A stretch of 64,000 bases of DNA from Candidatus Polarisedimenticolaceae bacterium (GCA_036275915.1 DASUCV010000006.1:1-64000), one strand, 5' to 3'. Positions 1 to 64,000 are shown, counted from the first letter of the stretch. Made by a program: numbers and translations. The notes: generated from the letters alone by a model not told the origin.

Positions 1-29
1 CACACACAACAGGCACTGAGTTGTGTGTG
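1..29. repeat. Perfect 10-bp inverted repeat, 3' of glmS
   Basis: CACACACAAC (1-10) pairs with GTTGTGTGTG (20-29) around a 9-nt loop. It lies 50 bp past the glmS stop, on the 3' side of that gene. It could be a terminator stem for glmS or part of an element cut off by the window edge. No T-run follows in the glmS direction within the window, so the role is uncertain. Confidence 0.5.
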
Positions 30-30
30 A

Positions 31-79
31 CGAAACCACCCCTCTGACTTTGGGTGGAAATTCGGTAGCTGTCCCCTCT
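31..79. repeat. Degenerate copy of the GGGGACAGCT palindrome family abutting the glmS stop
   Basis: An imperfect hairpin (CGAA plus CCACCC at 31-41, GGGTGG plus TTCG at 52-64) is followed by TAGCTGTCCCCTCT, which resembles the right arm of the palindromes at 29378-29452 and 33131-33184. Read on the glmS strand, the stop TAA runs straight into GAGGGGACAGC. The anti-sigma gene at 33184 meets its repeat copy in exactly the same way. Likely a decayed member of the family acting as, or mimicking, a terminator. Confidence 0.45.
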
Positions 80-1920
80 TACTCGACTGTGACGCTCTTC
101 GCGAGGTTCCTCGGCTGATCGACGTCGCAGCCGCGGAGCAGCGCGATGTGATACGCGAGCAGCTGGAGCGGGATCACCGTCAGGAGCGGCGAGAGAAGCT
201 CGTGCGTCTTCGGGACGGTGAGAACGAAGTCGGCCTTGCGGGCGACGTCGCCTTCGTGCTCGTCGGTCACGGCGATGACGATGCCGGAGCGCGCCTTCAC
301 CTCTTCGATGTTGGAGAGCATCTTCTCGAAGACGCCGTCGGTCGGCGCGAGGGCGACGACCGGCATGTCCTCGTCGATGAGGGCGATCGGGCCGTGTTTC
401 ATCTCGCCGGCGGGGTAGCCCTCGGCATGGATGTAGGAGATCTCCTTGAGCTTGAGGGCCCCCTCGAGCGCGATCGGGAAGTTCACGCCGCGGCCGAGGT
501 AGAGAAAGTCGCGGTGCTGGTGGAACGTCTTCGCCAGCTCGACGACCGGTGCGTCATCGGTGAGGTAACGCTCCATCTGCGCGGGGATGTGGTAGAGCGC
601 GCGGATGATCTCGGTGCTCTCCGCGTCCGAGAGGGTCTTGCGCACGCGACCGAGCTTCAAGGCGAGCAGTGCCAGCGCCGTGATCTGGCTCGTGAACGCT
701 TTCGTCGAGGCGACGCCGATCTCGGGGCCGGCGTGCGTGTAGATCGTGCCGTCGCACTCGCGGGTCAGCATTGAGCCGCGGACGTTGCAAATCGCGAGCG
801 CGAGCGCCCCCTGCGATTTCGCCTCGCGCTCGGCGGCCAGCGTGTCGGCCGTCTCGCCCGACTGCGAGATGAAGACCGAGAGGCACTTCGCGTCGAGCAT
901 CGGCTTCCGGTACCGGTACTCCGAGGCGTAATCGACCTCGACCGGAATCTTCGCGAGCTGCTCGATGAGGAACTTGCCGACGTGGCCGGCGTGCCACGAC
1001 GTGCCGCAGGCCACGATCTGGATGCGCTCGGCCTTGGCGAGCGCGGCATCGGGGACCTGGATCTCCTCGAGGTGGACCGACGCGTCCTCCAGCGAGACCC
1101 TTCCGAGCAGCGTGTCGCGCACCGCGCGGGGCTGCTCGTGGATCTCCTTGAGCATGAAATGCTTGTAGCCGCCCTTCTCCGCCATGATCGGATCCCACGG
1201 GATCCGCGTCGTCTCCTTGACGAGGGGCGTGCCGTCGATCTTGAGGAAGCTCACCCCGCTGGGCCTCACGACGACGATCTCGTAGTCGTCCATGAAGACG
1301 ACGTCCTTCGTGTGCGAGAGGATCGCGGGGATGTCGGACGCGACGAAGTACTCGCCGTTGCCGATGCCGACGACGAGCGGCGGGCCGACGCGCGCGGCGA
1401 CGATCGTGTCCGGGGCGTCGACGGAGAGCGCGACGAGCGCGTAGATCCCGCGCAAGCGGGGGAGGATCGAGCGGAAGGCGACCGGAAGGTCCGTCGCGCC
1501 GTCCTTCATCGCCTGCTCGAGCGCGTGCGCGACGATCTCGGTGTCGGTCTCGGTGACGAACTTGTGCCCCTTGGCCTGAAGCTCGTGCTTGAGCTCGATG
1601 TAGTTCTCGATGATGCCGTTGTGGATGACGACGATCCGCCCCGTGCAGTCGCGGTGCGGGTGCGCGTTCTCCTCGGTGGGGCGGCCGTGCGTCGCCCAGC
1701 GCGTGTGCGCGATCCCGTAGCGGCCGTGGATCGGCTTCTCCGCGAGGACGCGCTCGAGGTCGCGCAGCTTGCCGGGGGCGCGGCGGAGGCTCAGCTCACC
1801 GTTCCCGTTGACGACGGCGATCCCGGCGGAGTCGTAGCCGCGGTACTCGAGCTTCCGGAGGCCTTCGATGAGGACCTCGACCGGATCCTTCGCGCCGATG
1901 TACCCGACGATGCCGCACAT
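79..1920 (-). CDS. glmS: Glutamine--fructose-6-phosphate aminotransferase (isomerizing)
   Basis: GlmS converts fructose-6-phosphate and glutamine to glucosamine-6-phosphate, the entry step to UDP-GlcNAc. The start is fixed by MCGIVGYIG: Cys2 must become the N-terminal nucleophile of the class II glutaminase domain (about residues 2-220), and a GGAGG lies 10 nt upstream. An in-frame upstream extension would bury that cysteine and was rejected. Two SIS domains follow (about 285-600; CGTSWHAG and [12 protein letters not shown] visible), ending in the family-typical NLAKSVTVE. The 613 residues match the usual length. It is the last gene of a TPR-glmU-glmS operon. No glmS ribozyme-like structure is recognisable in the 60-bp leader. 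Confidence 0.97.
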
Positions 1921-1960
1921 GGATGCCGATCCTCCCCGGTCGAAGACTAAAGGAATAATG

Positions 1961-1974
1961 CCGCCGAACGGCGG
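1961..1974 (-). terminator. Short GC hairpin between glmU and glmS
   Basis: CCGCCG and CGGCGG are separated by 2 nt, 7-20 nt past the glmU stop on the minus strand. The following sequence is only mildly T-rich (CATTATTCCTTT). It could be a weak attenuator or an RNA-stability element between glmU and glmS rather than a full terminator. Confidence 0.35.
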
Positions 1975-1980
1975 TTGCAA

Positions 1981-3396
1981 TCAGGAATGATGGGAAGACC
2001 CGGCCGCGGCCTTCTTTTTCTTCCGCGCGACCCACCCCTCGAGGTTGAGCTGCCGGACCCGCGAGAGTGCGAGCGCGCCGGCCGGGACGTCGTCGGTGAC
2101 CGTGGTCCCCGCGCCGACGTAGGCGCCTTCGCCGACGGAGACCGGCGCCACGAGCTGCGTGTCGCTGCCGATGAAGACCCCCGCGCCGAGCGTCGTCTTG
2201 TGCTTGTGGACGCCGTCGTAGTTGCAGGTGATCGTCCCCGCTCCAATGTTGCAATCGTGGCCGATCTGCGCGTCGCCCAGGTACGCGAGATGCGACGCCT
2301 TGCTGCCGCGGCCGAGGGTCGTCTTCTTCAGCTCGACGAAGTTGCCGACCTTCGCGTCCCGCTCGAGGACCGAGCCGGGCCTGAGGTGCGCAAACGGGCC
2401 GACGGAAGCAAAGTCGCCCACGACGGCGTCCTCGAGCACGCTGTGGTCCTTGATCTCGACCCCGCGCCCGAGGCGTACGCCGTTCAGCCGGCACCCCGGG
2501 CGGACGACGGAATCCTCGCCGATCGTCGTCTCCCCCTCGACGATGACATCGGGGTAGAGGACGACGTCTCGGGCGATGGAGGCCCTCGGGTCGACCCAGG
2601 TGCGTGACGGGTCGAGAAGGGTCACCCCGCCCTCCTGGAGCGCTGTCGCCTTGCGCGCGTACAGCTCGGCTCCCGCGCGGGCCAGTTCGGCACGCGTGTT
2701 GACGCCGAGCACCTCGTCGGACGCGCCGTGCACGAGCGCCACGACCTTCGCCTTCTTCTTGATCAGCGCGTGGACGGCGTCGGTGAGGTAGTACTCGCCC
2801 TGGGCGTTGTCCGGGCGCAGCTTGCGGAGCAGGGGGAAGAGGAGCGTGGGATCGGCACAGTAGATGCCGCAGTTGATCTCCCGGAGCGCGCGCTCCGAAG
2901 CCGTCGCATCCTTGTGCTCGACGATCCGCTCGACCCGGCCGCCGCCGTCGCGGACGATGCGGCCGTAGCCGGTCGCGTCGGGCAGCACGGTCGTGACGAG
3001 GGACAGCGCCGCCTTTTCTTTGCGGTGGAGGGCGATGAGCGCGGCGAGGGTCTCCGCGCGCAGGCTCGGCAGGTCGCCGTTGACGATGAGGAGTGGCCCG
3101 CCGGCGCCCTTGAGCGCCGAGGCGGCCTGCAGGACCGCGTGGCCGGTCCCGCGCTGCTCGCGCTGGAGGACGAAGGCGTCGCAGAGATCGCCGAGAGCCG
3201 CCTCGACCTGCTCCGACTGGAAGCCGACGACGGCGACCGTCTTATCGGGCTTCAGCCCCGCCGCGGCACGCGCGACCCACGTCGCCATCGGCTGACCGGC
3301 GACGGGGTGGAGCAGCTTGATCGTCTTCGACTTCAGGCGCGTGCCCTGGCCGGCCGCGAGGATCAGGACGGTCAGCGGCGCCCGCTTTCCGGGCAC
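1981..3396 (-). CDS. glmU: Bifunctional N-acetylglucosamine-1-phosphate uridyltransferase / glucosamine-1-phosphate acetyltransferase
   Basis: GlmU acetylates GlcN-1-P and transfers UMP from UTP to give UDP-GlcNAc, the precursor of peptidoglycan and lipid A. The N-terminal uridyltransferase domain (about 1-235) shows the nucleotide-binding LAAGQGTRLKS; the usual Pro of the following SxxPK is Ile here (SKTIK). The C-terminal left-handed beta-helix (about 255-450) shows hexapeptide repeats. The GTG start (MPGKRAPL) is chosen because it leaves a normal 471 residues and begins 2 nt after the TGA of the upstream TPR gene, which implies translational coupling. Longer upstream extension is anti-homologous filler. 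glmS follows after 60 bp. Confidence 0.96.
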   Translation of the reverse strand: MPGKRAPLTVLILAAGQGTRLKSKTIKLLHPVAGQPMATWVARAAAGLKPDKTVAVVGFQSEQVEAALGDLCDAFVLQREQRGTGHAVLQAASALKGAGGPLLIVNGDLPSLRAETLAALIALHRKEKAALSLVTTVLPDATGYGRIVRDGGGRVERIVEHKDATASERALREINCGIYCADPTLLFPLLRKLRPDNAQGEYYLTDAVHALIKKKAKVVALVHGASDEVLGVNTRAELARAGAELYARKATALQEGGVTLLDPSRTWVDPRASIARDVVLYPDVIVEGETTIGEDSVVRPGCRLNGVRLGRGVEIKDHSVLEDAVVGDFASVGPFAHLRPGSVLERDAKVGNFVELKKTTLGRGSKASHLAYLGDAQIGHDCNIGAGTITCNYDGVHKHKTTLGAGVFIGSDTQLVAPVSVGEGAYVGAGTTVTDDVPAGALALSRVRQLNLEGWVARKKKKAAAGSSHHS

Positions 3397-3398
3397 GC

Positions 3399-3983
3399 TC
3401 AGGCCCCCGCGTGACTCGGCTCGATGACGTCGATGAACGCGGCCTCGTCGCGGACCGAGTCGAAGTCGGAGTCGGACGCGGCGTGGAATCGGAAGGTCGG
3501 GTCGATCGTCAGCGCCTTCTTCAGCTCGGACGCGGCGCCCTCGACGTTCCCCTGGAGGCCGCGCACCGACGCCCGCGCGTAGAGGATGCTGGCGTCGCCG
3601 GGGCGCGCCGTGAGCGCGCGCTCGAGGGTCGACCACGCCTCGTCGAGGCGTCCCGCGTTCGCCAGCACGACGCCGCGGTGGTAGAGCGACTCGGCGTCGT
3701 CGGGGCCGGACTCGGGTCCCGCGAGCTTGCGGTCGCAGATCGAGGCGTAGGTGCGGGCGCGGTCGGCGAGGATCGGCTCGTCGCCCTTCGCCGCGTCGAT
3801 GACCGCGGCGAACTGCGTGCGCGCCTGGGCGAACTGCCCCTTCCCGAACGCCTCCGCCCCGGCGGAGAACGCGGCGAGCGCCGCCTCGTACTGCGCGATG
3901 TTGCGCGGGATCGACCGCGCGGGGCGCGCGGGGGTCTCCCCGGGCGTTTCAGGGCCGGCAGTCTTCTTCTTCGCGGTGGCCAT
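3399..3983 (-). CDS. TPR-repeat protein upstream of glmU
   Basis: A 194-residue soluble protein without a signal peptide. The N-terminus is basic and alanine/proline-rich (MATAKKKTAGP), followed by a region of helical pairs with TPR signatures (for example ESLYHRGVVLANAGRLDEAWSTLERAL and the next repeat with ILYARASVRGLQGNVEGAASEL, about 100-165). TPR proteins mediate protein contacts; no specific function can be given. The ATG has GGAGG 11 nt upstream. It is the first gene of the glmU-glmS operon behind a good sigma-70 promoter, and it ends 2 nt before glmU, so its product is made in step with GlmU. Confidence 0.8.
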   Translation of the reverse strand: MATAKKKTAGPETPGETPARPARSIPRNIAQYEAALAAFSAGAEAFGKGQFAQARTQFAAVIDAAKGDEPILADRARTYASICDRKLAGPESGPDDAESLYHRGVVLANAGRLDEAWSTLERALTARPGDASILYARASVRGLQGNVEGAASELKKALTIDPTFRFHAASDSDFDSVRDEAAFIDVIEPSHAGA

Positions 3984-4029
3984 GTCGGTCGGAACCTCCC
4001 CCCATCGGTCAGGGCGTGGAAAGGGCGCC

Positions 4030-4059
4030 ATTCTAGCGGCCGGGGCTCCCCCCCTTCAA
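4030..4059 (-). promoter_or_regulatory. Sigma-70 promoter of the TPR-glmU-glmS operon
   Basis: On the minus strand TTGAAG (4059-4054) and TAGAAT (4035-4030) are separated by 18 bp. The predicted transcript start near 4023 gives a leader of about 40 nt, which contains the GGAGG of the TPR gene. This is one of the two best -35/-10 pairs in the window. Confidence 0.65.
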
Positions 4060-4066
4060 CTGAGGC

Positions 4067-4072
4067 TAAGAT
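4067..4072 (+). promoter_or_regulatory. Candidate -10 element for leaderless folK mRNA
   Basis: TAAGAT ends 7 bp before the folK GTG, and no Shine-Dalgarno sequence lies between them. If used, transcription would start at or next to the start codon. No convincing -35 accompanies it. Confidence 0.3.
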
Positions 4073-4079
4073 CGGCCCC

Positions 4080-4598
4080 GTGACCGGCTACGTCGCGCTC
4101 GGCAGCAACGTGGGAGATCGCGACGCGCACCTCCGGGCCGGGATCCTCGCCATGCACGCCGCCGGACTGCGCGTGACGGCCGCCTCGTCGGTCTGGGAGA
4201 CCGAGCCGGTCGGGGGCGCCGGGCCAGCTTGGTTCCTCAACATGGTCGTCCGCGTCGAGACCGAGCTGCCGCCCGAAGGCGCCCTCGATGCGCTCCTCGC
4301 GATCGAAGCCGCCCGAGGCCGGCGGCGCAGCGTTCGGAACGCTCCCCGCGAGCTCGATCTCGACTTGCTGCTCCTCGGCGACGAGCGGCGCGCGTCGCCC
4401 GAGCTGACGCTGCCGCACCCCCGGATGGGCGAGCGCGCCTTCGTCCTGGAGCCGCTCGCCGAGATCGCGCCGGACCTCGTCGTCGGCGCGCGCACGGTCG
4501 CCGGGGCGCTCGCGGGGCTCCACGACCCGCACGCCGTGCGCCGCCGCGGTCCCCTTGCCTTGCCGGAAACGCTTTCCGTATACTCGCGCGCTCTATGA
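4080..4598 (+). CDS. folK: 2-amino-4-hydroxy-6-hydroxymethyldihydropteridine pyrophosphokinase (HPPK)
   Basis: HPPK pyrophosphorylates 6-hydroxymethyl-dihydropterin in folate synthesis. The 172 residues span the whole family: the N-terminal YVALGSNVGDR, the ETEPVG and WFLNMVV stretches, and the active-site RNAPRELDLDLLLLG with the metal-binding DLDL. GTG is the start because it begins the conserved TGYVALGSN. The last 4 nt overlap the following kinase gene (ATGA at 4595-4598). It heads a run of vitamin genes whose panB uses a folate cofactor. Confidence 0.95.
   Translation: MTGYVALGSNVGDRDAHLRAGILAMHAAGLRVTAASSVWETEPVGGAGPAWFLNMVVRVETELPPEGALDALLAIEAARGRRRSVRNAPRELDLDLLLLGDERRASPELTLPHPRMGERAFVLEPLAEIAPDLVVGARTVAGALAGLHDPHAVRRRGPLALPETLSVYSRAL
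4555..4584 (+). promoter_or_regulatory. Internal promoter with dyad for the deoxynucleoside kinase gene
   Basis: Inside the 3' end of folK, TTGCCT (4555-4560) and TATACT (4579-4584) are 18 bp apart, with the kinase ATG only 10 nt beyond the -10. The spacer contains the dyad CGGAAA-CGC-TTTCCG (4564-4578, 6-bp arms), placed where a repressor would block polymerase. It suggests independent, nearly leaderless expression of the kinase and the pan genes. Confidence 0.4.
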
Positions 4599-5233
4599 AA
4601 TTCCGGTCGATCGCCGTGGAAGGCCCCATCGGGGTCGGCAAGACGTCGTTCGTCGAGCTGCTCGTCAAACGCTTCGAGGCGCACAAGGTTCTCGAGCGCG
4701 TCGAGAACCCGTTCCTGCGCGACTTCTACCACGACAAGACCGGCGCGGCGTTCCAGGCGCAGCTCTTCTTCATGCTCTCGCGGTACCGCCAGCTCATGGA
4801 GCTGTCGCAGCGCACGCTCTTCTCGCAGGTCACCGTCTGCGACTACATCTTCCCGAAGGACAAGATCTTCGCGTACCTGAATCTCGACGACTCGGAGCTG
4901 CTCATCTACGACAAGCTCTACGCCATGCTCGAGCCGCAGGTGCCGAAGCCCGATCTCGTCATCTTCCTGCAGGCCGACACCCCGCGCCTCATCGAGCGGA
5001 TCAAGCGCCGGAAGCGCGATTACGAGTCGGAGATCTCCGAGGCCTACGTCACCGAGGTCGCGAAGGCCTACAACTACTTCTTCTTCAACTACACGACGAC
5101 ACCGCTGCTCGTCATCGACACGAACCAGATCGACTTCGTCCATCACGAGAAGGAGCTGGACGACCTGATCGCCCAGATCCGGCGGATGGAACGGGGCGTG
5201 CAGTACTATCGACCGTTGAGCACCTCGGCTTAA
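4595..5233 (+). CDS. Deoxynucleoside kinase (dNK/TK2-type)
   Basis: It belongs to the deoxynucleoside kinase family, which phosphorylates deoxynucleosides with ATP (salvage). The P-loop is GPIGVGKTS (about residues 10-18). ERVENPFL (about 35-42) matches the family's substrate-proximal glutamate region, and the lid is arginine-rich (IERIKRRKRDYESEI). The 212 residues are normal length. The start overlaps the folK stop by 4 nt and lies just downstream of an internal promoter. The nucleoside preference (dA/dG or dC/dT) cannot be read from the sequence. Its place between folK and panB may reflect shared operon history rather than a joint pathway. Confidence 0.88.
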   Translation: MKFRSIAVEGPIGVGKTSFVELLVKRFEAHKVLERVENPFLRDFYHDKTGAAFQAQLFFMLSRYRQLMELSQRTLFSQVTVCDYIFPKDKIFAYLNLDDSELLIYDKLYAMLEPQVPKPDLVIFLQADTPRLIERIKRRKRDYESEISEAYVTEVAKAYNYFFFNYTTTPLLVIDTNQIDFVHHEKELDDLIAQIRRMERGVQYYRPLSTSA

Positions 5234-5261
5234 GTCGCTCGACTCCGCAAGGAGCGGGCAG

Positions 5262-6068
5262 ATGAGGAGGCCGAAGATGATGACCGTCCCCGCCTTCCGG
5301 GCGCGCAAGTCCGGACCTCCGCTCGTCGTCCTCACCGCGTACGACGCCATGACCGCCGCGGCCGCGGAAGCCGCGGGCGTCGACGCGATGCTCGTGGGCG
5401 ACTCCCTCGGCATGGTCGAGATGGGCCACGACACGACCCTGCCCGTCACGATGGAGGACATGCTCCACCATGCGAAGGCCGTGGGGAGACGGCGCCGTGA
5501 AGCGCTCCTCATCGCCGACATGCCGTGGCTGTCGTTCCACACCGGGCCGTACGACGCGGTCAAGAACGCCGCGCGGTTCGTGCGCGAGGCCGGCGCCGAC
5601 GCGGTCAAGCTCGAAGGGGGCAAGAAGCGGCTGGAAGCGATCCTCGCGATCCTCGACGCGGAGATCCCGGTCATGGGCCATCTCGGCCTCACGCCCCAGT
5701 CGGTGCTCGCGATGGGCGGCTACAAGGTCCAGGGCAAGGCGAAGGACGCGGCCGACGCGCTCGTCGACGATGCGCGCGCGCTCGCCGAGGCCGGCGTCTT
5801 CTCGATCGTGCTCGAAGGCGTCCCGTCGGCGGTCGCGCAGCGGATCACCGAGGCGGTGCCGGTGCCGACGATCGGGATCGGCGCGGGCGCCGCGTGCGAC
5901 GGCCAGGTTCTCGTCATCCACGACCTGCTCGGCATGCTTCCCGGCGACGTGCCGAAGTTCGTGCGCCGCTACGCCGATCTCCACGGCGCGGCGGCCGAAG
6001 CGATCCGGCGGTGGGCCGCCGACGTGCAGAACCGCACCTTCCCGTCCAACGACGAGACCTACGGCTGA
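5262..6068 (+). CDS. panB: 3-methyl-2-oxobutanoate hydroxymethyltransferase
   Basis: PanB transfers a hydroxymethyl group from 5,10-methylene-tetrahydrofolate to alpha-ketoisovalerate, the first committed step to pantothenate. Family signatures are present: LTAYDAMTA, the metal-binding GDSLGMV (about residue 48), KLEGG, GHLGLTPQS, and GIGAGAACDGQVLV near the C-terminus. The 268 residues are typical. Two in-frame ATGs precede TVPAFRARK (5262, 5277, 5280); the upstream GAGCGGGCAG gives little guidance. It overlaps panC by 1 nt (TGATG). Confidence 0.95.
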   Translation: MRRPKMMTVPAFRARKSGPPLVVLTAYDAMTAAAAEAAGVDAMLVGDSLGMVEMGHDTTLPVTMEDMLHHAKAVGRRRREALLIADMPWLSFHTGPYDAVKNAARFVREAGADAVKLEGGKKRLEAILAILDAEIPVMGHLGLTPQSVLAMGGYKVQGKAKDAADALVDDARALAEAGVFSIVLEGVPSAVAQRITEAVPVPTIGIGAGAACDGQVLVIHDLLGMLPGDVPKFVRRYADLHGAAAEAIRRWAADVQNRTFPSNDETYG

Positions 6069-6913
6069 TGGACGTCGTCCGCCGCGTCCACGGGATGAGG
6101 GAGGTCGCGGCGCGCGCCCGGAGCCGCGGCGAGCGCATCGGCCTCGTCCCGACGATGGGGTACCTCCACGAAGGACATCTGGCGCTCGCGCGGCGGATCC
6201 GCGCCCACGTCGACGTCACCGTCGTCTCGATCTTCGTCAACCCGACGCAGTTCGGTCCCGGCGAAGACTTCGCGCGCTACCCGCGCGACCTCGCGAGGGA
6301 CTGCGACCTCCTCGCCGCCGAAGGGGTCGACGTCGTGTTCGCTCCCGAAGCCGACGAGATCTACCCCGCGGGCGTCTCGACGTTCGTCGAGGTCGCCGGC
6401 ATCTCGGACGTCCTCGAGGGGAAGAGCCGGCCCGGGCACTTCCGCGGCGTCGCGACCGTCGTGCTCAAGCTCTTCGAGGTCGTGAAGCCGCAGGTCGCGA
6501 TCTTCGGCCAGAAGGACGCCCAGCAGGTCGCCGTCGTGACGAAGATGGCCCGCGACCTCCTCCTCGACGTCGAGATCCTCGTCCTGCCGACGAAGCGCGA
6601 CGAGGACGGCCTCGCGCTCTCCAGCCGCAACGTCTACCTGTCCGCGGACGAGCGCCGTGCCGCGTCCGCCATCCCGCGCGCGCTCGAGGCGGCCCGTGCC
6701 GCGCTCGCCGAGGGCGCGACCGACCCCGATGCCATCCTCGCCGCCGCCCGCGCGCCGATCGACGCGGAGCCGTTGCTGCGGATCGATTACATCGCCCTCG
6801 TCGATGCGGAATCGTTCGAGCCGGTGGCCCGCGCCCAGGGCGACCTGCTGCTCGTCGCCGCCGTTTTCGCCGGAACGACGCGCTTGATCGACAATCTGCC
6901 GCTCCGCGCCTGA
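6068..6913 (+). CDS. panC: Pantothenate synthetase (pantoate--beta-alanine ligase)
   Basis: PanC condenses pantoate and beta-alanine with ATP through a pantoyl-adenylate. The nucleotidyltransferase fold shows PTMGYLHEGHLAL (HIGH-type motif), VSIFVNPTQFG, GHFRGVATVV, FGQKDAQQ, and the KMSKS-like SSRNVYL. The 281 residues are normal. The ATG overlaps the panB stop. Its beta-alanine substrate is supplied by PanD, encoded 100 bp downstream. Confidence 0.95.
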   Translation: MDVVRRVHGMREVAARARSRGERIGLVPTMGYLHEGHLALARRIRAHVDVTVVSIFVNPTQFGPGEDFARYPRDLARDCDLLAAEGVDVVFAPEADEIYPAGVSTFVEVAGISDVLEGKSRPGHFRGVATVVLKLFEVVKPQVAIFGQKDAQQVAVVTKMARDLLLDVEILVLPTKRDEDGLALSSRNVYLSADERRAASAIPRALEAARAALAEGATDPDAILAAARAPIDAEPLLRIDYIALVDAESFEPVARAQGDLLLVAAVFAGTTRLIDNLPLRA

Positions 6914-7015
6914 GGCTTCGGTGGACGGCGACGGGACGCGCATCTTAGAGTAGTCGGTGAAACCGCGGCGTTCACTCGGCGACGAGGAGCGACCCCGGTG
7001 GAAGGAGTCTCGAAA

Positions 7016-7405
7016 ATGACACGAGAGATGCTTCGAGCCAAGGTCCACAGGATCACGGTGACGGAGTGCGACGTCGAGTACGAGGGGAGCCTCACGCTCG
7101 ACCGCGACCTCATGGATGCATGCGGGATGGTGCCGTTCGAGCGGATCGACGTCTACGACGTGGACAACGCGAGCCGCTTCTCCACCTACCTCATCGAGGG
7201 CGCGCGCGGCAGCGGCGCCTGCTGCATCAACGGGGCGGCCGCACGCCTCGTCGAGGTGGGCCACAAGGTGATCATCGCTTCCTACTGCGCCGTGGACGAT
7301 GATCGTGTCGCCGGCCATGTCCCCCGGATCGTCCTCGTCGACGACGAGAACAGGATCACCGTCGTCAAGGACCACGAGGGGGCCGGCGTGAAGGTGCCCG
7401 CATGA
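7016..7405 (+). CDS. panD: Aspartate 1-decarboxylase precursor (pyruvoyl enzyme)
   Basis: PanD makes beta-alanine from aspartate for PanC. ATG is preferred over an in-frame GTG 18 nt upstream because GGAAGGAG sits 9 nt before it and because it gives the standard MLRAKVHR start. Self-cleavage is expected between Gly24 and Ser25 (YEGS), with Ser25 becoming the pyruvoyl group. CCINGAAARLVEVGHKVIIASY is the conserved core. 129 residues. The stop overlaps the next gene (ATGA). The preceding 102-bp gap after panC could hold its own promoter, but I see only weak matches. Confidence 0.93.
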   Translation: MTREMLRAKVHRITVTECDVEYEGSLTLDRDLMDACGMVPFERIDVYDVDNASRFSTYLIEGARGSGACCINGAAARLVEVGHKVIIASYCAVDDDRVAGHVPRIVLVDDENRITVVKDHEGAGVKVPA

Positions 7406-7653
7406 ACGACCCCGTCATCGTCAAATCGTTCACCGACAAGGGTGAGGCCGAGATCGCGAAGGGTCTGCTCGAAGCCGAAGGGATCGACGCCGCGATCACC
7501 GCGGACGACCTCGGCTCCGAAGGGCCCGGCATCACCTTCGGCCGTCCGATCAACCTCGTCGTCCCGGCGTCCGACGCCGACCGCGCGAGCGACCTGCTCG
7601 ATCAGGCGGCGGAAGGCGGGCTCGAGGCAAGCGAGGAAGACGCCGACAGCTAG
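7402..7653 (+). CDS. DUF2007-type small protein
   Basis: An 83-residue acidic cytoplasmic protein with the pattern of the DUF2007 family (putative PII-like signal-transducing fold): VKSFTDKGEAEIAKGLLEAEGI near the N-terminus and NLVVPASDADRASDLL toward the end. The function is unknown. It overlaps the panD stop by 4 nt and is probably co-translated with it. Its TAG stop is interlocked with the TAG of the convergent coaE in a CTAG at 7650-7653. Confidence 0.75.
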   Translation: MNDPVIVKSFTDKGEAEIAKGLLEAEGIDAAITADDLGSEGPGITFGRPINLVVPASDADRASDLLDQAAEGGLEASEEDADS

Positions 7654-8216
7654 GCTCTCCGCTTCAGCTTCTCCCACACCGCGCGCACCTGCTCCGCCGT
7701 TCGGTCGAGCGTCGTCTCCGTGTCGATGACGAAGTCGGCCACGGCGGTCTTCGTCTCGAGCGGCGCCTGAGCGGCGAGGCGCGCCCGTGCGTCGGCTTCG
7801 GACATGCCGCGGGCGACCGCGCGTGCCATCTGCGTCTCGGGACGGCACGAAACGACGACGAGGGCGTCGTAGCCCCGGTACATCCCGGTCTCGACGAGGA
7901 GCGCGGCGTCGATGAGGGCGACGGCCGTTCCGGGGAGGGTGGATGTCGCGCGCACGATCTCCTCCCGAATGAGCGGATGAAGGATCGCGTTCAAGTCGGC
8001 GCGCGCGGCGTCGTCCCTGAAGACGATCGCGCCGAGGCGGCCGCGATCGACGGTGCCGAAGCGCGCCGTCACTGCCGCGACGCCCCGTCCGCCCGGTGCG
8101 AGCAACTGGTGCGCGATCGCGTCGGCGTCGACGTGGGTCGCGCCGAGCTCGCGGAACATCGCGGCGACGGTGCTCTTGCCGGAGGCGAGCCCTCCGGTCA
8201 GACCGACGCGTAGCAC
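7650..8216 (-). CDS. coaE: Dephospho-CoA kinase
   Basis: CoaE phosphorylates the 3'-hydroxyl of dephospho-CoA, the last step of CoA synthesis. The P-loop GLTGGLASGKST begins at about residue 5, followed by DADAIAHQL and LIDAALLVETG, all family features. The 188 residues are slightly short but complete. The GTG start (MLRVGLTGG) lies inside the 3' end of folD (19-nt overlap), so the two are co-transcribed. Upstream in-frame codons would only add a basic, non-homologous tail. It faces the panD operon, placing the first and last CoA steps side by side. Confidence 0.93.
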   Translation of the reverse strand: MLRVGLTGGLASGKSTVAAMFRELGATHVDADAIAHQLLAPGGRGVAAVTARFGTVDRGRLGAIVFRDDAARADLNAILHPLIREEIVRATSTLPGTAVALIDAALLVETGMYRGYDALVVVSCRPETQMARAVARGMSEADARARLAAQAPLETKTAVADFVIDTETTLDRTAEQVRAVWEKLKRRA

Positions 8217-9112
8217 CGGCGCGCCGCGTCGAGCGTGTTCTTGAGGAGCATGGCGATCGTGAGTGGGCCGACGCCGCCGGGGACGGGGGAGAGCCACCCG
8301 GCGCGCTCCGCGGCTTCGTGGGGCCGCACGTCGCCGCCGAGGACCGAGCCCTTCTCGCGCAGGAGGCGGAGCTTGGCCTCGTCGTTCCCGAAGACCGCGC
8401 GCACCGCGGCCTCGTCGGTCAGCGTGTGGATGCCGACGTCGACGACCGCGGCGCCGGGCTTGACGAAGCCGCCGCCGACGAAGCCGGGCTTGCCGATCGC
8501 GGCGACGAGGAGGTCGGCTTGCGCGGCGATCGTCCGGAGGTCCGGCGTCTGCGAGTGACAGACCGTCACGGTGCAGTTCTCGCGGAGCAAGAGGATCGCC
8601 ATCGGCTTGCCGACGATGTTGCTGCGGCCGAGGACGACGGCGTGCTTCCCGGCGAGCGGCACGTCGTGGCGCTTGAGCAGCTCGACGATCCCCGCGGGCG
8701 TGCAGGGGACGAAGCCGGGCAGGCCGATGAGCAGGCGGCCGGCGTTCTCGGGGTGGAAGCCGTCGACATCCTTCGCGGGGTCGATCCCCTCGAGGACGCG
8801 CTGCGCGTCGATGCCGGCGGGAAGGGGGAGCTGCACGAGGATGCCGTGGACGTCGGGGTCGGCGTTCAGGCGCGCGACGGCGGCGAGGACCTCCCGCTCG
8901 CTCGCCGAGCCGGGGAGGCGCAGCACCTCCGAGCGCATGCCGGCCTCGCGCGCGGCCTTCTCCTTCCCGCGCACGTAGACGACCGAGGCGGGGGACTCGC
9001 CGACGAGGACGACGGTGAGGCCGGGCGCGCGCCCCAGCGTGGAAACGCCGGCGGCGACCTCGTCGCGGATCGCACGTGCGACCGCGGTGCCGTCGAGCTT
9101 GATCGCGCTCAC
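8198..9112 (-). CDS. folD: Methylene-THF dehydrogenase / methenyl-THF cyclohydrolase
   Basis: FolD interconverts 5,10-methylene-, methenyl- and 10-formyl-THF; methylene-THF is the PanB co-substrate. VVLVGESPASVVYVRGKEKAA carries the conserved YxxxK (Tyr and Lys of the active site), VHGILVQLPLP and KDVDGFHPENAG follow, then the nucleotide-binding VLGRSNIVGKPMA and the C-terminal PVPGGVGPLTIAMLLKNT. 304 residues. The GTG start overlaps the TGA of the upstream secreted-protein gene (GTGA at 9109-9112). Confidence 0.95.
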   Translation of the reverse strand: MSAIKLDGTAVARAIRDEVAAGVSTLGRAPGLTVVLVGESPASVVYVRGKEKAAREAGMRSEVLRLPGSASEREVLAAVARLNADPDVHGILVQLPLPAGIDAQRVLEGIDPAKDVDGFHPENAGRLLIGLPGFVPCTPAGIVELLKRHDVPLAGKHAVVLGRSNIVGKPMAILLLRENCTVTVCHSQTPDLRTIAAQADLLVAAIGKPGFVGGGFVKPGAAVVDVGIHTLTDEAAVRAVFGNDEAKLRLLREKGSVLGGDVRPHEAAERAGWLSPVPGGVGPLTIAMLLKNTLDAARRCYASV

Positions 9113-9714
9113 TTCACCTTCCGCTTCTTGTAGAACGCGCTGAAGCCGAACGCCTTGCCGTCGGTCAGGGTCGCCGAGATGTCGACCTGATACTTCTTCG
9201 TCTGCGGGTCGATCGCCTTGTAGATGAGGAGGCCGTCGCGCTTCTCGCCGGGGCCGAGGACGACCTCGCCGTCGATGATCGCGCCACGGATCCGCTCGAT
9301 GTTCTTCGGCGGCTCGCGGTCGTTGATCTGGAAGGCGGTGATGATCATGGGCAGGTCGATCGGCCCGGCCGAGTCCATCCAGCTCGTGACGAGGCGGCAC
9401 GCCTGCGGCTGGAAGACCATCCGCGTCTCGGAGAGGTTCTCGATCATGATGTGGAACGAGAAGAACCCCTCCGGGTGGTCGGGCGCGGTCGTGAACGGGT
9501 CGAGCTCGAGGCCGCCGCGCGCGTGGATGTAGCGCGTGCGGGTCGCGTCGTCGATGCGCGTGAGGCGGATCGCGGCGGTGGGCCCGATCTTGCCCCACGT
9601 CTCGCCGGTCAGCTCGCCCGCGCCGTTCTGCGTCGGATCGGGGTCGTAGATGACCGGCTTCTGCGCCGCGACGCCGAGCGCGAGCAGGGAAGCCGCCACG
9701 AGGAGGGTGCGCAC
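9109..9714 (-). CDS. Secreted hypothetical protein
   Basis: 201 residues starting with a short signal peptide (RTLLVAASLLALGVAA, cleavage after about 17). The mature part is predicted all-beta, with no recognised domain; notable stretches are HPEGFFSFHIMIENLS and DRDG-like lysine-rich ends (FYKKRKVK). It probably acts in the periplasm. The GTG start lacks a Shine-Dalgarno sequence but has TAGAAT 7 bp upstream. It is translationally coupled to folD by a GTGA overlap, which says little about function. I do not recognise the family. Confidence 0.65.
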   Translation of the reverse strand: MRTLLVAASLLALGVAAQKPVIYDPDPTQNGAGELTGETWGKIGPTAAIRLTRIDDATRTRYIHARGGLELDPFTTAPDHPEGFFSFHIMIENLSETRMVFQPQACRLVTSWMDSAGPIDLPMIITAFQINDREPPKNIERIRGAIIDGEVVLGPGEKRDGLLIYKAIDPQTKKYQVDISATLTDGKAFGFSAFYKKRKVK

Positions 9715-9721
9715 GGGGGGG

Positions 9722-9727
9722 ATTCTA
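9722..9727 (-). promoter_or_regulatory. -10-like element just upstream of the folD operon start
   Basis: TAGAAT on the minus strand (9727-9722) is 7 bp from the GTG of the secreted-protein gene, with no ribosome-binding site between them. This fits a leaderless transcript for the secreted protein-folD-coaE operon. Confidence 0.4.
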
Positions 9728-9758
9728 ACAAGGCACGCTTCTGTGGTATCTCTCCATC

Positions 9759-9983
9759 ATGAACGCGAAGAAGATCCTCGGGCTCGTCCTGGTCGCCGCC
9801 GGTGTCGTCATCCTCGTCTACCGCGGCTTCAACTACACGAAGGAGAGCCACAAGGCGTCGATCGGCCCCTTCGACTTCAAGGTCAAGGAGGAGGAGCACG
9901 TCGCGATCCCGACATGGGCCGGGATCGGCGCCGTCATCGCGGGGGTCGCGATGCTCATTCTCCCGCTGCGTCGGGAGCGGTAG
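9759..9983 (+). CDS. Small two-TM membrane protein
   Basis: A 74-residue protein with two hydrophobic helices (ILGLVLVAAGVVILVYRGF, about 6-24; [18 protein letters not shown], about 53-70) joined by a polar stretch containing TKESHKASIGPFDFKVKEEEHVAIP. The layout resembles a widespread family of small uncharacterised inner-membrane proteins (DUF3185-like; tentative). Its 3' end overlaps the convergent AsmA gene by 29 bp. No function can be assigned. Confidence 0.65.
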   Translation: MNAKKILGLVLVAAGVVILVYRGFNYTKESHKASIGPFDFKVKEEEHVAIPTWAGIGAVIAGVAMLILPLRRER

Positions 9984-12900
9984 CGGCGGCCCGCTTCTCC
10001 TCTTCCTTGCGGACCTTCTTCAGCGCCTTGGCGCAGACGTTCGTCTCGGCCGTGATCCGGTCGTAGAACCCCTTCAGGAGGATCGTGATGCCGGCCGTCG
10101 CGACCGCCGCGCCGGTCGTCGCGGCGGCCTCGAGCGGCTTGGCGTCGATCTTGGGGTCCGCGAGCGTGCCGCCGAGCTTGATGAATGTGTTCGCGATCGT
10201 GCCCGGGCTGACCCCGACCCCCTTGCGCGGCTTCAGCGTCCAGGTGAGGTTGATCTCTTCGGTCGAGAGGTCGAGCTTGCCCCGGCCGAGGATCGTGAGC
10301 TTGTCGGTGCGCGTCGCGATCGGATCGACGACGACCTTCCCGTCCTCGATCGCCGCCGCCGCGATCCCGCATTCGAGAGGGGTATCGGGGCTCGTCTTCC
10401 GGAACGGATTGAGCGTGTCGAGGAGGGAGACCAGAAAGCCGGACGAAAGGGTCTTCGGTAGGCGCCCGGGTCCGAGCTGCACGAGAATCTTGCCGTCGCT
10501 CCCGCCGAGGATCTCGTGGAGGGTTCTTCCCTTCCCTGCAAGCTCGGTGTCGACGTCGAGCGTCGGGGCATCCTTCGGCGATCCGTCTTTCTTCAAGAGA
10601 AGAGTGAAGCGCCCGCCGTCGAGGCGAAGGCCGCCGTCGAACGCGTAGCCGTCGTCCGCGGGAGTGAGCGCCGCGTGCGTCATGAGGTGTCCGCCGTTCA
10701 AGCCCGTGCCCTCGAGGCGCTCGACGTGGAGGCCGCCGTCGTGAGCGCGCGCTTCGATCGAGACGTCGCGCAGGGGAACGCCGGGGAAAGCGACCTCGTC
10801 GGCCCGGAGAACGACGCGCGCCTCGAGCCGGCCAAGCGCGGTGAGGTCGATCGCGGCGTCGGGGATGACGTGTGTTCGCTTGGCGGCGACCGCGGGGGCC
10901 TTCTCGGCCGGCGGCTCGGTGAATCCGGAGATCAGCCGCGCGACGTCGAGACGCTTCGACCGCAGGTCGGCGTCGATCGTCGTCTTGTCCCCGAACGCGA
11001 GCGCGATCGAGCCGGCGACGTCGCTGTCGCCGAGCCGCGCCGAGAAACCCTCCGAGGTCATGCGCCGGCGGTCGCCCAGGAAGTGCCCCTCCGCGGCGAA
11101 CGAGTCGGTCGGGAGCGGCGACAGGCCCGTGAGCGGGCCCACGATCGCCGCGAGATCGGGGCCCTCGACGTCCACGTCGAGCGACTGGACGTCGCCGACG
11201 GTTCCGGAGACCTCGGCGTACGCGGAGCCGAGGTTGATCTTGACGCCGTCGAGTCCGGTGACGCCGTCCTTGCGCCGGATGCGCCCGCGGGCGCGGAGCA
11301 CGCCGTCGGGCAGGTGAACGCCGGCGAGCTCGGACGCGACCGTGGTGTCGGGAGCGTCGACGGCGATCGTCGCATCGGTCGCCGTCCCGACCGTGCCGTC
11401 GACCGCGAGGTGGAGGTTCCCGATCGTGCCTTCGCCACCGCGGACGCCAACGCCGCCGTCGGCCCCGCGAGCGTGGGCCTTCACGTCGAACGGCGTATCG
11501 GGAAGATGCGGCAAGGAGCCGTCCTCGAAGAAGCGAGCGATCGAAGGCAGGTGCGGGCCCACGGCGTGGAGATCGAGGTCGTACGCGGGGGCGACGATCC
11601 CATCCGCCGTGAGCGTGTCGGACCCGATCGTGCCGGTGCCGCGCTCGACGCGGTAGACGCCGCCGTCGATGCGCAGCGTGCCCTCCGCCTCGAACGGATC
11701 GGGCGGAAGCGTGGCATGGACGCCCCACGCGGCGAGGTCCGAGAGGTGGTTCCCGGATACGTGCGCGGCGAGAGACGTGGCGGCGGTGACCGGTACGCTG
11801 ACGCGGCCTTCGACGGTGGCGTCCATGCCGCCGACGTGGGCGACGACGCCTTCCAGATCGTAGGCACCGCCGGAGATCCCCACCGTGCCGCCGCCGTCGA
11901 ACGGCTGCGCGGGAAGGCCCGTCACGCCGAACGGCATGAGCGCACCGGCCAAGTCCTCTCCTCCGGCGTGGACACGGGCGCGCGAGCCGGCAAGACCTCG
12001 CACCGGCATAAGCGTGCCGTCGATGCCGTACGCGCTCGCGCCGAGATGTCCTTCGACCCCGTGGAGGCCGATCGCTCCGCCCTCGAGCGCCACGCGGCCG
12101 CGCACGTCGAACCGCTCGGCGGGAAGGTGCACCGTCGCGAGCGCGGAGAAAATGGAGGCGTCAGGGCCGCTCCCTTCGGCGGTGAGGTCGAGGTCGCGAC
12201 AACCGGGAGGCGTGCCGATCGTGCCGGACGCGTGGACGGTCGTCTCACCGACGTGCACCGTCGTTGCGCCGATTGCGAGCACGCGCCCCCGGCGTGTGAA
12301 CCGTCCGTCGACCGTGAACGGCCCCGCGGGAAGCGGAACCGTCGACACCGCCCTCAGCACCGCCAAGTCGCGGCCGCGAGCGTCGACGTCGAGCTCGATC
12401 GTCGTGCCGATCGTCCCGCTCACGCGGGCGTCGATCCCTCCCGCCGCGACGTCGACATCGGAGAGCCCTACGGCGCGGTCGGCCCAGACCACCTTGCCCG
12501 CGGCGCGGAACGGCCCCGTGGGGAGCCCACGCACACCGGTCCAGCCGCCGATGACCGCCGCGTCGGGACCGGACGCCTCGACGACCGCTTCCGCGCGCGA
12601 AAGTCCGAGGAGCGAGTCGACGGCTCCCGTCGCCTTCGCTTCCACGCCGCCGACGCCCGCGACGACCTCCACGCCGACGTCGTCCCCCTGCGGCGAGAGC
12701 TTCGCCTCGAGCTTGAACGGGCCGGCGAGGGGCGAGCGAAGGCCGAAGACCGCCAGCGCGACCGCGACGTCGGGACCCGCGACGTCGATCCCGAGCCTCG
12801 GGCCGCCGAGCGTCAATGGATCACGGAGGTGGCCTTCGACCGACAGCGTCGATTGCCCAATCCCACCGGTCAACGTCTGATCGACGTCGCGTCCTTCGAG

Positions 12901-13503
12901 GATGCTCGCGACCGTGCCGACGGTCCCCGCGAGGTGCCACGGCGCGGCATTGAAGTCGCCGCGGCCGTCGACCGCGACCATGTCGGTCGCCGGGTCGCGA
13001 TGTGCCGTGAACGACTGGATTCCCAGCTCGAGGCCGGGGCGGTGGACGAGCCGGAAATTCCGGAGCGCCGCTTCGTCGACGACGACCTTGGGGGCCTTCT
13101 TCCTGGAAGGCGGCCGTTGCGGAAGCTCGAAATGCCAGTTCGACCGCTCGAGGAGCACCCGGACATCCTCCAGCTCGACGCGGCGAACGTGGATCTCTCC
13201 CGAAAGCAGCCTTCGGAGATCGATCGAGACGGCGAGCCGCCCCGCGGTCACCATCGACGATTCCGATCCGCCCGGCACGTTGGCGAACCGCACGTCCTTG
13301 ACGGAGAGGGTCGGCGATCCGAACAGCGACAGGTCGAGCGGGCCTCCGATCGTCAGGGCCCGGCCCGTCGCCTCGCCGGCGAGACGCTCGACCTTCCCGC
13401 GGAGCCAGCCGGGGAGGGCGAGCCGCGCGGCGAGAAGGAGCGCGAGAACGAGCGCCGCCCCGACGGAAATCACGACGAGGAAGCGTTTCGCGGGGGAGGC
13501 CAT
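9955..13503 (-). CDS. AsmA-family envelope protein with nine tandem beta repeats
   Basis: A 1182-residue protein anchored by one N-terminal TM helix ([23 protein letters not shown], about 8-30), followed by an AsmA-like N-domain ([23 protein letters not shown]). Residues about 259-865 are nine tandem repeats of 64-70 residues, each opening with an LPxxPFxxxGxx signature. The C-terminal part (about 890-1150) resembles the AsmA C-domain ([21 protein letters not shown]). AsmA/TamB/YhdP relatives form long hydrophobic beta-grooves that move lipids between membranes; a similar role is inferred. GC-rich and repeat-built, but with no frameshift. It is divergent from uvrA across 59 bp. Confidence 0.85.
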
Positions 13504-13527
13504 CGGGCACCGCCGGAGATGATGCCC

Positions 13528-13533
13528 TAGAAT
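13528..13533 (+). promoter_or_regulatory. -10-like element of uvrA
   Basis: TAGAAT lies 29 bp upstream of the uvrA ATG in the 59-bp divergent AsmA-uvrA gap. No good -35 is seen, and no LexA-like box is evident here. Confidence 0.3.
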
Positions 13534-13562
13534 GCGCCCGTTCCGAAGGCACCGGAGACGAG

Positions 13563-16436
<2,874 letters not shown>

Positions 16437-16454
16437 GCCTCGGGAGATCGCGCC

Positions 16455-17774
16455 ATGTCCGCCACGCTCAAGACCATCCTCGCCGGAAAGAACGCCGCCC
16501 TCAAGAAAGAGATCGAAGGGATCCTCGGCGCCCACGGCAACACCGTCATCGGCGACGTCACGCTCTCGCAGGCTTACGGCGGAATGCGCGACATCAAGTG
16601 CATGGTGACGGAGACGTCGTCGGTCGATCCGACGGAAGGCATCCGCTACCGCGGGATGACGATCCCCGAGATGCAGGCGAAGCTGCCGCGCGCCAACGGT
16701 GGCTCGCAGCCGCTCCCCGAGTCGGTGTTCTGGCTCCTCCTCACCGGCGACATCCCGACCGACGCGCAAACCGCCGAGGTCACCGCGGCCTGGCGCGCTC
16801 ACGAGACCCTTCCGGCACACGTCATGAAGGCGCTCGACGCTCTGCCGGTCGAGACCCATCCCATGACCCAGTTCTCGATCGGGATCATGGCGATGCAGAA
16901 CGACTCGATCTTCGCCAAGCGCTACCGCGACGGGATGCCGAAGTCGGCCCACTGGGAGGCGATGTACGACGACGTCGCGCTCCTCTTGGGGCGCCTTCCG
17001 GTCGTCGCCGCCTACATCTACCGCCGCTCGTACAAGGGCGGGAAGCACCTCGCCCCCGCTACCGACAAATCGCTCGACTGGGCGGCGAACTTCACGCACA
17101 TGCTCGGGTTCGACGACGCCGGGTTCCGCGAGCTGATGCGCCTCTACATGTCGATCCACGCCGACCACGAGGGCGGAAACGTCAGCGCGCATGCCACGCA
17201 CCTCGTCGGCTCGGCGCTCTCCGACCCGTACCTCTGCCTCGCCGCCGGAATGAACGGCCTCGCCGGCCCGCTCCACGGCCTCGCGAACCAGGAAGTCATG
17301 CGGTGGCTGGTGGGCGTCAAGAAGAAGCTCGGCGGTGGCGTTCCGTCGCGCGAGCAGCTCGCGACGTTCGTCTGGGACACGCTGAACTCGGGGCAGGTCA
17401 TCCCCGGCTACGGCCACGGCGTGCTCCGCGTCACCGACCCGCGCTACCTCGCGCAGCGCGAGTTCGCGATGAAGAACCTCCCGGACGACGAGAACTTCCA
17501 GATCGTCAAGATGCTCTACGAGATCGTCCCCGACATCCTCCAGAAGCAGGGGAAGGCGAAAGACCCGTGGCCGAACGTCGACGCCCACTCCGGCGTCATC
17601 CTCGTCCACTACGGTCTCGTCGAGTACGACTTCTACACCGTGCTGTTCGGCGTCTCGCGCGCCATGGGCGTCCTCGCCTCGCTGATCCTCGACCGCGCTC
17701 TCGGCCTTCCGCTCGAGCGCCCGAAGAGCATCACGACCGAGTGGGTGAAGAAGAAGATCGCCGTTCCCGTGTAA
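16455..17774 (+). CDS. gltA: Citrate synthase, mitochondrial (eukaryotic) type
   Basis: It condenses acetyl-CoA and oxaloacetate in the TCA cycle. The catalytic residues are His274 (GPLHGLANQE), His321 (GYGHGVLR) and Asp376 (NVDAHSG). The sequence follows the animal mitochondrial enzyme closely (AAGMNGLAGPLHGLANQ; TLNSGQVIPGYGH; YTVLFGVSRAMGVLA; ERPKSI) and lacks the features of NADH-inhibited type II bacterial GltA. The 439 residues match the mitochondrial precursor length without needing a targeting peptide. GGGAG precedes the ATG. Its last 44 bp overlap the convergent sigma-factor gene. Confidence 0.95.
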   Translation: MSATLKTILAGKNAALKKEIEGILGAHGNTVIGDVTLSQAYGGMRDIKCMVTETSSVDPTEGIRYRGMTIPEMQAKLPRANGGSQPLPESVFWLLLTGDIPTDAQTAEVTAAWRAHETLPAHVMKALDALPVETHPMTQFSIGIMAMQNDSIFAKRYRDGMPKSAHWEAMYDDVALLLGRLPVVAAYIYRRSYKGGKHLAPATDKSLDWAANFTHMLGFDDAGFRELMRLYMSIHADHEGGNVSAHATHLVGSALSDPYLCLAAGMNGLAGPLHGLANQEVMRWLVGVKKKLGGGVPSREQLATFVWDTLNSGQVIPGYGHGVLRVTDPRYLAQREFAMKNLPDDENFQIVKMLYEIVPDILQKQGKAKDPWPNVDAHSGVILVHYGLVEYDFYTVLFGVSRAMGVLASLILDRALGLPLERPKSITTEWVKKKIAVPV

Positions 17775-18552
17775 GGCTCCGCCTGACCTGCGCCAGCGCC
17801 TCGTTCTCGATCTGACGCACGCGCTCACGGCTGAGGCCGAGCAGCGCCGAGATGTCGCTGAGCAGGGCCGGCTCCTTGCCGCTGAGACCGTAGCGGAGCT
17901 TCAGTACCGTGCGTTGCCGTTTCGGGAGCGCGGCGATCGCGTCGCCGATGCGGCGCCACATCTCCGCGGAGAGCGTGACCTCGTCGGGCTCCGCGGCGTC
18001 CGGCGCCGTCAGCGTATCCCCCAACGTACGCTTGCTCTCCGGGCGCGTCGGCGTGTCGAGGGAGAGCATCACGCTCCAGCTGTTCATGGCGCGCTCGACC
18101 TGATGCTCCGTCAGGCCGAGCTCCGCACCGACGGAAGCAAGGGATTGCGGGCCGTCGTCGTCGCGCGTCTTCGACAGGATCTCGAGAACGCGCCGCCGCC
18201 GGTCGCGGGAGTAGCGCGGGACGATGACGAGCTGCGACTCGCGCTCGATCGCGGCGGACATCCCGCGGCGGATCCACCACATCGCGTAGCTCGCGAACTT
18301 GACGCCGCGCCCGGGATCGAAACGGTACGCGCCCTCGACCACGCCGAGGTTGCCGGCGCCGACGAGATCGTCGATGGGTACGCCGCGGCCCATGTAGGCG
18401 CGCGCGCAGATCGGCACGAGCCGGCGCGCCTCTTCGATCAATCGCTCCATCTCGGCGCGAGGGATGTCCTTCCGGCGCGCCTTCGGCTTCGGTCCTCGCT
18501 TCCCGGGGGCAAGAAGCTCCGGGACGAACGTTGGTGCGGTCGTGCCAGACAT
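17731..18552 (-). CDS. Sigma-70 family factor (small group 2/3 type)
   Basis: A 273-residue RNA polymerase sigma subunit. Region 2 is DDLVGAGNLGVVEGAYRFDPGRGVKFASYAMWWIRRGM (core binding and -10 recognition, about 65-105); region 3 is ESQLVIVPRYSRDRRRRVLEIL; region 4 is ALPKRQRTVLKLRYGLSG and the helix-turn-helix LLSDISALLGLSRERVRQIENEAL (-35 recognition). Region 1.1 is absent, so it is not the primary sigma. A basic N-tail (GKRGPKPKARRKD) may contact DNA. The ATG has AGGAGG 7 nt upstream. The regulon is unknown. Confidence 0.9.
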   Translation of the reverse strand: MSGTTAPTFVPELLAPGKRGPKPKARRKDIPRAEMERLIEEARRLVPICARAYMGRGVPIDDLVGAGNLGVVEGAYRFDPGRGVKFASYAMWWIRRGMSAAIERESQLVIVPRYSRDRRRRVLEILSKTRDDDGPQSLASVGAELGLTEHQVERAMNSWSVMLSLDTPTRPESKRTLGDTLTAPDAAEPDEVTLSAEMWRRIGDAIAALPKRQRTVLKLRYGLSGKEPALLSDISALLGLSRERVRQIENEALAQVRRSLTRERRSSSSPTRS

Positions 18553-18639
18553 CGTGTCCTCCTGACGAGGACGATAAGAACGGCGCCGCGCCGGGGCATG
18601 GACCGCGGGCGCCAATTTCCTGGCCGAAGGCGACTTTGT

Positions 18640-18645
18640 TAGGAT
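18640..18645 (+). promoter_or_regulatory. -10-like element directly upstream of the AraC gene
   Basis: TAGGAT ends 6 bp before the ATG, consistent with a leaderless message. The same bases contain AGGA, which could instead serve as a ribosome-binding site, so the reading is ambiguous. Confidence 0.3.
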
Positions 18646-18651
18646 TCGCCG

Positions 18652-19659
18652 ATGTCTTCGGCACTTTCCGAGCCGACCTATCTCGTCCGCGTCGCCACGC
18701 TCCTGCTCGACGACGCCGCACGGGTCGGGGTGAACCGCGAGCGGCTCGTCCGGCGCCTCGTCATCGACGAGGCGACCTTGCGAAATCCCGATGCGCGGAT
18801 GCCGCTGAGCACGCTCGTCGCGATCGTGCGGGCGGTGCTCGACGAGGCGAGCGACCCCGCGTTCGGCGTACGCGCGGGCTCGGCCCGCAGGGCGCGCGAC
18901 GCCGGCCTCATCGGCTATGCGATGCTCCACTCGACCACGTTGCGTGACGCCCTGTCGCGTCTGGCGCGTTACGGCCGCATCGTGGGCGACCAGAATCGCT
19001 TCGAGCTGCAAGACGGGACGATCGTCTTCGAGAGCCACCCCGGCCTCGAGTCGATTCCGGAGATCGTGGAGCTGAACCTGGCCTGGATCGTCGCCGTTCT
19101 CCGCGAGATCGCGGGGCGCGACATCGTCCCGGCCGCCGTGCGATTCCCGGCGAAGGAGCCGGAGCACGTGCAGGCGCTCCACGCGCACTTTCGGTGCCCT
19201 CTGGAATTCGACGTGCGGCCCGCGGCCATCGTCATGCACGGCGCGGATCTCGACACGACCGTGGCGTCCGCGGATGCGACGCTCGTCGGGTATCTCGACA
19301 AGCTTGCGGACGAAGCCGTGCGTGCGCTCGGCGCCAACACGACGACGGGACGGCTCCGCCAGGTCCTCTGGTCGCGCCTGAGCGCCGGCGCGCCCACCCT
19401 CGATGCCGCCGCGGCGACGATGGCGATGAGCCCGCGCACGCTGCAGCGGCGGCTCGCCGACGAAGGGACGACGTTCGCGGACGCGCTCGGCGCGCTCCGG
19501 CACGATCTCGCGGCCGGTCTCCTCGACGACCCGAAGCTCGCCGTCTACGAGGTCGGGTTCCTCCTCGGGTACGCCGACCAGAGCGCCTTCCACCGGGCGT
19601 TCCGCCGCTGGTACGGGATGTCGCCGCGACGCTTCAGGGAGAAGTCGCGCCGCCCCTAG
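18652..19659 (+). CDS. AraC-family transcriptional regulator
   Basis: 335 residues. The N-terminal part (about 20-200) matches the OruR/ArgR-type arabinose-binding-like sensor domain of AraC regulators (MPLSTLVAIVRAVLDEASDPAFGVRAG; DAGLIGYAMLHS). The C-terminal AraC double helix-turn-helix (about 240-330) shows AAATMAMSPRTLQRRLADEGTTF and VGFLLGYADQSAFHRAFRRWYGMSPRRFR. The ligand is unknown. Its TAG stop is interlocked with the TAG of the convergent hydrolase-DedA-ATP-grasp gene in a CTAG (19656-19659); it might regulate that neighbour, but this is only proximity. Confidence 0.88.
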   Translation: MSSALSEPTYLVRVATLLLDDAARVGVNRERLVRRLVIDEATLRNPDARMPLSTLVAIVRAVLDEASDPAFGVRAGSARRARDAGLIGYAMLHSTTLRDALSRLARYGRIVGDQNRFELQDGTIVFESHPGLESIPEIVELNLAWIVAVLREIAGRDIVPAAVRFPAKEPEHVQALHAHFRCPLEFDVRPAAIVMHGADLDTTVASADATLVGYLDKLADEAVRALGANTTTGRLRQVLWSRLSAGAPTLDAAAATMAMSPRTLQRRLADEGTTFADALGALRHDLAAGLLDDPKLAVYEVGFLLGYADQSAFHRAFRRWYGMSPRRFREKSRRP

Positions 19660-22211
19660 ACGTCGACGTGGCGCGCGGCGGCCGCGCGATAGCGGCCGAT
19701 CATGCGCACGAGCTGAAGGAGTCCCGTCGTCGGCGCCCCGCGCGCCCGGTTTTCCGCGCCGATCTCGTACGCCAGCCGCCACTGCCGGAAGAGGATCGCG
19801 TAGGCATCGAACGGGCCCTTCGCCGCGTCGTACACCGACGTGGCCTCGGACGTCACGCCGTTCAGCTCGATGACCTTGAGCTCGCCGCGGCGAAACGCCT
19901 CGACGGAGGGCGAGCGCACGTCGTAGCGGCCGAAGCAGAAGCCGTCGAACGTGCGGCTGACGCGGTCGATCGCGGCTTCGAGCTCCGGCGTGGCGTGACG
20001 CATCCCGTCCCGGAAGAAGGCGCCGCGGCAGTGCGTCCCGAGCTCGACGAGCTGCACCCGTTCTCCGCTCGGGACGACGTCGTGCAGATGCTCGTGCTGC
20101 TTGTCCAGGTAGGTTGGCGCCATCGGGAGGGTACGGCGGTCGGTGAGGATCAGCTCCTCCAGGGTCCGCGCTCCGTCGCCGGTCACGGCGGGGAGCTCCT
20201 TCTCGGTGATCGCGAAGATACGCCCGCGGTCTTCCGACGGGCGCCGCACATAGAAGACGCCGAACTCGACGCCGGGGGCGTACTGCTGCGCGATGACGTC
20301 GTACGGCGCCGTGCGGAGGTACGCATCGACCTCGTCCCAGCTCTTCGCGATGACGACACCGGAGCCGCGCTGGCCTGCGTCGGGCTTGAGGACCAGCGGG
20401 AGCCCCAGGTCACGCACGCCCTCGGCGTCGCCGCCGCGCACGAGGTGCCACGGCGCCACTGTGTCGCCGGCGCGGGCGAGGCCGGTCAGGATCTGCGCCT
20501 TCGACTCGCCGATGAAACCGCCGGCCTCGATCGCGGGGTTCGCGGCGGTGAAGAGCGTCATCCCGCGAAGTCGGACGCCGAGCCACGCCGCGTAGAGCAC
20601 GACCGGTGGATAGAAGACGTACGGTGGCCAGTACTCCCAGCGCACCAGCCGGCGCCAGCCCGACGCGAGGAGCCGGCGGCCGCGCCAGGTGAAGAGCTTG
20701 GGGATCGTCCGCGTCGCGATCGTGACGATCACGAACACGACGACGACGGCGGGCAACGCGTAGGCCTCGAAGCGATCGAAGACGTCGAGAACCGGCGCGC
20801 CGACGAGGACCGTCACGCCGACGAGGAGGGGCGTCCAGAGGATCGCCGCGACCCCGAACCAGAGCATGAACGTCCAGAACGGCGTGCGAAGGACGCCGGA
20901 CGCGAGGTAGGTCGTGAAGCGCGTCCCGGGGAGGAATCGGCTCGCCAGGATGACCATCGGACCGCGCTCACGAAACCACTCCGAGCTCCGCTCCATCTGA
21001 TGAGGTGTGATGAACCAGCGCATGGGAGCGCGGGCAACGACCGCGCGGCCGAGCGTGCGCCCGATGAGGAAGAGCAGGATGTCGCCGATCAGGATACCGA
21101 GCAGGCTCGCGACCGTGCCGGCGAGGAAGCTGAGGCGTCCGGCGGCGATGAGGAGGCCGGCGCCGATCGACGAGAGATCCTCGCTGACGAGAGTGGACGC
21201 CGAGATCAGGGCGAGGACGATGAGGCGCGGGATGCCTTTGAACTTCGGCAGCGATCTCGGATCGAACGGCCTCGCCGCGGCGGCGATGCGCTCCGGATCC
21301 GCCGTCGCGCGCGTCGGCGCGTCGCCGCGCTCGACGCTCTCGAGGAACGGCAGCACGACGCCGGGGAGGCGGTTGTCCTGGCGAACGAAGACCATGAAAT
21401 GACTGGCGGGTGTCATGACGATCCGCGCTTGCGGGACGAGGCGCGCGTGCTCCTCGGCCGCCTGGATCGGCACGAGCGGGTCTTCCTTGCCGTGGATGAT
21501 GAGCATCGGCGCCGCGAAGCGCGACAGGATGCCGCGCAGCGGACGCTGGTCGGAGTCGTAGAAATTGCGGGCGTAGCTCACGCCGAACAGGCTGTGGTCG
21601 AGCGCGCCGAAATGCGGGGTGAGCTCCCGCAGCGACCAGATGAGAGCGAGCTGAATCCCGTGGAGCGCGTGGTTCATCCGGTAGTCGCCCAGCAGCTCGT
21701 ACTCCTGCGCGCCGATCGCCGAGAGCATCGTGATCGAGCGGACGCGCCGCGGCGCGATGTCGGCCATCGAGAGGACGACGCCGCCCCCCATGCTGAAGCC
21801 GACGAGGTGCGCCTCGCCGATCCGGAGGGCGTCCATCAGCTCGAGGACGTAGCGGGCGTGGGCGCGGAACGAGTAATCGGGGATCCGGCGCTCGCTGGCG
21901 CCGAACCCGGGAAGGTCGGGGGCGATGACCCGGTACTCCTTCGCGAGGGCGGGCAGCACGTTGTCGAAATCGTAGGAACCGCCCGGGCTGCCGTGAAGGA
22001 GGATGACGGCGGGCCGGTCTCGAGGACCGGCATCCCGATACGCGATGCGGAGCGTGCCCGCTTGCGGTCGATCCCCCGCGACGATGGGAACGTCGACGGT
22101 GGCGAGGCCTGCGGGAACCGGGCGCTCCGGCTGCGCGTGGCGCACGATCCACGACGCCGCGAGCAGGACGAGATAGAGTGCCGCGAGCGCGCGGACGATC
22201 TTGCCGGTCAC
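19656..22211 (-). CDS. Alpha/beta-hydrolase - DedA (VTT) - ATP-grasp triple fusion membrane protein
   Basis: 851 residues from a GTG with no Shine-Dalgarno but a TGCTAGACT element 8 bp upstream. In order: signal anchor (5-23); alpha/beta-hydrolase (about 50-295) with Ser140 (GFSMGG), Asp244 (GKEDPLVP) and His271 (ASHF) as the likely triad; DedA/SNARE-associated membrane domain (about 325-500) with SEDLSSIGAG and the SRFLPGTR motif; a further hydrophobic stretch (531-545); and an ATP-grasp domain (about 555-825) with Lys609 (LVLKPDAGQRGSG), Glu649 (GVEFGV), Asp764 and the metal-binding E-x-N (IELNG, 782-784). DedA proteins move lipid carriers or phospholipids; ATP-grasp enzymes ligate carboxylates to amines. 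Together they suggest envelope-lipid remodelling and transport, which is inference. Confidence 0.85.
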   Translation of the reverse strand: MTGKIVRALAALYLVLLAASWIVRHAQPERPVPAGLATVDVPIVAGDRPQAGTLRIAYRDAGPRDRPAVILLHGSPGGSYDFDNVLPALAKEYRVIAPDLPGFGASERRIPDYSFRAHARYVLELMDALRIGEAHLVGFSMGGGVVLSMADIAPRRVRSITMLSAIGAQEYELLGDYRMNHALHGIQLALIWSLRELTPHFGALDHSLFGVSYARNFYDSDQRPLRGILSRFAAPMLIIHGKEDPLVPIQAAEEHARLVPQARIVMTPASHFMVFVRQDNRLPGVVLPFLESVERGDAPTRATADPERIAAAARPFDPRSLPKFKGIPRLIVLALISASTLVSEDLSSIGAGLLIAAGRLSFLAGTVASLLGILIGDILLFLIGRTLGRAVVARAPMRWFITPHQMERSSEWFRERGPMVILASRFLPGTRFTTYLASGVLRTPFWTFMLWFGVAAILWTPLLVGVTVLVGAPVLDVFDRFEAYALPAVVVVFVIVTIATRTIPKLFTWRGRRLLASGWRRLVRWEYWPPYVFYPPVVLYAAWLGVRLRGMTLFTAANPAIEAGGFIGESKAQILTGLARAGDTVAPWHLVRGGDAEGVRDLGLPLVLKPDAGQRGSGVVIAKSWDEVDAYLRTAPYDVIAQQYAPGVEFGVFYVRRPSEDRGRIFAITEKELPAVTGDGARTLEELILTDRRTLPMAPTYLDKQHEHLHDVVPSGERVQLVELGTHCRGAFFRDGMRHATPELEAAIDRVSRTFDGFCFGRYDVRSPSVEAFRRGELKVIELNGVTSEATSVYDAAKGPFDAYAILFRQWRLAYEIGAENRARGAPTTGLLQLVRMIGRYRAAAARHVDV

Positions 22212-22219
22212 GAGGCCGG

Positions 22220-22225
22220 AGTCTA
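22220..22225 (-). promoter_or_regulatory. Extended -10 of the triple-fusion gene
   Basis: Minus-strand TGC-TAGACT (-10 at 22225-22220) is an extended -10 type element 8 bp before the GTG. The overlapping plus-strand TAGCAG could serve the SDR gene weakly. The whole divergent gap is 27 bp. Confidence 0.4.
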
Positions 22226-22238
22226 GCAGGGGGATGCG

Positions 22239-22940
22239 ATGAGCTTCGATTTCACGAACCGCGACGTGGTGGTGACCGGAGCGACCGGCGAGCTCGGCGG
22301 CGCCGTCGCACGAACCCTCCTCGACGCAGGGGCGACGCTCTACCTGCCGGTCCGGAGTCTCGCGAAAGCCCGGAAGCAGTTCGTCCCGTTCGAGGATCGC
22401 GCGCGCTTCGTCGAGGTCGCCGACCTCGGAAACGAGGGGGCGGTCGAGGCGTTCTACGCGACGGTCCCTCACCTGTGGGCGTCGATCCACACTGCCGGCG
22501 GATTCTCATGGGGGCGGGTCGACGACATCTCGCTCGCGCAGTTCCAATCGATGCTCGACATGAACGCGATCCCCGCCTTCCTGTGCGCGCGTGAGGCGAT
22601 CAAGAAGATGCGCGGGCGCGGCGGCAGGATCGTCAACGTGTCGGCACAGCCCGGTGTCGAGCCGCGCCGGGGCGCCGGCAAGTCGGCCTACGCGGCAAGC
22701 AAGGCGGCAGTCGCGGCGCTCACGCTGGCTCTGGCCGAAGAGGTCGCCGACGAGAAAATCTGGGTCAACGCCGTCGTCCCGTCGATCATGGACACGCCGT
22801 CGAACCGCAAGGACATGCCCGACGCCGACCACGCGAAGTGGCCGAAGGTCGACGAGGTCGCCGCGACGATCGCGTTCCTGGCGTCGCCGGAGAACGCCGT
22901 CACGCGCGCCGCCCTCGTCCCGGTCTACGGAAGAACCTGA
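22239..22940 (+). CDS. Short-chain dehydrogenase/reductase
   Basis: A 233-residue Rossmann-fold oxidoreductase of the classical SDR type. The cofactor motif is TGATGELGGA (about 12-21; the usual TGxxxGxG ends in GA here), the catalytic motif is YAASKAAVAAL (Tyr about 149, Lys about 153), and the preceding Ser (NVSAQPG) is present. The substrate cannot be inferred. It is divergent from the triple-fusion gene with only 27 bp between start codons. A nearer ATG at 22234 is out of frame and stops after two codons. Confidence 0.88.
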   Translation: MSFDFTNRDVVVTGATGELGGAVARTLLDAGATLYLPVRSLAKARKQFVPFEDRARFVEVADLGNEGAVEAFYATVPHLWASIHTAGGFSWGRVDDISLAQFQSMLDMNAIPAFLCAREAIKKMRGRGGRIVNVSAQPGVEPRRGAGKSAYAASKAAVAALTLALAEEVADEKIWVNAVVPSIMDTPSNRKDMPDADHAKWPKVDEVAATIAFLASPENAVTRAALVPVYGRT

Positions 22941-23013
22941 TCGAGATCGCCACGGCGCCCGGGTAGACGCTCACGGCCTCGCCATGGTTTGATTCCCCGG
23001 CACAGGAGTCCTC

Positions 23014-26000
23014 GTGGGCGTTCCGGGGTATCGAGTCGTCGAAGAGCTTTCGCGCACGCTGCGGCGCGCCGTGCGGATCGCGGACGGAGCCCCGGTCCTG
23101 CTCACCTCGTCGCGGCACGGAGAGTCCCGGCGCGAGCTGGCGCTCCTCGCCTCGCTCGCGATCCCCGGGATTCCCAAGGCCTACGACGTCGTGCGCGACG
23201 GGGAGGCGTCGTGGCTCGTCCTCGAGGACCGTGGCGGCGAGCCGCTCTCGGCTCTCCTCGGGGGCGGTCCGCTCGACGTCGCGACCGTCCTCCATTTCGG
23301 GCTCGAGCTCGGCGCGATCCTCGGCGGGCTCCATCGGCGTGGGTACGTGCACCATCACGTGCGACCGGCGTGCATCCTGGTCAAGCGCGGCAGCCGGGAG
23401 CTCTCGCTCCTCGATTTTGCGCACGCGACGTCGGGCGCGGCGTCGACCCCGGCGCTGCGGCCCGAGACCCTCGCCTACGTCTCGCCCGAGCAGACCGGAA
23501 GGACGAGTCGCATCATCGACGAGCGGACCGATCTGTACTCGCTCGGGCTCACGCTCTACGAGGCGCTGACCGGCATCCCTGCGTTCCGATCGACGGACGC
23601 CCTCGAGCTCATCCACGCGCAGATCGCAAGGACGCCGGACGCACCCCGGCACGTCCGTCCCGAGGTCCCGGAGCCGCTGTCGGCGATCGTCATGAAGCTC
23701 CTCGAGAAGTCCGCGGACGACCGCTACCAGAGCGCCGCGGGCCTGCACGCCGATCTCGACACGTGTGCCCGCGCGTGGAGCTCGCTCCGCGAGATCCCGG
23801 CGTTCCCGCTCGGACGGCACGACGTCACCGACCGCTTCCTCGTCCCGCAGAAGCTGTACGGCCGCGAGCGTGACGTGCTCGCGCTCCGCCGCGCGTTCGA
23901 GGCGGTCTGCCAGGGCCCGCCCGCGATGGTGCTCGTCTCGGGCTGGGCCGGCATCGGCAAGACGTCGCTCATTCAAGAGCTCTACCGTCCGATCGTGCGC
24001 CAGCGCGGCGCTTTCATTTCGGGCAAGTTCGATCAGAGCGCCAGGAACATCCCGTTCGGCGCCCTCGTCCAGGCGTTCCGCGGGCTCGTCCTGCAGCTGC
24101 TGACCGAGAGCGAGGAGCGCCTGGCGGAGCGGCGCCAGAGGCTCGAGGCCGCCCTGGGGGAGAGCGCCGCGGTCCTCATCGACGTGATCCCCGAGATCGA
24201 GCTGATCGTCGGCAAGAAGCCGGCAGCGCCGCCGCTCGCCGCCGTCGAGGCCCAGAACCGGTTCCGGATGGCGTTCCAGAACTTCGTCGGCGCGCTCGCC
24301 GGTCCCGAGCATCCGCTCGTCGTGTTCCTCGACGATCTCCAGTGGGCCGACGCCGCGAGCCTCGATCTCCTCCAGCCCCTCCTCACGAGCGCCGACGTCC
24401 GGGCGCTGCTCGTCATCGGCGCGTACCGGGACAACGAGGTCGATGCCGGCCATCCGCTGACGCGCGCCATCGCCGGCCTCTCCGCCTCCGCCGTCCCGAT
24501 CGACCGCATCGTGCTGTCGCCCCTCACACTCCCCGACCTTCACCGGCTCGTCGCCGACTGCCTCAAACGGGACGATCCCGAGGTCGAGGAGCTGGCGCGA
24601 CTCGTCGCGCGAAAGACCGAGGGAAACCCGTTCTTCGTGATCCAGTTCCTGAAGTCGCTCGGCCAGGACGGTCTCCTCCGCTTCGACGCCGAGGAGGCGC
24701 GCTGGGTCTTCCGCGTCGACGACATCGCGCGCGCGCCGATGACGCAGAACGTGATCGACCTGATGGATCGCAAGATCCAGCGCCTCTCGTCCCCCGCGCA
24801 GGAGACCCTCACGCTCGCCGCCTGCATCGGCAACCGCTTCGATCTGGGGACGCTGGCGACGGTGAGCCGCGAGACCCCCGAAGCGGTGGCGTCCTGCCTG
24901 CAAGAGGCGCTCGACGAAGGGCTCGTGCTCCGCGATCCCGACGCCGACACCTACGCCTTCCTGCACGACCACGTCCAGCACGCGGCGTACGCGAGGCTGC
25001 CGGACGGCGAGCGGGCGGGGCTGCACCTCACCCTCGGGAGGCTCCTGCGTGCGTCGTGGGGTCGCGCGGCGGAGGACGAGCGCATCTTCGACGTGGTCGG
25101 CCACCTGAACGTCGGCCGCAGCCTCATCGTCGACGAGGGCGAGCGCTTCGACCTGGCGCGACTGAACCGGATCGCGGGTGACCGCGCGAAGTCGTCGACG
25201 GCGTACCAGGCGGCCCTCGAGCACTTCCGGACCAGCCGCCAGCTGCTCGGAGAGGATCAATGGGCGACGGACGGTCCATTCACCTTTGCCGTGCATCTCG
25301 GGGCCGCCGAGTGCGAGTACCTCTGCGGTCACTTCGACGAGGCCGAGCGCCGCTTCGAGCACCTGCTCGCGCGTGCCCGGACGATGGTCGACAAGGCCCG
25401 CGTGTACGAGCTGCGTGTCGTCCAGCACGAGAACATGTCGCGCTACGCCGAGGCGGCCCGGATCGGCTTCGCCGGCTGCGCCCTCTTCGGGATGGAGTTC
25501 CCCGAGGATCCCGACGCCGTGGCGGCGATGCTCGAAGGGGAAATGGCGGCGATCGAGCGCTTGCTCGACGGCCGGCCGATCGCGTCGCTCGTCGACCTTT
25601 CGGTACTGGACGATGCCGAGACGCGGATGCTGCTCAAGCTCCTCACGACGACGTGGGCCCCGGCGTACATCCTGGGCAACGCGCGGGGCGCGTCGTTGAT
25701 CTCCGCGCGGATCGTGCGTCTCTCGATCGAGCGCGGGAATTCGGAGGATTCGGCATACGGCTACGTGACGCACGCGATCACGGTGGGTCCGCACCGGGGC
25801 GATTACCGCTCGGCCTACGACTGGGGGGCGCTCGCGCTCGCGGTCAACGACCGGTTCGCCGACCAATCGCGCCGCTCCAAGATCCACCAGCAGTTCAACG
25901 CGCACGTCACGCTCTGGCGGAGGCCGCTTCACACCTGCATCCCGCACGCGCGCGAAGCCTGCCGGAGCGGCCTCGAGTACGGCGATTTCGCCTATGCGGG

Positions 26001-28416
26001 GTACGGCGCCTTCACCGAGAGCTGGCCGGCGTTCCTGACGAGCGGGGACCTCGGCGCCTTCGTGCGCGACTACGTCCCGACGCTCGCCGTCCTGGCGAAG
26101 GTGAGGATGCACGGGCTCGTCGACGCGCACACGGTGATGCTCCAGTGGGCCCGGGCGCTCCTCGGCGAAACGGACGGCCCGTGTTCGCTCTCGGGACCGG
26201 GATTCGACGAGGCGGCGTACGTCGCGAGGCATCGCGAGAACCGGTTCTTCATGACCGTGCTGCGGATCGCCCAGCTCCACCTCGCGGTCGTGCACGGCGA
26301 CGTTCCCGCCGCCCTCGCGGCGGCCCGCGAGGCCCGAGCGCTCGGGCCGTGGGGCCGGGGCACGATCTGGCCGGTCCTCCTCGAGTACTGGGGCGGCCTC
26401 GCGATCGCATCGGGTTACGACGGATCGCGGCCGCTCGACGCCGGTGACGCGCGCGCACTCGAGGCCGCGCGGGAGACGCTCGAGGCGCTCGCCGCGAGCT
26501 GTCCCGAGAACTTCCTCTGCTTCCACCTCACGCTCGACGCCGAGGCGAGGCGGATCGCCGGCGATCGCGCCGGCGCCACCACTCTCTACGAGAGCGCGCT
26601 CCAGGCCGCCCGCCGGTACGACGCGGTCCAGCACGAAGCGCTCGCCCATGATCTCGCGTCGAGGGCGTTCGCCGCGGCGGGCCTTCCGACCGCCGCGCAC
26701 GCCCACCGGGAAGAAGCGCGCCGCGCCTACCGCGCGTGGGGCGCGGTCTCGAAAGCGGGCTCCGCCGCTGCGGTCGCCGAGGTGCAGGGGGTGACGATCG
26801 ACGTCGCCTCGGTCGTCAAGGCGGCCCACGCCCTCTCGGGGGAGATCGTCCTCGAGGAGCTGCTCCGCAAGCTCATGTCGATCGCGATCGAGAACGCGGG
26901 GGCCGAGCGAGGGGTGTTTCTCGAGGAGAAGGACGGGCGGCTCGTCGTCGAGGCGGAAGGACGCGTCGGCGGCGAGGCGGTTCGTGTGCTCGAGTCGCGG
27001 CCCCTCGAAGAAGCCGATGTCTGCCGTGCGGTCGTGCAGTTCGTGCGGAAGACCGGCGAAGGTGTCGTCGTCGCCGACGTCGGGAAGGACGAGCGGTTTG
27101 GCGGCGATCCCTACGTCGTCGCGAGGAGCCCGAAGTCGGTGCTCTCGGTTCCAGTCGTCCGGCAGGGGAGGCTGGGCGGCATCCTCTATCTCGAGAACAA
27201 CTTGACGGCCGGCGCGTTCACCGCGGAGCGGATCCGCATCCTCGACCTCCTCTCCGCGCAGGCGGCGATCTCGCTCGAGAACGCGCGCCTCTACCGCGAC
27301 CGCACGCAGGAGGTCGAGCGCCGCAAGCGCGCGGAGGACGACCTGCGCGCCGCTCTGGGAGAGGTCGAGACGCTCAAGAACAGGCTCGAGGCCGAGAACG
27401 TCTACCTGCAGGAGGAGATCCGCAAGGAGCACAACTTCGAGGAGATGGTCGGGAGCTCGCCCCAGCTCCTGAGCGTCCTCCGGACGGTCGAGCGGATCGC
27501 GCCCACCGACTCGACCGTCCTGATCTACGGCGAGACGGGGACCGGCAAGGAGCTCATCGCGCGCGCCATCCACGACCGGAGCGCGCGCAAGGGCCGGCCG
27601 CTCGTGAAGGTCAACTGCGGCGCGATCGCCGCCGGGCTGGTCGAGAGCGAGCTCTTCGGCCACGTGCGAGGTGCCTTCACGGGGGCGATCGAGAATCGCG
27701 TCGGGCGCTTCGAGCTGGCGCGCGGCGGCACGATCTTCCTCGACGAGGTCGGCGAGCTCCCGCCCGAGACGCAGACCAAGCTCCTGCGCGTCCTGCAGGA
27801 GCACGAGTTCGAGCCGGTCGGCGGGAGCCGCACGGTGCGCGTCGACGTGCGCGTCCTGGCGGCGACGAATCGCGATCTCGAGGAGGCGATGCGCGGGGGC
27901 CGCTTCCGTCCCGACCTCTATTACCGGTTGAACGTCGTGCCGCTGACGGCCCCGCCGCTCCGCGAGCGGAAGGGGGACATCCCGCAGCTCGTCGCCTTCT
28001 TCCTCGAGCGGTTCTCGCGCCGGTTCGGCAAGGCGGTGAACGGCGTCTCGCAGGAGACGATGGAGCGCCTGATCCGCTACCGCTGGCCCGGGAACATCCG
28101 CGAGCTCCAGAACGTGATCGAGCGCGCCGTCGTCCTCATGCCGGGGAGCGTGCTCACCCTCGATCACGAATTGAACCCGGCGCCCGGATTCCAGCTCGAT
28201 CGACCGATGGAACCGCTTCCGCAAGCACCGACGGGGGGCGAGGCGCCCGCGCTCGAGGACGTCCAGCGGCGCCACATCATCGAGGTCCTCGAGCGGACCC
28301 GTGGCGTCATCGAAGGCGAAGCCGGGGCGGCGAAGATCCTGAAGCTCCACCCCAACACGCTTCGCAGCAAGATGAAGAAGCTCGGCATCCGCCGCGCAAC
28401 CCACGATATTTCGTAG
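23014..28416 (+). CDS. Giant sigma-54 activator: pseudokinase - AAA/NACHT-like ATPase - helical repeats - GAF - sigma-54 AAA+ - Fis HTH
   Basis: 1800 residues from a GTG with AGGAG 7 nt upstream. An STK-like domain (about 1-280) has lost catalytic residues: YVHHHVRPACIL replaces HRDxKPxN and LLDFAHAT replaces DFG, so it is probably a non-catalytic sensor. An ATPase module follows (about 290-480; GWAGIGKTS, LVVFLDDLQWAD), then a long helical-repeat region (about 500-1270), GAF (about 1280-1425), a coiled linker, and the sigma-54 interaction domain (about 1478-1700) with GETGTGKE, GAFTGA (about 1553) and GGTIFLDEVGELP. The end is a Fis-type helix-turn-helix (AAKILKLHPNTLRSKMKKLGI). GAFTGA predicts real contact with sigma-54 polymerase. 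A sigma-54 promoter and dyads lie directly downstream. Confidence 0.92.
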   Translation: MGVPGYRVVEELSRTLRRAVRIADGAPVLLTSSRHGESRRELALLASLAIPGIPKAYDVVRDGEASWLVLEDRGGEPLSALLGGGPLDVATVLHFGLELGAILGGLHRRGYVHHHVRPACILVKRGSRELSLLDFAHATSGAASTPALRPETLAYVSPEQTGRTSRIIDERTDLYSLGLTLYEALTGIPAFRSTDALELIHAQIARTPDAPRHVRPEVPEPLSAIVMKLLEKSADDRYQSAAGLHADLDTCARAWSSLREIPAFPLGRHDVTDRFLVPQKLYGRERDVLALRRAFEAVCQGPPAMVLVSGWAGIGKTSLIQELYRPIVRQRGAFISGKFDQSARNIPFGALVQAFRGLVLQLLTESEERLAERRQRLEAALGESAAVLIDVIPEIELIVGKKPAAPPLAAVEAQNRFRMAFQNFVGALAGPEHPLVVFLDDLQWADAASLDLLQPLLTSADVRALLVIGAYRDNEVDAGHPLTRAIAGLSASAVPIDRIVLSPLTLPDLHRLVADCLKRDDPEVEELARLVARKTEGNPFFVIQFLKSLGQDGLLRFDAEEARWVFRVDDIARAPMTQNVIDLMDRKIQRLSSPAQETLTLAACIGNRFDLGTLATVSRETPEAVASCLQEALDEGLVLRDPDADTYAFLHDHVQHAAYARLPDGERAGLHLTLGRLLRASWGRAAEDERIFDVVGHLNVGRSLIVDEGERFDLARLNRIAGDRAKSSTAYQAALEHFRTSRQLLGEDQWATDGPFTFAVHLGAAECEYLCGHFDEAERRFEHLLARARTMVDKARVYELRVVQHENMSRYAEAARIGFAGCALFGMEFPEDPDAVAAMLEGEMAAIERLLDGRPIASLVDLSVLDDAETRMLLKLLTTTWAPAYILGNARGASLISARIVRLSIERGNSEDSAYGYVTHAITVGPHRGDYRSAYDWGALALAVNDRFADQSRRSKIHQQFNAHVTLWRRPLHTCIPHAREACRSGLEYGDFAYAGYGAFTESWPAFLTSGDLGAFVRDYVPTLAVLAKVRMHGLVDAHTVMLQWARALLGETDGPCSLSGPGFDEAAYVARHRENRFFMTVLRIAQLHLAVVHGDVPAALAAAREARALGPWGRGTIWPVLLEYWGGLAIASGYDGSRPLDAGDARALEAARETLEALAASCPENFLCFHLTLDAEARRIAGDRAGATTLYESALQAARRYDAVQHEALAHDLASRAFAAAGLPTAAHAHREEARRAYRAWGAVSKAGSAAAVAEVQGVTIDVASVVKAAHALSGEIVLEELLRKLMSIAIENAGAERGVFLEEKDGRLVVEAEGRVGGEAVRVLESRPLEEADVCRAVVQFVRKTGEGVVVADVGKDERFGGDPYVVARSPKSVLSVPVVRQGRLGGILYLENNLTAGAFTAERIRILDLLSAQAAISLENARLYRDRTQEVERRKRAEDDLRAALGEVETLKNRLEAENVYLQEEIRKEHNFEEMVGSSPQLLSVLRTVERIAPTDSTVLIYGETGTGKELIARAIHDRSARKGRPLVKVNCGAIAAGLVESELFGHVRGAFTGAIENRVGRFELARGGTIFLDEVGELPPETQTKLLRVLQEHEFEPVGGSRTVRVDVRVLAATNRDLEEAMRGGRFRPDLYYRLNVVPLTAPPLRERKGDIPQLVAFFLERFSRRFGKAVNGVSQETMERLIRYRWPGNIRELQNVIERAVVLMPGSVLTLDHELNPAPGFQLDRPMEPLPQAPTGGEAPALEDVQRRHIIEVLERTRGVIEGEAGAAKILKLHPNTLRSKMKKLGIRRATHDIS

Positions 28417-28466
28417 TCGGCGCCAACGCGGCGCGCCGGCGCCCACGAACCACGAAATATCGTGGG
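28400..28466. promoter_or_regulatory. Two matching dyads forming a 15-bp inverted repeat: candidate enhancer (UAS)
   Basis: CCCACGATATTTCGT (28400-28414) is repeated inverted and perfect at 28452-28466. Each arm is itself a dyad ACGA-N4-TCGT, the shape expected for a dimeric Fis-type helix-turn-helix. The centres are about 49 bp apart. They lie roughly 80-145 bp upstream of the predicted sigma-54 transcript start, the usual range for enhancer sites. The left dyad overlaps the last four codons and the stop of the activator gene. A GC-rich internal stretch with two GGCGCC also allows a stem-loop, so a terminator role is possible. Confidence 0.6.
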
Positions 28467-28517
28467 CAGTAACTCCACTAAGTCATTGCATCCAAACAAC
28501 TTTATTGACTGACCCCC

Positions 28518-28533
28518 TGGCAATCGCCGTGCA
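28518..28533 (+). promoter_or_regulatory. Sigma-54 (-24/-12) promoter of the STAS-ECF operon
   Basis: TGGCAATCGCCGTGCA keeps the invariant GG (28519-28520) and GC (28531-28532) at the exact 12-bp register of sigma-54 promoters, with the flanking TGGCA and TGCA bases also matching. The predicted start is near 28544, three bases before the STAS ATG. The encoded activator immediately upstream makes this the obvious target. Confidence 0.7.
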
Positions 28534-28546
28534 ATACAAATCCGGC

Positions 28547-28801
28547 ATGCTGAAGATCTCGTGTAACGGATCGACGATCCGGGCCGAAGGAACTCTTGGA
28601 GGGCCCTGGGTGGCCGAGCTAGAGAATGCGTGCACGACCGTGCTCGCCGAGCGCCGGCGGGTCCAACTCGACCTGTCCGCCGTCGGCTTCGTGGATCGGG
28701 CGGGGGCCGCGCTCATCGAGAAGCTGCGGTCCGACGACCGGGTCCGCTTTGCGAAGGTCTCCGCGTTCGTGGCCGAGCTGATGAAGGGGGGAGCCGCATG
28801 A
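28547..28801 (+). CDS. STAS-domain protein (anti-anti-sigma-like)
   Basis: 84 residues forming one complete STAS-like domain: TIRAEGTLGGPWVAELENA, then VQLDLSAVGFVDRAGAALIEKL. At the position where SpoIIAA-type proteins carry the phosphorylated Ser (DSSG), this one has DRAG, so control by phosphorylation is unlikely. ATG is chosen because it begins the domain; an in-frame TTG 42 nt upstream would include the sigma-54 promoter in the coding sequence. No Shine-Dalgarno is present, and the predicted mRNA would start about 3 nt before the ATG. The stop overlaps the sigma gene (ATGA), so the two products are coupled. Confidence 0.78.
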   Translation: MLKISCNGSTIRAEGTLGGPWVAELENACTTVLAERRRVQLDLSAVGFVDRAGAALIEKLRSDDRVRFAKVSAFVAELMKGGAA

Positions 28802-29376
28802 TCGCCGAGACACAAGCGCTCGTGGCCTCGCTGAGAGCGAACGACCCGATCGCGACCGCATGGTTCGTCCGATCGGAGACCCCGCGCCTGCTCGCCGTCG
28901 CTCGCAGGATCCTCCGGAACGACGAAGATGCGAAGGACGCGGTCCAGGACGGGCTGATCTCGGCCCTGGGCGCGCTCGACCGATTCGAGGGCGGGGCGGC
29001 GCTCTCCACGTGGGTCCACCGCATCGTCGTCAACGCCGCCCTCATGAAGCTCCGCTCGAAGAAGGCGCGTCCGGAAGAGTCGATCGAGGACCTGCTGCCG
29101 GGGTTCGAAGCCGACGGACATATCGCGGTGCCGGCGTCGGAGTGGGCCCCGGCCGACGAGCTGGTCCTCCGGGACGAAGTCCAGCAGCTCGTCCGCGCCG
29201 CGATCGAGCGACTCCCCGACACTTATCGCACCGTCCTGCTGCTTCGGGACATCGAGGAGCTCTCGACCGAGGAAACCGCGGAGGCGCTCGGCTGCACGCC
29301 GGTCGCGGTGAAGGTGCGCCTCCATCGCGCGCGCCAGGCGCTGCGGGGATTGCTCGATCCCAACCTTCGCATGTGA
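28798..29376 (+). CDS. ECF-type sigma factor
   Basis: 192 residues with region 2 (LLAVARRILRNDEDAKDAVQDGLISALGALDRFEGGAALSTWVHRIVVNAALMKLRS) and region 4 (IERLPDTYRTVLLLRDIEELSTEETAEALGCTPVAVKVRLHRARQALRGLL) typical of RpoE-like factors, with an acidic/proline linker between. It is translationally coupled to the STAS gene (ATGA at 28798-28801) with GGGGGGAG upstream. No anti-sigma gene follows; the nearest zinc-finger anti-sigma is at 33184-33432. Under the predicted sigma-54 promoter it would be the output of the giant activator. Confidence 0.9.
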   Translation: MIAETQALVASLRANDPIATAWFVRSETPRLLAVARRILRNDEDAKDAVQDGLISALGALDRFEGGAALSTWVHRIVVNAALMKLRSKKARPEESIEDLLPGFEADGHIAVPASEWAPADELVLRDEVQQLVRAAIERLPDTYRTVLLLRDIEELSTEETAEALGCTPVAVKVRLHRARQALRGLLDPNLRM

Positions 29377-29377
29377 C

Positions 29378-29452
29378 AGAGGGGACAGCTTCCGAAACTC
29401 AAAGGGGCGGCCTTCTTGGCCGCCCCTTTGAGTTTCGCAAGCTGTCCCTTCT
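29378..29452. repeat. Palindromic repeat (GGGGACAGCT family), 31-bp arms
   Basis: Arms 29382-29412 and 29418-29448 pair with a single mismatch around a 5-nt loop. The outer 23 bp (29378-29400) are identical to 33131-33153. The inner part is a GC stem (AAAGGGGCGGCC / GGCCGCCCCTTT). It begins 2 nt after the ECF sigma stop and ends 3 nt before the YHS gene's stop, so it can terminate both convergent transcripts. The layout resembles REP-type palindromes mobilised by RAYT transposases; no such transposase is in the window. Confidence 0.85.
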
Positions 29453-29454
29453 GA

Positions 29455-29940
29455 TCAGTCGTCGACCTTGATCTGCTTCCCGTCGTTCTTGACGACGGCC
29501 GGCCAGTACTTGTCCGCCTTCTTCAGATTGCCCTGCACGTCCTCGTTCCACAGACGGACGGCGCGCGCGTTGTGCTGAATGACGAGACGCCCGTTCACGA
29601 TCGAGAAGGTGCTCACGTCGATCGGCGCGGTGCGTCCCTGCGAGACGGCGTAAGCGCAGAAGGCGCCGAACTGCGGCTCGTACTTCATCGGCTCCTTGTC
29701 GAACAGCGCCTTGTGCTCGGCGGAGGAGAAGTAATAGGTCGCGCCGTCGGCGCTCGACCGGTAGGTCTTCGTTCCCATCACCGGCTTGCCTTCGGTGAAG
29801 AATGCGACCGGGTCGTAGCCATCGAGGATCACGCCCTCGGCGTTGAGGTTCAGGAGCTGCGTGCTGTGGTTGGCGAAGGCCGCGGCGGCGGGGACCAGGA
29901 GGACGACGCCGAGGGCCAAGCGGAAGAGGGTCGAGCTCAT
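29455..29940 (-). CDS. Secreted YHS-domain protein (copy 1)
   Basis: 161 residues: signal peptide (LFRLALGVVLLVPAAAAFA, cleavage about residue 25) and a YHS-type domain (LDGYDPVAFFTEGKPVMGTKTYRS; FSSAEHKALFDKEPMKYEPQFGAFCAYAVSQG). Such periplasmic proteins often neighbour metal or redox genes; their biochemical role is not established. The ATG at 29940 is preferred over one two codons upstream because AAGGAG is then 7 nt away. It is the last gene of the GH63-DM13-YHS operon. A better-conserved relative lies at 44798-45253. Confidence 0.85.
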   Translation of the reverse strand: MSSTLFRLALGVVLLVPAAAAFANHSTQLLNLNAEGVILDGYDPVAFFTEGKPVMGTKTYRSSADGATYYFSSAEHKALFDKEPMKYEPQFGAFCAYAVSQGRTAPIDVSTFSIVNGRLVIQHNARAVRLWNEDVQGNLKKADKYWPAVVKNDGKQIKVDD

Positions 29941-29963
29941 GTTCATTCTCCTTGGGACTCGGC

Positions 29964-30365
29964 TCACTTGACCGGGGAGGGGAACGACGCCTCGCCCAGC
30001 ACGACCTCGGCGTAGGCGCACCAGATCTGGACCTTGGCGACGTCGTGGACGTACGCGGGAAGGGTGATCGACTTGTTGAGCTTGTCGCCCTTCACGACGA
30101 GGTGCTGGAGGAGGTAGACGTTCCCCTGCGAGTCGACGACCTGCCAGTGGGGATCCGGCGTCTCGGGGACCTTGAAGTCGTCGGAGAGCGTCAGCGTTTC
30201 CTTGCCGCCCAGCAGTGCGTGCGTCACGGTGCCGGCGTTGACCTTCGCGCCCATGAACGTCGAGGTCGTGTGCTCGTGGTTCGCCGAAGCGGGCGCCGCG
30301 ACGGCGAGCGCCACCGCGGCGAGGGCCGGGAGCGCGAGGCTGCGAACGAGAGTGCGGGTGTTCAT
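29964..30365 (-). CDS. Secreted DM13-like protein
   Basis: 133 residues with a signal peptide (MNTRTLVRSLALPALAAVALAVAAPASA, about 28) and a small domain whose layout fits the DM13 family (proposed electron-transfer/cytochrome-like fold): TFMGAKVNAGTVTHALLGGKETLTLSDDFKVPETPDPHW, then VQIWCAYAEVVLGEASF, where the WC pair matches the conserved cysteine of DM13. The assignment rests on motif pattern only. AGGAG lies before the ATG. It sits between GH63 and YHS with 23-26 bp gaps, so the three are co-transcribed. Confidence 0.68.
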   Translation of the reverse strand: MNTRTLVRSLALPALAAVALAVAAPASANHEHTTSTFMGAKVNAGTVTHALLGGKETLTLSDDFKVPETPDPHWQVVDSQGNVYLLQHLVVKGDKLNKSITLPAYVHDVAKVQIWCAYAEVVLGEASFPSPVK

Positions 30366-30391
30366 CGATCATCTCCTTGTGTTGGTGTGTG

Positions 30392-33085
30392 TCATCGGTT
30401 CGCAGCCTTCGATTCCCGAGGAGCGCGCTTGGTTTCGCCGCGCGCGGCCAAGAGCTTCGCGACGAGGCCGGTCCAGCCGGTCTGATGCGAAGCGCCGACG
30501 CCGCGGCCGCTGTCGCCGTCGAAGTATTCGTGGAAGAGCACGTGATCGCGGAACCAGGGATCGCCGTGGCTCTTGGGATGGCCCGCGAGGACGGCGCGCG
30601 TGCCGCCGGCGTCCGCGAGGAAGATCCGCGTGAGGCGCCGCGCGATCTCGTCGGCGGCCTCGCCGATCGTGACGAGGCGTCCGGATCCGACGGGACACTC
30701 GATCTTGAAGTCGTCGCCGTAGTAGTGCTGGAACTTCTGGAGCGACTCCAAGATGAGGTAGTTCACGGGAAACCAGATCGGCCCCCGCCAGTTCGAGTTC
30801 CCGCCGAACAGGCCGCTCTCCGATTCCGCCGGCTGGTAGGACACGGTGAGCGCACCTCCGGGGGCGTCGAAGACGTAGGGATGCTCCTTGTGCACGCGCG
30901 AGATCGCGCGCACGCCGTAGTCGGAGAGGAACTCGGTCTCGTCGAGCAAGCGCCGCAGGATCCGCTTCATCCGGTGGCCTCGGAGGAGCGAGAGCAGCCG
31001 CCGCTCCTTCATCCCCGGCGTCTCCCACCGCGAGACGAGCGCCGCGAGATCGGGGCGATAGCTCAGGAACCACTCGAGCCGCCGCCGGAATTCGGGGAGC
31101 TCCTCGAGCAGCTCGGGCTCCAAGACCTCGACGGCGAAGAGCGGGATGAGCCCGACCATCGAGCGGACCTTCAAGGGCACCTGGCGGCCGCCTTCGAGGC
31201 TGAGCACGTCGTAGAAGAAGCCGTCGGTGTCGTCCCAGAGCCCGGCGCCGCCCTCGCCCATTGCGCTCATCGCCTCCGCGATGTGCAGGAAGTGCTCGAA
31301 GAACTTCGTGGCGATGTCCTCGTAGACCCGGTTCGTCCGCGCCAGCTCGAGCGCGATGCGCATCAGGTTCAAGCTGTACATCGCCATCCAGCTCGTGCCG
31401 TCGGCTTGATTGATGAACCCGCCGGTCGGCAGCGGCGCGCTGCGGTCGAACACGCCGATGTTGTCGAGGCCGAGGAAGCCGCCCTGGAAGACGTTCCGGC
31501 CTTCGGCGTCCTTCCTGTTCACCCACCAGGTGAAGTTGAGCATCAGCTTGTGGAAGACACGCTCGAGGAAGGCGCGATCACCTTCGCCGCCGCGGGCGTC
31601 GCGGTCGATCTGGTAGACCCGCCACGCCGCCCATGCGTGGACCGGCGGGTTCACGTCTCCGAACGCCCACTCGTAGGCCGGCATCTGGCCGTTCGGGTGC
31701 ATGTACCACTCCCGCGTCAGGAGCACGAGCTGCTCCTTCGCGAAGGCGGGATCGACGAGCGCGAGCGGGATGGTGTGGAACGCGAGATCCCAGGCGGCGT
31801 ACCACGGGTATTCCCACGAGTCGGGCATCGAGATGACGTCGGCGTTGTTGAGATGCGGCCACTCGCGATTGCGCCCCGTCCGCCTCTCCCGCGGCGGCGC
31901 GGGCTGGCCGGGGTCCCCTGCGAGCCACTGAGGCACGTCATAGTGGTAGAACTGCTTGCTCCAGATCATCCCCGCGAATGCCTGACGCTGGACGTGACGC
32001 GCGTCCTCGCTCTTGATCGCCTTCTGGACCTCCGCGTAGAAGGCGTCGGCCTCCTCGAGACGCGCCTCGAAGACGTCGTCGAAGTCGGCGAACGGTCGCG
32101 TGTGCGAGGCGGCCGAGAGGCGGAAGCGAAGAACGACGGAGCCGCCGGCGCGCACCTCGCGCTGCACCTGGATGCCCGCCTTCGTCCCGCTCGACTCATG
32201 AGCGAGCGCCTCGGTGCGGCCGTCGACGATCGCCTCGTGGAATGCGTCCTTGAACGGTCCGGGTGCGTCGACCGCGTACAGACGCCGCACGTTGGTCTCG
32301 TTCTCGGTGAAGAGGAGCGTCGCCGCATCCTCGGCGTAGAACTGCATCGTTCCCAGGTCGTGATGACGTGCCACGATCTCGCCGCCGTTCCCCGCGCAGA
32401 GCACCGGCTTGGGGCCCGCGTTCGGGAGGCCCCAGCTCCACGTGTTGCGGAACACGAGCTGCGGGATGACGTGGAGCGCCGCGTCCTCGGGGCCGCGATT
32501 GTGGACGGTCACCTTCATGAGCACGTCGTCGGGCGCCGCCTTCGCGTACTCGACGAAGACGTCGAAGTACCGGTCGTCGTCCAGGATCCCGGTGTCCAGC
32601 AGCTCGAACTCCGGCCGGTCCTTGCCGCGCCGCCGGTTCTCGTCCACGAGCCACGCGTACGGGTAGGCGCGCTGCGGGTACTTGTAGAGCATCTTCAGGT
32701 ACGAGTGCGTCGGGGTCGCGTCGAGGAAGTAGTACAGCTCCTTCACGTCCTCGCCGTGGTTGCCCTCGCCGTTCGTGAGGCCGAACAACCGTTCCTTCAG
32801 AATCGGATCGCGTCCGTTCCACAGTGCGAGCGAGAGGCAGAGCGACTGCATGCGGTCGCTGTATCCGGCGATCCCGTCCTCGCCCCACCGGTACGCGCGG
32901 CTCCGCGCATGGTCGTGCGGGAACGAGTCCCACGCCGTGCCGCCGGCGCTGTAGTCCTCGCGCACGGTGCCCCATTGGCGCTCGCTGAGATACGGGCCCC
33001 ACTGCTTCCACGGCGACTCGGTGGACGGAGACTCGGCGAGCCTCGCCCGCTCCGAAGCGGTCAGCGTGTTCGTCGACGATTTCAT
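30392..33085 (-). CDS. Glycoside hydrolase family 63-type glucosidase
   Basis: 897 residues, no signal peptide, so cytoplasmic. It resembles the bacterial MGH/GH63 (mannosyl-oligosaccharide glucosidase-like) proteins: an N-terminal beta domain (GLTNGEGNHGEDVKELYYFLDATPTHSYLKMLYKYPQ), then an alpha/alpha barrel with WEYPWYAAWDLAFHTIPLALVDP, GQMPAYEWAFGDVNPPVHAWA and near the end GLFGGNSNWRGPIWFPVNYLI and FHEYFDGDSGRGVGASHQTGWTGLVA. The Asp of AAWDLAFH and a Glu near the C-terminus (FHEYFDG) are the likely acid/base pair. It probably releases glucose from an alpha-glucoside, which would feed the oxidation genes 3 kb away. The ATG has GGAGG. Confidence 0.9.
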   Translation of the reverse strand: MKSSTNTLTASERARLAESPSTESPWKQWGPYLSERQWGTVREDYSAGGTAWDSFPHDHARSRAYRWGEDGIAGYSDRMQSLCLSLALWNGRDPILKERLFGLTNGEGNHGEDVKELYYFLDATPTHSYLKMLYKYPQRAYPYAWLVDENRRRGKDRPEFELLDTGILDDDRYFDVFVEYAKAAPDDVLMKVTVHNRGPEDAALHVIPQLVFRNTWSWGLPNAGPKPVLCAGNGGEIVARHHDLGTMQFYAEDAATLLFTENETNVRRLYAVDAPGPFKDAFHEAIVDGRTEALAHESSGTKAGIQVQREVRAGGSVVLRFRLSAASHTRPFADFDDVFEARLEEADAFYAEVQKAIKSEDARHVQRQAFAGMIWSKQFYHYDVPQWLAGDPGQPAPPRERRTGRNREWPHLNNADVISMPDSWEYPWYAAWDLAFHTIPLALVDPAFAKEQLVLLTREWYMHPNGQMPAYEWAFGDVNPPVHAWAAWRVYQIDRDARGGEGDRAFLERVFHKLMLNFTWWVNRKDAEGRNVFQGGFLGLDNIGVFDRSAPLPTGGFINQADGTSWMAMYSLNLMRIALELARTNRVYEDIATKFFEHFLHIAEAMSAMGEGGAGLWDDTDGFFYDVLSLEGGRQVPLKVRSMVGLIPLFAVEVLEPELLEELPEFRRRLEWFLSYRPDLAALVSRWETPGMKERRLLSLLRGHRMKRILRRLLDETEFLSDYGVRAISRVHKEHPYVFDAPGGALTVSYQPAESESGLFGGNSNWRGPIWFPVNYLILESLQKFQHYYGDDFKIECPVGSGRLVTIGEAADEIARRLTRIFLADAGGTRAVLAGHPKSHGDPWFRDHVLFHEYFDGDSGRGVGASHQTGWTGLVAKLLAARGETKRAPRESKAANR

Positions 33086-33130
33086 GGAGGACCTCCGCCG
33101 CTTCGATGCGAAGGGCGAAGGTTGTGTTTC

Positions 33131-33184
33131 AGAGGGGACAGCTTCCGAAACTCGATGGAAGGAGTTTCGGAAGCTGTCCCCTCT
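33131..33184. repeat. Palindromic repeat (GGGGACAGCT family), perfect 23-bp arms
   Basis: Arms 33131-33153 and 33162-33184 are perfect inverted copies around an 8-nt loop. The left arm is identical to 29378-29400. The right arm ends in the first base of the anti-sigma gene's stop codon (TTA read on the plus strand), so the element starts directly after that gene. With the copy at 29378 it brackets the whole GH63-DM13-YHS operon. Confidence 0.88.
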
Positions 33185-33432
33185 TATCGCTTGCTCGACC
33201 TCGCGGCGAGCACCGCCTTCACGAGGTCCTCGGGGACGTCGGCGGGCACCGGCGCTTCAGGGTCCTTGAACGCCGCCTTCTCGAGCTCGATCGTCTCGCA
33301 ATAGGTGTTCAAGTAGGCGACGCAGGCGACGCAGTCGGCGACGTGCCGGTCGAACGCGTCGCGCTGCGACGCGTCGAGCTCCCCGGACAGGTAGTCCATC
33401 AGAAACTCGACGAACGTCTTGCACGTCACCAT
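33184..33432 (-). CDS. Zinc-finger anti-sigma-type protein (orphan)
   Basis: 82 residues with the pattern of ZAS-type anti-sigma factors: MVTCKTFVEFLMDYLSGELDASQRDAFDRHVADCVACVAYLNTYCETI, giving Cys4, His30, Cys34 and Cys37 as zinc ligands (H-x3-C-x2-C). The ATG at 33432 is preferred over an in-frame GTG 30 nt upstream because family members start MVTC and because AGAGG precedes it. There is no TM helix, so it is soluble. Its sigma partner is not adjacent; the ECF factor at 28798 is the nearest candidate. The stop codon is continuous with the palindromic repeat. Confidence 0.8.
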   Translation of the reverse strand: MVTCKTFVEFLMDYLSGELDASQRDAFDRHVADCVACVAYLNTYCETIELEKAAFKDPEAPVPADVPEDLVKAVLAARSSKR

Positions 33433-33491
33433 CGCGGCCCGCCTCTCGAGTCGATCGGTCACCGTCTAGGATGCGGCCGGCCCCTGGCTGG

Positions 33492-34175
33492 TTACAAGAA
33501 TTTTGAGATGAGGATTTGGTCCGGAGGACGCTGAAGCTGGTTCGGAAAGTGGTAATCCGCGTGCTCTCTTGGCCGGTCGGCGCCTAAGTGGAGTCGCTGG
33601 GCGGGGAAGTAGACCCGCTCGTAATCCGCCACGAGCCGGTCCTCCGGCAAACCTTCTTGATTGCGGACGATCGCCCGCTCGAGCGCCTTGGGAAAGTCGC
33701 AGTCGACCCAGACCGAAACGTCGTACCGCTCACGCAGCTCGCGCTTGAAGAGGAAGATCCCCTCGAGCAGGATCACGTCGATCGCCTCGTATGTGAGGCG
33801 CGAGGTGTACCGCGTACCGGCGTGGGGATCGATGAGCTCGACCTCGAGGTCGATCGCGCGATCCCGTCGCAGCGGCTCGATGACGCGCTCGAACAGGTCG
33901 TCGAACCGGTATCCATGGAGATAGAAGTGCTCCGCCGGGTCCGCAGCCTCTTGCCGCAGCGCCGGTGACGTCTGCCAGGGATCGATGCCGATCGTCGCGA
34001 CGTTCAAGCCGAGCCGCTTGAGGTTCGCGGACAACCGCGTCGCCAGGCAACCCTTTCCCGACGCGTCGATCCCGCTGATCGCGACGAGCAACGCCCGATC
34101 GCCCCTCGATTCCAGACGCCGGTACGCGACCATGTTGGCGAGGTCGAAGCTGTTCGCGGACAGCATGTCTCCCAT
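33492..34175 (-). CDS. Uridine kinase-like P-loop protein
   Basis: 227 residues. A P-loop AISGIDASGKGCLATRL (about 30-46) ends in GKG rather than GKS/T, followed by IGIDPWQTS, LHGYRFDDLFERVI, and DVILLEGIFLFKREL, a Walker-B-like stretch as in uridine kinase/phosphoribulokinase relatives. YDVSVWVDCDFPKALERAIVRNQEG fits the lid region. Substrate unproven; nucleoside or another small hydroxyl compound. The start MGDMLSANSF is chosen for AAGGGGG 9 nt upstream; longer in-frame starts run into the promoter of the divergent gene. Confidence 0.78.
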   Translation of the reverse strand: MGDMLSANSFDLANMVAYRRLESRGDRALLVAISGIDASGKGCLATRLSANLKRLGLNVATIGIDPWQTSPALRQEAADPAEHFYLHGYRFDDLFERVIEPLRRDRAIDLEVELIDPHAGTRYTSRLTYEAIDVILLEGIFLFKRELRERYDVSVWVDCDFPKALERAIVRNQEGLPEDRLVADYERVYFPAQRLHLGADRPREHADYHFPNQLQRPPDQILISKFL

Positions 34176-34228
34176 CGGCGGCCCCCTTTCCAACCGTTCG
34201 ATGCGCGTGCCTCGGCGAGGTTTCATCA

Positions 34229-34257
34229 TTGACGCGCCGGCCAAGCACCGGTATCTA
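34229..34257 (+). promoter_or_regulatory. Sigma-70 promoter for a leaderless small gene
   Basis: TTGACG (34229-34234), 17-bp spacer, TATCTA (34252-34257). The expected start falls on or within a base of the ATG at 34264. No Shine-Dalgarno is present. This supports the small gene behind it. Confidence 0.55.
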
Positions 34258-34263
34258 TTCCGC

Positions 34264-34545
34264 ATGGAACGCTACGTCGGAAGCCGCAACCCGCTGACCC
34301 CGCACCCGGTCGACCAGTACCCCGGCCTGCTCGTGGTCGATGTCGCCCCCGGCTGGCCGTACAACGTGATCGTGCCGGAGAACGGCCAAACCATCGTCGG
34401 CCTCGGGGGAGAGCGCATCATTCCGTACAGGACGCCTTCCGGCTCGAGCGCGCAGGGGTTCACGCTCGGCCCAGGCGATCGCGCGACGCGCCTCCGCTCC
34501 GACCTGCCCTCCCATCTCTGCGAGTGGCAGGTCGAGCGCGTCTGA
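34264..34545 (+). CDS. Small hypothetical protein
   Basis: 93 residues, soluble, predicted mostly beta: YVGSRNPLTPHPVDQYPGLLVVDVAPGWPYNVIVPENGQTIVGLGG, then YRTPSGSSAQGFTLGPGDRATRLRSDLPSHLCEWQVERV. No family recognised. It is accepted because a well-spaced promoter places the transcript start at its ATG and the reading frame covers the gap between two real genes. No Shine-Dalgarno. The product may be a small adaptor or binding protein; nothing more can be said. Confidence 0.5.
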   Translation: MERYVGSRNPLTPHPVDQYPGLLVVDVAPGWPYNVIVPENGQTIVGLGGERIIPYRTPSGSSAQGFTLGPGDRATRLRSDLPSHLCEWQVERV

Positions 34546-34599
34546 GGCCGTAACCCGCTGACGGTACGGGGCATCCCACCTTCGTCAAGGAGGTGTGCC

Positions 34600-35001
34600 G
34601 TGCCGCTCTCGAAGCCCGAAACCGTGGTGAGCTGGATCCTCCAGCTCGTCGCCGCCGCGATCCTCTTCCAGACCCTCTTCTTCAAGTTCACCGGTGCCGA
34701 GGAGTCTGTCTACATCTTCACCAAGCTCGGCATGGAGCCGTGGGGCCGCATCGGCTCCGGCGTCGCGGAGCTGATCGCCTGCATCCTGCTCCTGGTGCCG
34801 CGCACCGTTCCCTTGGGCGCGCTGCTGGCGCTGGGCGTGATCACCGGCGCGATCGTGAGCCACCTCACCAAACTCGGCATCGTCGTCAAGGACGACGGCG
34901 GCCTGCTCTTCGGCCTCGCGGTCGTAGTGTTCGTCGCGAGCGCGATTGTGCTCGTGATCCGGCGCGGGCAGCTCCCGGTGGTGGGAGCGGCGCTGCGCTA
35001 G
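34600..35001 (+). CDS. DoxX-like membrane protein
   Basis: 133 residues with four predicted TM helices (about 9-28, 53-67, 72-92, 105-124). IAAAILFQTLFFKFTGAEESVYIFTKLGMEPWGRIGSGVAELIACILLLVP has the pattern of the DoxX/DoxD family, small membrane proteins linked to quinone or thiol redox chemistry. The GTG start is supported by AAGGAGG 7 nt upstream. The exact partner is unknown. Confidence 0.82.
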   Translation: MPLSKPETVVSWILQLVAAAILFQTLFFKFTGAEESVYIFTKLGMEPWGRIGSGVAELIACILLLVPRTVPLGALLALGVITGAIVSHLTKLGIVVKDDGGLLFGLAVVVFVASAIVLVIRRGQLPVVGAALR

Positions 35002-35014
35002 ATCCGATTTCCCC

Positions 35015-35043
35015 TTGGCGAGGGCGTTGGGCGACCCTATCCT
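35015..35043 (+). promoter_or_regulatory. Sigma-70 promoter of the TonB-C gene
   Basis: TTGGCG (35015-35020), 17-bp spacer, TATCCT (35038-35043). The predicted start near 35050 gives a short leader that begins just before a small upstream ORF. Confidence 0.6.
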
Positions 35044-35063
35044 GACCGACAGGGGGTTGCGCC

Positions 35064-35099
35064 ATGAACGCTCGTCACGTCCTCGCCCCCGACCCATGA
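35064..35099 (+). CDS. 11-codon upstream ORF coupled to the TonB-C gene
   Basis: ATG (35064) preceded by AGGGGG at 7 nt encodes MNARHVLAPDP and ends in CCATGA, whose ATGA overlaps the start of the next gene. Ribosomes finishing this leader could restart on the TonB-C ATG, which has no good ribosome-binding site of its own. It may be an expression device rather than a functional peptide. It could also be a relic of a different start; only expression data would tell. Confidence 0.4.
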   Translation: MNARHVLAPDP

Positions 35100-35836
35100 G
35101 CGCCCTACAGGCGATCTTAGTGGCGATCGTTCTCGTCGCGGCCGTCCCGACGGCGGAGGATCTCGATCCCGGACCGCAGCCGACGTTGAGCTGCCTCGAA
35201 GCGCATCAGGTCGGCGATCTCATCGCGCTCAGCTGTCGCCTCACGAACAATGCCGGCGGGTCGGTGCTCTTCGACGCCCGCACGCGTGCGATGCCCTCGC
35301 TCGACGTCGAGCGGTTCCTTGACGGCACGTGGAAGCCCCTGGCGACCGATCTCGATCCGGACCGCTCGATCGTGCTGGAGCTGCACGAGTGGGAGAGCTT
35401 GAAGTTCAAGTTCAGCGTTCCTCGTGTCGCGGAGCCGCTACGGGTGACCGCCACATGGCGCACCGGGAAGACGCGGCGGCCGGTTCAGAGCAACATCGGC
35501 CGTCTGGTCGACGATACCGAAGCCGCGGGGGGGGCGAGTGACGTTCCACGGTGGTGCTGCCTCGACCTCGAGCCGGTACAGATCGTGTCGAGGGTCGAGC
35601 CGAAATGGCCCTGGGACGCCCGGTGGAACCAGCGGCAGGGGATGATCCTCGTCGAGCTCGTCGTCGAGGCCGATGGGAGCGCGAAGATCGTCCGCATGCT
35701 CAAAGGCGACCAGACGTTCGACAAGCAAGTCATCGAGGCGACGCAGGGCTGGAAGTTCAAGCCGGCGCGGGATGCGCACGGCCAGCCCGTGCGTACGTAC
35801 TTCTTCATCCAGTTCGAGTTCCGCCTGCGCTCCTAA
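35096..35836 (+). CDS. Secreted protein with C-terminal TonB domain
   Basis: 246 residues: signal peptide (ALQAILVAIVLVAAVPTA, about 1-22), a middle domain of unknown type with a CLEAHQVGDLIALSCRL stretch, and a C-terminal TonB-C domain (about 160-245): PVQIVSRVEPKWPWDARWNQRQGMILVELVVEADGSAKIVRMLKGDQTFDKQVIEATQGWKFKPA. TonB itself has an N-terminal TM anchor and a Pro-rich spacer, both missing here, so this is a TonB-C-containing periplasmic protein, not a classical energy transducer. The ATG overlaps the leader ORF's stop. The TAA stop interlocks with the convergent glucose dehydrogenase stop (CTAA). Confidence 0.78.
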   Translation: MSALQAILVAIVLVAAVPTAEDLDPGPQPTLSCLEAHQVGDLIALSCRLTNNAGGSVLFDARTRAMPSLDVERFLDGTWKPLATDLDPDRSIVLELHEWESLKFKFSVPRVAEPLRVTATWRTGKTRRPVQSNIGRLVDDTEAAGGASDVPRWCCLDLEPVQIVSRVEPKWPWDARWNQRQGMILVELVVEADGSAKIVRMLKGDQTFDKQVIEATQGWKFKPARDAHGQPVRTYFFIQFEFRLRS

Positions 35837-36987
35837 GCTCGACCCGCCATGGCAGCCGTCGCCGCCGCCATCTCGTGTTTGCCGACGACGCAGTACACCT
35901 TGATCGCGTCCTTCGCGTTCGTGAGAGCGTCGAACATCTTGTCGTAGCTCTCGAGGCCGTCGATCGGGTGGGTGAGGAACTGCTCGAGGAAGCCGGGGAA
36001 GGCGGCTTCCGACTGGACCATGTCACGCACACCCTGCTCGAAGTCCTCGCGCGCGGCGTTGACGGTGCCGAGCATGAGCTTGTTCCCGAGGACGAACTCG
36101 AGGTTGATCTTGTCGGCGGGGACCTCGAGGCGCTTGTCGCCGCCGGTGACGCTGGCGAGGACGAGGACGCCGTTCTTGGCGAGGGCCTGCATGCTCTCGA
36201 AGACGACGCCGGAATTGCCGGTCGCTTCGAGGATGAGGTCGAACGGACCGTGCATCTTCGCCGCGTCGAGGATCCGCGTCTCGGTGGTGTTGACGTAGCG
36301 GGCGCCGAGGCTTTCGACGAGGCCGGCGTTGCGGTTGGGCTTCGGGTTGCGCGCGAAGGTCGTCACCTCGAAGCCGCGCAGGCGAAGGGCGAGCGTGCCG
36401 AGCATTCCGACGGTGCCGGCGCCCATCACGGCGGCCTTCTGCGGGCGCCACACCTTCAGGCGGCGCTGCGCCTCGAACGCCATGCGGATCCCCTTGGCGA
36501 AGATCGTGTAGGGCTCGAGGAGCACGCCGACCTCTTCCAGGACCCTGGGCAGCTTGACGATGTAGCGCGCCTCGTCGACGTAGTACTCGGCGAGGTAGCC
36601 GTGACGGAGGTTGATGCCGCGCTCGTAGTAGTGGTCGTCGGTCGTGTTGTCCTGCTCGCCGATCAGGTCGTAGATGCTGGAGCCGGGGCGGCGGACCATC
36701 GCGACGACGAAGTCGCCGGGGACGAGGTCGCGAACGTTCTCGCCGACCTCCTCGACGACGCCGAAGCTTTCGTGGCCGATGACGAGAAAATTGGAGCCGG
36801 CGGGAGCGGCGCCGTAGTCGGCGGCGTTGATCTCCTTGTCAGTGCCGTCGACGCCGACGCGGAGGACCCGCACGAGGACGCCTTTGCCGCCGGGGACGTC
36901 GCTCACCATCGGCTTGGGCATCGTCTCCAGGTGCGCGGAGCCGGGCTTGCCCGGGAAGACCGCGATCGCTTTCATCATGTCGCTCAC
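35833..36987 (-). CDS. Glucose 1-dehydrogenase-type MDR oxidoreductase
   Basis: 384 residues of the zinc-dependent medium-chain dehydrogenase superfamily, closest in pattern to archaeal glucose dehydrogenases. Features: VLRVGVDGTDKEINAADYG, where Asp47 occupies the usual zinc-ligand Cys, GHESFGVVEEV with the His and Glu, and a Rossmann MGAGTVGMLGTLALRLRG. The four-cysteine structural-zinc lobe is missing (RRPGSSIYDLIGEQDNTTDDHYY). It probably oxidises glucose or another aldose to the lactone with NAD(P). The GTG start is chosen because GGAG lies 7 nt upstream and GTGA overlaps the VOC gene's stop. Last gene of the pgl-aquaporin-GMC-VOC-GDH operon. Confidence 0.88.
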   Translation of the reverse strand: MSDMMKAIAVFPGKPGSAHLETMPKPMVSDVPGGKGVLVRVLRVGVDGTDKEINAADYGAAPAGSNFLVIGHESFGVVEEVGENVRDLVPGDFVVAMVRRPGSSIYDLIGEQDNTTDDHYYERGINLRHGYLAEYYVDEARYIVKLPRVLEEVGVLLEPYTIFAKGIRMAFEAQRRLKVWRPQKAAVMGAGTVGMLGTLALRLRGFEVTTFARNPKPNRNAGLVESLGARYVNTTETRILDAAKMHGPFDLILEATGNSGVVFESMQALAKNGVLVLASVTGGDKRLEVPADKINLEFVLGNKLMLGTVNAAREDFEQGVRDMVQSEAAFPGFLEQFLTHPIDGLESYDKMFDALTNAKDAIKVYCVVGKHEMAAATAAMAGRA

Positions 36988-37982
36988 TTCGAAGCTCCTT
37001 CCTGCACGAGACGGATGAAATGGCCGTCCGGATCCTTGATGGTCGCCGCCTTCGCGAGGCCGAGCGCGCGGTCGCTCAAGGCGACGGCGCCGGGACTGAC
37101 CCACTCGTAGCCGGCTTTCCGTAGAGCCGCGGCATCGCCGTCGGCGTCGTCGGTCACGAGAACGGTCGTCACCGCGACGAGGTCGTTCGCCTGGGTGTCG
37201 GCCGCGGCCTCGCGGCCGCCCTGGGGTGCGAGGTACTCGAGGAACTCCACGCCCGGGCCCTTCATGAGGCGCATCGCCGTGATGCGGAGGCGCGCGCCGA
37301 AGACGTTGTTCAGGTGCTCCTGCTCGGTCCCGTAGTTTTCACTCTCGCCGGCTTTGCGCATGCCGAGCGCGGCGCCGTAGAACGCCGTGGAGGTGTCGGT
37401 CGCGCCGACGACGATCGCGGTGTGGTCGATCCCCAGGAAGAGGCGGCCCTGCGCGTGCCACTTCGCCGCGCCCTTCCCGTCGGGGAAATGCAGGATCTCG
37501 AGCGGGTGGCCGTCGGGGTCCTTGAAGTAGAACGCCTCGATCCCGCCGGCGTTCGGGTTCCAATCGGGAAGGCGCTGCGGCCCGCTCGAGGCGTGTCGCA
37601 CGTGGTGGTCGCGCAGGCGCGCGTATGCCTTCGACATGTCGCTCACGATGATCGCGACGTGCTGGAAGCTGCGGTCGTTCGAGCGGGCGCTGTCGGGGTA
37701 GGCGCGGCCCTCGGGGGCGAGGAATTGGACGAGCTGGAGCGATTCGTCGCCGAGCTCGAGGCGCACGAGTCGCGCGCGCACGCCGAAGACCCCGTACACC
37801 TTCTCGACGTCGTCGCCGGCGATCTCCACGGTGCCGGAGGCCTTGAAGTCGAGCACGCCGGTGTAGAAGGCGATCGAGCGGTCGAGATCCGCGACCGGGA
37901 TCGAGACCGAATCGAGGGCGAGGATCTTCGCCCTCGCGTCGAGGGCGAGAAGAAGGGTGAGCGCGCCGAGGAGCTTCTTCAC
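36984..37982 (-). CDS. Secreted double VOC (glyoxalase-fold) protein
   Basis: 332 residues with a short signal peptide (LLGALTLLLALDARA) and two VOC domains: LDSVSIPVADLDRSIAFYTGVLDF (about 22-160) and GIDHTAIVVGATDTSTAFYGAALGM (about 185-325). Each carries metal-ligand candidates (HVAIIV, EAFYFKDPDGHPLEILHF; FLEYLA, IKDPDGHFIRLV). The VOC family includes dioxygenases, lyases and resistance proteins; the substrate is unknown. The GTG start overlaps the TGA of the GMC oxidoreductase (GTGA), so the two are co-translated, and a role with sugar or quinone chemistry is plausible only by association. Confidence 0.82.
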   Translation of the reverse strand: MKKLLGALTLLLALDARAKILALDSVSIPVADLDRSIAFYTGVLDFKASGTVEIAGDDVEKVYGVFGVRARLVRLELGDESLQLVQFLAPEGRAYPDSARSNDRSFQHVAIIVSDMSKAYARLRDHHVRHASSGPQRLPDWNPNAGGIEAFYFKDPDGHPLEILHFPDGKGAAKWHAQGRLFLGIDHTAIVVGATDTSTAFYGAALGMRKAGESENYGTEQEHLNNVFGARLRITAMRLMKGPGVEFLEYLAPQGGREAAADTQANDLVAVTTVLVTDDADGDAAALRKAGYEWVSPGAVALSDRALGLAKAATIKDPDGHFIRLVQEGASK

Positions 37983-39520
37983 GACATCCGCTCCAGCATG
38001 TGATCGCCGACTCGAAGCGCGTTCGCCATGATCGTGAGCGCCGGGTTCACCGCGGCGCTCGACGGGAAGAAGCTGCCGTCGACGACGTAGAGGTTGTCGA
38101 GCTCCCAGGCCTTGCAGCTCGGATCGAGCGCCGAGCTCTCCGGGTCGTTGCCGAAGCGGATCGTCCCGTTCTGGTGGGCGACGCCGGCCAGGGGGATGCG
38201 CTGTCCCACGAACAGCTCGCGCGGGACGAAGTGCTCCATCCCGTCGATCTTGCGCAGAAGGCTCTTGAGCTTCGCTTGAAGGCGCTTGTGGCCCTCTTCG
38301 TTGTTCGGCGTGTACGCGAGCACGACGTTGCCGTCGCGGTCGAGCGTGACGCGATTGTCGGGATCGGGGAGGTCCTCGGAGGTGAGCCAGAAATCGAGCG
38401 AGTGCCTCGCCATGAGATCGAGCGTCATCCCCGGCACGAGCTTCGGCGCACCGGCGGAGAGCGTGACCGCGTCCATCTTGCCGACGAACGAGATGTGGCC
38501 CATCGGGTATTCCCACTCGCCGTTCGCCTTGTAGAAGTCGTTGATCGCGAGGGTCTTCTGGAAGACGGTCGGGTTGGCGTCGGGGGAGATCGCGAGCACC
38601 ACCGAGTTCAGGTGCCCCATGTAGTGGCGGCCGACGGTGTCCGATCTGTTCGCGAGGCCGTTCGGATGGCGGTCCGACGCGGAGCGGAGCAAGAGCGCCG
38701 CGCTGTTGATCGCCCCCGCGCTGACGACGACGAGGTCCCCCGAGTAGACCTCGGGGACGCCGTTCCTCGTGACATGAACCTTCGTCACGCGGCGCCCCGT
38801 GGCGTCGGTCTCGAGCCGTTCGACGAGCGCGTCGGTGACCAGCGTCGCGTTCGGGTGCAGGAGCGCGGGATCGACGCACATCGTCTGCGCGTCCGACTTG
38901 GCCCACACGAGGCACGGGAACCCGTCACACGTCGCGCAGCGGATGCACTTGCTCCTGGGATCCCCGGTGTCGAGACGGACGCCGAGCGGCACGTGAAACG
39001 GCCTGAGGCCGAGCTTGGTCAGATCGGCGCCGAGCTTCGCAATTCGCGGCTCGTGCGGGACCTTCGGGTACTTGTAGTCGCCGCTGGCCTGCGGCTCGGT
39101 CGGGTCGCCGCCACGCTCGCCGCGGACCTCGTAGAGGTGCTCGGCGGCGAGGTAGTACGGCTCCATGTCGTCGTAGCCGATCGGCCACGCCGGAGAGATC
39201 CCGCCGTGATGCCGCACCTCGCCGAAATCTTCCTTGCGGAGCCGGAACAGAGCCGCCCCGTAGAACTTCGTGTTGCCGCCGACGAAGTAGTTCGTGTGCG
39301 GGTGGAGCGGCTTCCCGGCGCGGTCGAACCAGGTCTCCTTCGTGTTGTACTTCGCCTCGACGTTGACCGCCTTCGCGCTCCAGTTGTCCTTCTCGCGGGG
39401 AACGTAGCCGCCGCGCTCGAGGAGCAGGACATTCTTCCCGGCGACCGCGAGCTTGTGGAACAGCGTTCCGCCCCCCGCGCCCGAGCCGACGATGACGACG
39501 TCGTAGTGATTCCTCTCCAC
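37979..39520 (-). CDS. GMC-type FAD oxidoreductase with a four-cysteine motif
   Basis: 513 residues. The FAD-binding VVIVGSGAGGGTLFHKLA (about 8-25), GGNTKFYGAALFR, VVVSAGAINSAALLLRSA and the C-terminal AGVAHQNGTIRFGNDPESS...DLDNLYVVDGSFFPSSAAVNPALTIMANALR-type segment identify a GMC oxidase/dehydrogenase; the His of GVAH and Asn of AVNP are the expected active-site pair. Cys192, 195, 198 and 203 (CIRCATCDGFPC) could hold an Fe-S cluster, as in some bacterial sugar dehydrogenases. No signal peptide. Neighbours argue for a sugar or sugar-alcohol substrate. The AUG has no strong Shine-Dalgarno but follows the aquaporin gene by 4 nt. Confidence 0.85.
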   Translation of the reverse strand: MERNHYDVVIVGSGAGGGTLFHKLAVAGKNVLLLERGGYVPREKDNWSAKAVNVEAKYNTKETWFDRAGKPLHPHTNYFVGGNTKFYGAALFRLRKEDFGEVRHHGGISPAWPIGYDDMEPYYLAAEHLYEVRGERGGDPTEPQASGDYKYPKVPHEPRIAKLGADLTKLGLRPFHVPLGVRLDTGDPRSKCIRCATCDGFPCLVWAKSDAQTMCVDPALLHPNATLVTDALVERLETDATGRRVTKVHVTRNGVPEVYSGDLVVVSAGAINSAALLLRSASDRHPNGLANRSDTVGRHYMGHLNSVVLAISPDANPTVFQKTLAINDFYKANGEWEYPMGHISFVGKMDAVTLSAGAPKLVPGMTLDLMARHSLDFWLTSEDLPDPDNRVTLDRDGNVVLAYTPNNEEGHKRLQAKLKSLLRKIDGMEHFVPRELFVGQRIPLAGVAHQNGTIRFGNDPESSALDPSCKAWELDNLYVVDGSFFPSSAAVNPALTIMANALRVGDHMLERMS

Positions 39521-39524
39521 GGTC

Positions 39525-40313
39525 CTACCTCAGCTCGCCGTAGCGGCAGCGAAAGATGCACGGTTGATCGTTCTCGTGGTGATGCTTCGCGCAGTGCGCG
39601 ATCCGGGCGTGACCCGTGCGCACGTACGCCTCGGCGGCGAGGAGCATCCCCGCGAGAGGCGCCGTGAAATAGATCCAGAGCGCGGTATAGCGCGATGCGA
39701 AGACCGCCGAGCCCAGCGTCCGCGCCGGGTTCATGCTCATCCCCGAGATCGGCGACTCGAAAGTGATGTAGACGGCGACGAGCGCCCCCGCGACGAAGCC
39801 GGTGAAGCGCGCCCACCGCTTCGTGTTCGAGACGACGAGGACGGCGAGCATGAGGACGAACGTGATGACGATCTCCGCGACGAACGCGGCACCCGGGCCC
39901 CACGGCCCCGGAACCGTCACGGCGTAGTCGACCGTCGGGTCGGCGATCGCGCGACTCAAGAGCGCCGCCGCGACGAGCGTCCCGGCGAGACCGCCGCCGA
40001 ACTGCGACGCGACATAGAACGCCGCGTCCCAGGGCCCGACCCGCCCGAGACGGAAGAAGGTCAGCGTCGTCGCCGGGTTCATGTGCGCCCCCGAGCGCTT
40101 TCCCCACGGCGAGAAGATCAACGCGATCGCGGTGCCGCCCATCGCGAGGCCCATGACGAAGCGCGCGCCCACCGCGTCACCCAGCCGGTGCGCGAAAGGG
40201 GAGGCGGGATGGAAGATCAGCGTCGTGAAGACGTTCGCCGACACCATGAAGAGCCCGAGGCAGGCGGCTTCGATCAGGTACTCGGGCCAATGCGAGCGCA
40301 GCGCCTGGAGCAT
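39525..40313 (-). CDS. MIP-family channel (aquaporin/glyceroporin)
   Basis: 262 residues with six hydrophobic helices and two half-helices bearing NPA boxes: GAHMNPATTL (about 77) and GMSMNPARTL (about 197). These are the channel constriction motifs. Selectivity for water or small polyols cannot be fixed from the sequence. It sits between the GMC oxidoreductase (4 nt) and the 6-phosphogluconolactonase (9 nt), so it may move a small metabolite for that operon. The C-terminus carries a His/Cys-rich tail (HCAKHHHENDQPCIFRCRYG) of unknown use. Confidence 0.92.
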   Translation of the reverse strand: MLQALRSHWPEYLIEAACLGLFMVSANVFTTLIFHPASPFAHRLGDAVGARFVMGLAMGGTAIALIFSPWGKRSGAHMNPATTLTFFRLGRVGPWDAAFYVASQFGGGLAGTLVAAALLSRAIADPTVDYAVTVPGPWGPGAAFVAEIVITFVLMLAVLVVSNTKRWARFTGFVAGALVAVYITFESPISGMSMNPARTLGSAVFASRYTALWIYFTAPLAGMLLAAEAYVRTGHARIAHCAKHHHENDQPCIFRCRYGELR

Positions 40314-40322
40314 CGGTCGCCC

Positions 40323-40979
40323 TCACGCCACGAAGCGGAGGAGATGAGCGGCCGAGCCCGCGGCGGCGGCGTCGCCACTCGGGAAGAGGACGAGCGCGCT
40401 CCGCGCGTTGCCGAGAACCGGAAGGGTGAGGAGGATCTGCTCGCCGTCCGTCGTGACCCAGCAGCCTTCGACGTCGCGCCGCGAGGCGATCTCCTCACGC
40501 TCGGAGCCCGGCTCGAGCGCGATGAGGGCGAGGTCGAGGCAGGGGAGGCCGTCCCGCATCAGTCCCTTGGACGCGAAGAAGCTCCGCAGCTCGTTCTCGT
40601 AGGCGGCGGCGGTATGGCGCGGGTCCGACATCGTCGTCCGTACGCGGTGGATGTTGCGTCCCGGCACGTCGAAGCGGCTCAGGAGGGACCAGTGCACGAC
40701 CCGGTACCGGCTCTCGGGGTGGAGCGGTCCGACATGGCGCTCGGCGGCGAAGAAGACGTGGACGCGTGGCCAGAGCGGCTCGAGCCTCTCGGCGAACGGC
40801 GTTTCGGTGAGGAGCGAGAAGAGCTTCTTCGCCGTCGTCCCGCCCGAGAGCGCGACGACCGCGATCCCGCGCTCGAGGACCGCGACCTCGACGGCGTCGA
40901 CGAACGCCTCGGCCGCAGCGGGCGAGAGCGCCTCTCCGTCTCTCACGAAGTGAATCTGGCGCCTTGATGTGGTCGTCAT
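40323..40979 (-). CDS. pgl: 6-phosphogluconolactonase (DevB-type)
   Basis: 218 residues of the DevB/NagB-like sugar-phosphate isomerase fold: GIAVVALSGGTTAKKLFSLL (about 38-57), WPRVHVFFAAERHVGP (usually WxxxxxFxxDER; the DER is AER here), SRYRVVHWSLL, LDLALIALEPGSE. It hydrolyses 6-phosphogluconolactone in the pentose-phosphate pathway. The loss of the Asp in DERxV should be noted before assuming full activity. First gene of the minus-strand sugar-oxidation operon. Confidence 0.82.
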   Translation of the reverse strand: MTTTSRRQIHFVRDGEALSPAAAEAFVDAVEVAVLERGIAVVALSGGTTAKKLFSLLTETPFAERLEPLWPRVHVFFAAERHVGPLHPESRYRVVHWSLLSRFDVPGRNIHRVRTTMSDPRHTAAAYENELRSFFASKGLMRDGLPCLDLALIALEPGSEREEIASRRDVEGCWVTTDGEQILLTLPVLGNARSALVLFPSGDAAAAGSAAHLLRFVA

Positions 40980-41092
40980 CGGGCCCCCCTTTCGTGAGTT
41001 CCGATGCGGTGGGCGGGCGGCGGGTTACGTGAAACGTCGGGCGGTGCCGGCGAATCCCACATGCCGAACTCAAACCGAAAGGAAGGAACGTG

Positions 41093-41584
41093 ATGAAGCG
41101 AACCGCACTCCTCTTGACGCTTGGCGCCGCGCTCGCCGGCACCGTGCTCGCGCAGCCCGCGACGTCCGACGCTCCCGAGAAATCCGAGAAGAAGATCCTC
41201 ACCCTCGCCGGCGCGCGCAACGTCGCCGCGGCCGCCGAGAGCGAAGGCGCCCGAGGCGGCGCCGCCCCCGCCATCGCCGTCGTGGACGACGGCGGCCACG
41301 TCCTCCTCGTGGTCCGCCCGGAGGGCACCTTCGCCGCCGCCGCCGACGTGTCGGTCCAGAAGGCCCGGACGGCGGCGCTCTTCAGGAAGGAGACGATCGC
41401 CTTCGAGAACGCGGTCAACGGCGGACGTTACGCGCTCCTCGGCGTCGACGTCATGACGCCGCTCATGGGCGGGGTGCCGATCGTCGCCGACGGCCAGGTC
41501 ATCGGCGCGATCGGCATCTCGGGCGCGAAGAGCCAGCAGCAGGACGATGCGATCGCCCGCGTGGCCGCGGCGGTGATCAAGTGA
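41093..41584 (+). CDS. Secreted GlcG/HbpS-like (DUF336) protein
   Basis: 163 residues: signal peptide (TALLLTLGAALAGTVLA, cleaved before QPAT) and a GlcG/HbpS domain (LTLAGARNVAAAAESEGA; APAIAVVDDGGHVLLVVRPEGTFAAAADVSVQKARTAALFRKET; GGVPIVADGQVIGAIGISGA). HbpS-type relatives bind haem or small ligands outside the cell; GlcG is in glycolate operons. The ATG is preferred over the GTG just before it because GGAAGGA is better spaced. The stop overlaps the gluconolactonase gene (GTGA). Confidence 0.88.
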   Translation: MKRTALLLTLGAALAGTVLAQPATSDAPEKSEKKILTLAGARNVAAAAESEGARGGAAPAIAVVDDGGHVLLVVRPEGTFAAAADVSVQKARTAALFRKETIAFENAVNGGRYALLGVDVMTPLMGGVPIVADGQVIGAIGISGAKSQQQDDAIARVAAAVIK

Positions 41585-43176
41585 GGGCGCCCGCCGGTCT
41601 CCTGGTCGCGGCGGCCCTCTCGCTCCCCGCGCTCGCCGCCCCTTCCGGTCTCACCGGCCTCGACGGCCGCGCCGACGCGATCGTCGACCTCCGGACCGCC
41701 GACGGCGCACGCTCGGTGGCGGCGGTCTGGAAGTACGCGGACGCGACGATCGTGCCGATCGACTTCCGCGCGCCCGGAGCCGATCTCAAGCCCACCGGTG
41801 CCAAGATCAAGACCTTCGACCTCACGCCGCGCGCGGGGAGCGCCGAGTTCGATGACACCTCGTGGCCGGCGCTCGACCCGGCCTCGCTCGAGGCGCGCAA
41901 GACGAGCGGGAAGCTGGGGTTCGGCTGGTACCGGCTGCACCTCACGATCCCGCCGCGCGTCGGCGCCTTCGAGACCGCGGGGACGACGGCGGTGCTCGAG
42001 GTCGTCGTCGACGACTACGCGGAGGTGACCGTCGACGGCCGCTTTCCGGTGATCCTCGGCGGAAGCGGCGGAACGATCCGCGGTTACAACGCACCCCAGC
42101 GAGTCGTCCTCGGCCGTGATCTCCGCCCGGGCCAGGCGGTGACGGTCGCGATCCTCGGGATCAACGGTCCCTTCTCGGACCTGCCCGCGAACTACGTCTG
42201 GATCCGCTCCGCGACCCTCGATTTCTACAAGCCGCAGCGGATCGAGGACGCGCACAAGACCGCGGGAAGGGTCGAGCGGCTCGAGGCGGCGCTCGACGCG
42301 GTGATCGCTCCGGGCGCCGTCATCGAGAAGGTCGCCGGAGGCTTCGAGTTCACCGAGGGACCGGTCTGGCATCCCGACGGGTACCTCCTGTTCAGCGACC
42401 CCAACGCGAACACGATCTACCGTTTGATGGGCGACGGCGACCTCTCCGTCTACCGGGCCAAGAGCGGCTACACCGGGACCGACATCGGCGAGTACGGCCA
42501 GCCCGGCTCGAACGGCCTTGCTCTCGACCGAGAGGGCCGCCTGACGATCGACGAGCACGGCAACCGCCGCGTGACGCGTCTCGAGCGCAACGGCACCCTC
42601 ACCGTCCTCGCCGACCGGTACCAGGGGAAGCGCTTGAACTCTCCCAACGACCTGGTCTACCGCTCCGACGATGCGCTCTACTTCACCGACCCGCCGTTCG
42701 GACTCCCCAAGTTCTTCGACGACGCGCGGAAGGAGCTTCCGTACTCCGGCGTGTATCTCCTCAAGGACGGCGCGCTCACGCTCTTGACGACGGAGCTCAG
42801 CGGACCGAACGGGCTCGCGTTCTCGCCCGACGAGAAGTTCCTGTACGTCGACGACTGGGACGAGAAGCGGAAGGTCGTGATGCGGTATCCGGTGAGCGCC
42901 GACGGGACGCTCGAGAAAGGGGAGGTCTTTTTCGACATGAAGGATGCCCCCGAGCCGGAGGCGCTCGATGGGCTCAAGGTCGACCGCGACGGCAACCTCT
43001 ACGTCTCGGGTCCCGGCGGCGTGTGGGTCCTCTCCGCCGATGGCAAGCACCTCGGGACGATCAAGGCTCCCGAGCTCCCGGCGAACTTCGCCTTCGGCGG
43101 CGACGACCGGAAGACGCTTTACATGACCGCGAGGACCGGCGTCTACCGCGTGCGCGTTCAGGTCGCCGGGAAGTAG
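41581..43176 (+). CDS. Secreted SMP-30/gluconolactonase-type protein
   Basis: 531 residues. Signal peptide (GLLVAAALSLPALA), an N-terminal beta domain resembling galactose-binding modules (WYRLHLTIPPRVGAFETAGTTAVLEVVVDDYAEVTVDG, about 110-190), then a six-bladed SMP-30 propeller (about 235-530): KVAGGFEFTEGPVWHPDGYLLFSDP (Glu metal ligand in TEGP), NSPNDLVYRSDDALYFTDPPFG (Asn and Asp), LSGPNGLAFSPDEKFLYVDD. It hydrolyses sugar lactones; paired with glucose dehydrogenase in the divergent operon it would complete lactone to aldonate. GTGA-coupled to the DUF336 gene. Confidence 0.9.
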   Translation: MRAPAGLLVAAALSLPALAAPSGLTGLDGRADAIVDLRTADGARSVAAVWKYADATIVPIDFRAPGADLKPTGAKIKTFDLTPRAGSAEFDDTSWPALDPASLEARKTSGKLGFGWYRLHLTIPPRVGAFETAGTTAVLEVVVDDYAEVTVDGRFPVILGGSGGTIRGYNAPQRVVLGRDLRPGQAVTVAILGINGPFSDLPANYVWIRSATLDFYKPQRIEDAHKTAGRVERLEAALDAVIAPGAVIEKVAGGFEFTEGPVWHPDGYLLFSDPNANTIYRLMGDGDLSVYRAKSGYTGTDIGEYGQPGSNGLALDREGRLTIDEHGNRRVTRLERNGTLTVLADRYQGKRLNSPNDLVYRSDDALYFTDPPFGLPKFFDDARKELPYSGVYLLKDGALTLLTTELSGPNGLAFSPDEKFLYVDDWDEKRKVVMRYPVSADGTLEKGEVFFDMKDAPEPEALDGLKVDRDGNLYVSGPGGVWVLSADGKHLGTIKAPELPANFAFGGDDRKTLYMTARTGVYRVRVQVAGK

Positions 43177-44756
43177 TCGAAGACGCTGTTCCAGTTCCCT
43201 CGATCGTCGGTGAGGCGGGCGGGGTTGGCCGGATCGACCAGCCACCGCCCGCCGTCGAGGATGAACTTGTAGCTGTGCCGGCCGTGCGAGAGCTCCGAGA
43301 GGCGCGCCTCCCAGAGCCCCTTCTCGATGCGCGTCGCGGCGGTTCCCGGTGCACGCCAGCCGTCCCACGATCCGCGCACCGCGACCTCGCGCGCCTCGTG
43401 ATCGTGGAGCAGGAATCGTACGCTCGCGCCCTCGACGAGCGGCGAGGCGGCGAAGTCGGCCCGTCGCGAATGAAGGTCGGCGAGCGCGAGCGCCACCGCG
43501 CGGCCGGCGTCGACGGCGCCGGCCCCCTGGCGCTCCGCCGGCGCCCCGGGCACCGGGTGCGCCGCCGCCTGGAGCAGCTCGCGCACGCGGCGCGGGCCGA
43601 GCGATCCGTTCGCCTCGAGCATCGTCGCGACGATCCCGGCGACGATCGGAGCGGCGAAGCTGGTCCCGTCGACGTGCTGGTAGTGAGGGGTCACCATCTT
43701 CCGCTCCGCGAGCGTCGCTTCGGCGGCGGGATCGCCGCGGCGCGCGAAGAGCGCCGGCGCCTCGTCGGCGAGCGCCGAGCCGGGGAGGATCGGCGCCACG
43801 ACGCGCAGGCTGGGCGCCACGATCTCCGGCTTGGGCATGTTCCCGAACGTCTCGCCGTAGTTGCTGTGCCAGATCGTCCAGGCGTCGTGGCCGAACTCGT
43901 TGCGATCGTCGAGGCCGCCGACCGTGATCGCATGCGGCGAGCTCGCGGGAGGCACGAGGCGCCGGTCGCCGTCGTTTCCCGCCGCCGCGATCACGACCAT
44001 CTCGCGGTGGACGAGGGCCTCCACTGCGGTATCGACTTCGTCGTCCTCCGGCCGGAAGACGGCGTCGCCCCCGAGCGAGAGGCTGACGACGCCGATCCCG
44101 AGCCTCGTGGACTGCGCCTCGATCCAGCGGAGCGCGCGGGCGATCGCCGCGTTCCCGATCCGGCCGTCCGCATCCGCAACCTGGACGAGCACGAGCCGCG
44201 CTTCGGGCGCGAGCCCGCGGTAGAAGCCGCGGCTCAAGCGGCCGCATCCGCACGCCGCGCTCGTCGTCATCAGGCCGTGCCACTGCCCGGCACGCCCTGC
44301 GTCCCAGCCGGGCCAGGCCGGACGCTCCTCGGGTCCGAATTCCCGAGCGACCACGCTCGGGGCCGAGGCGTCGGCCCACGCGCGGATCCGGTTTCGAGGC
44401 TCGACGAGGTCCGGATGGGGGAAGAAGCCCGCATCGACGAAGGCGACCGTCGTGCCGCGGCCGGCGAAACGTGGGTCGGCGTGCAAGCGAAGCGGCGTCG
44501 GAATCGCGCCGAACGCGGCCTCGGGGTCGATCGGCCAGACCGATTGCACGCCCGAATGAAAAGCGTTGTGGCCGTGGTGAAGGAGAACCTGGAGGAGCGC
44601 CTCCTGCACGCAGGACGCGCACGCACCGTCGTCGCGACGCCACTCCGGATGCTCGGCCGCGAGGCGCTCGGTCACCTCCGGTGCGAGCCAGCGCGATTCC
44701 GTCAGCTCATCGCCGGTGGACCGGCCACCGCACAGGGGACAGGATGCCGGTGCCAT
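43158..44756 (-). CDS. Cytoplasmic subtilase (S8) with CxxC N-domain and glycogen-binding C-domain
   Basis: 532 residues, no signal peptide. N-terminus: two cysteine pairs (Cys6/Cys9, CPLC; Cys46/Cys49, CASC), a likely zinc knuckle. Protease domain (about 95-415) with Asp109 (VAFVDAGFFPHPDL), His160 (QWHGLMTT), oxyanion Asn261 (AAAGND) and Ser366 (GTSFAAPIVAG). C-terminus (about 440-530): a CBM48/AMPK-type glycogen-binding fold (VAVRGSWDGWRAPG; GLWEARLSELSHGRHSYKFILDGGRWLVDPANP). A protease carrying a glycogen-binding module suggests processing of glycogen-associated proteins. It overlaps the convergent gluconolactonase gene by 19 bp. The Met start follows a 41-bp gap after the YHS gene. Confidence 0.88.
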   Translation of the reverse strand: MAPASCPLCGGRSTGDELTESRWLAPEVTERLAAEHPEWRRDDGACASCVQEALLQVLLHHGHNAFHSGVQSVWPIDPEAAFGAIPTPLRLHADPRFAGRGTTVAFVDAGFFPHPDLVEPRNRIRAWADASAPSVVAREFGPEERPAWPGWDAGRAGQWHGLMTTSAACGCGRLSRGFYRGLAPEARLVLVQVADADGRIGNAAIARALRWIEAQSTRLGIGVVSLSLGGDAVFRPEDDEVDTAVEALVHREMVVIAAAGNDGDRRLVPPASSPHAITVGGLDDRNEFGHDAWTIWHSNYGETFGNMPKPEIVAPSLRVVAPILPGSALADEAPALFARRGDPAAEATLAERKMVTPHYQHVDGTSFAAPIVAGIVATMLEANGSLGPRRVRELLQAAAHPVPGAPAERQGAGAVDAGRAVALALADLHSRRADFAASPLVEGASVRFLLHDHEAREVAVRGSWDGWRAPGTAATRIEKGLWEARLSELSHGRHSYKFILDGGRWLVDPANPARLTDDRGNWNSVFDYFPAT

Positions 44757-44797
44757 GGAGCCTTCGATGCCGCGCCGGCACCGAAGGTCTCATGCGG

Positions 44798-45253
44798 TCA
44801 ATGGCCCAGCAGGTGCGGCCAGTTCGTGTCGCCTTTCTTGATGTTCCCGGGGACGTCGGCGCTCCACTTCTTCTGGATGTCGAGCGAGTAGTTCAGGTAG
44901 AGGCGACCGTCGACGATCGTCCACGCCTTCGGATCGATGCCGGCCGTATCGTTCTGCGCGACCGCCCAAGCACAGTACCCGCCGTACTGCGGAGCGTACT
45001 TCGCGGGCTCTTTCACGAACAGGTCCCGGTGCTCCGCCGATACGAACCGCCAGGTCGCTCCGTTCCACGTCGTCTGGAACTCCTTCTTCCCCTCGACCGG
45101 CTTGCTGTCGGTGAAGTAGGCGACGGTGTCGTAACCCTCGATGGCGACGCCGCCGAACAACGACTTGTTGACCGGAGAAAGGGCGAAGGCGGGAAGCGCG
45201 GCCAGGGCGACCGTCAGGACGACCGGGGCGAGGGTACGGCGAACGGGGATCAT
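44798..45253 (-). CDS. Secreted YHS-domain protein (copy 2)
   Basis: 151 residues: signal peptide (RRTLAPVVLTVALAALPAFA, about 24) and a canonical YHS-type domain (IEGYDTVAYFTDSKPVEGKKEFQ; FVSAEHRDLFVKEPAKYAPQYGGYCAWAVAQ; PKAWTIVDGRLYLNYSLDIQKKWSADVPGNIKKGDTNWPHL). It is closer to the family consensus than the copy at 29455. The start overlaps the DinB-like gene's stop by 4 nt (45250-45253), so the two are co-translated. Metal or thiol chemistry in the periplasm is a common suggestion for the family but unproven. Confidence 0.87.
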   Translation of the reverse strand: MIPVRRTLAPVVLTVALAALPAFALSPVNKSLFGGVAIEGYDTVAYFTDSKPVEGKKEFQTTWNGATWRFVSAEHRDLFVKEPAKYAPQYGGYCAWAVAQNDTAGIDPKAWTIVDGRLYLNYSLDIQKKWSADVPGNIKKGDTNWPHLLGH

Positions 45254-45804
45254 GAAGCCTCCTTTCGCCAGTGGCGAAGCGTCGATGGCGCGACACCGAA
45301 ATCAGCCGGCGGCTCGATCCCCGCGGACCTCAGGAGAATCGCCACGACGGCGAAATGATGGGTCGTGTGGCTCGCGAGGAACTGCGCTTCCCGCGCGGCG
45401 GTCGAGCTCGTCCAGTCCTCCTCGATGTCATCCACGCACTCCTCCGCGCGGACCGCGAGCGTGGGGAGGATCGCCGCATCCTCGAGCCGCTCGAGAGCGG
45501 CGATCGTGGCACGCACCTCACGAAGGGCGGCCATGCGGCTCCTTTCGACCGCTCCTCCCCGTTGACGCCGGACGTAGTCGATCCGTCCCCTCGGCAGTCC
45601 GCGAAGGAAGCAGCCGTAAAACTCGAGACAGTGCCGCATGTGGAGAGAGATACCGCCCCCCGGCGATAGAGGGTCGGTCCTCAGGTAGTGTGCGTCGTCG
45701 ATACGCTCGAGAAGCTCCTCGGCCTGCATCAGAAGGGCGACGTTGAGCGTGAGGATGGACGATAGATCCGTCGTACGGTCTGCCAGAGCTGCCTCCACGC
45801 GCAT
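45250..45804 (-). CDS. DinB-like helical protein
   Basis: 184 residues with the four-helix DinB/YfiT pattern: VALLMQAEELLERIDDAHYL, SIGLHMRH-like GGGISLHMRHCLEFYGCFLRGL (His of the metal site), and FLASHTTHHFAVVAILLRSAGIEPPADFG (second histidine pair). The family includes metal-dependent thiol (bacillithiol/mycothiol) S-transferases. ATG at 45804 is supported by AGGAGG 7 nt upstream; an in-frame start 16 codons earlier has no ribosome-binding site. First gene of the DinB-YHS pair. Confidence 0.82.
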   Translation of the reverse strand: MRVEAALADRTTDLSSILTLNVALLMQAEELLERIDDAHYLRTDPLSPGGGISLHMRHCLEFYGCFLRGLPRGRIDYVRRQRGGAVERSRMAALREVRATIAALERLEDAAILPTLAVRAEECVDDIEEDWTSSTAAREAQFLASHTTHHFAVVAILLRSAGIEPPADFGVAPSTLRHWRKEAS

Positions 45805-45916
45805 GGTCGGCCTCCTGCACTCAGATGCACGGGCCGCCAGATGGTTACACAAGACTCACGGCTCGTGAAGCGACGGCTCGTGCGAGACTCCCCCGCGCGT
45901 CGGGAAGGGGGAAGCC

Positions 45917-47014
45917 GTGAGCGATTGGGTGGACGTCGGCTCGGTCGAAGATCTTTCCAAGCAATCGTTACAGGAGGTGACGGTCCGGCGGACCCGTCTC
46001 GCGCTGATCCACCGCGATGGTGCATTTTCGGCGATTTCGGGGGCCTGCAATCATGCGGGAGGACCTCTGGGTCAAGGAGCGCTGGACGGGGACTATGTCG
46101 TGTGCCCCTGGCATTACTGGAAGTTCCACCGCGCGACCGGGGAAGGCGAACCGGGGTTCGAGGAAGACCGCGTGCCCGCGTATGCGGTGAAGGTCGAAGA
46201 GGGGCGGGTTCTGATCGACCTCGCGTCGGCGACCAAGCGGAACAAGAAGCCTCACGAACCGCACCCTCTGGCGCGGGATGTCCTCCGTGAACCCGGACCG
46301 ATCCGCGTCGCCGGCATCTCGACGACGATGATGAACCTGGAACACCCGCGATTCAGCACGTCGGACGAGCTGCTCGGCGCGGCCTTAGGCGAGGCCGCGG
46401 CGGAGGGGTGCGAGACACGGCTCATCCGCCTGCGCGATCTCGCGTTCCGTCCCTGCGAGGGCTACTACTCGAAGAGCGCGCGGGCCTGCACCTGGCCGTG
46501 CTCGATCACGCAGATGGACCCGACCGATCAGCTGGATCGGGTTTACGAGGCGTTCGTGCATTGGGCCGATGCGATCGTGATCGCGACGCCGATCCGCTGG
46601 GGCACCGCCAGCAGCCTATACCACAAGATGGTCGAGCGGATGAACTGCATCCAAAATCAGGAGACCATCGCGAACCGGCGCTTGATGCACTGCAAGGCGA
46701 CGTCGTTCATCGTCACGGGTGGCCAGGACAACGTGCAAGCGGTGGCCGGCTCCATGATGGGGTTCTTCGCGGAGCTGGGCTGCCAGTTTCCGCAATTTCC
46801 CTACATTGCCCATTCCCGCGGGTGGAGCGCGGAAGACATGGAGAACAACGTCCGTTACGTCGCGGAAAGCCGCGCGCTCCATGACGGGGCCAAGGCCCTC
46901 GCGCGCCGGACGGTCGAGATGGCGAAGCTCTTGGTGGCAGGGCGGATCGCCGATACCGAGCTGGTCCGGGGCGGGCGCAAGGGAAACCAGCTCGACGTGC
47001 GCGCGCAGATCTGA
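45917..47014 (+). CDS. Rieske [2Fe-2S] - flavodoxin/NADPH-FMN reductase fusion
   Basis: 365 residues. Rieske ferredoxin domain (1-105) with Cys44/His46 (CNHAGGPLGQG) and Cys63/His66 (CPWHYWKF) as cluster ligands. Residues about 125-345 are an FMN-reductase/flavodoxin-like fold (VAGISTTMMNLEHPRFSTSDELLGAAL; IVIATPIRWGTASSLYHKMVERMN; SFIVTGGQDNVQAVAGSMMGFFAELGCQFP), with extra cysteines in KSARACTWPCSI. A flavin domain passing electrons to or from an attached Rieske centre is an unusual single-chain pair. GTG start with GGGAAGGGGGAAG. It abuts the convergent gene with TGATCA (two stops back to back). Confidence 0.85.
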   Translation: MSDWVDVGSVEDLSKQSLQEVTVRRTRLALIHRDGAFSAISGACNHAGGPLGQGALDGDYVVCPWHYWKFHRATGEGEPGFEEDRVPAYAVKVEEGRVLIDLASATKRNKKPHEPHPLARDVLREPGPIRVAGISTTMMNLEHPRFSTSDELLGAALGEAAAEGCETRLIRLRDLAFRPCEGYYSKSARACTWPCSITQMDPTDQLDRVYEAFVHWADAIVIATPIRWGTASSLYHKMVERMNCIQNQETIANRRLMHCKATSFIVTGGQDNVQAVAGSMMGFFAELGCQFPQFPYIAHSRGWSAEDMENNVRYVAESRALHDGAKALARRTVEMAKLLVAGRIADTELVRGGRKGNQLDVRAQI

Positions 47015-47788
47015 TCAGTCGAGTCGCCGGTACTCCCTCGGGTCCGCATACAGGTAATACAGGTCGTCGCGTCGCTCGAGGCGGCCGGTGATCGAGACGG
47101 GGCGCGCGACCAGGTCGAGGACCTCTCGGTTGACGGGAGCCCCGGTGGACGAGACGAGCACGACCTCGGCTTCCCGTCCGCTCGAGTCCCGGGCGTAGAG
47201 CAGAGGCGGGATGCCGCCGCTGATGCACCGGATCGCGCAGGCGCGATGGACCTCGAGCCGGCCCGGGTTCATCACGCCGAGAAAGCACTTGCCGTCGACG
47301 ATCTCACCGCTCAAGGTCCACGTGCCGAGATCGTCGATCGAGGCCGCCGGCACGGGCACGCCGGGGACGCTCGCCCGCGCGATGCTGCCTTCGACGACTT
47401 CGATCATCTCTCGACCGTCCCGCGCGATCCGCTTGCCGCGAAGGGTGACTTGCGCACCGTCGAACGCTTCGGCGATCGTCGCGGCACCGTGTTTTCCCGG
47501 GGCGACGAGGAGGAGACGCCGGACGCCGAACGGCGAACGCGCGCCGGGGTCGACGATCGAAACGGCGGGGACGGGATGCGCTTCCAGCGTGCCGCGGTAC
47601 TCGCGCACCTGGTCGAACTCGAACAGCGAGCGATCGAACGGTCCCGTCGACGCGGCGACGAGCGCCGCGAGGCCGCCGAGAGCGACGATGAAAACCAGCG
47701 CGGTGCGCCACATCCGCCGCCGGGCGCTCTCCGGAGCCGGCAGGTAGCCGACGAAGAACGGCTCCTCGGGACGCACGCGGTCAGCCAT
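47015..47788 (-). CDS. TM-anchored protein of the ferric-reductase/Rieske operon
   Basis: 257 residues with one TM helix (TALVFIVALGGLAALVAAS, about 29-47) and a long exported domain. A recurring cysteine/histidine motif DGKCFLGVMNPGRLEVHRACAIRCISGGIPPLLYA (three Cys, one His, about 173-207) looks like a metal or haem site. Family unknown; similar proteins are recalled beside Rieske-ferric reductase genes, which is from memory and not checked. Its ATG overlaps the reductase gene's stop by 8 nt. Confidence 0.7.
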   Translation of the reverse strand: MADRVRPEEPFFVGYLPAPESARRRMWRTALVFIVALGGLAALVAASTGPFDRSLFEFDQVREYRGTLEAHPVPAVSIVDPGARSPFGVRRLLLVAPGKHGAATIAEAFDGAQVTLRGKRIARDGREMIEVVEGSIARASVPGVPVPAASIDDLGTWTLSGEIVDGKCFLGVMNPGRLEVHRACAIRCISGGIPPLLYARDSSGREAEVVLVSSTGAPVNREVLDLVARPVSITGRLERRDDLYYLYADPREYRRLD

Positions 47789-48791
47789 GGATCATGGAGG
47801 GCGGCACCGGAGTTCCCGGCGGGTGCGCGTGCGGGTTCACGAAGACCCGCCCGTCGATGAGACGCGTGTCGAACGTCGGAATCCGCTCCGTGAACGGCTC
47901 GGGCGAGCGCCCCGACTCCGGAAGGTATTGATAGCCGTGCCACGGGCAGGTGATGCAGCCGTCCAAGACTCGTCCTTCCCCGAGGGGACCGTTTTGATGC
48001 TGACAGAGGTTCGAGACCGCGGCGACCTTGTTCCCGTACCGGAAGACGGCGATCCGCTCGCCGGCCGCGCACACGATCCGAGCACGCCCGTCGGGAATCT
48101 CGAGCGCCGGGCCCGCGTCGATCCAGTCCGCGGGAGTTCGCGGCCGCTCGGCGTCATCAGCGCGCTCCTTCCATCCCGCAGCGAGGTGGAGACCGGCGAT
48201 CCAGAGAACGTCGAGGCCGGTGCCGATCGCGAGGATCGGGTGCACCTCGGAGCGCAGCGCGCCGAAGGCGACATGAGCGACGACGAGCGCGTACGCCGCG
48301 TAGACGCCGACATGGAGCGACTTCCAGATGGGGGCCGAGAGCGTCGCAAGCCAGAAATCGTGGCTCGTGGCAGCCATCACGAACAGGATCGCCAGGGCCA
48401 TGAGACCCATCGTCTGGAAACCGGGGTCGCCTCCGAGCAGGCTGACGAGCGGCGAGACGTCGCCCAACGCATGGAACTGCACCGTCGCGAAGGCGCCGTG
48501 CGCCAAGGCGACGAGAAAGGTCGTCACCCCGAGATGGCGGCGGTTGTAGAGGAGCGGTAACCATCGGACGTCGAGCCGGCAGGCGGGGCCGATCGAGAGG
48601 ATCACCGTGAGCAGGACGAATGCCAGACTGCCCAAGGCGCGGATCAGGATCGTCTCGATCGTCGCCGACGGATGGACCGCAAGACCGGCGCTCACGAAGA
48701 CCGCCAGGTAAACGATCACGCCCGCGGCGATCGCCGCGTCGTAGCGTCTCTTGAAGGGGGTCCACGAGATCGCTCGATACGTCGCGCTCAT
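47781..48791 (-). CDS. Ferric-reductase-like membrane domain fused to Rieske [2Fe-2S]
   Basis: 336 residues. Six predicted TM helices (about 22-39, 48-68, 90-108, 128-145, 160-180, 188-205) of the ferric-reductase/cytochrome b type, with His86, His98, His160 and His173 as haem ligand candidates (YNRRHLGV; LAHGAF; KSLHVGVY; VAHVAFG). Residues about 225-325 are a Rieske domain with Cys263/His265 (CQHQNGPLGEG) and Cys282/His285 (CPWHGYQY). It could move electrons between a quinone or cytosolic donor and an exported acceptor. It overlaps its neighbours by 4 and 8 nt, so the operon is tightly coupled. Confidence 0.86.
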   Translation of the reverse strand: MSATYRAISWTPFKRRYDAAIAAGVIVYLAVFVSAGLAVHPSATIETILIRALGSLAFVLLTVILSIGPACRLDVRWLPLLYNRRHLGVTTFLVALAHGAFATVQFHALGDVSPLVSLLGGDPGFQTMGLMALAILFVMAATSHDFWLATLSAPIWKSLHVGVYAAYALVVAHVAFGALRSEVHPILAIGTGLDVLWIAGLHLAAGWKERADDAERPRTPADWIDAGPALEIPDGRARIVCAAGERIAVFRYGNKVAAVSNLCQHQNGPLGEGRVLDGCITCPWHGYQYLPESGRSPEPFTERIPTFDTRLIDGRVFVNPHAHPPGTPVPPSMIHG

Positions 48792-48931
48792 CGGGAGCCC
48801 GGCGATTCACCCGCTATCCCGGGAAGGACACGCGACGGCGGAAGGACATCGCGCCTGGAGAGCCCGAGCCACACGATGAACGGCAGCGCGATTGCGAGGA
48901 GGATCCAGGCCCATCGGTGGAGCCTGCGCAT
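48788..48931 (-). CDS. 47-residue single-TM protein
   Basis: MRRLHRWAWILLAIALPFIVWLGLSR starts a one-helix membrane protein that ends in a proline-rich polar tail. ATG at 48931 is preferred to a longer in-frame start that would overlap the preceding gene by 90 bp. The stop overlaps the Rieske-reductase start (ATGA). Probably an accessory subunit of that membrane complex, by position only. Confidence 0.55.
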   Translation of the reverse strand: MRRLHRWAWILLAIALPFIVWLGLSRRDVLPPSRVLPGIAGESPGSR

Positions 48932-48939
48932 TCCGCGCG

Positions 48940-49155
48940 TCACGATCGCGATCCAAGAGACCTGGCCCAGCGCGCCGCCAAGACAGGCCAAAGCGTCACC
49001 ACTCCCGGAAGGATGAGCAACCGGAATCCCCAACCGGTCCCGCGGGCCGCCGGGTCGATTCGCAGGATCCCTCTTGAAAGGAAAGGAATCGCGAAGGCGG
49101 CGCCGACCCCGGCGTAAGCCGCGACGACGGCGAGGATCAAGCGAGCGATCTGCAT
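48940..49155 (-). CDS. 71-residue two-TM protein, first gene of the ferric-reductase operon
   Basis: MQIARLILAVVAAYAGVGAAFAIPFLSRGILRIDPAARGTGWGFRLLILPGVVTLWPVLAARWARSL: two hydrophobic segments separated by a conserved-looking IDPAARGTGWGFRLLILPG loop. The ATG at 49155 is chosen over the GTG at 49164 because TACAAT ends directly before that GTG, which puts the likely transcript start at the ATG (leaderless). The 8-bp gap to the next gene implies co-transcription. Function unknown. Confidence 0.6.
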   Translation of the reverse strand: MQIARLILAVVAAYAGVGAAFAIPFLSRGILRIDPAARGTGWGFRLLILPGVVTLWPVLAARWARSLGSRS

Positions 49156-49164
49156 GCGGTTCAC

Positions 49165-49170
49165 ATTGTA
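49165..49170 (-). promoter_or_regulatory. -10-like element of the ferric-reductase operon
   Basis: TACAAT on the minus strand (49170-49165) is 9 bp before the ATG at 49155 in the 51-bp gap to the AMP-ligase gene. No -35 is obvious. Fits a leaderless transcript. Confidence 0.4.
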
Positions 49171-49206
49171 GATGCGCTCATTCCGGGAACGGTTTCGCGG
49201 AGGTCC

Positions 49207-52200
49207 CTACGAGAGCTCTTTGACGAGCCCCGCGTAGCGCTTCTCGATCTTGAAGCCATAGCCGTAGAAGTACTCGGGGCGGAAGAAGCCCGTGGTCACG
49301 GTGCCGGCGCCCGATGCCTTCACGCGATTGAAGAATTCCTGCATCAATCCGTCGGCGACGCCCTTCTTCCGGTAGCGCTCGGCGACCACGATCTTCTCGA
49401 GGTGGGCGGAGCGTCCTTCGTCCTCGATCTCGTAGACGATGCCGCCGATGAGCGTGCCCTTGTCGTTGACGGCGACGAGGTACTGGTGCTCGGGGCGGAA
49501 GCGGACATCGAGGCTCGCCGCGAGGAAGAGGCGATGGAGGCGCGCGACCTCCTTCGGTGAGAGCGCGTGGCGGACCTGGAACGCGGCTCCGTCGTGGTCC
49601 TCGAGGGTGACGACGATCTCGTTCTGCGCGCGGCCGCCGGGGGCGTCGTGGACGACGAAGCCGGCCTCGTCCTCCGGGCGCAGGTAGGGGAAGGAGAGGC
49701 GCGCGAGGAAGTAGTCGTCCGCGGCGGAGACGTCGAGGCGCGCCCGCAGGTCGGCGACGGCGTCGATGAGGCCGTCGCTCGGGAGCTCGCCTCGCCGCAG
49801 GCGGCCGACGATCTCCTCGAGACCCTCCGCGAGCGGCGCCGGCGAGTCCTTGAACACGGTCTGGAGAAAGAAACGCGCGCGCGTCTCGGGGTAGCCGCGA
49901 GCGAGCTTCGCCAGGCCGTACGTGTCCCAGAACTCGTGCATCGTGCGGGCGCGGGCCTGCGGGGTGGCGTCGGCCGACAGGTCGGCCCAGCGTCGGTAGC
50001 GGCGGATCGCGAAGTAGAGACGGAGCGGGCGGAAGCCGAGGCGATCGACACCGTCCAGGAAGCGCGCGAGCCCCGCCCGCATATCGTCGGGCATCCCGTT
50101 CGCTTCGCGGTGGAGCGCTTCGCGAAGGAGCCTCGTTCCTTCTTCCTCGCCGATGATCTCCATGACGGGCGAGAAGAGCATGTCCCAGCCGGCCGCGCCC
50201 GCAAGAACCGGATGCGCCGCCTCGACGGGCTTCAGGAGCTCCTCGTGGAAGAACCGCAGCATCGGGACGAGCCCGCGGTGCTCGCGGACGGCGGCGACCG
50301 AGACGATGCGCGCGCCCGATTGGTAGTCGTGCGGAGGAACGATGAGGTTCGCCATGCCGGGATCGGCGATCTCGCGCTGGCGCCCCGTGCGGTTCCAGAA
50401 GTCGACGTGCGCGGCGAGCGCGCTCCACGCGAAGTAGGGCCAGAGACCCCGGAAGCGCTCCTCGTCGCCCTGGCGCGCGACGCGCCGGAGCGTGCGGTCG
50501 AGCGATTCGCCGGGGATGAACTCCTCGCTCCAGAGGTCCTGCTCGGGCCAGTAGCCGCCGAAGTCCTCGACGAGGGGATCGCTCGTGCCCGGCTCGCCGC
50601 AGAGGACGAGCCAGTGGATCTCGTCCCGCACCCGCTCCTTCGGCCGGCCGTGGTTGAGGTTCACGGCGAGGTCGTACGCGCCCTGGAAGCGCGTCTGCAC
50701 GGTGATCCGGTAGACCGACTTGTCGGGGCGCGATCCCAGCGGACGGATCCAGATCCCACCCGGCGGAATGTCGGGGAGGCGCGGCTCGGCGCCGCCGGAG
50801 AAGAGGAACACCGCTTCGCGCAGGAACGACGTTCCGCGGATCGCACCGAGGATGCGCTCGCGGTCGCCCTGCGGAACGCCGTCGTCGAACGCGACGACGT
50901 CCGCCCACCGGTACTCCTGGCCGGTCTCCGAATCGACCGCGACCTGCACTGTCGGTCCCAGCCATCCGCGGAAACCCTTGACCAGATCGTCGAGGGCGCG
51001 GAATGCCTCCTCGCGCGCGGACTCGGTCGCGGCGAAGAGCATTGTGCGAACGAAGAAGGCGCGGAGCGCGCGGTAACGCGAGGGATGCGACGCGCCGTAC
51101 TCCGCCAGGAACCTGAAGAGGGCGGCGGCGCGCCGCTCGCGCGCGCGACCTCCCTCCGCTCCGCGGCCGGCCTCGCTCGCCTCGGTGAGGAACGCGTCGA
51201 GCCGGGCGGTGGAGAGGTTGCGCTCGCAGAGCGCGGCACGCGTGTCCGTATCGAGCAGCACGCCGGGGGCCGCGAGGAATCGCCGCAGCGTCCCCTGGAC
51301 GCGGCCCTCGCGCTCGAACGGCACGAGCACGGTGAAGGCCCGGCGCCGGACGGCGAGATAGGGCGACGCCGACGCCCGGCGAAGCAGCTCGCGCGCCGGC
51401 TCGCTGATCGCCGATTCTTCTCCGACCGCGACGCGCTCCAGGAGGCGCACCGCGTCGAGCGCGCCGTCCTCGTCGGACGACTCGAGCAGGCGCGCGGCCG
51501 CGTGGAGGTCGATGAGGTCCGGGTGCGCAAGCGACAGCGCGCGCCGCACCGCGTCGGCGGGGGCGGGGTCGGACGGCCCGGGGAAGAGACGCCCTCGCCT
51601 CTCGATCATGTCCCCGGCGCGTCCCGGCCGCTCCCTGAGGCGCGTCTCGATCGGCGCGAACTCGACCAGCTCCTCGTTCCCCATCCACAGGCGCGGCGTG
51701 GTGAGGAGGACGCCGAGGGGAACCGCCTCGCGCGGCGGGTGCACGTACACACACGACCCGACGAGCGCGACGCCCTCCTGGAGACGCCGCAGCGTGAGGC
51801 CGACGTGCTGCCCCGGCAGCGCGATCCGCTCCGGCTCGATCGTGAGGTCCTGCGCGGTGAGGCCGACCGCCTGGAAGAGCCAGTTCGGGAAGACGATCTC
51901 GAGGCCGCCGACCTTGAGCTGCACGCGCCGGTAGAGGAGACGGATCGTCTCGGCGAAGTGCGTCTCGACGATCTTGCGGCGCGGCGTCCCCTTCGGCGTC
52001 AGCTCGTCCTTCTCCTGCGAGAGGTCGCGGTCGATGAGCGCGAAGTCGACGATGCGCTCGTAGGGGGCGAGGAACGCGTTCACCGAGGCGACGATCGACC
52101 GGAAGTGGGACTTTCTCTCCTCGGCGGTCATCGACGCGAAGTCGACGTCCTGCGTCTCGGGGTTCGGCCAGATGAGCGCGGTGTTGTACTCGCGGTGGTC

Positions 52201-53925
52201 GCCGACGAGGAAGACGCGGCCGACCGAGGCGAAGTCGCGGAAGAGCAGCTCGATTCGCTGCGGCGCGATCGTCTCTCCCTTGATGTTCTTGTAGATCTCC
52301 TTCTTGCGGTCGACGAGGCGGATGTGGCGTTCGCCGTCGATCGTCATGAGGTCGCCGGTGCGGAACCACCCATCGGCGTCGAGCGTGCGCTCGCCCTCCG
52401 GTGACGCGACGTGGCCGATCATGACGTACGGCCCCCGCACCGCGAGCTCGCCGTCGGCGTCGATCCGCAGCTCGATCCCCGGCAGCGCGGGCCCGAGCGA
52501 GTCGTCCTTGTACGCGCCCGGGCGCGTCATCGTGATGCCGCCGGTCGCCTCGGTCATCCCGAAGCCGCTCATCAGCTCGACGCCGTGCTGCTGGAAGAAG
52601 CGGAACACCTCGGCGTCGAGGTGGCCGGCCGCCGAGAGGCCCCAGCGCAGGCGGCCGCCGGTGATCCGCTTCACCGCCGCGCCGATCTCGTCGTCGCCGA
52701 CCTTGTCGGGATCGGCCTCGCGCACGATCGTCTCGTGGACCTGGAGCCACTTCTTCGGCACGCTGATGAAGACGGTCGGCCGCCAGCGGCGCATGCCCGC
52801 GACGAGCGCCTCGACCGACGGGTTGTCGAGCGCGACGTACGTCGCGCCCCAGAAGATCGAGCCGTAGAGCTCCAGGAAGCGGCCGAAGGTGTGGAACAGC
52901 GGCAGATAACAGAGGAAGACGTCGTCCTCGCCGATCTCGGGGAGCGCCAGCGCGCGCGCGAACCGCTTGAAGACGACGTTGCGGTGCGAGAAGCAGATCC
53001 CCTTCGGTGTGCCGGTCGTCCCGGACGTGTACATGATCGTCGCGAGGTCGCCGGCGCTCACCGCGAGGCGGCGCCGGTCGAGATCCTCGAGCGGCGTTTC
53101 GCCGGCGCGCCCGGCGATCGCGTCGAGCGTCGTGAGGCCGCCCGCGATCGAGGCGTCCATCGCGACCGGAGCGTCCATGCCGGGGATCGATTCCTTGACG
53201 CGCCGGAGCAACGCGAGGATCTCGCGCGAGCCGCCGATCGCGATCGTCGCCCCCGATTGCCGCAGCATGAACCCCGCGTCGGCCTCGGTCGCCGAGGCGG
53301 GGATCATGACCGAGACGAGTCCGGCCGCGTGGCACGCGAGATCGGCGACCGCCATCTCGAGGCGGTTCTCGGACACGATCGCGACGCGCGGCTCGCGCCC
53401 CGCGGCGAGCGCGACGAGCCCGCGCGCGAGCGCCTCGACGCGCGCCGCGAACTGGCGCCACGTCAGGCTGCGCGGCGTGCCGGCCGCCGCGGCCTCGAAG
53501 AAGACCTTGGCGCCGTACTCGGCGGCGCGCCGCCTGAGGAGCGTCGCCATCGTCAGATTCGATCGGTCGACGAGCGCGAGGATGCGCTCGGCCCACGCGG
53601 CGGTGGCGCCGGCCTGCGCGATACGGCGCAGCACTGCCGGACGGCGCAGCAGGTCGAGGAGGTCCCACGCTTCGGTGCGATCGCGGCGCGCGGCGACCCG
53701 GCCCGAGAGCGCGGCGAGCGACTCGAGGTCGAGCCGCTCGAGGATGCGGTCGCGGTGCGGGGCGTCGCGGAGAATCTGGAGCGCGCTCCGATCGAGCGCA
53801 TCCCGGTCGCTCTCCTCGGCCCGCGCCGCGGCGTCGAGGGCGCTCCCGAGGAGCGCAACCGCGTCCCCGGAGCTGAGCGAGGCCGCGCCCTCGATCTCGT
53901 CGAGCAGGCGGCGGTGGGTCTCCAT
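49207..53925 (-). CDS. Giant AMP-dependent ligase - helical/kinase-like - GNAT fusion
   Basis: 1572 residues. An N-terminal helical stretch precedes an acyl-CoA synthetase-type AMP-binding domain (about 105-640) with IMYTSGTTGTPKGI (about 296), FGMTEATGG, GWFRTGDLM and DRKKEIYKNIKGETI. The central part (about 760-930) is helical-repeat-like. A third region (about 990-1300) has weak kinase-like features (EEFIPGESLDRTLRR; ADPGMANLIV, a D-x4-N spacing). The C-terminal GNAT domain (about 1430-1572) shows IVVAERYRKKGVADGLMQEFFNRV. A protein that activates an acyl group and also carries a GNAT may acylate amines or proteins. The ATG has TACCAT 7 bp upstream and no Shine-Dalgarno. Confidence 0.85.
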   Translation of the reverse strand: METHRRLLDEIEGAASLSSGDAVALLGSALDAAARAEESDRDALDRSALQILRDAPHRDRILERLDLESLAALSGRVAARRDRTEAWDLLDLLRRPAVLRRIAQAGATAAWAERILALVDRSNLTMATLLRRRAAEYGAKVFFEAAAAGTPRSLTWRQFAARVEALARGLVALAAGREPRVAIVSENRLEMAVADLACHAAGLVSVMIPASATEADAGFMLRQSGATIAIGGSREILALLRRVKESIPGMDAPVAMDASIAGGLTTLDAIAGRAGETPLEDLDRRRLAVSAGDLATIMYTSGTTGTPKGICFSHRNVVFKRFARALALPEIGEDDVFLCYLPLFHTFGRFLELYGSIFWGATYVALDNPSVEALVAGMRRWRPTVFISVPKKWLQVHETIVREADPDKVGDDEIGAAVKRITGGRLRWGLSAAGHLDAEVFRFFQQHGVELMSGFGMTEATGGITMTRPGAYKDDSLGPALPGIELRIDADGELAVRGPYVMIGHVASPEGERTLDADGWFRTGDLMTIDGERHIRLVDRKKEIYKNIKGETIAPQRIELLFRDFASVGRVFLVGDHREYNTALIWPNPETQDVDFASMTAEERKSHFRSIVASVNAFLAPYERIVDFALIDRDLSQEKDELTPKGTPRRKIVETHFAETIRLLYRRVQLKVGGLEIVFPNWLFQAVGLTAQDLTIEPERIALPGQHVGLTLRRLQEGVALVGSCVYVHPPREAVPLGVLLTTPRLWMGNEELVEFAPIETRLRERPGRAGDMIERRGRLFPGPSDPAPADAVRRALSLAHPDLIDLHAAARLLESSDEDGALDAVRLLERVAVGEESAISEPARELLRRASASPYLAVRRRAFTVLVPFEREGRVQGTLRRFLAAPGVLLDTDTRAALCERNLSTARLDAFLTEASEAGRGAEGGRARERRAAALFRFLAEYGASHPSRYRALRAFFVRTMLFAATESAREEAFRALDDLVKGFRGWLGPTVQVAVDSETGQEYRWADVVAFDDGVPQGDRERILGAIRGTSFLREAVFLFSGGAEPRLPDIPPGGIWIRPLGSRPDKSVYRITVQTRFQGAYDLAVNLNHGRPKERVRDEIHWLVLCGEPGTSDPLVEDFGGYWPEQDLWSEEFIPGESLDRTLRRVARQGDEERFRGLWPYFAWSALAAHVDFWNRTGRQREIADPGMANLIVPPHDYQSGARIVSVAAVREHRGLVPMLRFFHEELLKPVEAAHPVLAGAAGWDMLFSPVMEIIGEEEGTRLLREALHREANGMPDDMRAGLARFLDGVDRLGFRPLRLYFAIRRYRRWADLSADATPQARARTMHEFWDTYGLAKLARGYPETRARFFLQTVFKDSPAPLAEGLEEIVGRLRRGELPSDGLIDAVADLRARLDVSAADDYFLARLSFPYLRPEDEAGFVVHDAPGGRAQNEIVVTLEDHDGAAFQVRHALSPKEVARLHRLFLAASLDVRFRPEHQYLVAVNDKGTLIGGIVYEIEDEGRSAHLEKIVVAERYRKKGVADGLMQEFFNRVKASGAGTVTTGFFRPEYFYGYGFKIEKRYAGLVKELS

Positions 53926-53949
53926 CACGACGATGGTACAGTCTCCCCA
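53926..53949. promoter_or_regulatory. Interlocked bidirectional leaderless promoter (AMP-ligase / archaemetzincin-like)
   Basis: The 24-bp gap holds ATGGTACAGT. The plus strand reads TGG-TACAGT (-10 at 53937-53942, extended type), the minus strand TACCAT (53938-53933). The two hexamers share the central TA and each ends exactly 7 bp from its start codon. Neither gene has a Shine-Dalgarno sequence. Symmetric -10 regions that fire both ways are known in bacteria. Confidence 0.5.
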
Positions 53950-54546
53950 ATGGATCTCCGCATCGCCTTCATTCCGGTCGGCCGGTTCGACGTTGCGGAG
54001 GTCGAAGCGGTCGCGACCCGCGTCGCGAAGGTGATCCACGGCACGGTCGAGCTGCGCGAGCCCGCCCCCGTTCCGAAGGCGGGGGACGACCCGGGGCGCA
54101 AGCAGCACTTGGCGGGGCCGATGCTCGGGGCGCTCCGGGCCGACCTGCCGCGCCTCAAGGCGGCGAAGCGCATCGGAAGCACTCCGGGCACCGCGGCGCC
54201 GCCCGGGCCGCCCGACCTCGCGATGTTCTTCACCGACGTCGATCTCTTCCGGCCGCAGACCGACGGCGTCTTCGGCGAGATCGATGCGAAGGGAAAGGCC
54301 GCCGTTCTCTCCAGCCGGCGGCTCCTCGAGGCGTTCTACAAGCGGAAGACCGATCCGGTGAAGCAGCGCGCGCGTCTCGTCAAGCTCACGCTCATGACCT
54401 TGGGGCGCCTGCGCGGTCTCCCCGATTGCGGCGACCGCGGCTGCGCGATGTTCACGACCGCTGCGCTCGCCGACGTCGACCTCAAGCCCGAGAAGTACTG
54501 CGCGTCGTGCTGGCACCGCTTGAGCACCGGCGGCTTCCACATCTAG
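53950..54546 (+). CDS. Archaemetzincin-family protein lacking the catalytic histidines
   Basis: 198 residues. The C-terminal half follows archaemetzincin: PDLAMFFTDVDLFRPQTDGVFGEIDAKGKAAVLSSRRL, then KLTLMTLGRLRGLPDCGDRGCAMFTTAALADVDLKPEKYCASC. The structural cysteine site is kept (Cys of LPDC, GCAM, YCASC), but HExxHxxGxxH is lost: the three histidines and the glutamate are Met, Arg, Asp and Thr. It cannot be a normal zinc protease; a binding or scaffold role is inferred. Transcribed divergently from the giant ligase through a shared promoter, and 8 bp before glgC. Confidence 0.82.
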   Translation: MDLRIAFIPVGRFDVAEVEAVATRVAKVIHGTVELREPAPVPKAGDDPGRKQHLAGPMLGALRADLPRLKAAKRIGSTPGTAAPPGPPDLAMFFTDVDLFRPQTDGVFGEIDAKGKAAVLSSRRLLEAFYKRKTDPVKQRARLVKLTLMTLGRLRGLPDCGDRGCAMFTTAALADVDLKPEKYCASCWHRLSTGGFHI

Positions 54547-54554
54547 GAGAGACC

Positions 54555-55808
54555 ATGGCCGTCGTCCTCGGGCGGGAGCAGGACGTCATCACCGTGATTC
54601 TGGGCGGGGGCCGAGGCAACCGACTCGATCCGTTGACGCGCGACCGCGCGAAGCCCGCGGTCCCGATCGCCGGCAAGTACCGCCTTATCGACATCCCGAT
54701 CAGCAACGGCATCCACTCGGGAATGGAGCGGATGTTCGTCCTCACCCAGTTCAACTCGGTGTCCTTGCACCGCCACATCGTGCGCACCTACAAGTTCGAC
54801 CTCTTCTCGCGCGGCTTCGTCCAGATCCTGGCGGCGCAGCAGACGCCGCGCGGCGAGACGTGGTTCCAGGGCACCGCCGACGCCGTGCGGCAGAACCTCG
54901 AGATCGTGCTCGAGTCGCGCGGCGACCTCGTGCTCATCCTCTCCGGCGACCACATGTACCGGATGGACTACCGCAGCATCCTCAAGGAGCACCTCGAGGC
55001 GAAGGCCGACGTCACGGTCGCCGCGCTGCCGTGCACCGAGGCCGAGATCGCGGGGTTCGGCGCGATGCGCGTCGACGCCAGGGGCCGCATCGTCGAGTTC
55101 CGCGAGAAGCCGAAGGACGCGAAAGCCCGTGAGGGTCTCGAGCGCGAAGGCGGCGGCGACCACCCGTACCTCGCGTCGATGGGGATCTACCTCTTCGACA
55201 AGTCGTTCCTCGCGAAGTGCCTCGAGAGCCCGACGCGTCACGACTTCGGGCAGCACGTCCTCCCCGAGGCGGTGAAGAACGGCAAGGTCCATGCGCACCT
55301 CTTCGACGGCTACTGGCGCGACATCGGGACGATCGGCGCCTTCTACGAGGCGCACATGGACCTCGTGAAGCCCGACCCGCCGTTCTCGTTCCACGACGCC
55401 GACTGGCCGTTCTTCACGCACCCGCGCTACCTGCCAGGAAGCCGCCTCAACGGGGTGCGCATCAACCGCTCGATCCTCTCGGACGGCACGACGCTCGAGG
55501 CGTGCACCGTCGAGGACTCGATCATCGGCGTGCGCACGACGATGAACCGCGCCACCGTCCGCCGCTCGCTGATCATGGGCAGCGATCCGTACCCGCCCGA
55601 CGGCCCGCCCGGATCTCCCGCGCTCGGCATCGGCGAGGGCTCGCTCATCCAGGGCGCCATCGTCGACAAGAACGCTCGCATCGGCCGCCACGTGCGTATC
55701 GTCAACCGCGACGACGTGAAGGAAGCCGACGGCCCCGACTGGGCCATCCGCGAGGGGATCGTCGTCGTCAAGAAGAACGCGGTGATCCCCGACGGGACGA
55801 CGATTTAG
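54555..55808 (+). CDS. glgC: Glucose-1-phosphate adenylyltransferase (ADP-glucose pyrophosphorylase)
   Basis: GlgC makes ADP-glucose, the glycogen precursor, from ATP and glucose-1-P. ILGGGRGNRLDPLTRDRAKPAVPIAGKYRLIDIPISN is the conserved nucleotide/allosteric N-terminus, GTADAVRQN the substrate loop, LSGDHMYRMDY the Mg site, FGAMRVDARGRIVEFREKP and YLASMGIYLF follow, and a left-handed beta-helix forms the C-terminus. 417 residues, normal. The ATG has AGGAGAG 5 nt upstream. The TAG stop interlocks with the TAA of the convergent gene (TTAG at 55805-55808). Confidence 0.96.
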   Translation: MAVVLGREQDVITVILGGGRGNRLDPLTRDRAKPAVPIAGKYRLIDIPISNGIHSGMERMFVLTQFNSVSLHRHIVRTYKFDLFSRGFVQILAAQQTPRGETWFQGTADAVRQNLEIVLESRGDLVLILSGDHMYRMDYRSILKEHLEAKADVTVAALPCTEAEIAGFGAMRVDARGRIVEFREKPKDAKAREGLEREGGGDHPYLASMGIYLFDKSFLAKCLESPTRHDFGQHVLPEAVKNGKVHAHLFDGYWRDIGTIGAFYEAHMDLVKPDPPFSFHDADWPFFTHPRYLPGSRLNGVRINRSILSDGTTLEACTVEDSIIGVRTTMNRATVRRSLIMGSDPYPPDGPPGSPALGIGEGSLIQGAIVDKNARIGRHVRIVNRDDVKEADGPDWAIREGIVVVKKNAVIPDGTTI

Positions 55809-57826
55809 GATCTCTTCCGTATCGCCAGAGCCACGAAAATCGTCATGACGCTCATCACGAGCCCCGTGCGCCGCGCTGGCGTGTGGCGCGTGTAGTCGAG
55901 CACGACCTCGTGCGCGCCTTCCGTCAAGGCGAGGCGCATGTAGCCGACCTGCGTCGTCGCGATCGGCACGAGCTTGCCGTCGACGCGCGCTTCCCAGCCG
56001 GGGAACATCTGCTCGCGGATGACGATGGAAGAACCCCCCGAAGGCGCCGACAGATGAAGCGCGATGTGGCCGGGCTCGCGCGTGAACGCGCCGGCGTCGA
56101 TCTCACGTCCTTCGCGCTCGAAGGCCGCGTACGGCGCGGGCTCGAGCACGGCGGCGTGGTCGTGATTGGGGAAGAAGAAGCGCGAGACGCCGAGTGCGGC
56201 CCAGTCGTTCGCGCTGTCGGCGGCGAGGCAGGCTCGATAGAGAGGCGGCGTCATCCACTCAGGGTAAGAGACCCAGAAGAGCGCGACGGGAGTCGTCGTG
56301 TCGTCGGGCGGCAGGGTGAGATCGCCGACGCGCATGAGGCCGGACGCGCCGGACCAATCTTGCGGGACCGGGCGCATGACCGTGTCGAACGGCTCCGTTC
56401 CGTTGCTCTTCGGGTCGCGCACCCAGTGCGTGATGCCGTGATAAGGCGGTATCCAGCCGGCGGCGCCGGTGTAGGGCGCGCCGTCGAAGACGAGGAGCGC
56501 AGGGAGGAGAAGCACGGGAAGCGCTCGTGTCCACCGCGGCTTCGTCTCGACGAGCGCCGACACGCCGAGCCCGACCGCGTAGCATGCGAGGATCGTCCCC
56601 GCGGTCAGGAACCGCCACGGGAACTGGATCTTGTGGATCATCGGCAGATGCGTCATCGCGATCGCGGCGGGCGCGCTCGAGAAGACCAGCCCCGCGAGAG
56701 CGCCGGCGGCCGGCGCCCACGTCGCACGCGACCGTGACCACCACGGTGACGTGAGCGCCGCTCCGAACAGCACGAGGCCGATGTAGAACGGCATCTGCTG
56801 TCCTTCGGCGCCGGCCGCCCGGTCGCTCGCCTTGAGCGACGACCGCAGCGTGTCCCACTCGCGCCGCACGAGCAGGTCGCGCGCTCCGACGCCGTGCTCG
56901 TCATAGATGAAGTAACGGTGCGTCTCGGTCTGCATCGAGAGGCTGGTGTCCTTCCCCTCGACGATGCAGGGGACGAGCCACACGGCGACGAGGCCGATCG
57001 CGATCGCTCCGGGCACCGCGAGTCCGGCGAATCGCTTCATCACCGGCGCTTCCGTCCCGGCGAGCTCCTGTACGACGATCGCGGGAACGAGAGCGATCCC
57101 GAGGCAGAACAGCGTGATGAGGTGCGTCGGCACGAGGAGCGCGAGCCCGGCTCCAAATGCCCAGGCGGCGCCTCGCGACGGACGCTTCGCGAGCGACAGC
57201 ACCGCCGCCGCGACGATGGGCGCGAACGCGAGCGCCGTGCATTCGCCGACCGCGCCGCGGAAATTGACGACGGTCAATCGCCACGGCGAGAACGCCATCG
57301 CGACGGCCGCGACCGACGCACCGCGCCATCCGGCGCCGAGGAGGCGCGCGCCGAGGAGCACCGCGACGACCGCGAGCACGTCGGACTGCACCATCGCCTC
57401 TTTCCAGAGCGCGACGGGCGCCGCATGCGCGAGAACCCCGGGAAGGACCGAGAGGAAGCTGACGGGTCCGTAGAACTGGAGGAGCGGCATCCCCGCGCCG
57501 AGGTCGGGGATCCACATCGGCATCCAGTGCCCGGCCTGCGCGGCGCGCGCGTACGCCCAGAACCCCCACACGTGAAGATCGTCGTGGACCTGCGGCAGCC
57601 CCGGCCGGAGGAGCACGTGTGCGGCCGCGAGCCCCGTGACGAGCGCCACCCCCATCGCCGCGGCGCGTTCCTGCGGGACCGCGAGCGCGACCGAGGCGAC
57701 GACCGCGGCCGCGACGAGCACCCACACGGAGGGCGCGATGTGGACCGAGAGCGTCGTCGTCGCGACGGCGAGAGCCACCGCCACCGCGAGGACGATTCCG
57801 AGACGCGCGTCGTTCGGTAGGCGCAC
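55805..57826 (-). CDS. Large polytopic membrane protein (6-PTS-related/YfhO-like)
   Basis: 673 residues with about 10-12 TM helices in the first 500 residues and a C-terminal beta domain (about 540-670; IVIREQMFPGWEARVDGKLVPIATTQVGYMRLALTEGAHEVVLDYTRH) typical of YfhO-type and 6-pyruvoyl-tetrahydropterin-synthase-related membrane proteins. The loop GFWAYARAAQAGHWMPMWIPDLGAGMPLLQFYGP (about 105-140) matches the acidic, proline-rich first loop of GT-C glycosyltransferases. A transfer of a lipid-linked sugar is therefore plausible. The GTG start (MRLPNDARL) lies 6 bp from a TATCAT element; no Shine-Dalgarno. Confidence 0.8.
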   Translation of the reverse strand: MRLPNDARLGIVLAVAVALAVATTTLSVHIAPSVWVLVAAAVVASVALAVPQERAAAMGVALVTGLAAAHVLLRPGLPQVHDDLHVWGFWAYARAAQAGHWMPMWIPDLGAGMPLLQFYGPVSFLSVLPGVLAHAAPVALWKEAMVQSDVLAVVAVLLGARLLGAGWRGASVAAVAMAFSPWRLTVVNFRGAVGECTALAFAPIVAAAVLSLAKRPSRGAAWAFGAGLALLVPTHLITLFCLGIALVPAIVVQELAGTEAPVMKRFAGLAVPGAIAIGLVAVWLVPCIVEGKDTSLSMQTETHRYFIYDEHGVGARDLLVRREWDTLRSSLKASDRAAGAEGQQMPFYIGLVLFGAALTSPWWSRSRATWAPAAGALAGLVFSSAPAAIAMTHLPMIHKIQFPWRFLTAGTILACYAVGLGVSALVETKPRWTRALPVLLLPALLVFDGAPYTGAAGWIPPYHGITHWVRDPKSNGTEPFDTVMRPVPQDWSGASGLMRVGDLTLPPDDTTTPVALFWVSYPEWMTPPLYRACLAADSANDWAALGVSRFFFPNHDHAAVLEPAPYAAFEREGREIDAGAFTREPGHIALHLSAPSGGSSIVIREQMFPGWEARVDGKLVPIATTQVGYMRLALTEGAHEVVLDYTRHTPARRTGLVMSVMTIFVALAIRKRS

Positions 57827-57848
57827 GCGCGGATGATATCCTCCGTGG
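57827..57848. promoter_or_regulatory. Interlocked bidirectional leaderless promoter (membrane protein / Mo-oxidoreductase)
   Basis: The 22-bp gap holds ATGATATCCT. The plus strand reads TGA-TATCCT (-10 at 57837-57842, extended type), the minus strand TATCAT (57838-57833). They share the central TA and each ends exactly 6 bp from its start codon, repeating the layout at 53926-53949. No Shine-Dalgarno on either side. Confidence 0.5.
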
Positions 57849-59771
57849 ATGCGGGTCCGTACGACGTGCAACCGCGATTGTCCCGATGCCTGCGGGATCG
57901 TGGCAACGGTCGACGCCGGGCGGATCGTCAAGATCCAGGGCGATCCCGACCATCCGGTGACGCGCGGTTTCCTCTGCTACCGGACGAGCCGTTTTCTCGA
58001 GCGGCAGTACGATCCGGACCGCCTCACGACCCCGCTCATCCGGCGCGGCGACGGGCTACGGCCCGCCTCGTGGGACGACGCGCTCGACCTCATCGCGGAG
58101 ACGATGCTCCGGATCAAGGCCGAGTCGGGCGGGGAGGCGATCCTCCACTACCGGAGCGGCGGCAGTCTGGGCATGATGAAGGCGATAGGCGACGCCTTCT
58201 TCCAGGCGTTCGGGCCGTGCTCGGCGAAGGACGGCGACATCTGCTCGGGGGCGGGGGACGATGCCCAACTCACCGACTTCGGCGACGAGGACAGCAACGA
58301 CCTCTTCGATCTCCTCAACGCGAAGACGATCGTGCTCTGGGGGAAGAACCCCTACATCAGCAACCTTCACATCCTTCCCGTGCTCGAGGAGGCGAAGGCC
58401 AACGGCGCGCGGATCGTGACGATCGATCCGGTGCGGCACCGAGGCGCCGATCTGGCCGAGATGTTCCTGCAGCCGCGCCCGGGCGGCGACATCGCGCTCG
58501 CGCTCGGCATCGCGCGGCGTCTGTTCGAGACCGGCCGCACCGATCCCGGCGCCGCGTCGTACTGCGACCATTTCGACGACTTCCGCGCGACCGCGGAGTC
58601 GAAGACGATCGAGGCGTGGGCGGCGCTCGCCGACGTGCGACCGCAGGAGATCGTGCAGCTCGCCGATCTCTACGCCAATGGACCGTCCGCGATCCTCGTC
58701 GGCTGGGGGATGCAGCGGCGCACGAATGGCTCCGCGACGGTGCGCCTGCTCGACGCGCTCGCCGCGGTCAGCGGGAACATCGGCGTGCCGGGCGGCGGCG
58801 TCTCGTTCTACTTCAAGCGCCGCGGGGCGTTCGACACGTCGCTCGGCCTCGGGCTCGGCGAGCCGCCACGGCGGATCATGGAGCCGACGCTCGGCCGGAG
58901 CCTCCTCGAGGCGTCGGATCCTCCCGTGAGGATGGTGTGGGTCACCGCGGGCAACCCCGTGGCGATGCTTCCGGACTCCAAAGCCGTCGCGCACGCGCTC
59001 GAGACGCGCGAGATGACCGTCGTCGTCGACTCGTTCCTCACCGACACGGCGCGCACCGCGCGCGTCGTCTTGCCGACGACGACGATGCTCGAGGACGACG
59101 ACCTCGTCGGCGCCTACGGCCATCACTTCCTCGGAGAGCTGCGCCCCGTCGTCCCGCCGCCCGACGGCGTGCGGACCGACTACGAGATCCTGGTCGCGCT
59201 CGCCGAGCGCGTCGGACTGTCCGAGACATTCTCGGGGAGCGTCGAGAGCTGGAAGCGGCGCCTGTTGGCGCCGGTCGCCGACAAGGGCGTGTCGCTCGAG
59301 GCCCTGAGAGCCGGCTACGTGAAGAATCCGATCGCGCCGAAGATCCTCTTCGCCGACCGTCGATTCAAGACCGCGAGCGGCCGCGTCAACCTCATCCACG
59401 ACGTCGATCCCGAGCCCGCGCGGCCGACGAGTGACCGGCCGCTCCTCCTCATGGCGTGCTCCACGGAGAAGGCGCAGTCGTCGCAGTGGGCGCACCCGCG
59501 CAAACAGGCCGGCCCCGCGACCGCGACCGTGCATCCTGCCGTCGCGAACGGATTCATTGACGGCGAGACGGTGCGCCTCGAGTCGGCGATGGGCTCTCTC
59601 GAGGTCACGCTGAAGTTCGACGACCGTCAGCGAAAGGACGTCGTCCTCATGGCGAAGGGCGGCTGGCTGCACACCGGCCGGTGCGCGAACGCGATCATTC
59701 CCGCGGCCACGACCGACGCGGGCGGCGGCGCGGTCTACTACGACACACCGGTCCGCTTGGTCGCGAGGTAA
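57849..59771 (+). CDS. Molybdopterin oxidoreductase ([4Fe-4S], DMSO-reductase family)
   Basis: 640 residues. N-terminal [4Fe-4S] ligands Cys7, Cys11, Cys15 and Cys43 (CNRDCPDACG; FLCYR). The likely Mo ligand is Cys132 (KDGDICSGAG), as in nitrate/formate-type members. Molybdopterin-binding stretches VLWGKNPYISNLHIL, IVTIDPVRHRGADLAEMFLQPRPGGDIALALGIARRLF, ILVGWGMQRRTNGSATVRLLDALAAVSGNIGVPGGG, and the C-terminal MoCo-binding domain (about 530-640; AHPRKQAGPATATVHPAVANGFIDGETVRLES). No Tat signal, so cytoplasmic. The substrate cannot be read; no electron-transfer or chaperone subunit is adjacent. yajQ follows after 2 bp. Confidence 0.92.
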   Translation: MRVRTTCNRDCPDACGIVATVDAGRIVKIQGDPDHPVTRGFLCYRTSRFLERQYDPDRLTTPLIRRGDGLRPASWDDALDLIAETMLRIKAESGGEAILHYRSGGSLGMMKAIGDAFFQAFGPCSAKDGDICSGAGDDAQLTDFGDEDSNDLFDLLNAKTIVLWGKNPYISNLHILPVLEEAKANGARIVTIDPVRHRGADLAEMFLQPRPGGDIALALGIARRLFETGRTDPGAASYCDHFDDFRATAESKTIEAWAALADVRPQEIVQLADLYANGPSAILVGWGMQRRTNGSATVRLLDALAAVSGNIGVPGGGVSFYFKRRGAFDTSLGLGLGEPPRRIMEPTLGRSLLEASDPPVRMVWVTAGNPVAMLPDSKAVAHALETREMTVVVDSFLTDTARTARVVLPTTTMLEDDDLVGAYGHHFLGELRPVVPPPDGVRTDYEILVALAERVGLSETFSGSVESWKRRLLAPVADKGVSLEALRAGYVKNPIAPKILFADRRFKTASGRVNLIHDVDPEPARPTSDRPLLLMACSTEKAQSSQWAHPRKQAGPATATVHPAVANGFIDGETVRLESAMGSLEVTLKFDDRQRKDVVLMAKGGWLHTGRCANAIIPAATTDAGGGAVYYDTPVRLVAR

Positions 59772-59773
59772 CG

Positions 59774-60277
59774 ATGGCAGGACAGCAGAGCTTCGACATC
59801 ACGACCGGCTGCGACCTCCAGGAGGTCGACAACGCGGTCAACCAGGCGCTCAAGGAGATCACGCAGCGCTTCGACTTCAAGGGGATCAAGGCCGGCATCG
59901 ACCTGATGAAGGCCGAGAACAAGATCGTCCTCACCGGCCCCGACGATTTCAAGATCAAGGCGATCTGGGACGTCCTCCAGGGCAAGCTCGTCAAGCGCAA
60001 GGTCCCGCTGCGCAACTTGAAGGCCGGCGACATCCAGCCCGCCGGCGGCGGCACCGCGCGCCAGGAGATCTCGCTCCAGCAAGGTATCCCGATCGATACC
60101 GCACGCGAGATCGTGAAGTACCTCAAGGACCAGAAGCTGAAGAAGGTGCAGGCCGCGATCCAGGCCGACCAGGTGCGCGTCTCGTCGCCGTCGCGCGACG
60201 ACCTCCAGCATGCGATGGGATTGCTCCGCCAGAAGGATTTCGGCGTCGAGCTGCAGTTCGGGAATTACCGGCAGTAG
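59774..60277 (+). CDS. yajQ: YajQ-family nucleotide-binding protein
   Basis: 167 residues of the YajQ/DUF520 family, which bind nucleotides (c-di-GMP in some species) through two ferredoxin-like lobes. QSFDITTGCDLQEVDNAVNQALKEITQRFDFKG is the conserved N-terminus; ISLQQGIPIDTAREIVKYLKDQKLKKVQAAIQADQVRVSSPSRDDLQ the C-terminal lobe. Full length. The ATG lies 2 bp after the Mo-oxidoreductase stop, so it is co-transcribed. One bp separates its stop from the convergent dinB stop. Confidence 0.95.
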   Translation: MAGQQSFDITTGCDLQEVDNAVNQALKEITQRFDFKGIKAGIDLMKAENKIVLTGPDDFKIKAIWDVLQGKLVKRKVPLRNLKAGDIQPAGGGTARQEISLQQGIPIDTAREIVKYLKDQKLKKVQAAIQADQVRVSSPSRDDLQHAMGLLRQKDFGVELQFGNYRQ

Positions 60278-60278
60278 C

Positions 60279-61457
60279 TCAGTCGGCTCGCTTCTTCAGC
60301 AATGTCGCCCGCGTCACCGCCCGCTCGCCCAGCTTCTCGCGCACCGCGTCCTGCGCCTCGGCCATCTTGCGCGCGCGGTCGGTAGCCGGGTCCGAGAAGA
60401 GATGCGTCGGTACTGACGACGCGGTCACGAGCCCGCTCATGCCGACGCCGATGAGACGCACACCGTGTCCCGCGAGGTCGATCTTCTCGGCGAACATCGC
60501 ACGCGCCGCCTCGACGATCGGCTCGGCGAGGTCGGTCGGCGCGCTGAGGGTCGTCGCGCGCGTCCACGTCGTGAAGTCGCCGGTGCGGATCTTGAGATTG
60601 ACGGTCCGGCCTTTGAGGCCGGACGAGCGCAGCGAGCGGGCGACTCCTTCCGATCTCGCCAGGAGCGCGCGGTCGATGTCCCGCGGGTCGCGCAGGTCCT
60701 CAGAGTAAGTTCGCTCCTCGGAGATCGATTTCGACTCGGGGTCCGCGTGGACGCGGCGATCATCTTCCCCCTGAGCGAGCGCCGCGACGTGACGCGCGAG
60801 GCCGTCGCCGACGAGCGAGGCAAGGGCCGGGATCGAGATCTTCGCGACGTCGCCGACGGTGTAGATTCCGGCGCGCTCGAACCTCTCGGCCGATTTCGGG
60901 CCGACGCCCCAGAGGCGTCCGACCGGGAGCGGCCAGAGTCGCTTCGGCACGTCCTCCAGCGGGAAAACGACGAGACCGTCCGGCTTCTCGAGGTCCGACG
61001 CGAGCTTTGCCAGGAACTTGTTCGGTGCGACGCCGACGGACGCGGTGAGCCGCTGCTCGCGCTTGATGCGGTCCTTGAGGCGACGCGCGACCAGGCGCCC
61101 CGCTTCGAGATCCGCCGCCCAACCGGTCAGGTCGAGGAACGCCTCGTCGATCGAGAGCGGTTCCACGACCGGCGCCTCGGCGTCCATGATGCGGCGGATC
61201 GCGCGCGAGACCTCGACGTAAAGCTCCATGCGCGGAGGCAGCCAGACCGCGTTGGGACAGAGGCGGGCGGCGGTGACGGACGGCATCGCCGAGCGCACGC
61301 CGTCGACGCGCGCCTCGTACGAGCACGTCGCGACGACGCCGCGCTTTCCGTCGTGGCCGATGATGAGCGGCTTGCCGGCGAGCGAGGCGTCTTCCCGGAT
61401 CTCGACCGCCGCGTAGAACGCGTCCATGTCGAGGTGGAGGACGACGCGGCCGGCCAT
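60279..61457 (-). CDS. dinB: DNA polymerase IV (Y family)
   Basis: 392 residues. The catalytic carboxylates are Asp10/Asp12 (LHLDMDAFYAAVE) and Asp104/Glu105 (SIDEAFLD), with SYEARVDGVRSAMP (usual YxARxxGVRxxM) and VGVAPNKFLAKLASDLEKPDG also conserved. It does error-prone synthesis past lesions. The C-terminal little-finger is present; the final beta-clamp motif is not obvious. It starts 3 bp after the hydrolase gene on the same strand and is probably co-transcribed with it; no LexA box is visible in the short gap. Confidence 0.96.
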   Translation of the reverse strand: MAGRVVLHLDMDAFYAAVEIREDASLAGKPLIIGHDGKRGVVATCSYEARVDGVRSAMPSVTAARLCPNAVWLPPRMELYVEVSRAIRRIMDAEAPVVEPLSIDEAFLDLTGWAADLEAGRLVARRLKDRIKREQRLTASVGVAPNKFLAKLASDLEKPDGLVVFPLEDVPKRLWPLPVGRLWGVGPKSAERFERAGIYTVGDVAKISIPALASLVGDGLARHVAALAQGEDDRRVHADPESKSISEERTYSEDLRDPRDIDRALLARSEGVARSLRSSGLKGRTVNLKIRTGDFTTWTRATTLSAPTDLAEPIVEAARAMFAEKIDLAGHGVRLIGVGMSGLVTASSVPTHLFSDPATDRARKMAEAQDAVREKLGERAVTRATLLKKRAD

Positions 61458-61460
61458 GGC

Positions 61461-62237
61461 CTACATGGTAGCGAGAAGCTCGGCGATCGCGCGCGGCCGC
61501 TCGAGCACCGTCAGGTGCGCGGCGCCCTCGAGCAGGTGGAACTTCGCGCCTGGGATCGTCTCGGCGATCTTTCGCGTCTTCTCCGGCGGGATCAAGCTGT
61601 CGCCGCTGCCGGCGACGACGAGAGTCGGCGCGGCGATCGACGGAAGGAGCGGCGTCCGATCGGGACGCGCCGCGAGCGCCATGAGCGTCGGCGGAAGACC
61701 GGCGTCGCCGACTCTCTCGAACATCACCGTCAACTGTCGACTGTTGACTGTGAACCTCTCGTCTTCGGTATTCAGGAAGGTGCCCATCATCCCGTCGAGG
61801 TAGGCGTGCCACCCCCGGCGTTCGACCGTCGCGATGGCGGCGGCGCGCTTGGATCGGCCGGTGTCGTCGTCGGGCTCGGCGGTCGTGCCGATGAACGCGT
61901 AGGCGCGGGCGAGGCCAGGATGGGCCGCCGCGAGGGCGAGCGCAACGTAGCCGCCCATCGAGATGCCGGCGACCAGCGGCCGCTCGATCGGGAGCGCGAG
62001 GATCGCGTTCGCGACGTCCTCGGCCCACAAAGCGACCGAAGGCGTGCGCCAGCCGAGCGTCGAGGCGCCGTGGCCGCGGAGGTCGGGGACGACGAGGCCG
62101 CGGTTCGGCGGAAGCGCCTTGATGACGTCGTCCCACATCGACCCGTCGCAGCCGAGGGCGTGGAGGAGGACGAGAGGATCCTTCCCGTCACGGAACAGGC
62201 AGGCGACCTGCGCGCCGTCGGCGGTGGAGAAGATCAC
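61461..62237 (-). CDS. Alpha/beta hydrolase
   Basis: 258 residues. Nucleophile GISMGGYVALAL (Ser about 92), LVVAGSGDSLIPPEKT (Asp about 212) and EGAAHLTVLERP (His about 239) form the triad; the oxyanion loop is LLHALGCDGSMWD. The substrate is unknown. A short insertion (FTVNSRQLTVMF, about 160-171) in the cap region is encoded by a GTCAAC-GTTGAC palindrome, probably an in-frame repeat insertion. Overlaps the upstream oxidoreductase by 4 nt and is 3 bp before dinB. Confidence 0.85.
   Translation of the reverse strand: MIFSTADGAQVACLFRDGKDPLVLLHALGCDGSMWDDVIKALPPNRGLVVPDLRGHGASTLGWRTPSVALWAEDVANAILALPIERPLVAGISMGGYVALALAAAHPGLARAYAFIGTTAEPDDDTGRSKRAAAIATVERRGWHAYLDGMMGTFLNTEDERFTVNSRQLTVMFERVGDAGLPPTLMALAARPDRTPLLPSIAAPTLVVAGSGDSLIPPEKTRKIAETIPGAKFHLLEGAAHLTVLERPRAIAELLATM
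61729..61748. repeat. GTCAAC/GTTGAC palindrome inside the hydrolase gene
   Basis: GTCAAC (61729-61734) and GTTGAC (61743-61748) flank a TCGA-centred spacer. The related ACCGTCAA and TTGACTGTGAAC extend the symmetry. It encodes TVNSRQLTV in frame. Sequences of this type recur between and inside genes in some bacteria as small intergenic repeats. Confidence 0.5.
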
Positions 62238-63163
62238 AGCGCGAGCACCAGCTTCCCTCGGACGTGGCCCTGACGGCTTTCGTGCTGCGCCTTCGCGGCC
62301 TCGTCGAGGCGGAAGATCGTCTGCACGTGCGGCCTCAGGGTCTTGCGCTGCGCGTGGGCGGCGAGGATCTCCAGCTCGTCTCCCGAAGGGCGAGAGTTCA
62401 GACGCTCGAAGCGGATGCCGTTCGCCGCGGCGGTCGCACCCGCGACGCTCACGACGATGCCTCCGGGCTTGACGGCATGGAGCGCGCGCTCGAGCGCAGC
62501 GCCGCCGATGGCGTCGATCACGGCGTCGGCGCCGCCGTCGAAGCGAGCGTTCACCGACGCGACGAGATCGTCGCGGTCGTGATCGATTCCGGCCTCCGCG
62601 CCCTGGCTCATGACGAACTCCTGGTTCTTAGGGCCCGTCGTCGCGAGCGTGCGCGCGCCGGCGACCCGCGCGAGCTGCAGGGCGAAGTGACCGACGCCGC
62701 CCGAGCCGTTGAGGATGAGCAGCTTCGTGTCCTTCCTGACGCCCGCCTTCGCCAGCGCTTGCATCGCGGTGAGCGCGGCGCAGGGGACCGCGGCCGCCTC
62801 CTCGAAGAGCAGGTTGGGCGGCATCGCCGCGGCGTCGGCCTCCGGGACGACGACCAGCTCGGCGTAGGTGCCCCACTGGACGAACGGCTTGCGTGCGTAG
62901 GCGAAGACGCGCTCACCGCGACGGAAGCGATGGCACCCTTCTCCCAAGTCCTCGACGACGCCTGCCACGTCCCAACCGGGAATGAGCGGGAAGGCGTGGG
63001 GGAGCGACGCGAGGCCGCCCTCGCGCATCTTCCAGTCGACCGGATTCACGCCCGCGGCGACGGTGCGAATGAGGATCTCGCCCCGCGCAGCCTTGGGATC
63101 GGGCATCTCCATGACGGCGAGCTTCTCCGGCCCGCCGAACGCTCGAATCGCGACCGCCTTCAC
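62234..63163 (-). CDS. Quinone-oxidoreductase-like zinc-independent MDR protein
   Basis: 309 residues of the medium-chain dehydrogenase family, close to NADPH:quinone reductase/enone reductase types: MKAVAIRAFGGPEKLAVMEMPDPKAARGEILIRTVAAGVNPVDWKMREG, IPGWDVAGVVEDLGEG, ALTAMQALAKAGVRKDTKLLILNGSGGVGHFALQLA with the AxxGxxG-like NADPH motif. No zinc ligands. Detoxification of enones or quinones is the usual guess. The GTG start (MKAVAIRAF) follows GGGGGG. First gene of the oxidoreductase-hydrolase-dinB operon. Confidence 0.88.
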   Translation of the reverse strand: MKAVAIRAFGGPEKLAVMEMPDPKAARGEILIRTVAAGVNPVDWKMREGGLASLPHAFPLIPGWDVAGVVEDLGEGCHRFRRGERVFAYARKPFVQWGTYAELVVVPEADAAAMPPNLLFEEAAAVPCAALTAMQALAKAGVRKDTKLLILNGSGGVGHFALQLARVAGARTLATTGPKNQEFVMSQGAEAGIDHDRDDLVASVNARFDGGADAVIDAIGGAALERALHAVKPGGIVVSVAGATAAANGIRFERLNSRPSGDELEILAAHAQRKTLRPHVQTIFRLDEAAKAQHESRQGHVRGKLVLAL

Positions 63164-63185
63164 ATGTCCCCCCGGGACGGCTCGT

Positions 63186-63192
63186 TATTATA
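63186..63192. promoter_or_regulatory. Back-to-back -10 elements of the divergent oxidoreductase/enoyl-CoA hydratase pair
   Basis: TTATTATA reads TATAAT on the minus strand (63192-63187, perfect consensus) and TATTAT on the plus strand (63186-63191). Both genes have a leader of about 15-20 nt. The oxidoreductase GTG and the hydratase ATG (CGGAGGG) each have a ribosome-binding site. Confidence 0.45.
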
Positions 63193-63211
63193 GGCAGCCG
63201 CGGAGGGCACC

Positions 63212-63991
63212 ATGGCGGTCAAGACGGCTTCGGTGACGCTGACACGCGACGGAAGCGTCGGAATCGTGCGCCTCGAGCGGGCGCACGGCAACGCGATCAA
63301 CGACGACTTCGTCGAGGCGCTGATGTCGGTCCTCGCCGACGCGGAGGCCGACCCCGAGATCAAGGGCGTCCTCTTGACCGCGGCCGGCAAGATCTTCTGC
63401 CCCGGCCTCGACCTCCAGGAGCTGCATCCGCTCGACCGCCATGCGATGGAGCGGTTCATGCGGCGCTTCTCGGCGATGGTGCTCGCGCTCTACGCCTTCC
63501 CCAAGCCGGTCGTCGCATCGATGCACGGCCACGCGCTCGCGGGCGGGAGCGTGCTCGGCCTCTGCACCGACTGGCGCGTGCTGCGGCGCGGCGCGCTCGT
63601 CGGCCTGAACGAGGTGAAGGTCGGCGTCCCGCTGCCGTTCGGCGTCGCGCTCATCGTGCGCGACGCCGTGCCGCGAACCGCGCTCGCCGAGGTCGCGCTC
63701 CTCGGCCGGAACTTCAGCGACGACGCGGCGGTCGAGGCCGGTCTCGCCGACGAGCTGGCGGACGACCCCGCCGCCGTCGAGGCGCTCGCTCGCACCCGTC
63801 TCGACGAGTTCCTCTCGAAGGACGCGACGTCGTTCTCGGTGACGAAGCGTTACCTGCGCTCGCCGGTCATCGAGCGGATCCGGGCGAGCAACCTGCTTCT
63901 CCTCCCCGAGTGGCTCGACTGCTGGTTCTCGCCGGGGACGCGCTCGCGGATCGCGGCGATCGTCGAAGAATTGAAGGGAAAGTCGAAGTGA
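63212..63991 (+). CDS. Enoyl-CoA hydratase/isomerase family protein
   Basis: 259 residues of the crotonase fold: GIVRLERAHGNAIND (N-terminus), GVLLTAAGKIFCPGLDLQEL (oxyanion hole 1), PVVASMHGHALAGGSVLGLCTDWRVL (oxyanion hole 2, GHALAGG), then LNEVKVGVPLPFGV. The catalytic Glu positions of hydratases are not certain, so hydratase, isomerase or another crotonase activity is possible. RBS CGGAGGG. Last complete gene; the final 9 bp of the window hold no feature. Confidence 0.88.
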   Translation: MAVKTASVTLTRDGSVGIVRLERAHGNAINDDFVEALMSVLADAEADPEIKGVLLTAAGKIFCPGLDLQELHPLDRHAMERFMRRFSAMVLALYAFPKPVVASMHGHALAGGSVLGLCTDWRVLRRGALVGLNEVKVGVPLPFGVALIVRDAVPRTALAEVALLGRNFSDDAAVEAGLADELADDPAAVEALARTRLDEFLSKDATSFSVTKRYLRSPVIERIRASNLLLLPEWLDCWFSPGTRSRIAAIVEELKGKSK

Positions 63992-64000
63992 CCTGGGCGT

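Follow-up and report, generated by a model that had tools for sequence, protein, structure and literature searches.

A hydrolase–DedA–ATP-grasp fusion protein that probably finishes and flips phosphorus-free amino-acid lipids in many bacterial phyla

The stretch of DNA analyzed here, referred to as the window, comprises 64,000 nucleotides from Candidatus Polarisedimenticolaceae bacterium (GCA_036275915.1 DASUCV010000006.1:1-64000). One of its genes encodes an alpha/beta-hydrolase, a DedA domain and an ATP-grasp domain in a single polypeptide. What could a hydrolase and a ligase do when both are joined to a putative membrane transporter? A preliminary description of the locus proposed a machine that trims, flips and re-conjugates a lipid or lipid-linked product, and asked whether the fusion recurs in other genomes. 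We examined the three domains, the distribution of the fusion and the genes that accompany it.

Domains of the fusion protein

The three domains do reside in one chain, with every residue quoted in the preliminary description at its proper position: Ser140 in the motif GFSMGG, Asp244 and His271; SRFLPGTR, beginning at residue 424; and Lys609, Glu649, Asp764, Glu782 and Asn784. The reading frame runs from 22211 to 19656 free of internal stops; the strand, which had been left out, is now fixed as minus (Table 1). Besides the GTG at 22211, an alternative in-frame start lies upstream at 22490. A genome search found the gene full-length and in one copy.

Table 1. Features of the fusion gene, and genes elsewhere in the window homologous to neighbors of the family
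Feature	Position	Strand	Basis or remark
Whole gene, hydrolase–DedA–ATP-grasp fusion, 851 aa, GTG start	19656..22211	-	Stop codon 19656-19658
N-terminal membrane anchor (residues 1-26) with a positively charged beginning; N-terminus predicted inside, hydrolase outside	22134..22211	-	AlphaFold helix 3-26; hydropathy, charge
Alpha/beta-hydrolase domain, residues 41-300, Ser140/Asp244/His271, predicted periplasmic	21312..22091	-	Pfam, alignment, solved relatives
DedA/VTT domain and basic juxtamembrane tail, residues 301-530	20622..21311	-	Pfam, alignment
ATP-grasp ligase domain, residues 531-851, conserved NPxxxxGGFxGESK lead-in, predicted cytoplasmic	19659..20621	-	Profile and structure searches
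DoxX-like protein	34600..34998	+	Homologue of a frequent family neighbor, 24 loci
YHS-domain protein	44801..45253	-	Homologue of neighbors in 9 loci
DinB-like protein	45253..45852	-	Homologous to the gene most often found directly upstream, 54 loci
Rieske and NADPH-dependent FMN-reductase-like protein	45917..47011	+	Close homologues near the fusion gene in loci L112, L120 and L126
C5, membrane-anchored, conserved Cys motif, no Pfam family	47018..47788	-	Homologues in 22 loci
Ferric-reductase-like membrane domain and Rieske domain	47784..48791	-	Homologues in 25 loci

Judged from its sequence, the N-terminal domain is a member of the alpha/beta-hydrolase superfamily, with the corresponding fold and a Ser-Asp-His triad with a nucleophile elbow. 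It matches Abhydrolase_1 in Pfam (6.1e-37), and across the 43 aligned three-domain proteins on which residue conservation was scored, the triad is kept at S140 in 41, at D244 in 42 and at H271 in 42. Among its profile matches is the structure 6i8w (5.9e-25) of a membrane phospholipase A, which we take to be PlaF of Pseudomonas aeruginosa. PlaF carries an N-terminal membrane anchor and has its catalytic domain in the periplasm. The fusion resembles it in the hydrolase fold, in the anchor and in the predicted periplasmic location of the catalytic domain, whereas PlaF is a stand-alone enzyme.

The middle domain is assigned to the DedA/VTT superfamily, based on a Pfam VTT_dom score well above the cut-off (5e-20, 72.6 bits against 33.9) and on the acidic and arginine residues of its reentrant helices. 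D345, R425 and R431 align with Asp51, Arg130 and Arg136, which are essential in the COG0586 DedA flippases; the two arginines are presumed to bind phosphate (PMC10127716). The fusion thus shares with UptA, YghB and YqjA of COG0586 the VTT fold, the aspartate of the first reentrant helix and the two arginines of the second, but differs from them in being joined to two enzymes and in lacking a counterpart of Glu39: the aligned position in the first reentrant helix is not acidic, the only acidic residues of that helix being D345 and the adjacent E344. Membership among the UptA-type C55-P flippases was rejected because of this feature and because the match to the UptA model (6.7e-19) reaches only 68.7 bits against an equivalog cut-off of 250. 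A sequence search for a solved DedA relative found none. Reported fusions of DedA proteins involve rhodanese, PAP2 and pyridine-nucleotide oxidoreductase domains, of which rhodanese and PAP2 alone are reported within COG0586 (PMC10127716).

No ATP-grasp model exceeded the Pfam cut-off, either with the window protein (RimK/ATP-grasp, E 0.25) or with the excised C-terminal domain. Pfam alone being insufficient, we relied on profile and structure searches for this assignment. Cyanophycin-synthetase models recognize this part in the window protein and in all 24 relatives tested, and a profile search against the PDB also supports the assignment. The model of the domain (pLDDT 94.4) gave a Foldseek hit at 4e-12 and a VIA Z of 17.2 to 7wae, and the solved structures closest to it are those of cyanophycin synthetases (Z 15-17). 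K609, E649, D764, E782 and N784 are each present in 43/43 of the aligned proteins. By its modeled fold and its putative nucleotide- and Mg-binding Lys, Glu, Asp, Glu and Asn, the domain belongs to the ATP-grasp superfamily, and the model places it in the fold class of carboxylate-amine ligases, nearest to cyanophycin synthetase. The ATP-grasp domains of cyanophycin synthetase and GshAB, both carboxylate-amine ligases, are the closest to that of the fusion in fold and sequence. The protein is not itself a cyanophycin synthetase: the full-length equivalog gives only 33-34 bits against 850 and above, the identity is 20-24%, and the fusion lacks the other domains of that enzyme and is membrane-tethered.

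The full-length AlphaFold model has a pLDDT of 93.2 and a pTM of 0.78, the latter leaving the domain arrangement uncertain. Across the family, positive charge marks the N-terminal anchor, the loop at 394-430 and the stretch at 507-530, but not the loop near 478. This charge bias and the model together predict a hydrolase on the periplasmic side and an ATP-grasp domain on the cytoplasmic side, an arrangement that would match that of LpiA/AcvB.

Distribution of the family

That an assembly or sequencing error joined three separate genes has practically no chance of being correct. The domain search proposed in the preliminary description found the order in many unrelated assemblies: at least 45 named genomes, spread over many phyla, have it at 37-55% identity, among them the chromosome-level records CP036296 and CP011806, and conservation continues across the domain borders. 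A further 22 genomes have just the DedA–ATP-grasp pair.

A scan of species genomes yielded at least 557 relatives, and the phyletic spread and the loci are described from the best 80 of these. The family spans more than a dozen bacterial phyla: the best 80 fall in Acidobacteriota, Verrucomicrobiota, Lentisphaerota, Planctomycetota, Gemmatimonadota, Calditrichota, KSB1, Thermodesulfobacteriota, Myxococcota, Rhodothermota, Balneolota, Bacteroidota, Spirochaetota, Chloroflexota and Actinomycetota. Among the 78 readable genes, 45 encode the complete set of three domains and 22 are without the hydrolase; the other 11 were scored as ATP-grasp lacking DedA, and some of these may be truncated or decayed. 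In Acidobacteriota, the DedA–ATP-grasp core is present, wholly or for the most part, in 39 of 297 genomes, and about 24 of these have the hydrolase as well. Since about a third of the family members lack it, the hydrolase is an accessory part. Parsimony on the tree counts 12 gains or losses of this domain, at least three of which are forced by supported branches; a single origin of the hydrolase fusion is not settled by the tree.

Linkage to aminolipid synthesis genes

Unbiased clustering of the neighbors in 35 loci returned three recurrent genes, which sit directly upstream of the fusion gene and mostly on the same strand. The first, of 270-290 aa and present in 20 loci, is OlsB-like (PF13444; OlsB model 1e-40); the second, of 170-230 aa and present in 16, is DinB-like by a weak match (1e-4); and the third, of about 270 aa and present in 10, is OlsA-like (2e-41). 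The same partners recur in many phyla among the 80 named loci, which add TANGO2-like, DoxX-like and ferric-reductase/Rieske proteins and the unnamed Cys-motif protein C5. Of the 43 loci with enough flank, OlsB lies within five genes in 25, DinB in 26 and OlsA in 17. In seven genomes, an OlsA-, DinB- or TANGO2-like gene and the fusion gene overlap at their stop and start codons (spacing -4), and at one locus (L057) the genes for ferric-reductase/Rieske, C5, OlsB, OlsA and the fusion form a single tight run. Several Verrucomicrobiota have the olsB-olsA pair downstream instead, indicating that the linkage has been rearranged yet retained. Divergent OlsF-like genes adjoin the fusion gene in two genomes, one from the Desulfobacterales and one deltaproteobacterial (L106 and L107). 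These names denote homology: the OlsB-like neighbor scores 139.7 bits against an equivalog cut-off of 320, the OlsB, OlsA and OlsF homologues all lie below their own equivalog cut-offs, and none of the partners scored as a true ornithine-specific OlsB or OlsF. A TANGO2-like gene adjoins the two-domain form in 5 of 11 cases but the three-domain form in only 1 of 28 (p 0.004); as a lead only, this protein may stand in for the hydrolase.

The association extends beyond adjacency. Taking a strong hit to the OlsB/OlsF acyltransferase (PF13444) as the partner, we found it in 35 of 39 acidobacterial carriers and in 27 of 258 non-carriers (p 4e-24; p values here are overstated, as the genomes are phylogenetically dependent), a result that holds by genus (20/23 versus 11/144, p 3e-15). 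The partner is also present in 32 of the 34 carriers chosen from other phyla. In Verrucomicrobiota, strong fusion hits gave 19/19 against 126/222 (a base rate of about 57%; p 4e-5); counting all fusion hits gave a weaker 21/25 against 124/216 (p 0.01), because OlsB/OlsF is common in that phylum. Carriers without a strong OlsB match number 4 of 39 in Acidobacteriota and 4 of 25 in Verrucomicrobiota. The fusion is therefore both genetically linked to the OlsB/OlsA/OlsF pathway and co-occurs with it.

The recurrent neighbors also bear on the cargo of the DedA domain. One explanation would have the ATP-grasp domain load an amino acid onto an envelope precursor linked to undecaprenyl phosphate or another isoprenoid carrier, which DedA would flip in the manner of UptA and from which the hydrolase would release the product in the periplasm. 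The alignment of D345, R425 and R431 with the essential residues of COG0586, of which the arginines presumably bind phosphate (PMC10127716), and the match to the UptA model speak for such a carrier. We nevertheless regard it as improbable, given the low UptA score, the non-acidic Glu39 position and the recurrence of aminolipid genes; no peptidoglycan or O-antigen genes were among the recurrent neighbors identified.

In the window itself, the fusion gene is flanked by a divergent short-chain dehydrogenase gene (SDR) at 22239 and a convergent AraC regulator gene at 18652, which are unrelated genes and do not recur elsewhere. Homologues of the family's partners are scattered at 34-49 kb of the window, within 30 kb of the fusion gene (Table 1); the ferric-reductase/Rieske gene among them precedes C5 and olsB elsewhere in the family. 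An OlsF-like gene of the same genome (5.5e-110; 368.6 bits against a cut-off of 620) is located on another contig next to a TANGO2-like gene and is thus not adjacent to the fusion gene. The organism has most of the partner set, in dispersed form.

The DinB-, DoxX-, YHS- and Rieske-type neighbors have no obvious role in an aminolipid scheme. They therefore leave room for a different function, in which these proteins and the ligase would belong to a module for redox or metal stress, the ligase would act on a small cytoplasmic metabolite (a thiol or a peptide), and DedA would serve chiefly as transporter or anchor for that metabolite. The redox genes recur near the family as well as in the window, and the DinB superfamily includes thiol-dependent transferases. 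However, the direct coupling to OlsA and the co-occurrence with OlsB/OlsF are the strongest signals, and the lipase-like domain and DedA both point to a lipid, making this function unlikely in our judgment.

A proposed role in aminolipid maturation

We give about an even chance to the proposal that the fusion is the finishing and translocating enzyme of the OlsB/OlsA (or OlsF) aminolipid pathway, probably the same pathway as that of its neighboring or co-occurring genes: OlsB/OlsA and OlsF make the aminolipid, which the fusion would conjugate and flip. The substrate, reaction and direction of flipping that we infer, on the predicted topology, are as follows. At the cytoplasmic face, the ATP-grasp domain would use ATP to activate a carboxylate and would link it to an amine on the aminolipid through an amide bond. 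The N-acyl amino acid would most likely be extended at its free carboxylate by another amino acid or an amine to give a lipodipeptide, since the free carboxylate of the OlsB product would resemble the C-terminus extended by cyanophycin or glutathione synthetase. The ornithine-taurine cerilipin is a known two-amino-acid lipid of this type (PMC4484230). The fused DedA domain would then flip the conjugated aminolipid to the outer side, where the periplasmic hydrolase would trim it by removing an ester-linked acyl chain; alternatively, the hydrolase may take off the added group and so set its level, as AcvB does for lysyl-PG. This complete scheme, in which a single three-in-one enzyme makes lipodipeptides on the OlsBA backbone, flips them and trims them outside, with its ATP-grasp and hydrolase sites facing opposite sides of the inner membrane, is a tentative elaboration to which we attach less weight.

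The favored analogy is with LpiA/AcvB, in which a synthase, a flippase and a periplasmic hydrolase act together on lysyl-phosphatidylglycerol (PMC13135905). LpiA with AcvB/VirJ and the proposed scheme have in common cytoplasmic amino-acid attachment, flipping and periplasmic hydrolysis by gene-coupled parts. LpiA uses lysyl-tRNA and an MprF-type flippase whereas the fusion has an ATP-grasp ligase and a DedA domain; the fusion also unites the three parts in one chain and is partnered with olsB/olsA instead of genes of PG metabolism. The analogy is functional only: the Pfam matches are to DedA and the hydrolase, with no MprF domain, and the fusion is thus not a member of the MprF/LpiA family.

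Lipid processing, as suggested in the preliminary description, gains strong independent support from the coupling to olsB/olsA/olsF, the co-occurrence and the predicted opposite-face enzymes; its trim-first order does not, as conjugation, flipping and then trimming is the most parsimonious sequence. The original order would correspond to a turnover machine, in which the hydrolase cuts an outer-leaflet aminolipid or phospholipid, DedA carries what is left back to the inner side, and the ATP-grasp domain salvages it or joins it again. Such a cycle would use the same parts and topology, and agrees with the profile match to the membrane phospholipase A. The members that dispense with the hydrolase keep the ATP-grasp domain, however, so that the core would be to ligate and flip, and the linked genes are biosynthetic; turnover therefore appears doubtful.

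Each part of the protein has a known fold; provisionally, neither the fusion nor its link to aminolipid genes was found in the literature searched. Searches combining DedA with ATP-grasp and ornithine lipid with DedA, with preprints and most subscription papers outside their scope, returned no relevant paper, and we found none that names an aminolipid flippase or an ATP-grasp enzyme extending aminolipid head groups. A review of aminolipids (PMC11631085) mentions no conjugating or flipping protein and no flipping step, and the papers on stieleriacine and the GH3-type OlsH describe other routes to N-acyl amino acids, with no such fusion protein.

Ornithine-type aminolipids are phosphorus-free membrane lipids, and it is such amino-acid lipids that the fusion probably finishes and flips. 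The family thus provides a concrete candidate for both aminolipid flipping and head-group extension. If this is true, the cargo of DedA proteins would widen beyond C55-P, and lipids not yet observed would be expected in uncultured bacteria of soil and sea.

Other genes of the window and counterparts near the fusion gene elsewhere

The commonest type of immediate upstream neighbour of the hydrolase–DedA–ATP-grasp fusion gene is a DinB-like family, and a DinB-like protein is also encoded in the window (table). Both exported YHS-domain proteins of the window are akin to those found 5' of the ATP-grasp gene, a member of the same family, in the Opitutaceae loci L096 and L109. C5, which has no match to a Pfam family, carries the conserved motifs KCxxGxMxPG, CAxxCI and GGIP in that order, and together with its ferric-reductase-like/Rieske partner it recurs 5' of olsB-olsA-fusion operons.

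Features of the window
Feature	Position	Strand	Remarks
1182-aa protein	9955-13503	-	Repetitive sequence, N-terminal membrane segment
1800-aa protein	23014-28413	+	Kinase-like, AAA_16, GAF, sigma-54 activator and Fis-type HTH domains
YHS-domain protein, first	29458-29961	-	Exported
MGH1-like glycoside hydrolase, glucose dehydrogenase, GMC oxidoreductase and SMP-30/gluconolactonase genes	30395-43173		
YHS-domain protein, second	44801-45253	-	Exported
DinB-like protein	45253-45852	-	Conserved histidines
C5	47018-47788	-	Membrane-anchored, conserved Cys motif
Ferric-reductase-like/Rieske protein	47784-48791	-	Gene coupled to C5

In the acidobacterial locus L116, a 53%-identical homologue of the 1800-aa protein lies two genes away from the ATP-grasp gene and, as in the window, adjoins an ECF sigma factor. 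Homologues of the genes at 30395-43173 also occur near the fusion gene in a few other acidobacterial loci. The 1182-aa protein looks AsmA-like by eye.

Broken relatives and the TANGO2 link

In some relatives of the fusion gene, stop codons or breaks of the reading frame interrupt the region for the ATP-grasp or the hydrolase domain (G552:C1:1518276-1519209; G451:C1:1077082-1077872; locus L038 of genome G237). The gene therefore seems to be decaying in some lineages, unless these breaks are draft-sequence errors.

Genes of the TANGO2/NRDE family (L081, L120, L123, L125, L132, L138 and L141) are in most cases coupled to members that lack the hydrolase and have only the DedA and ATP-grasp domains. 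In the window's genome such a protein is coupled to the aminolipid synthesis protein OlsF (G000:C2, L069:8064-8930). These couplings suggest a role for bacterial TANGO2 in aminolipid metabolism.
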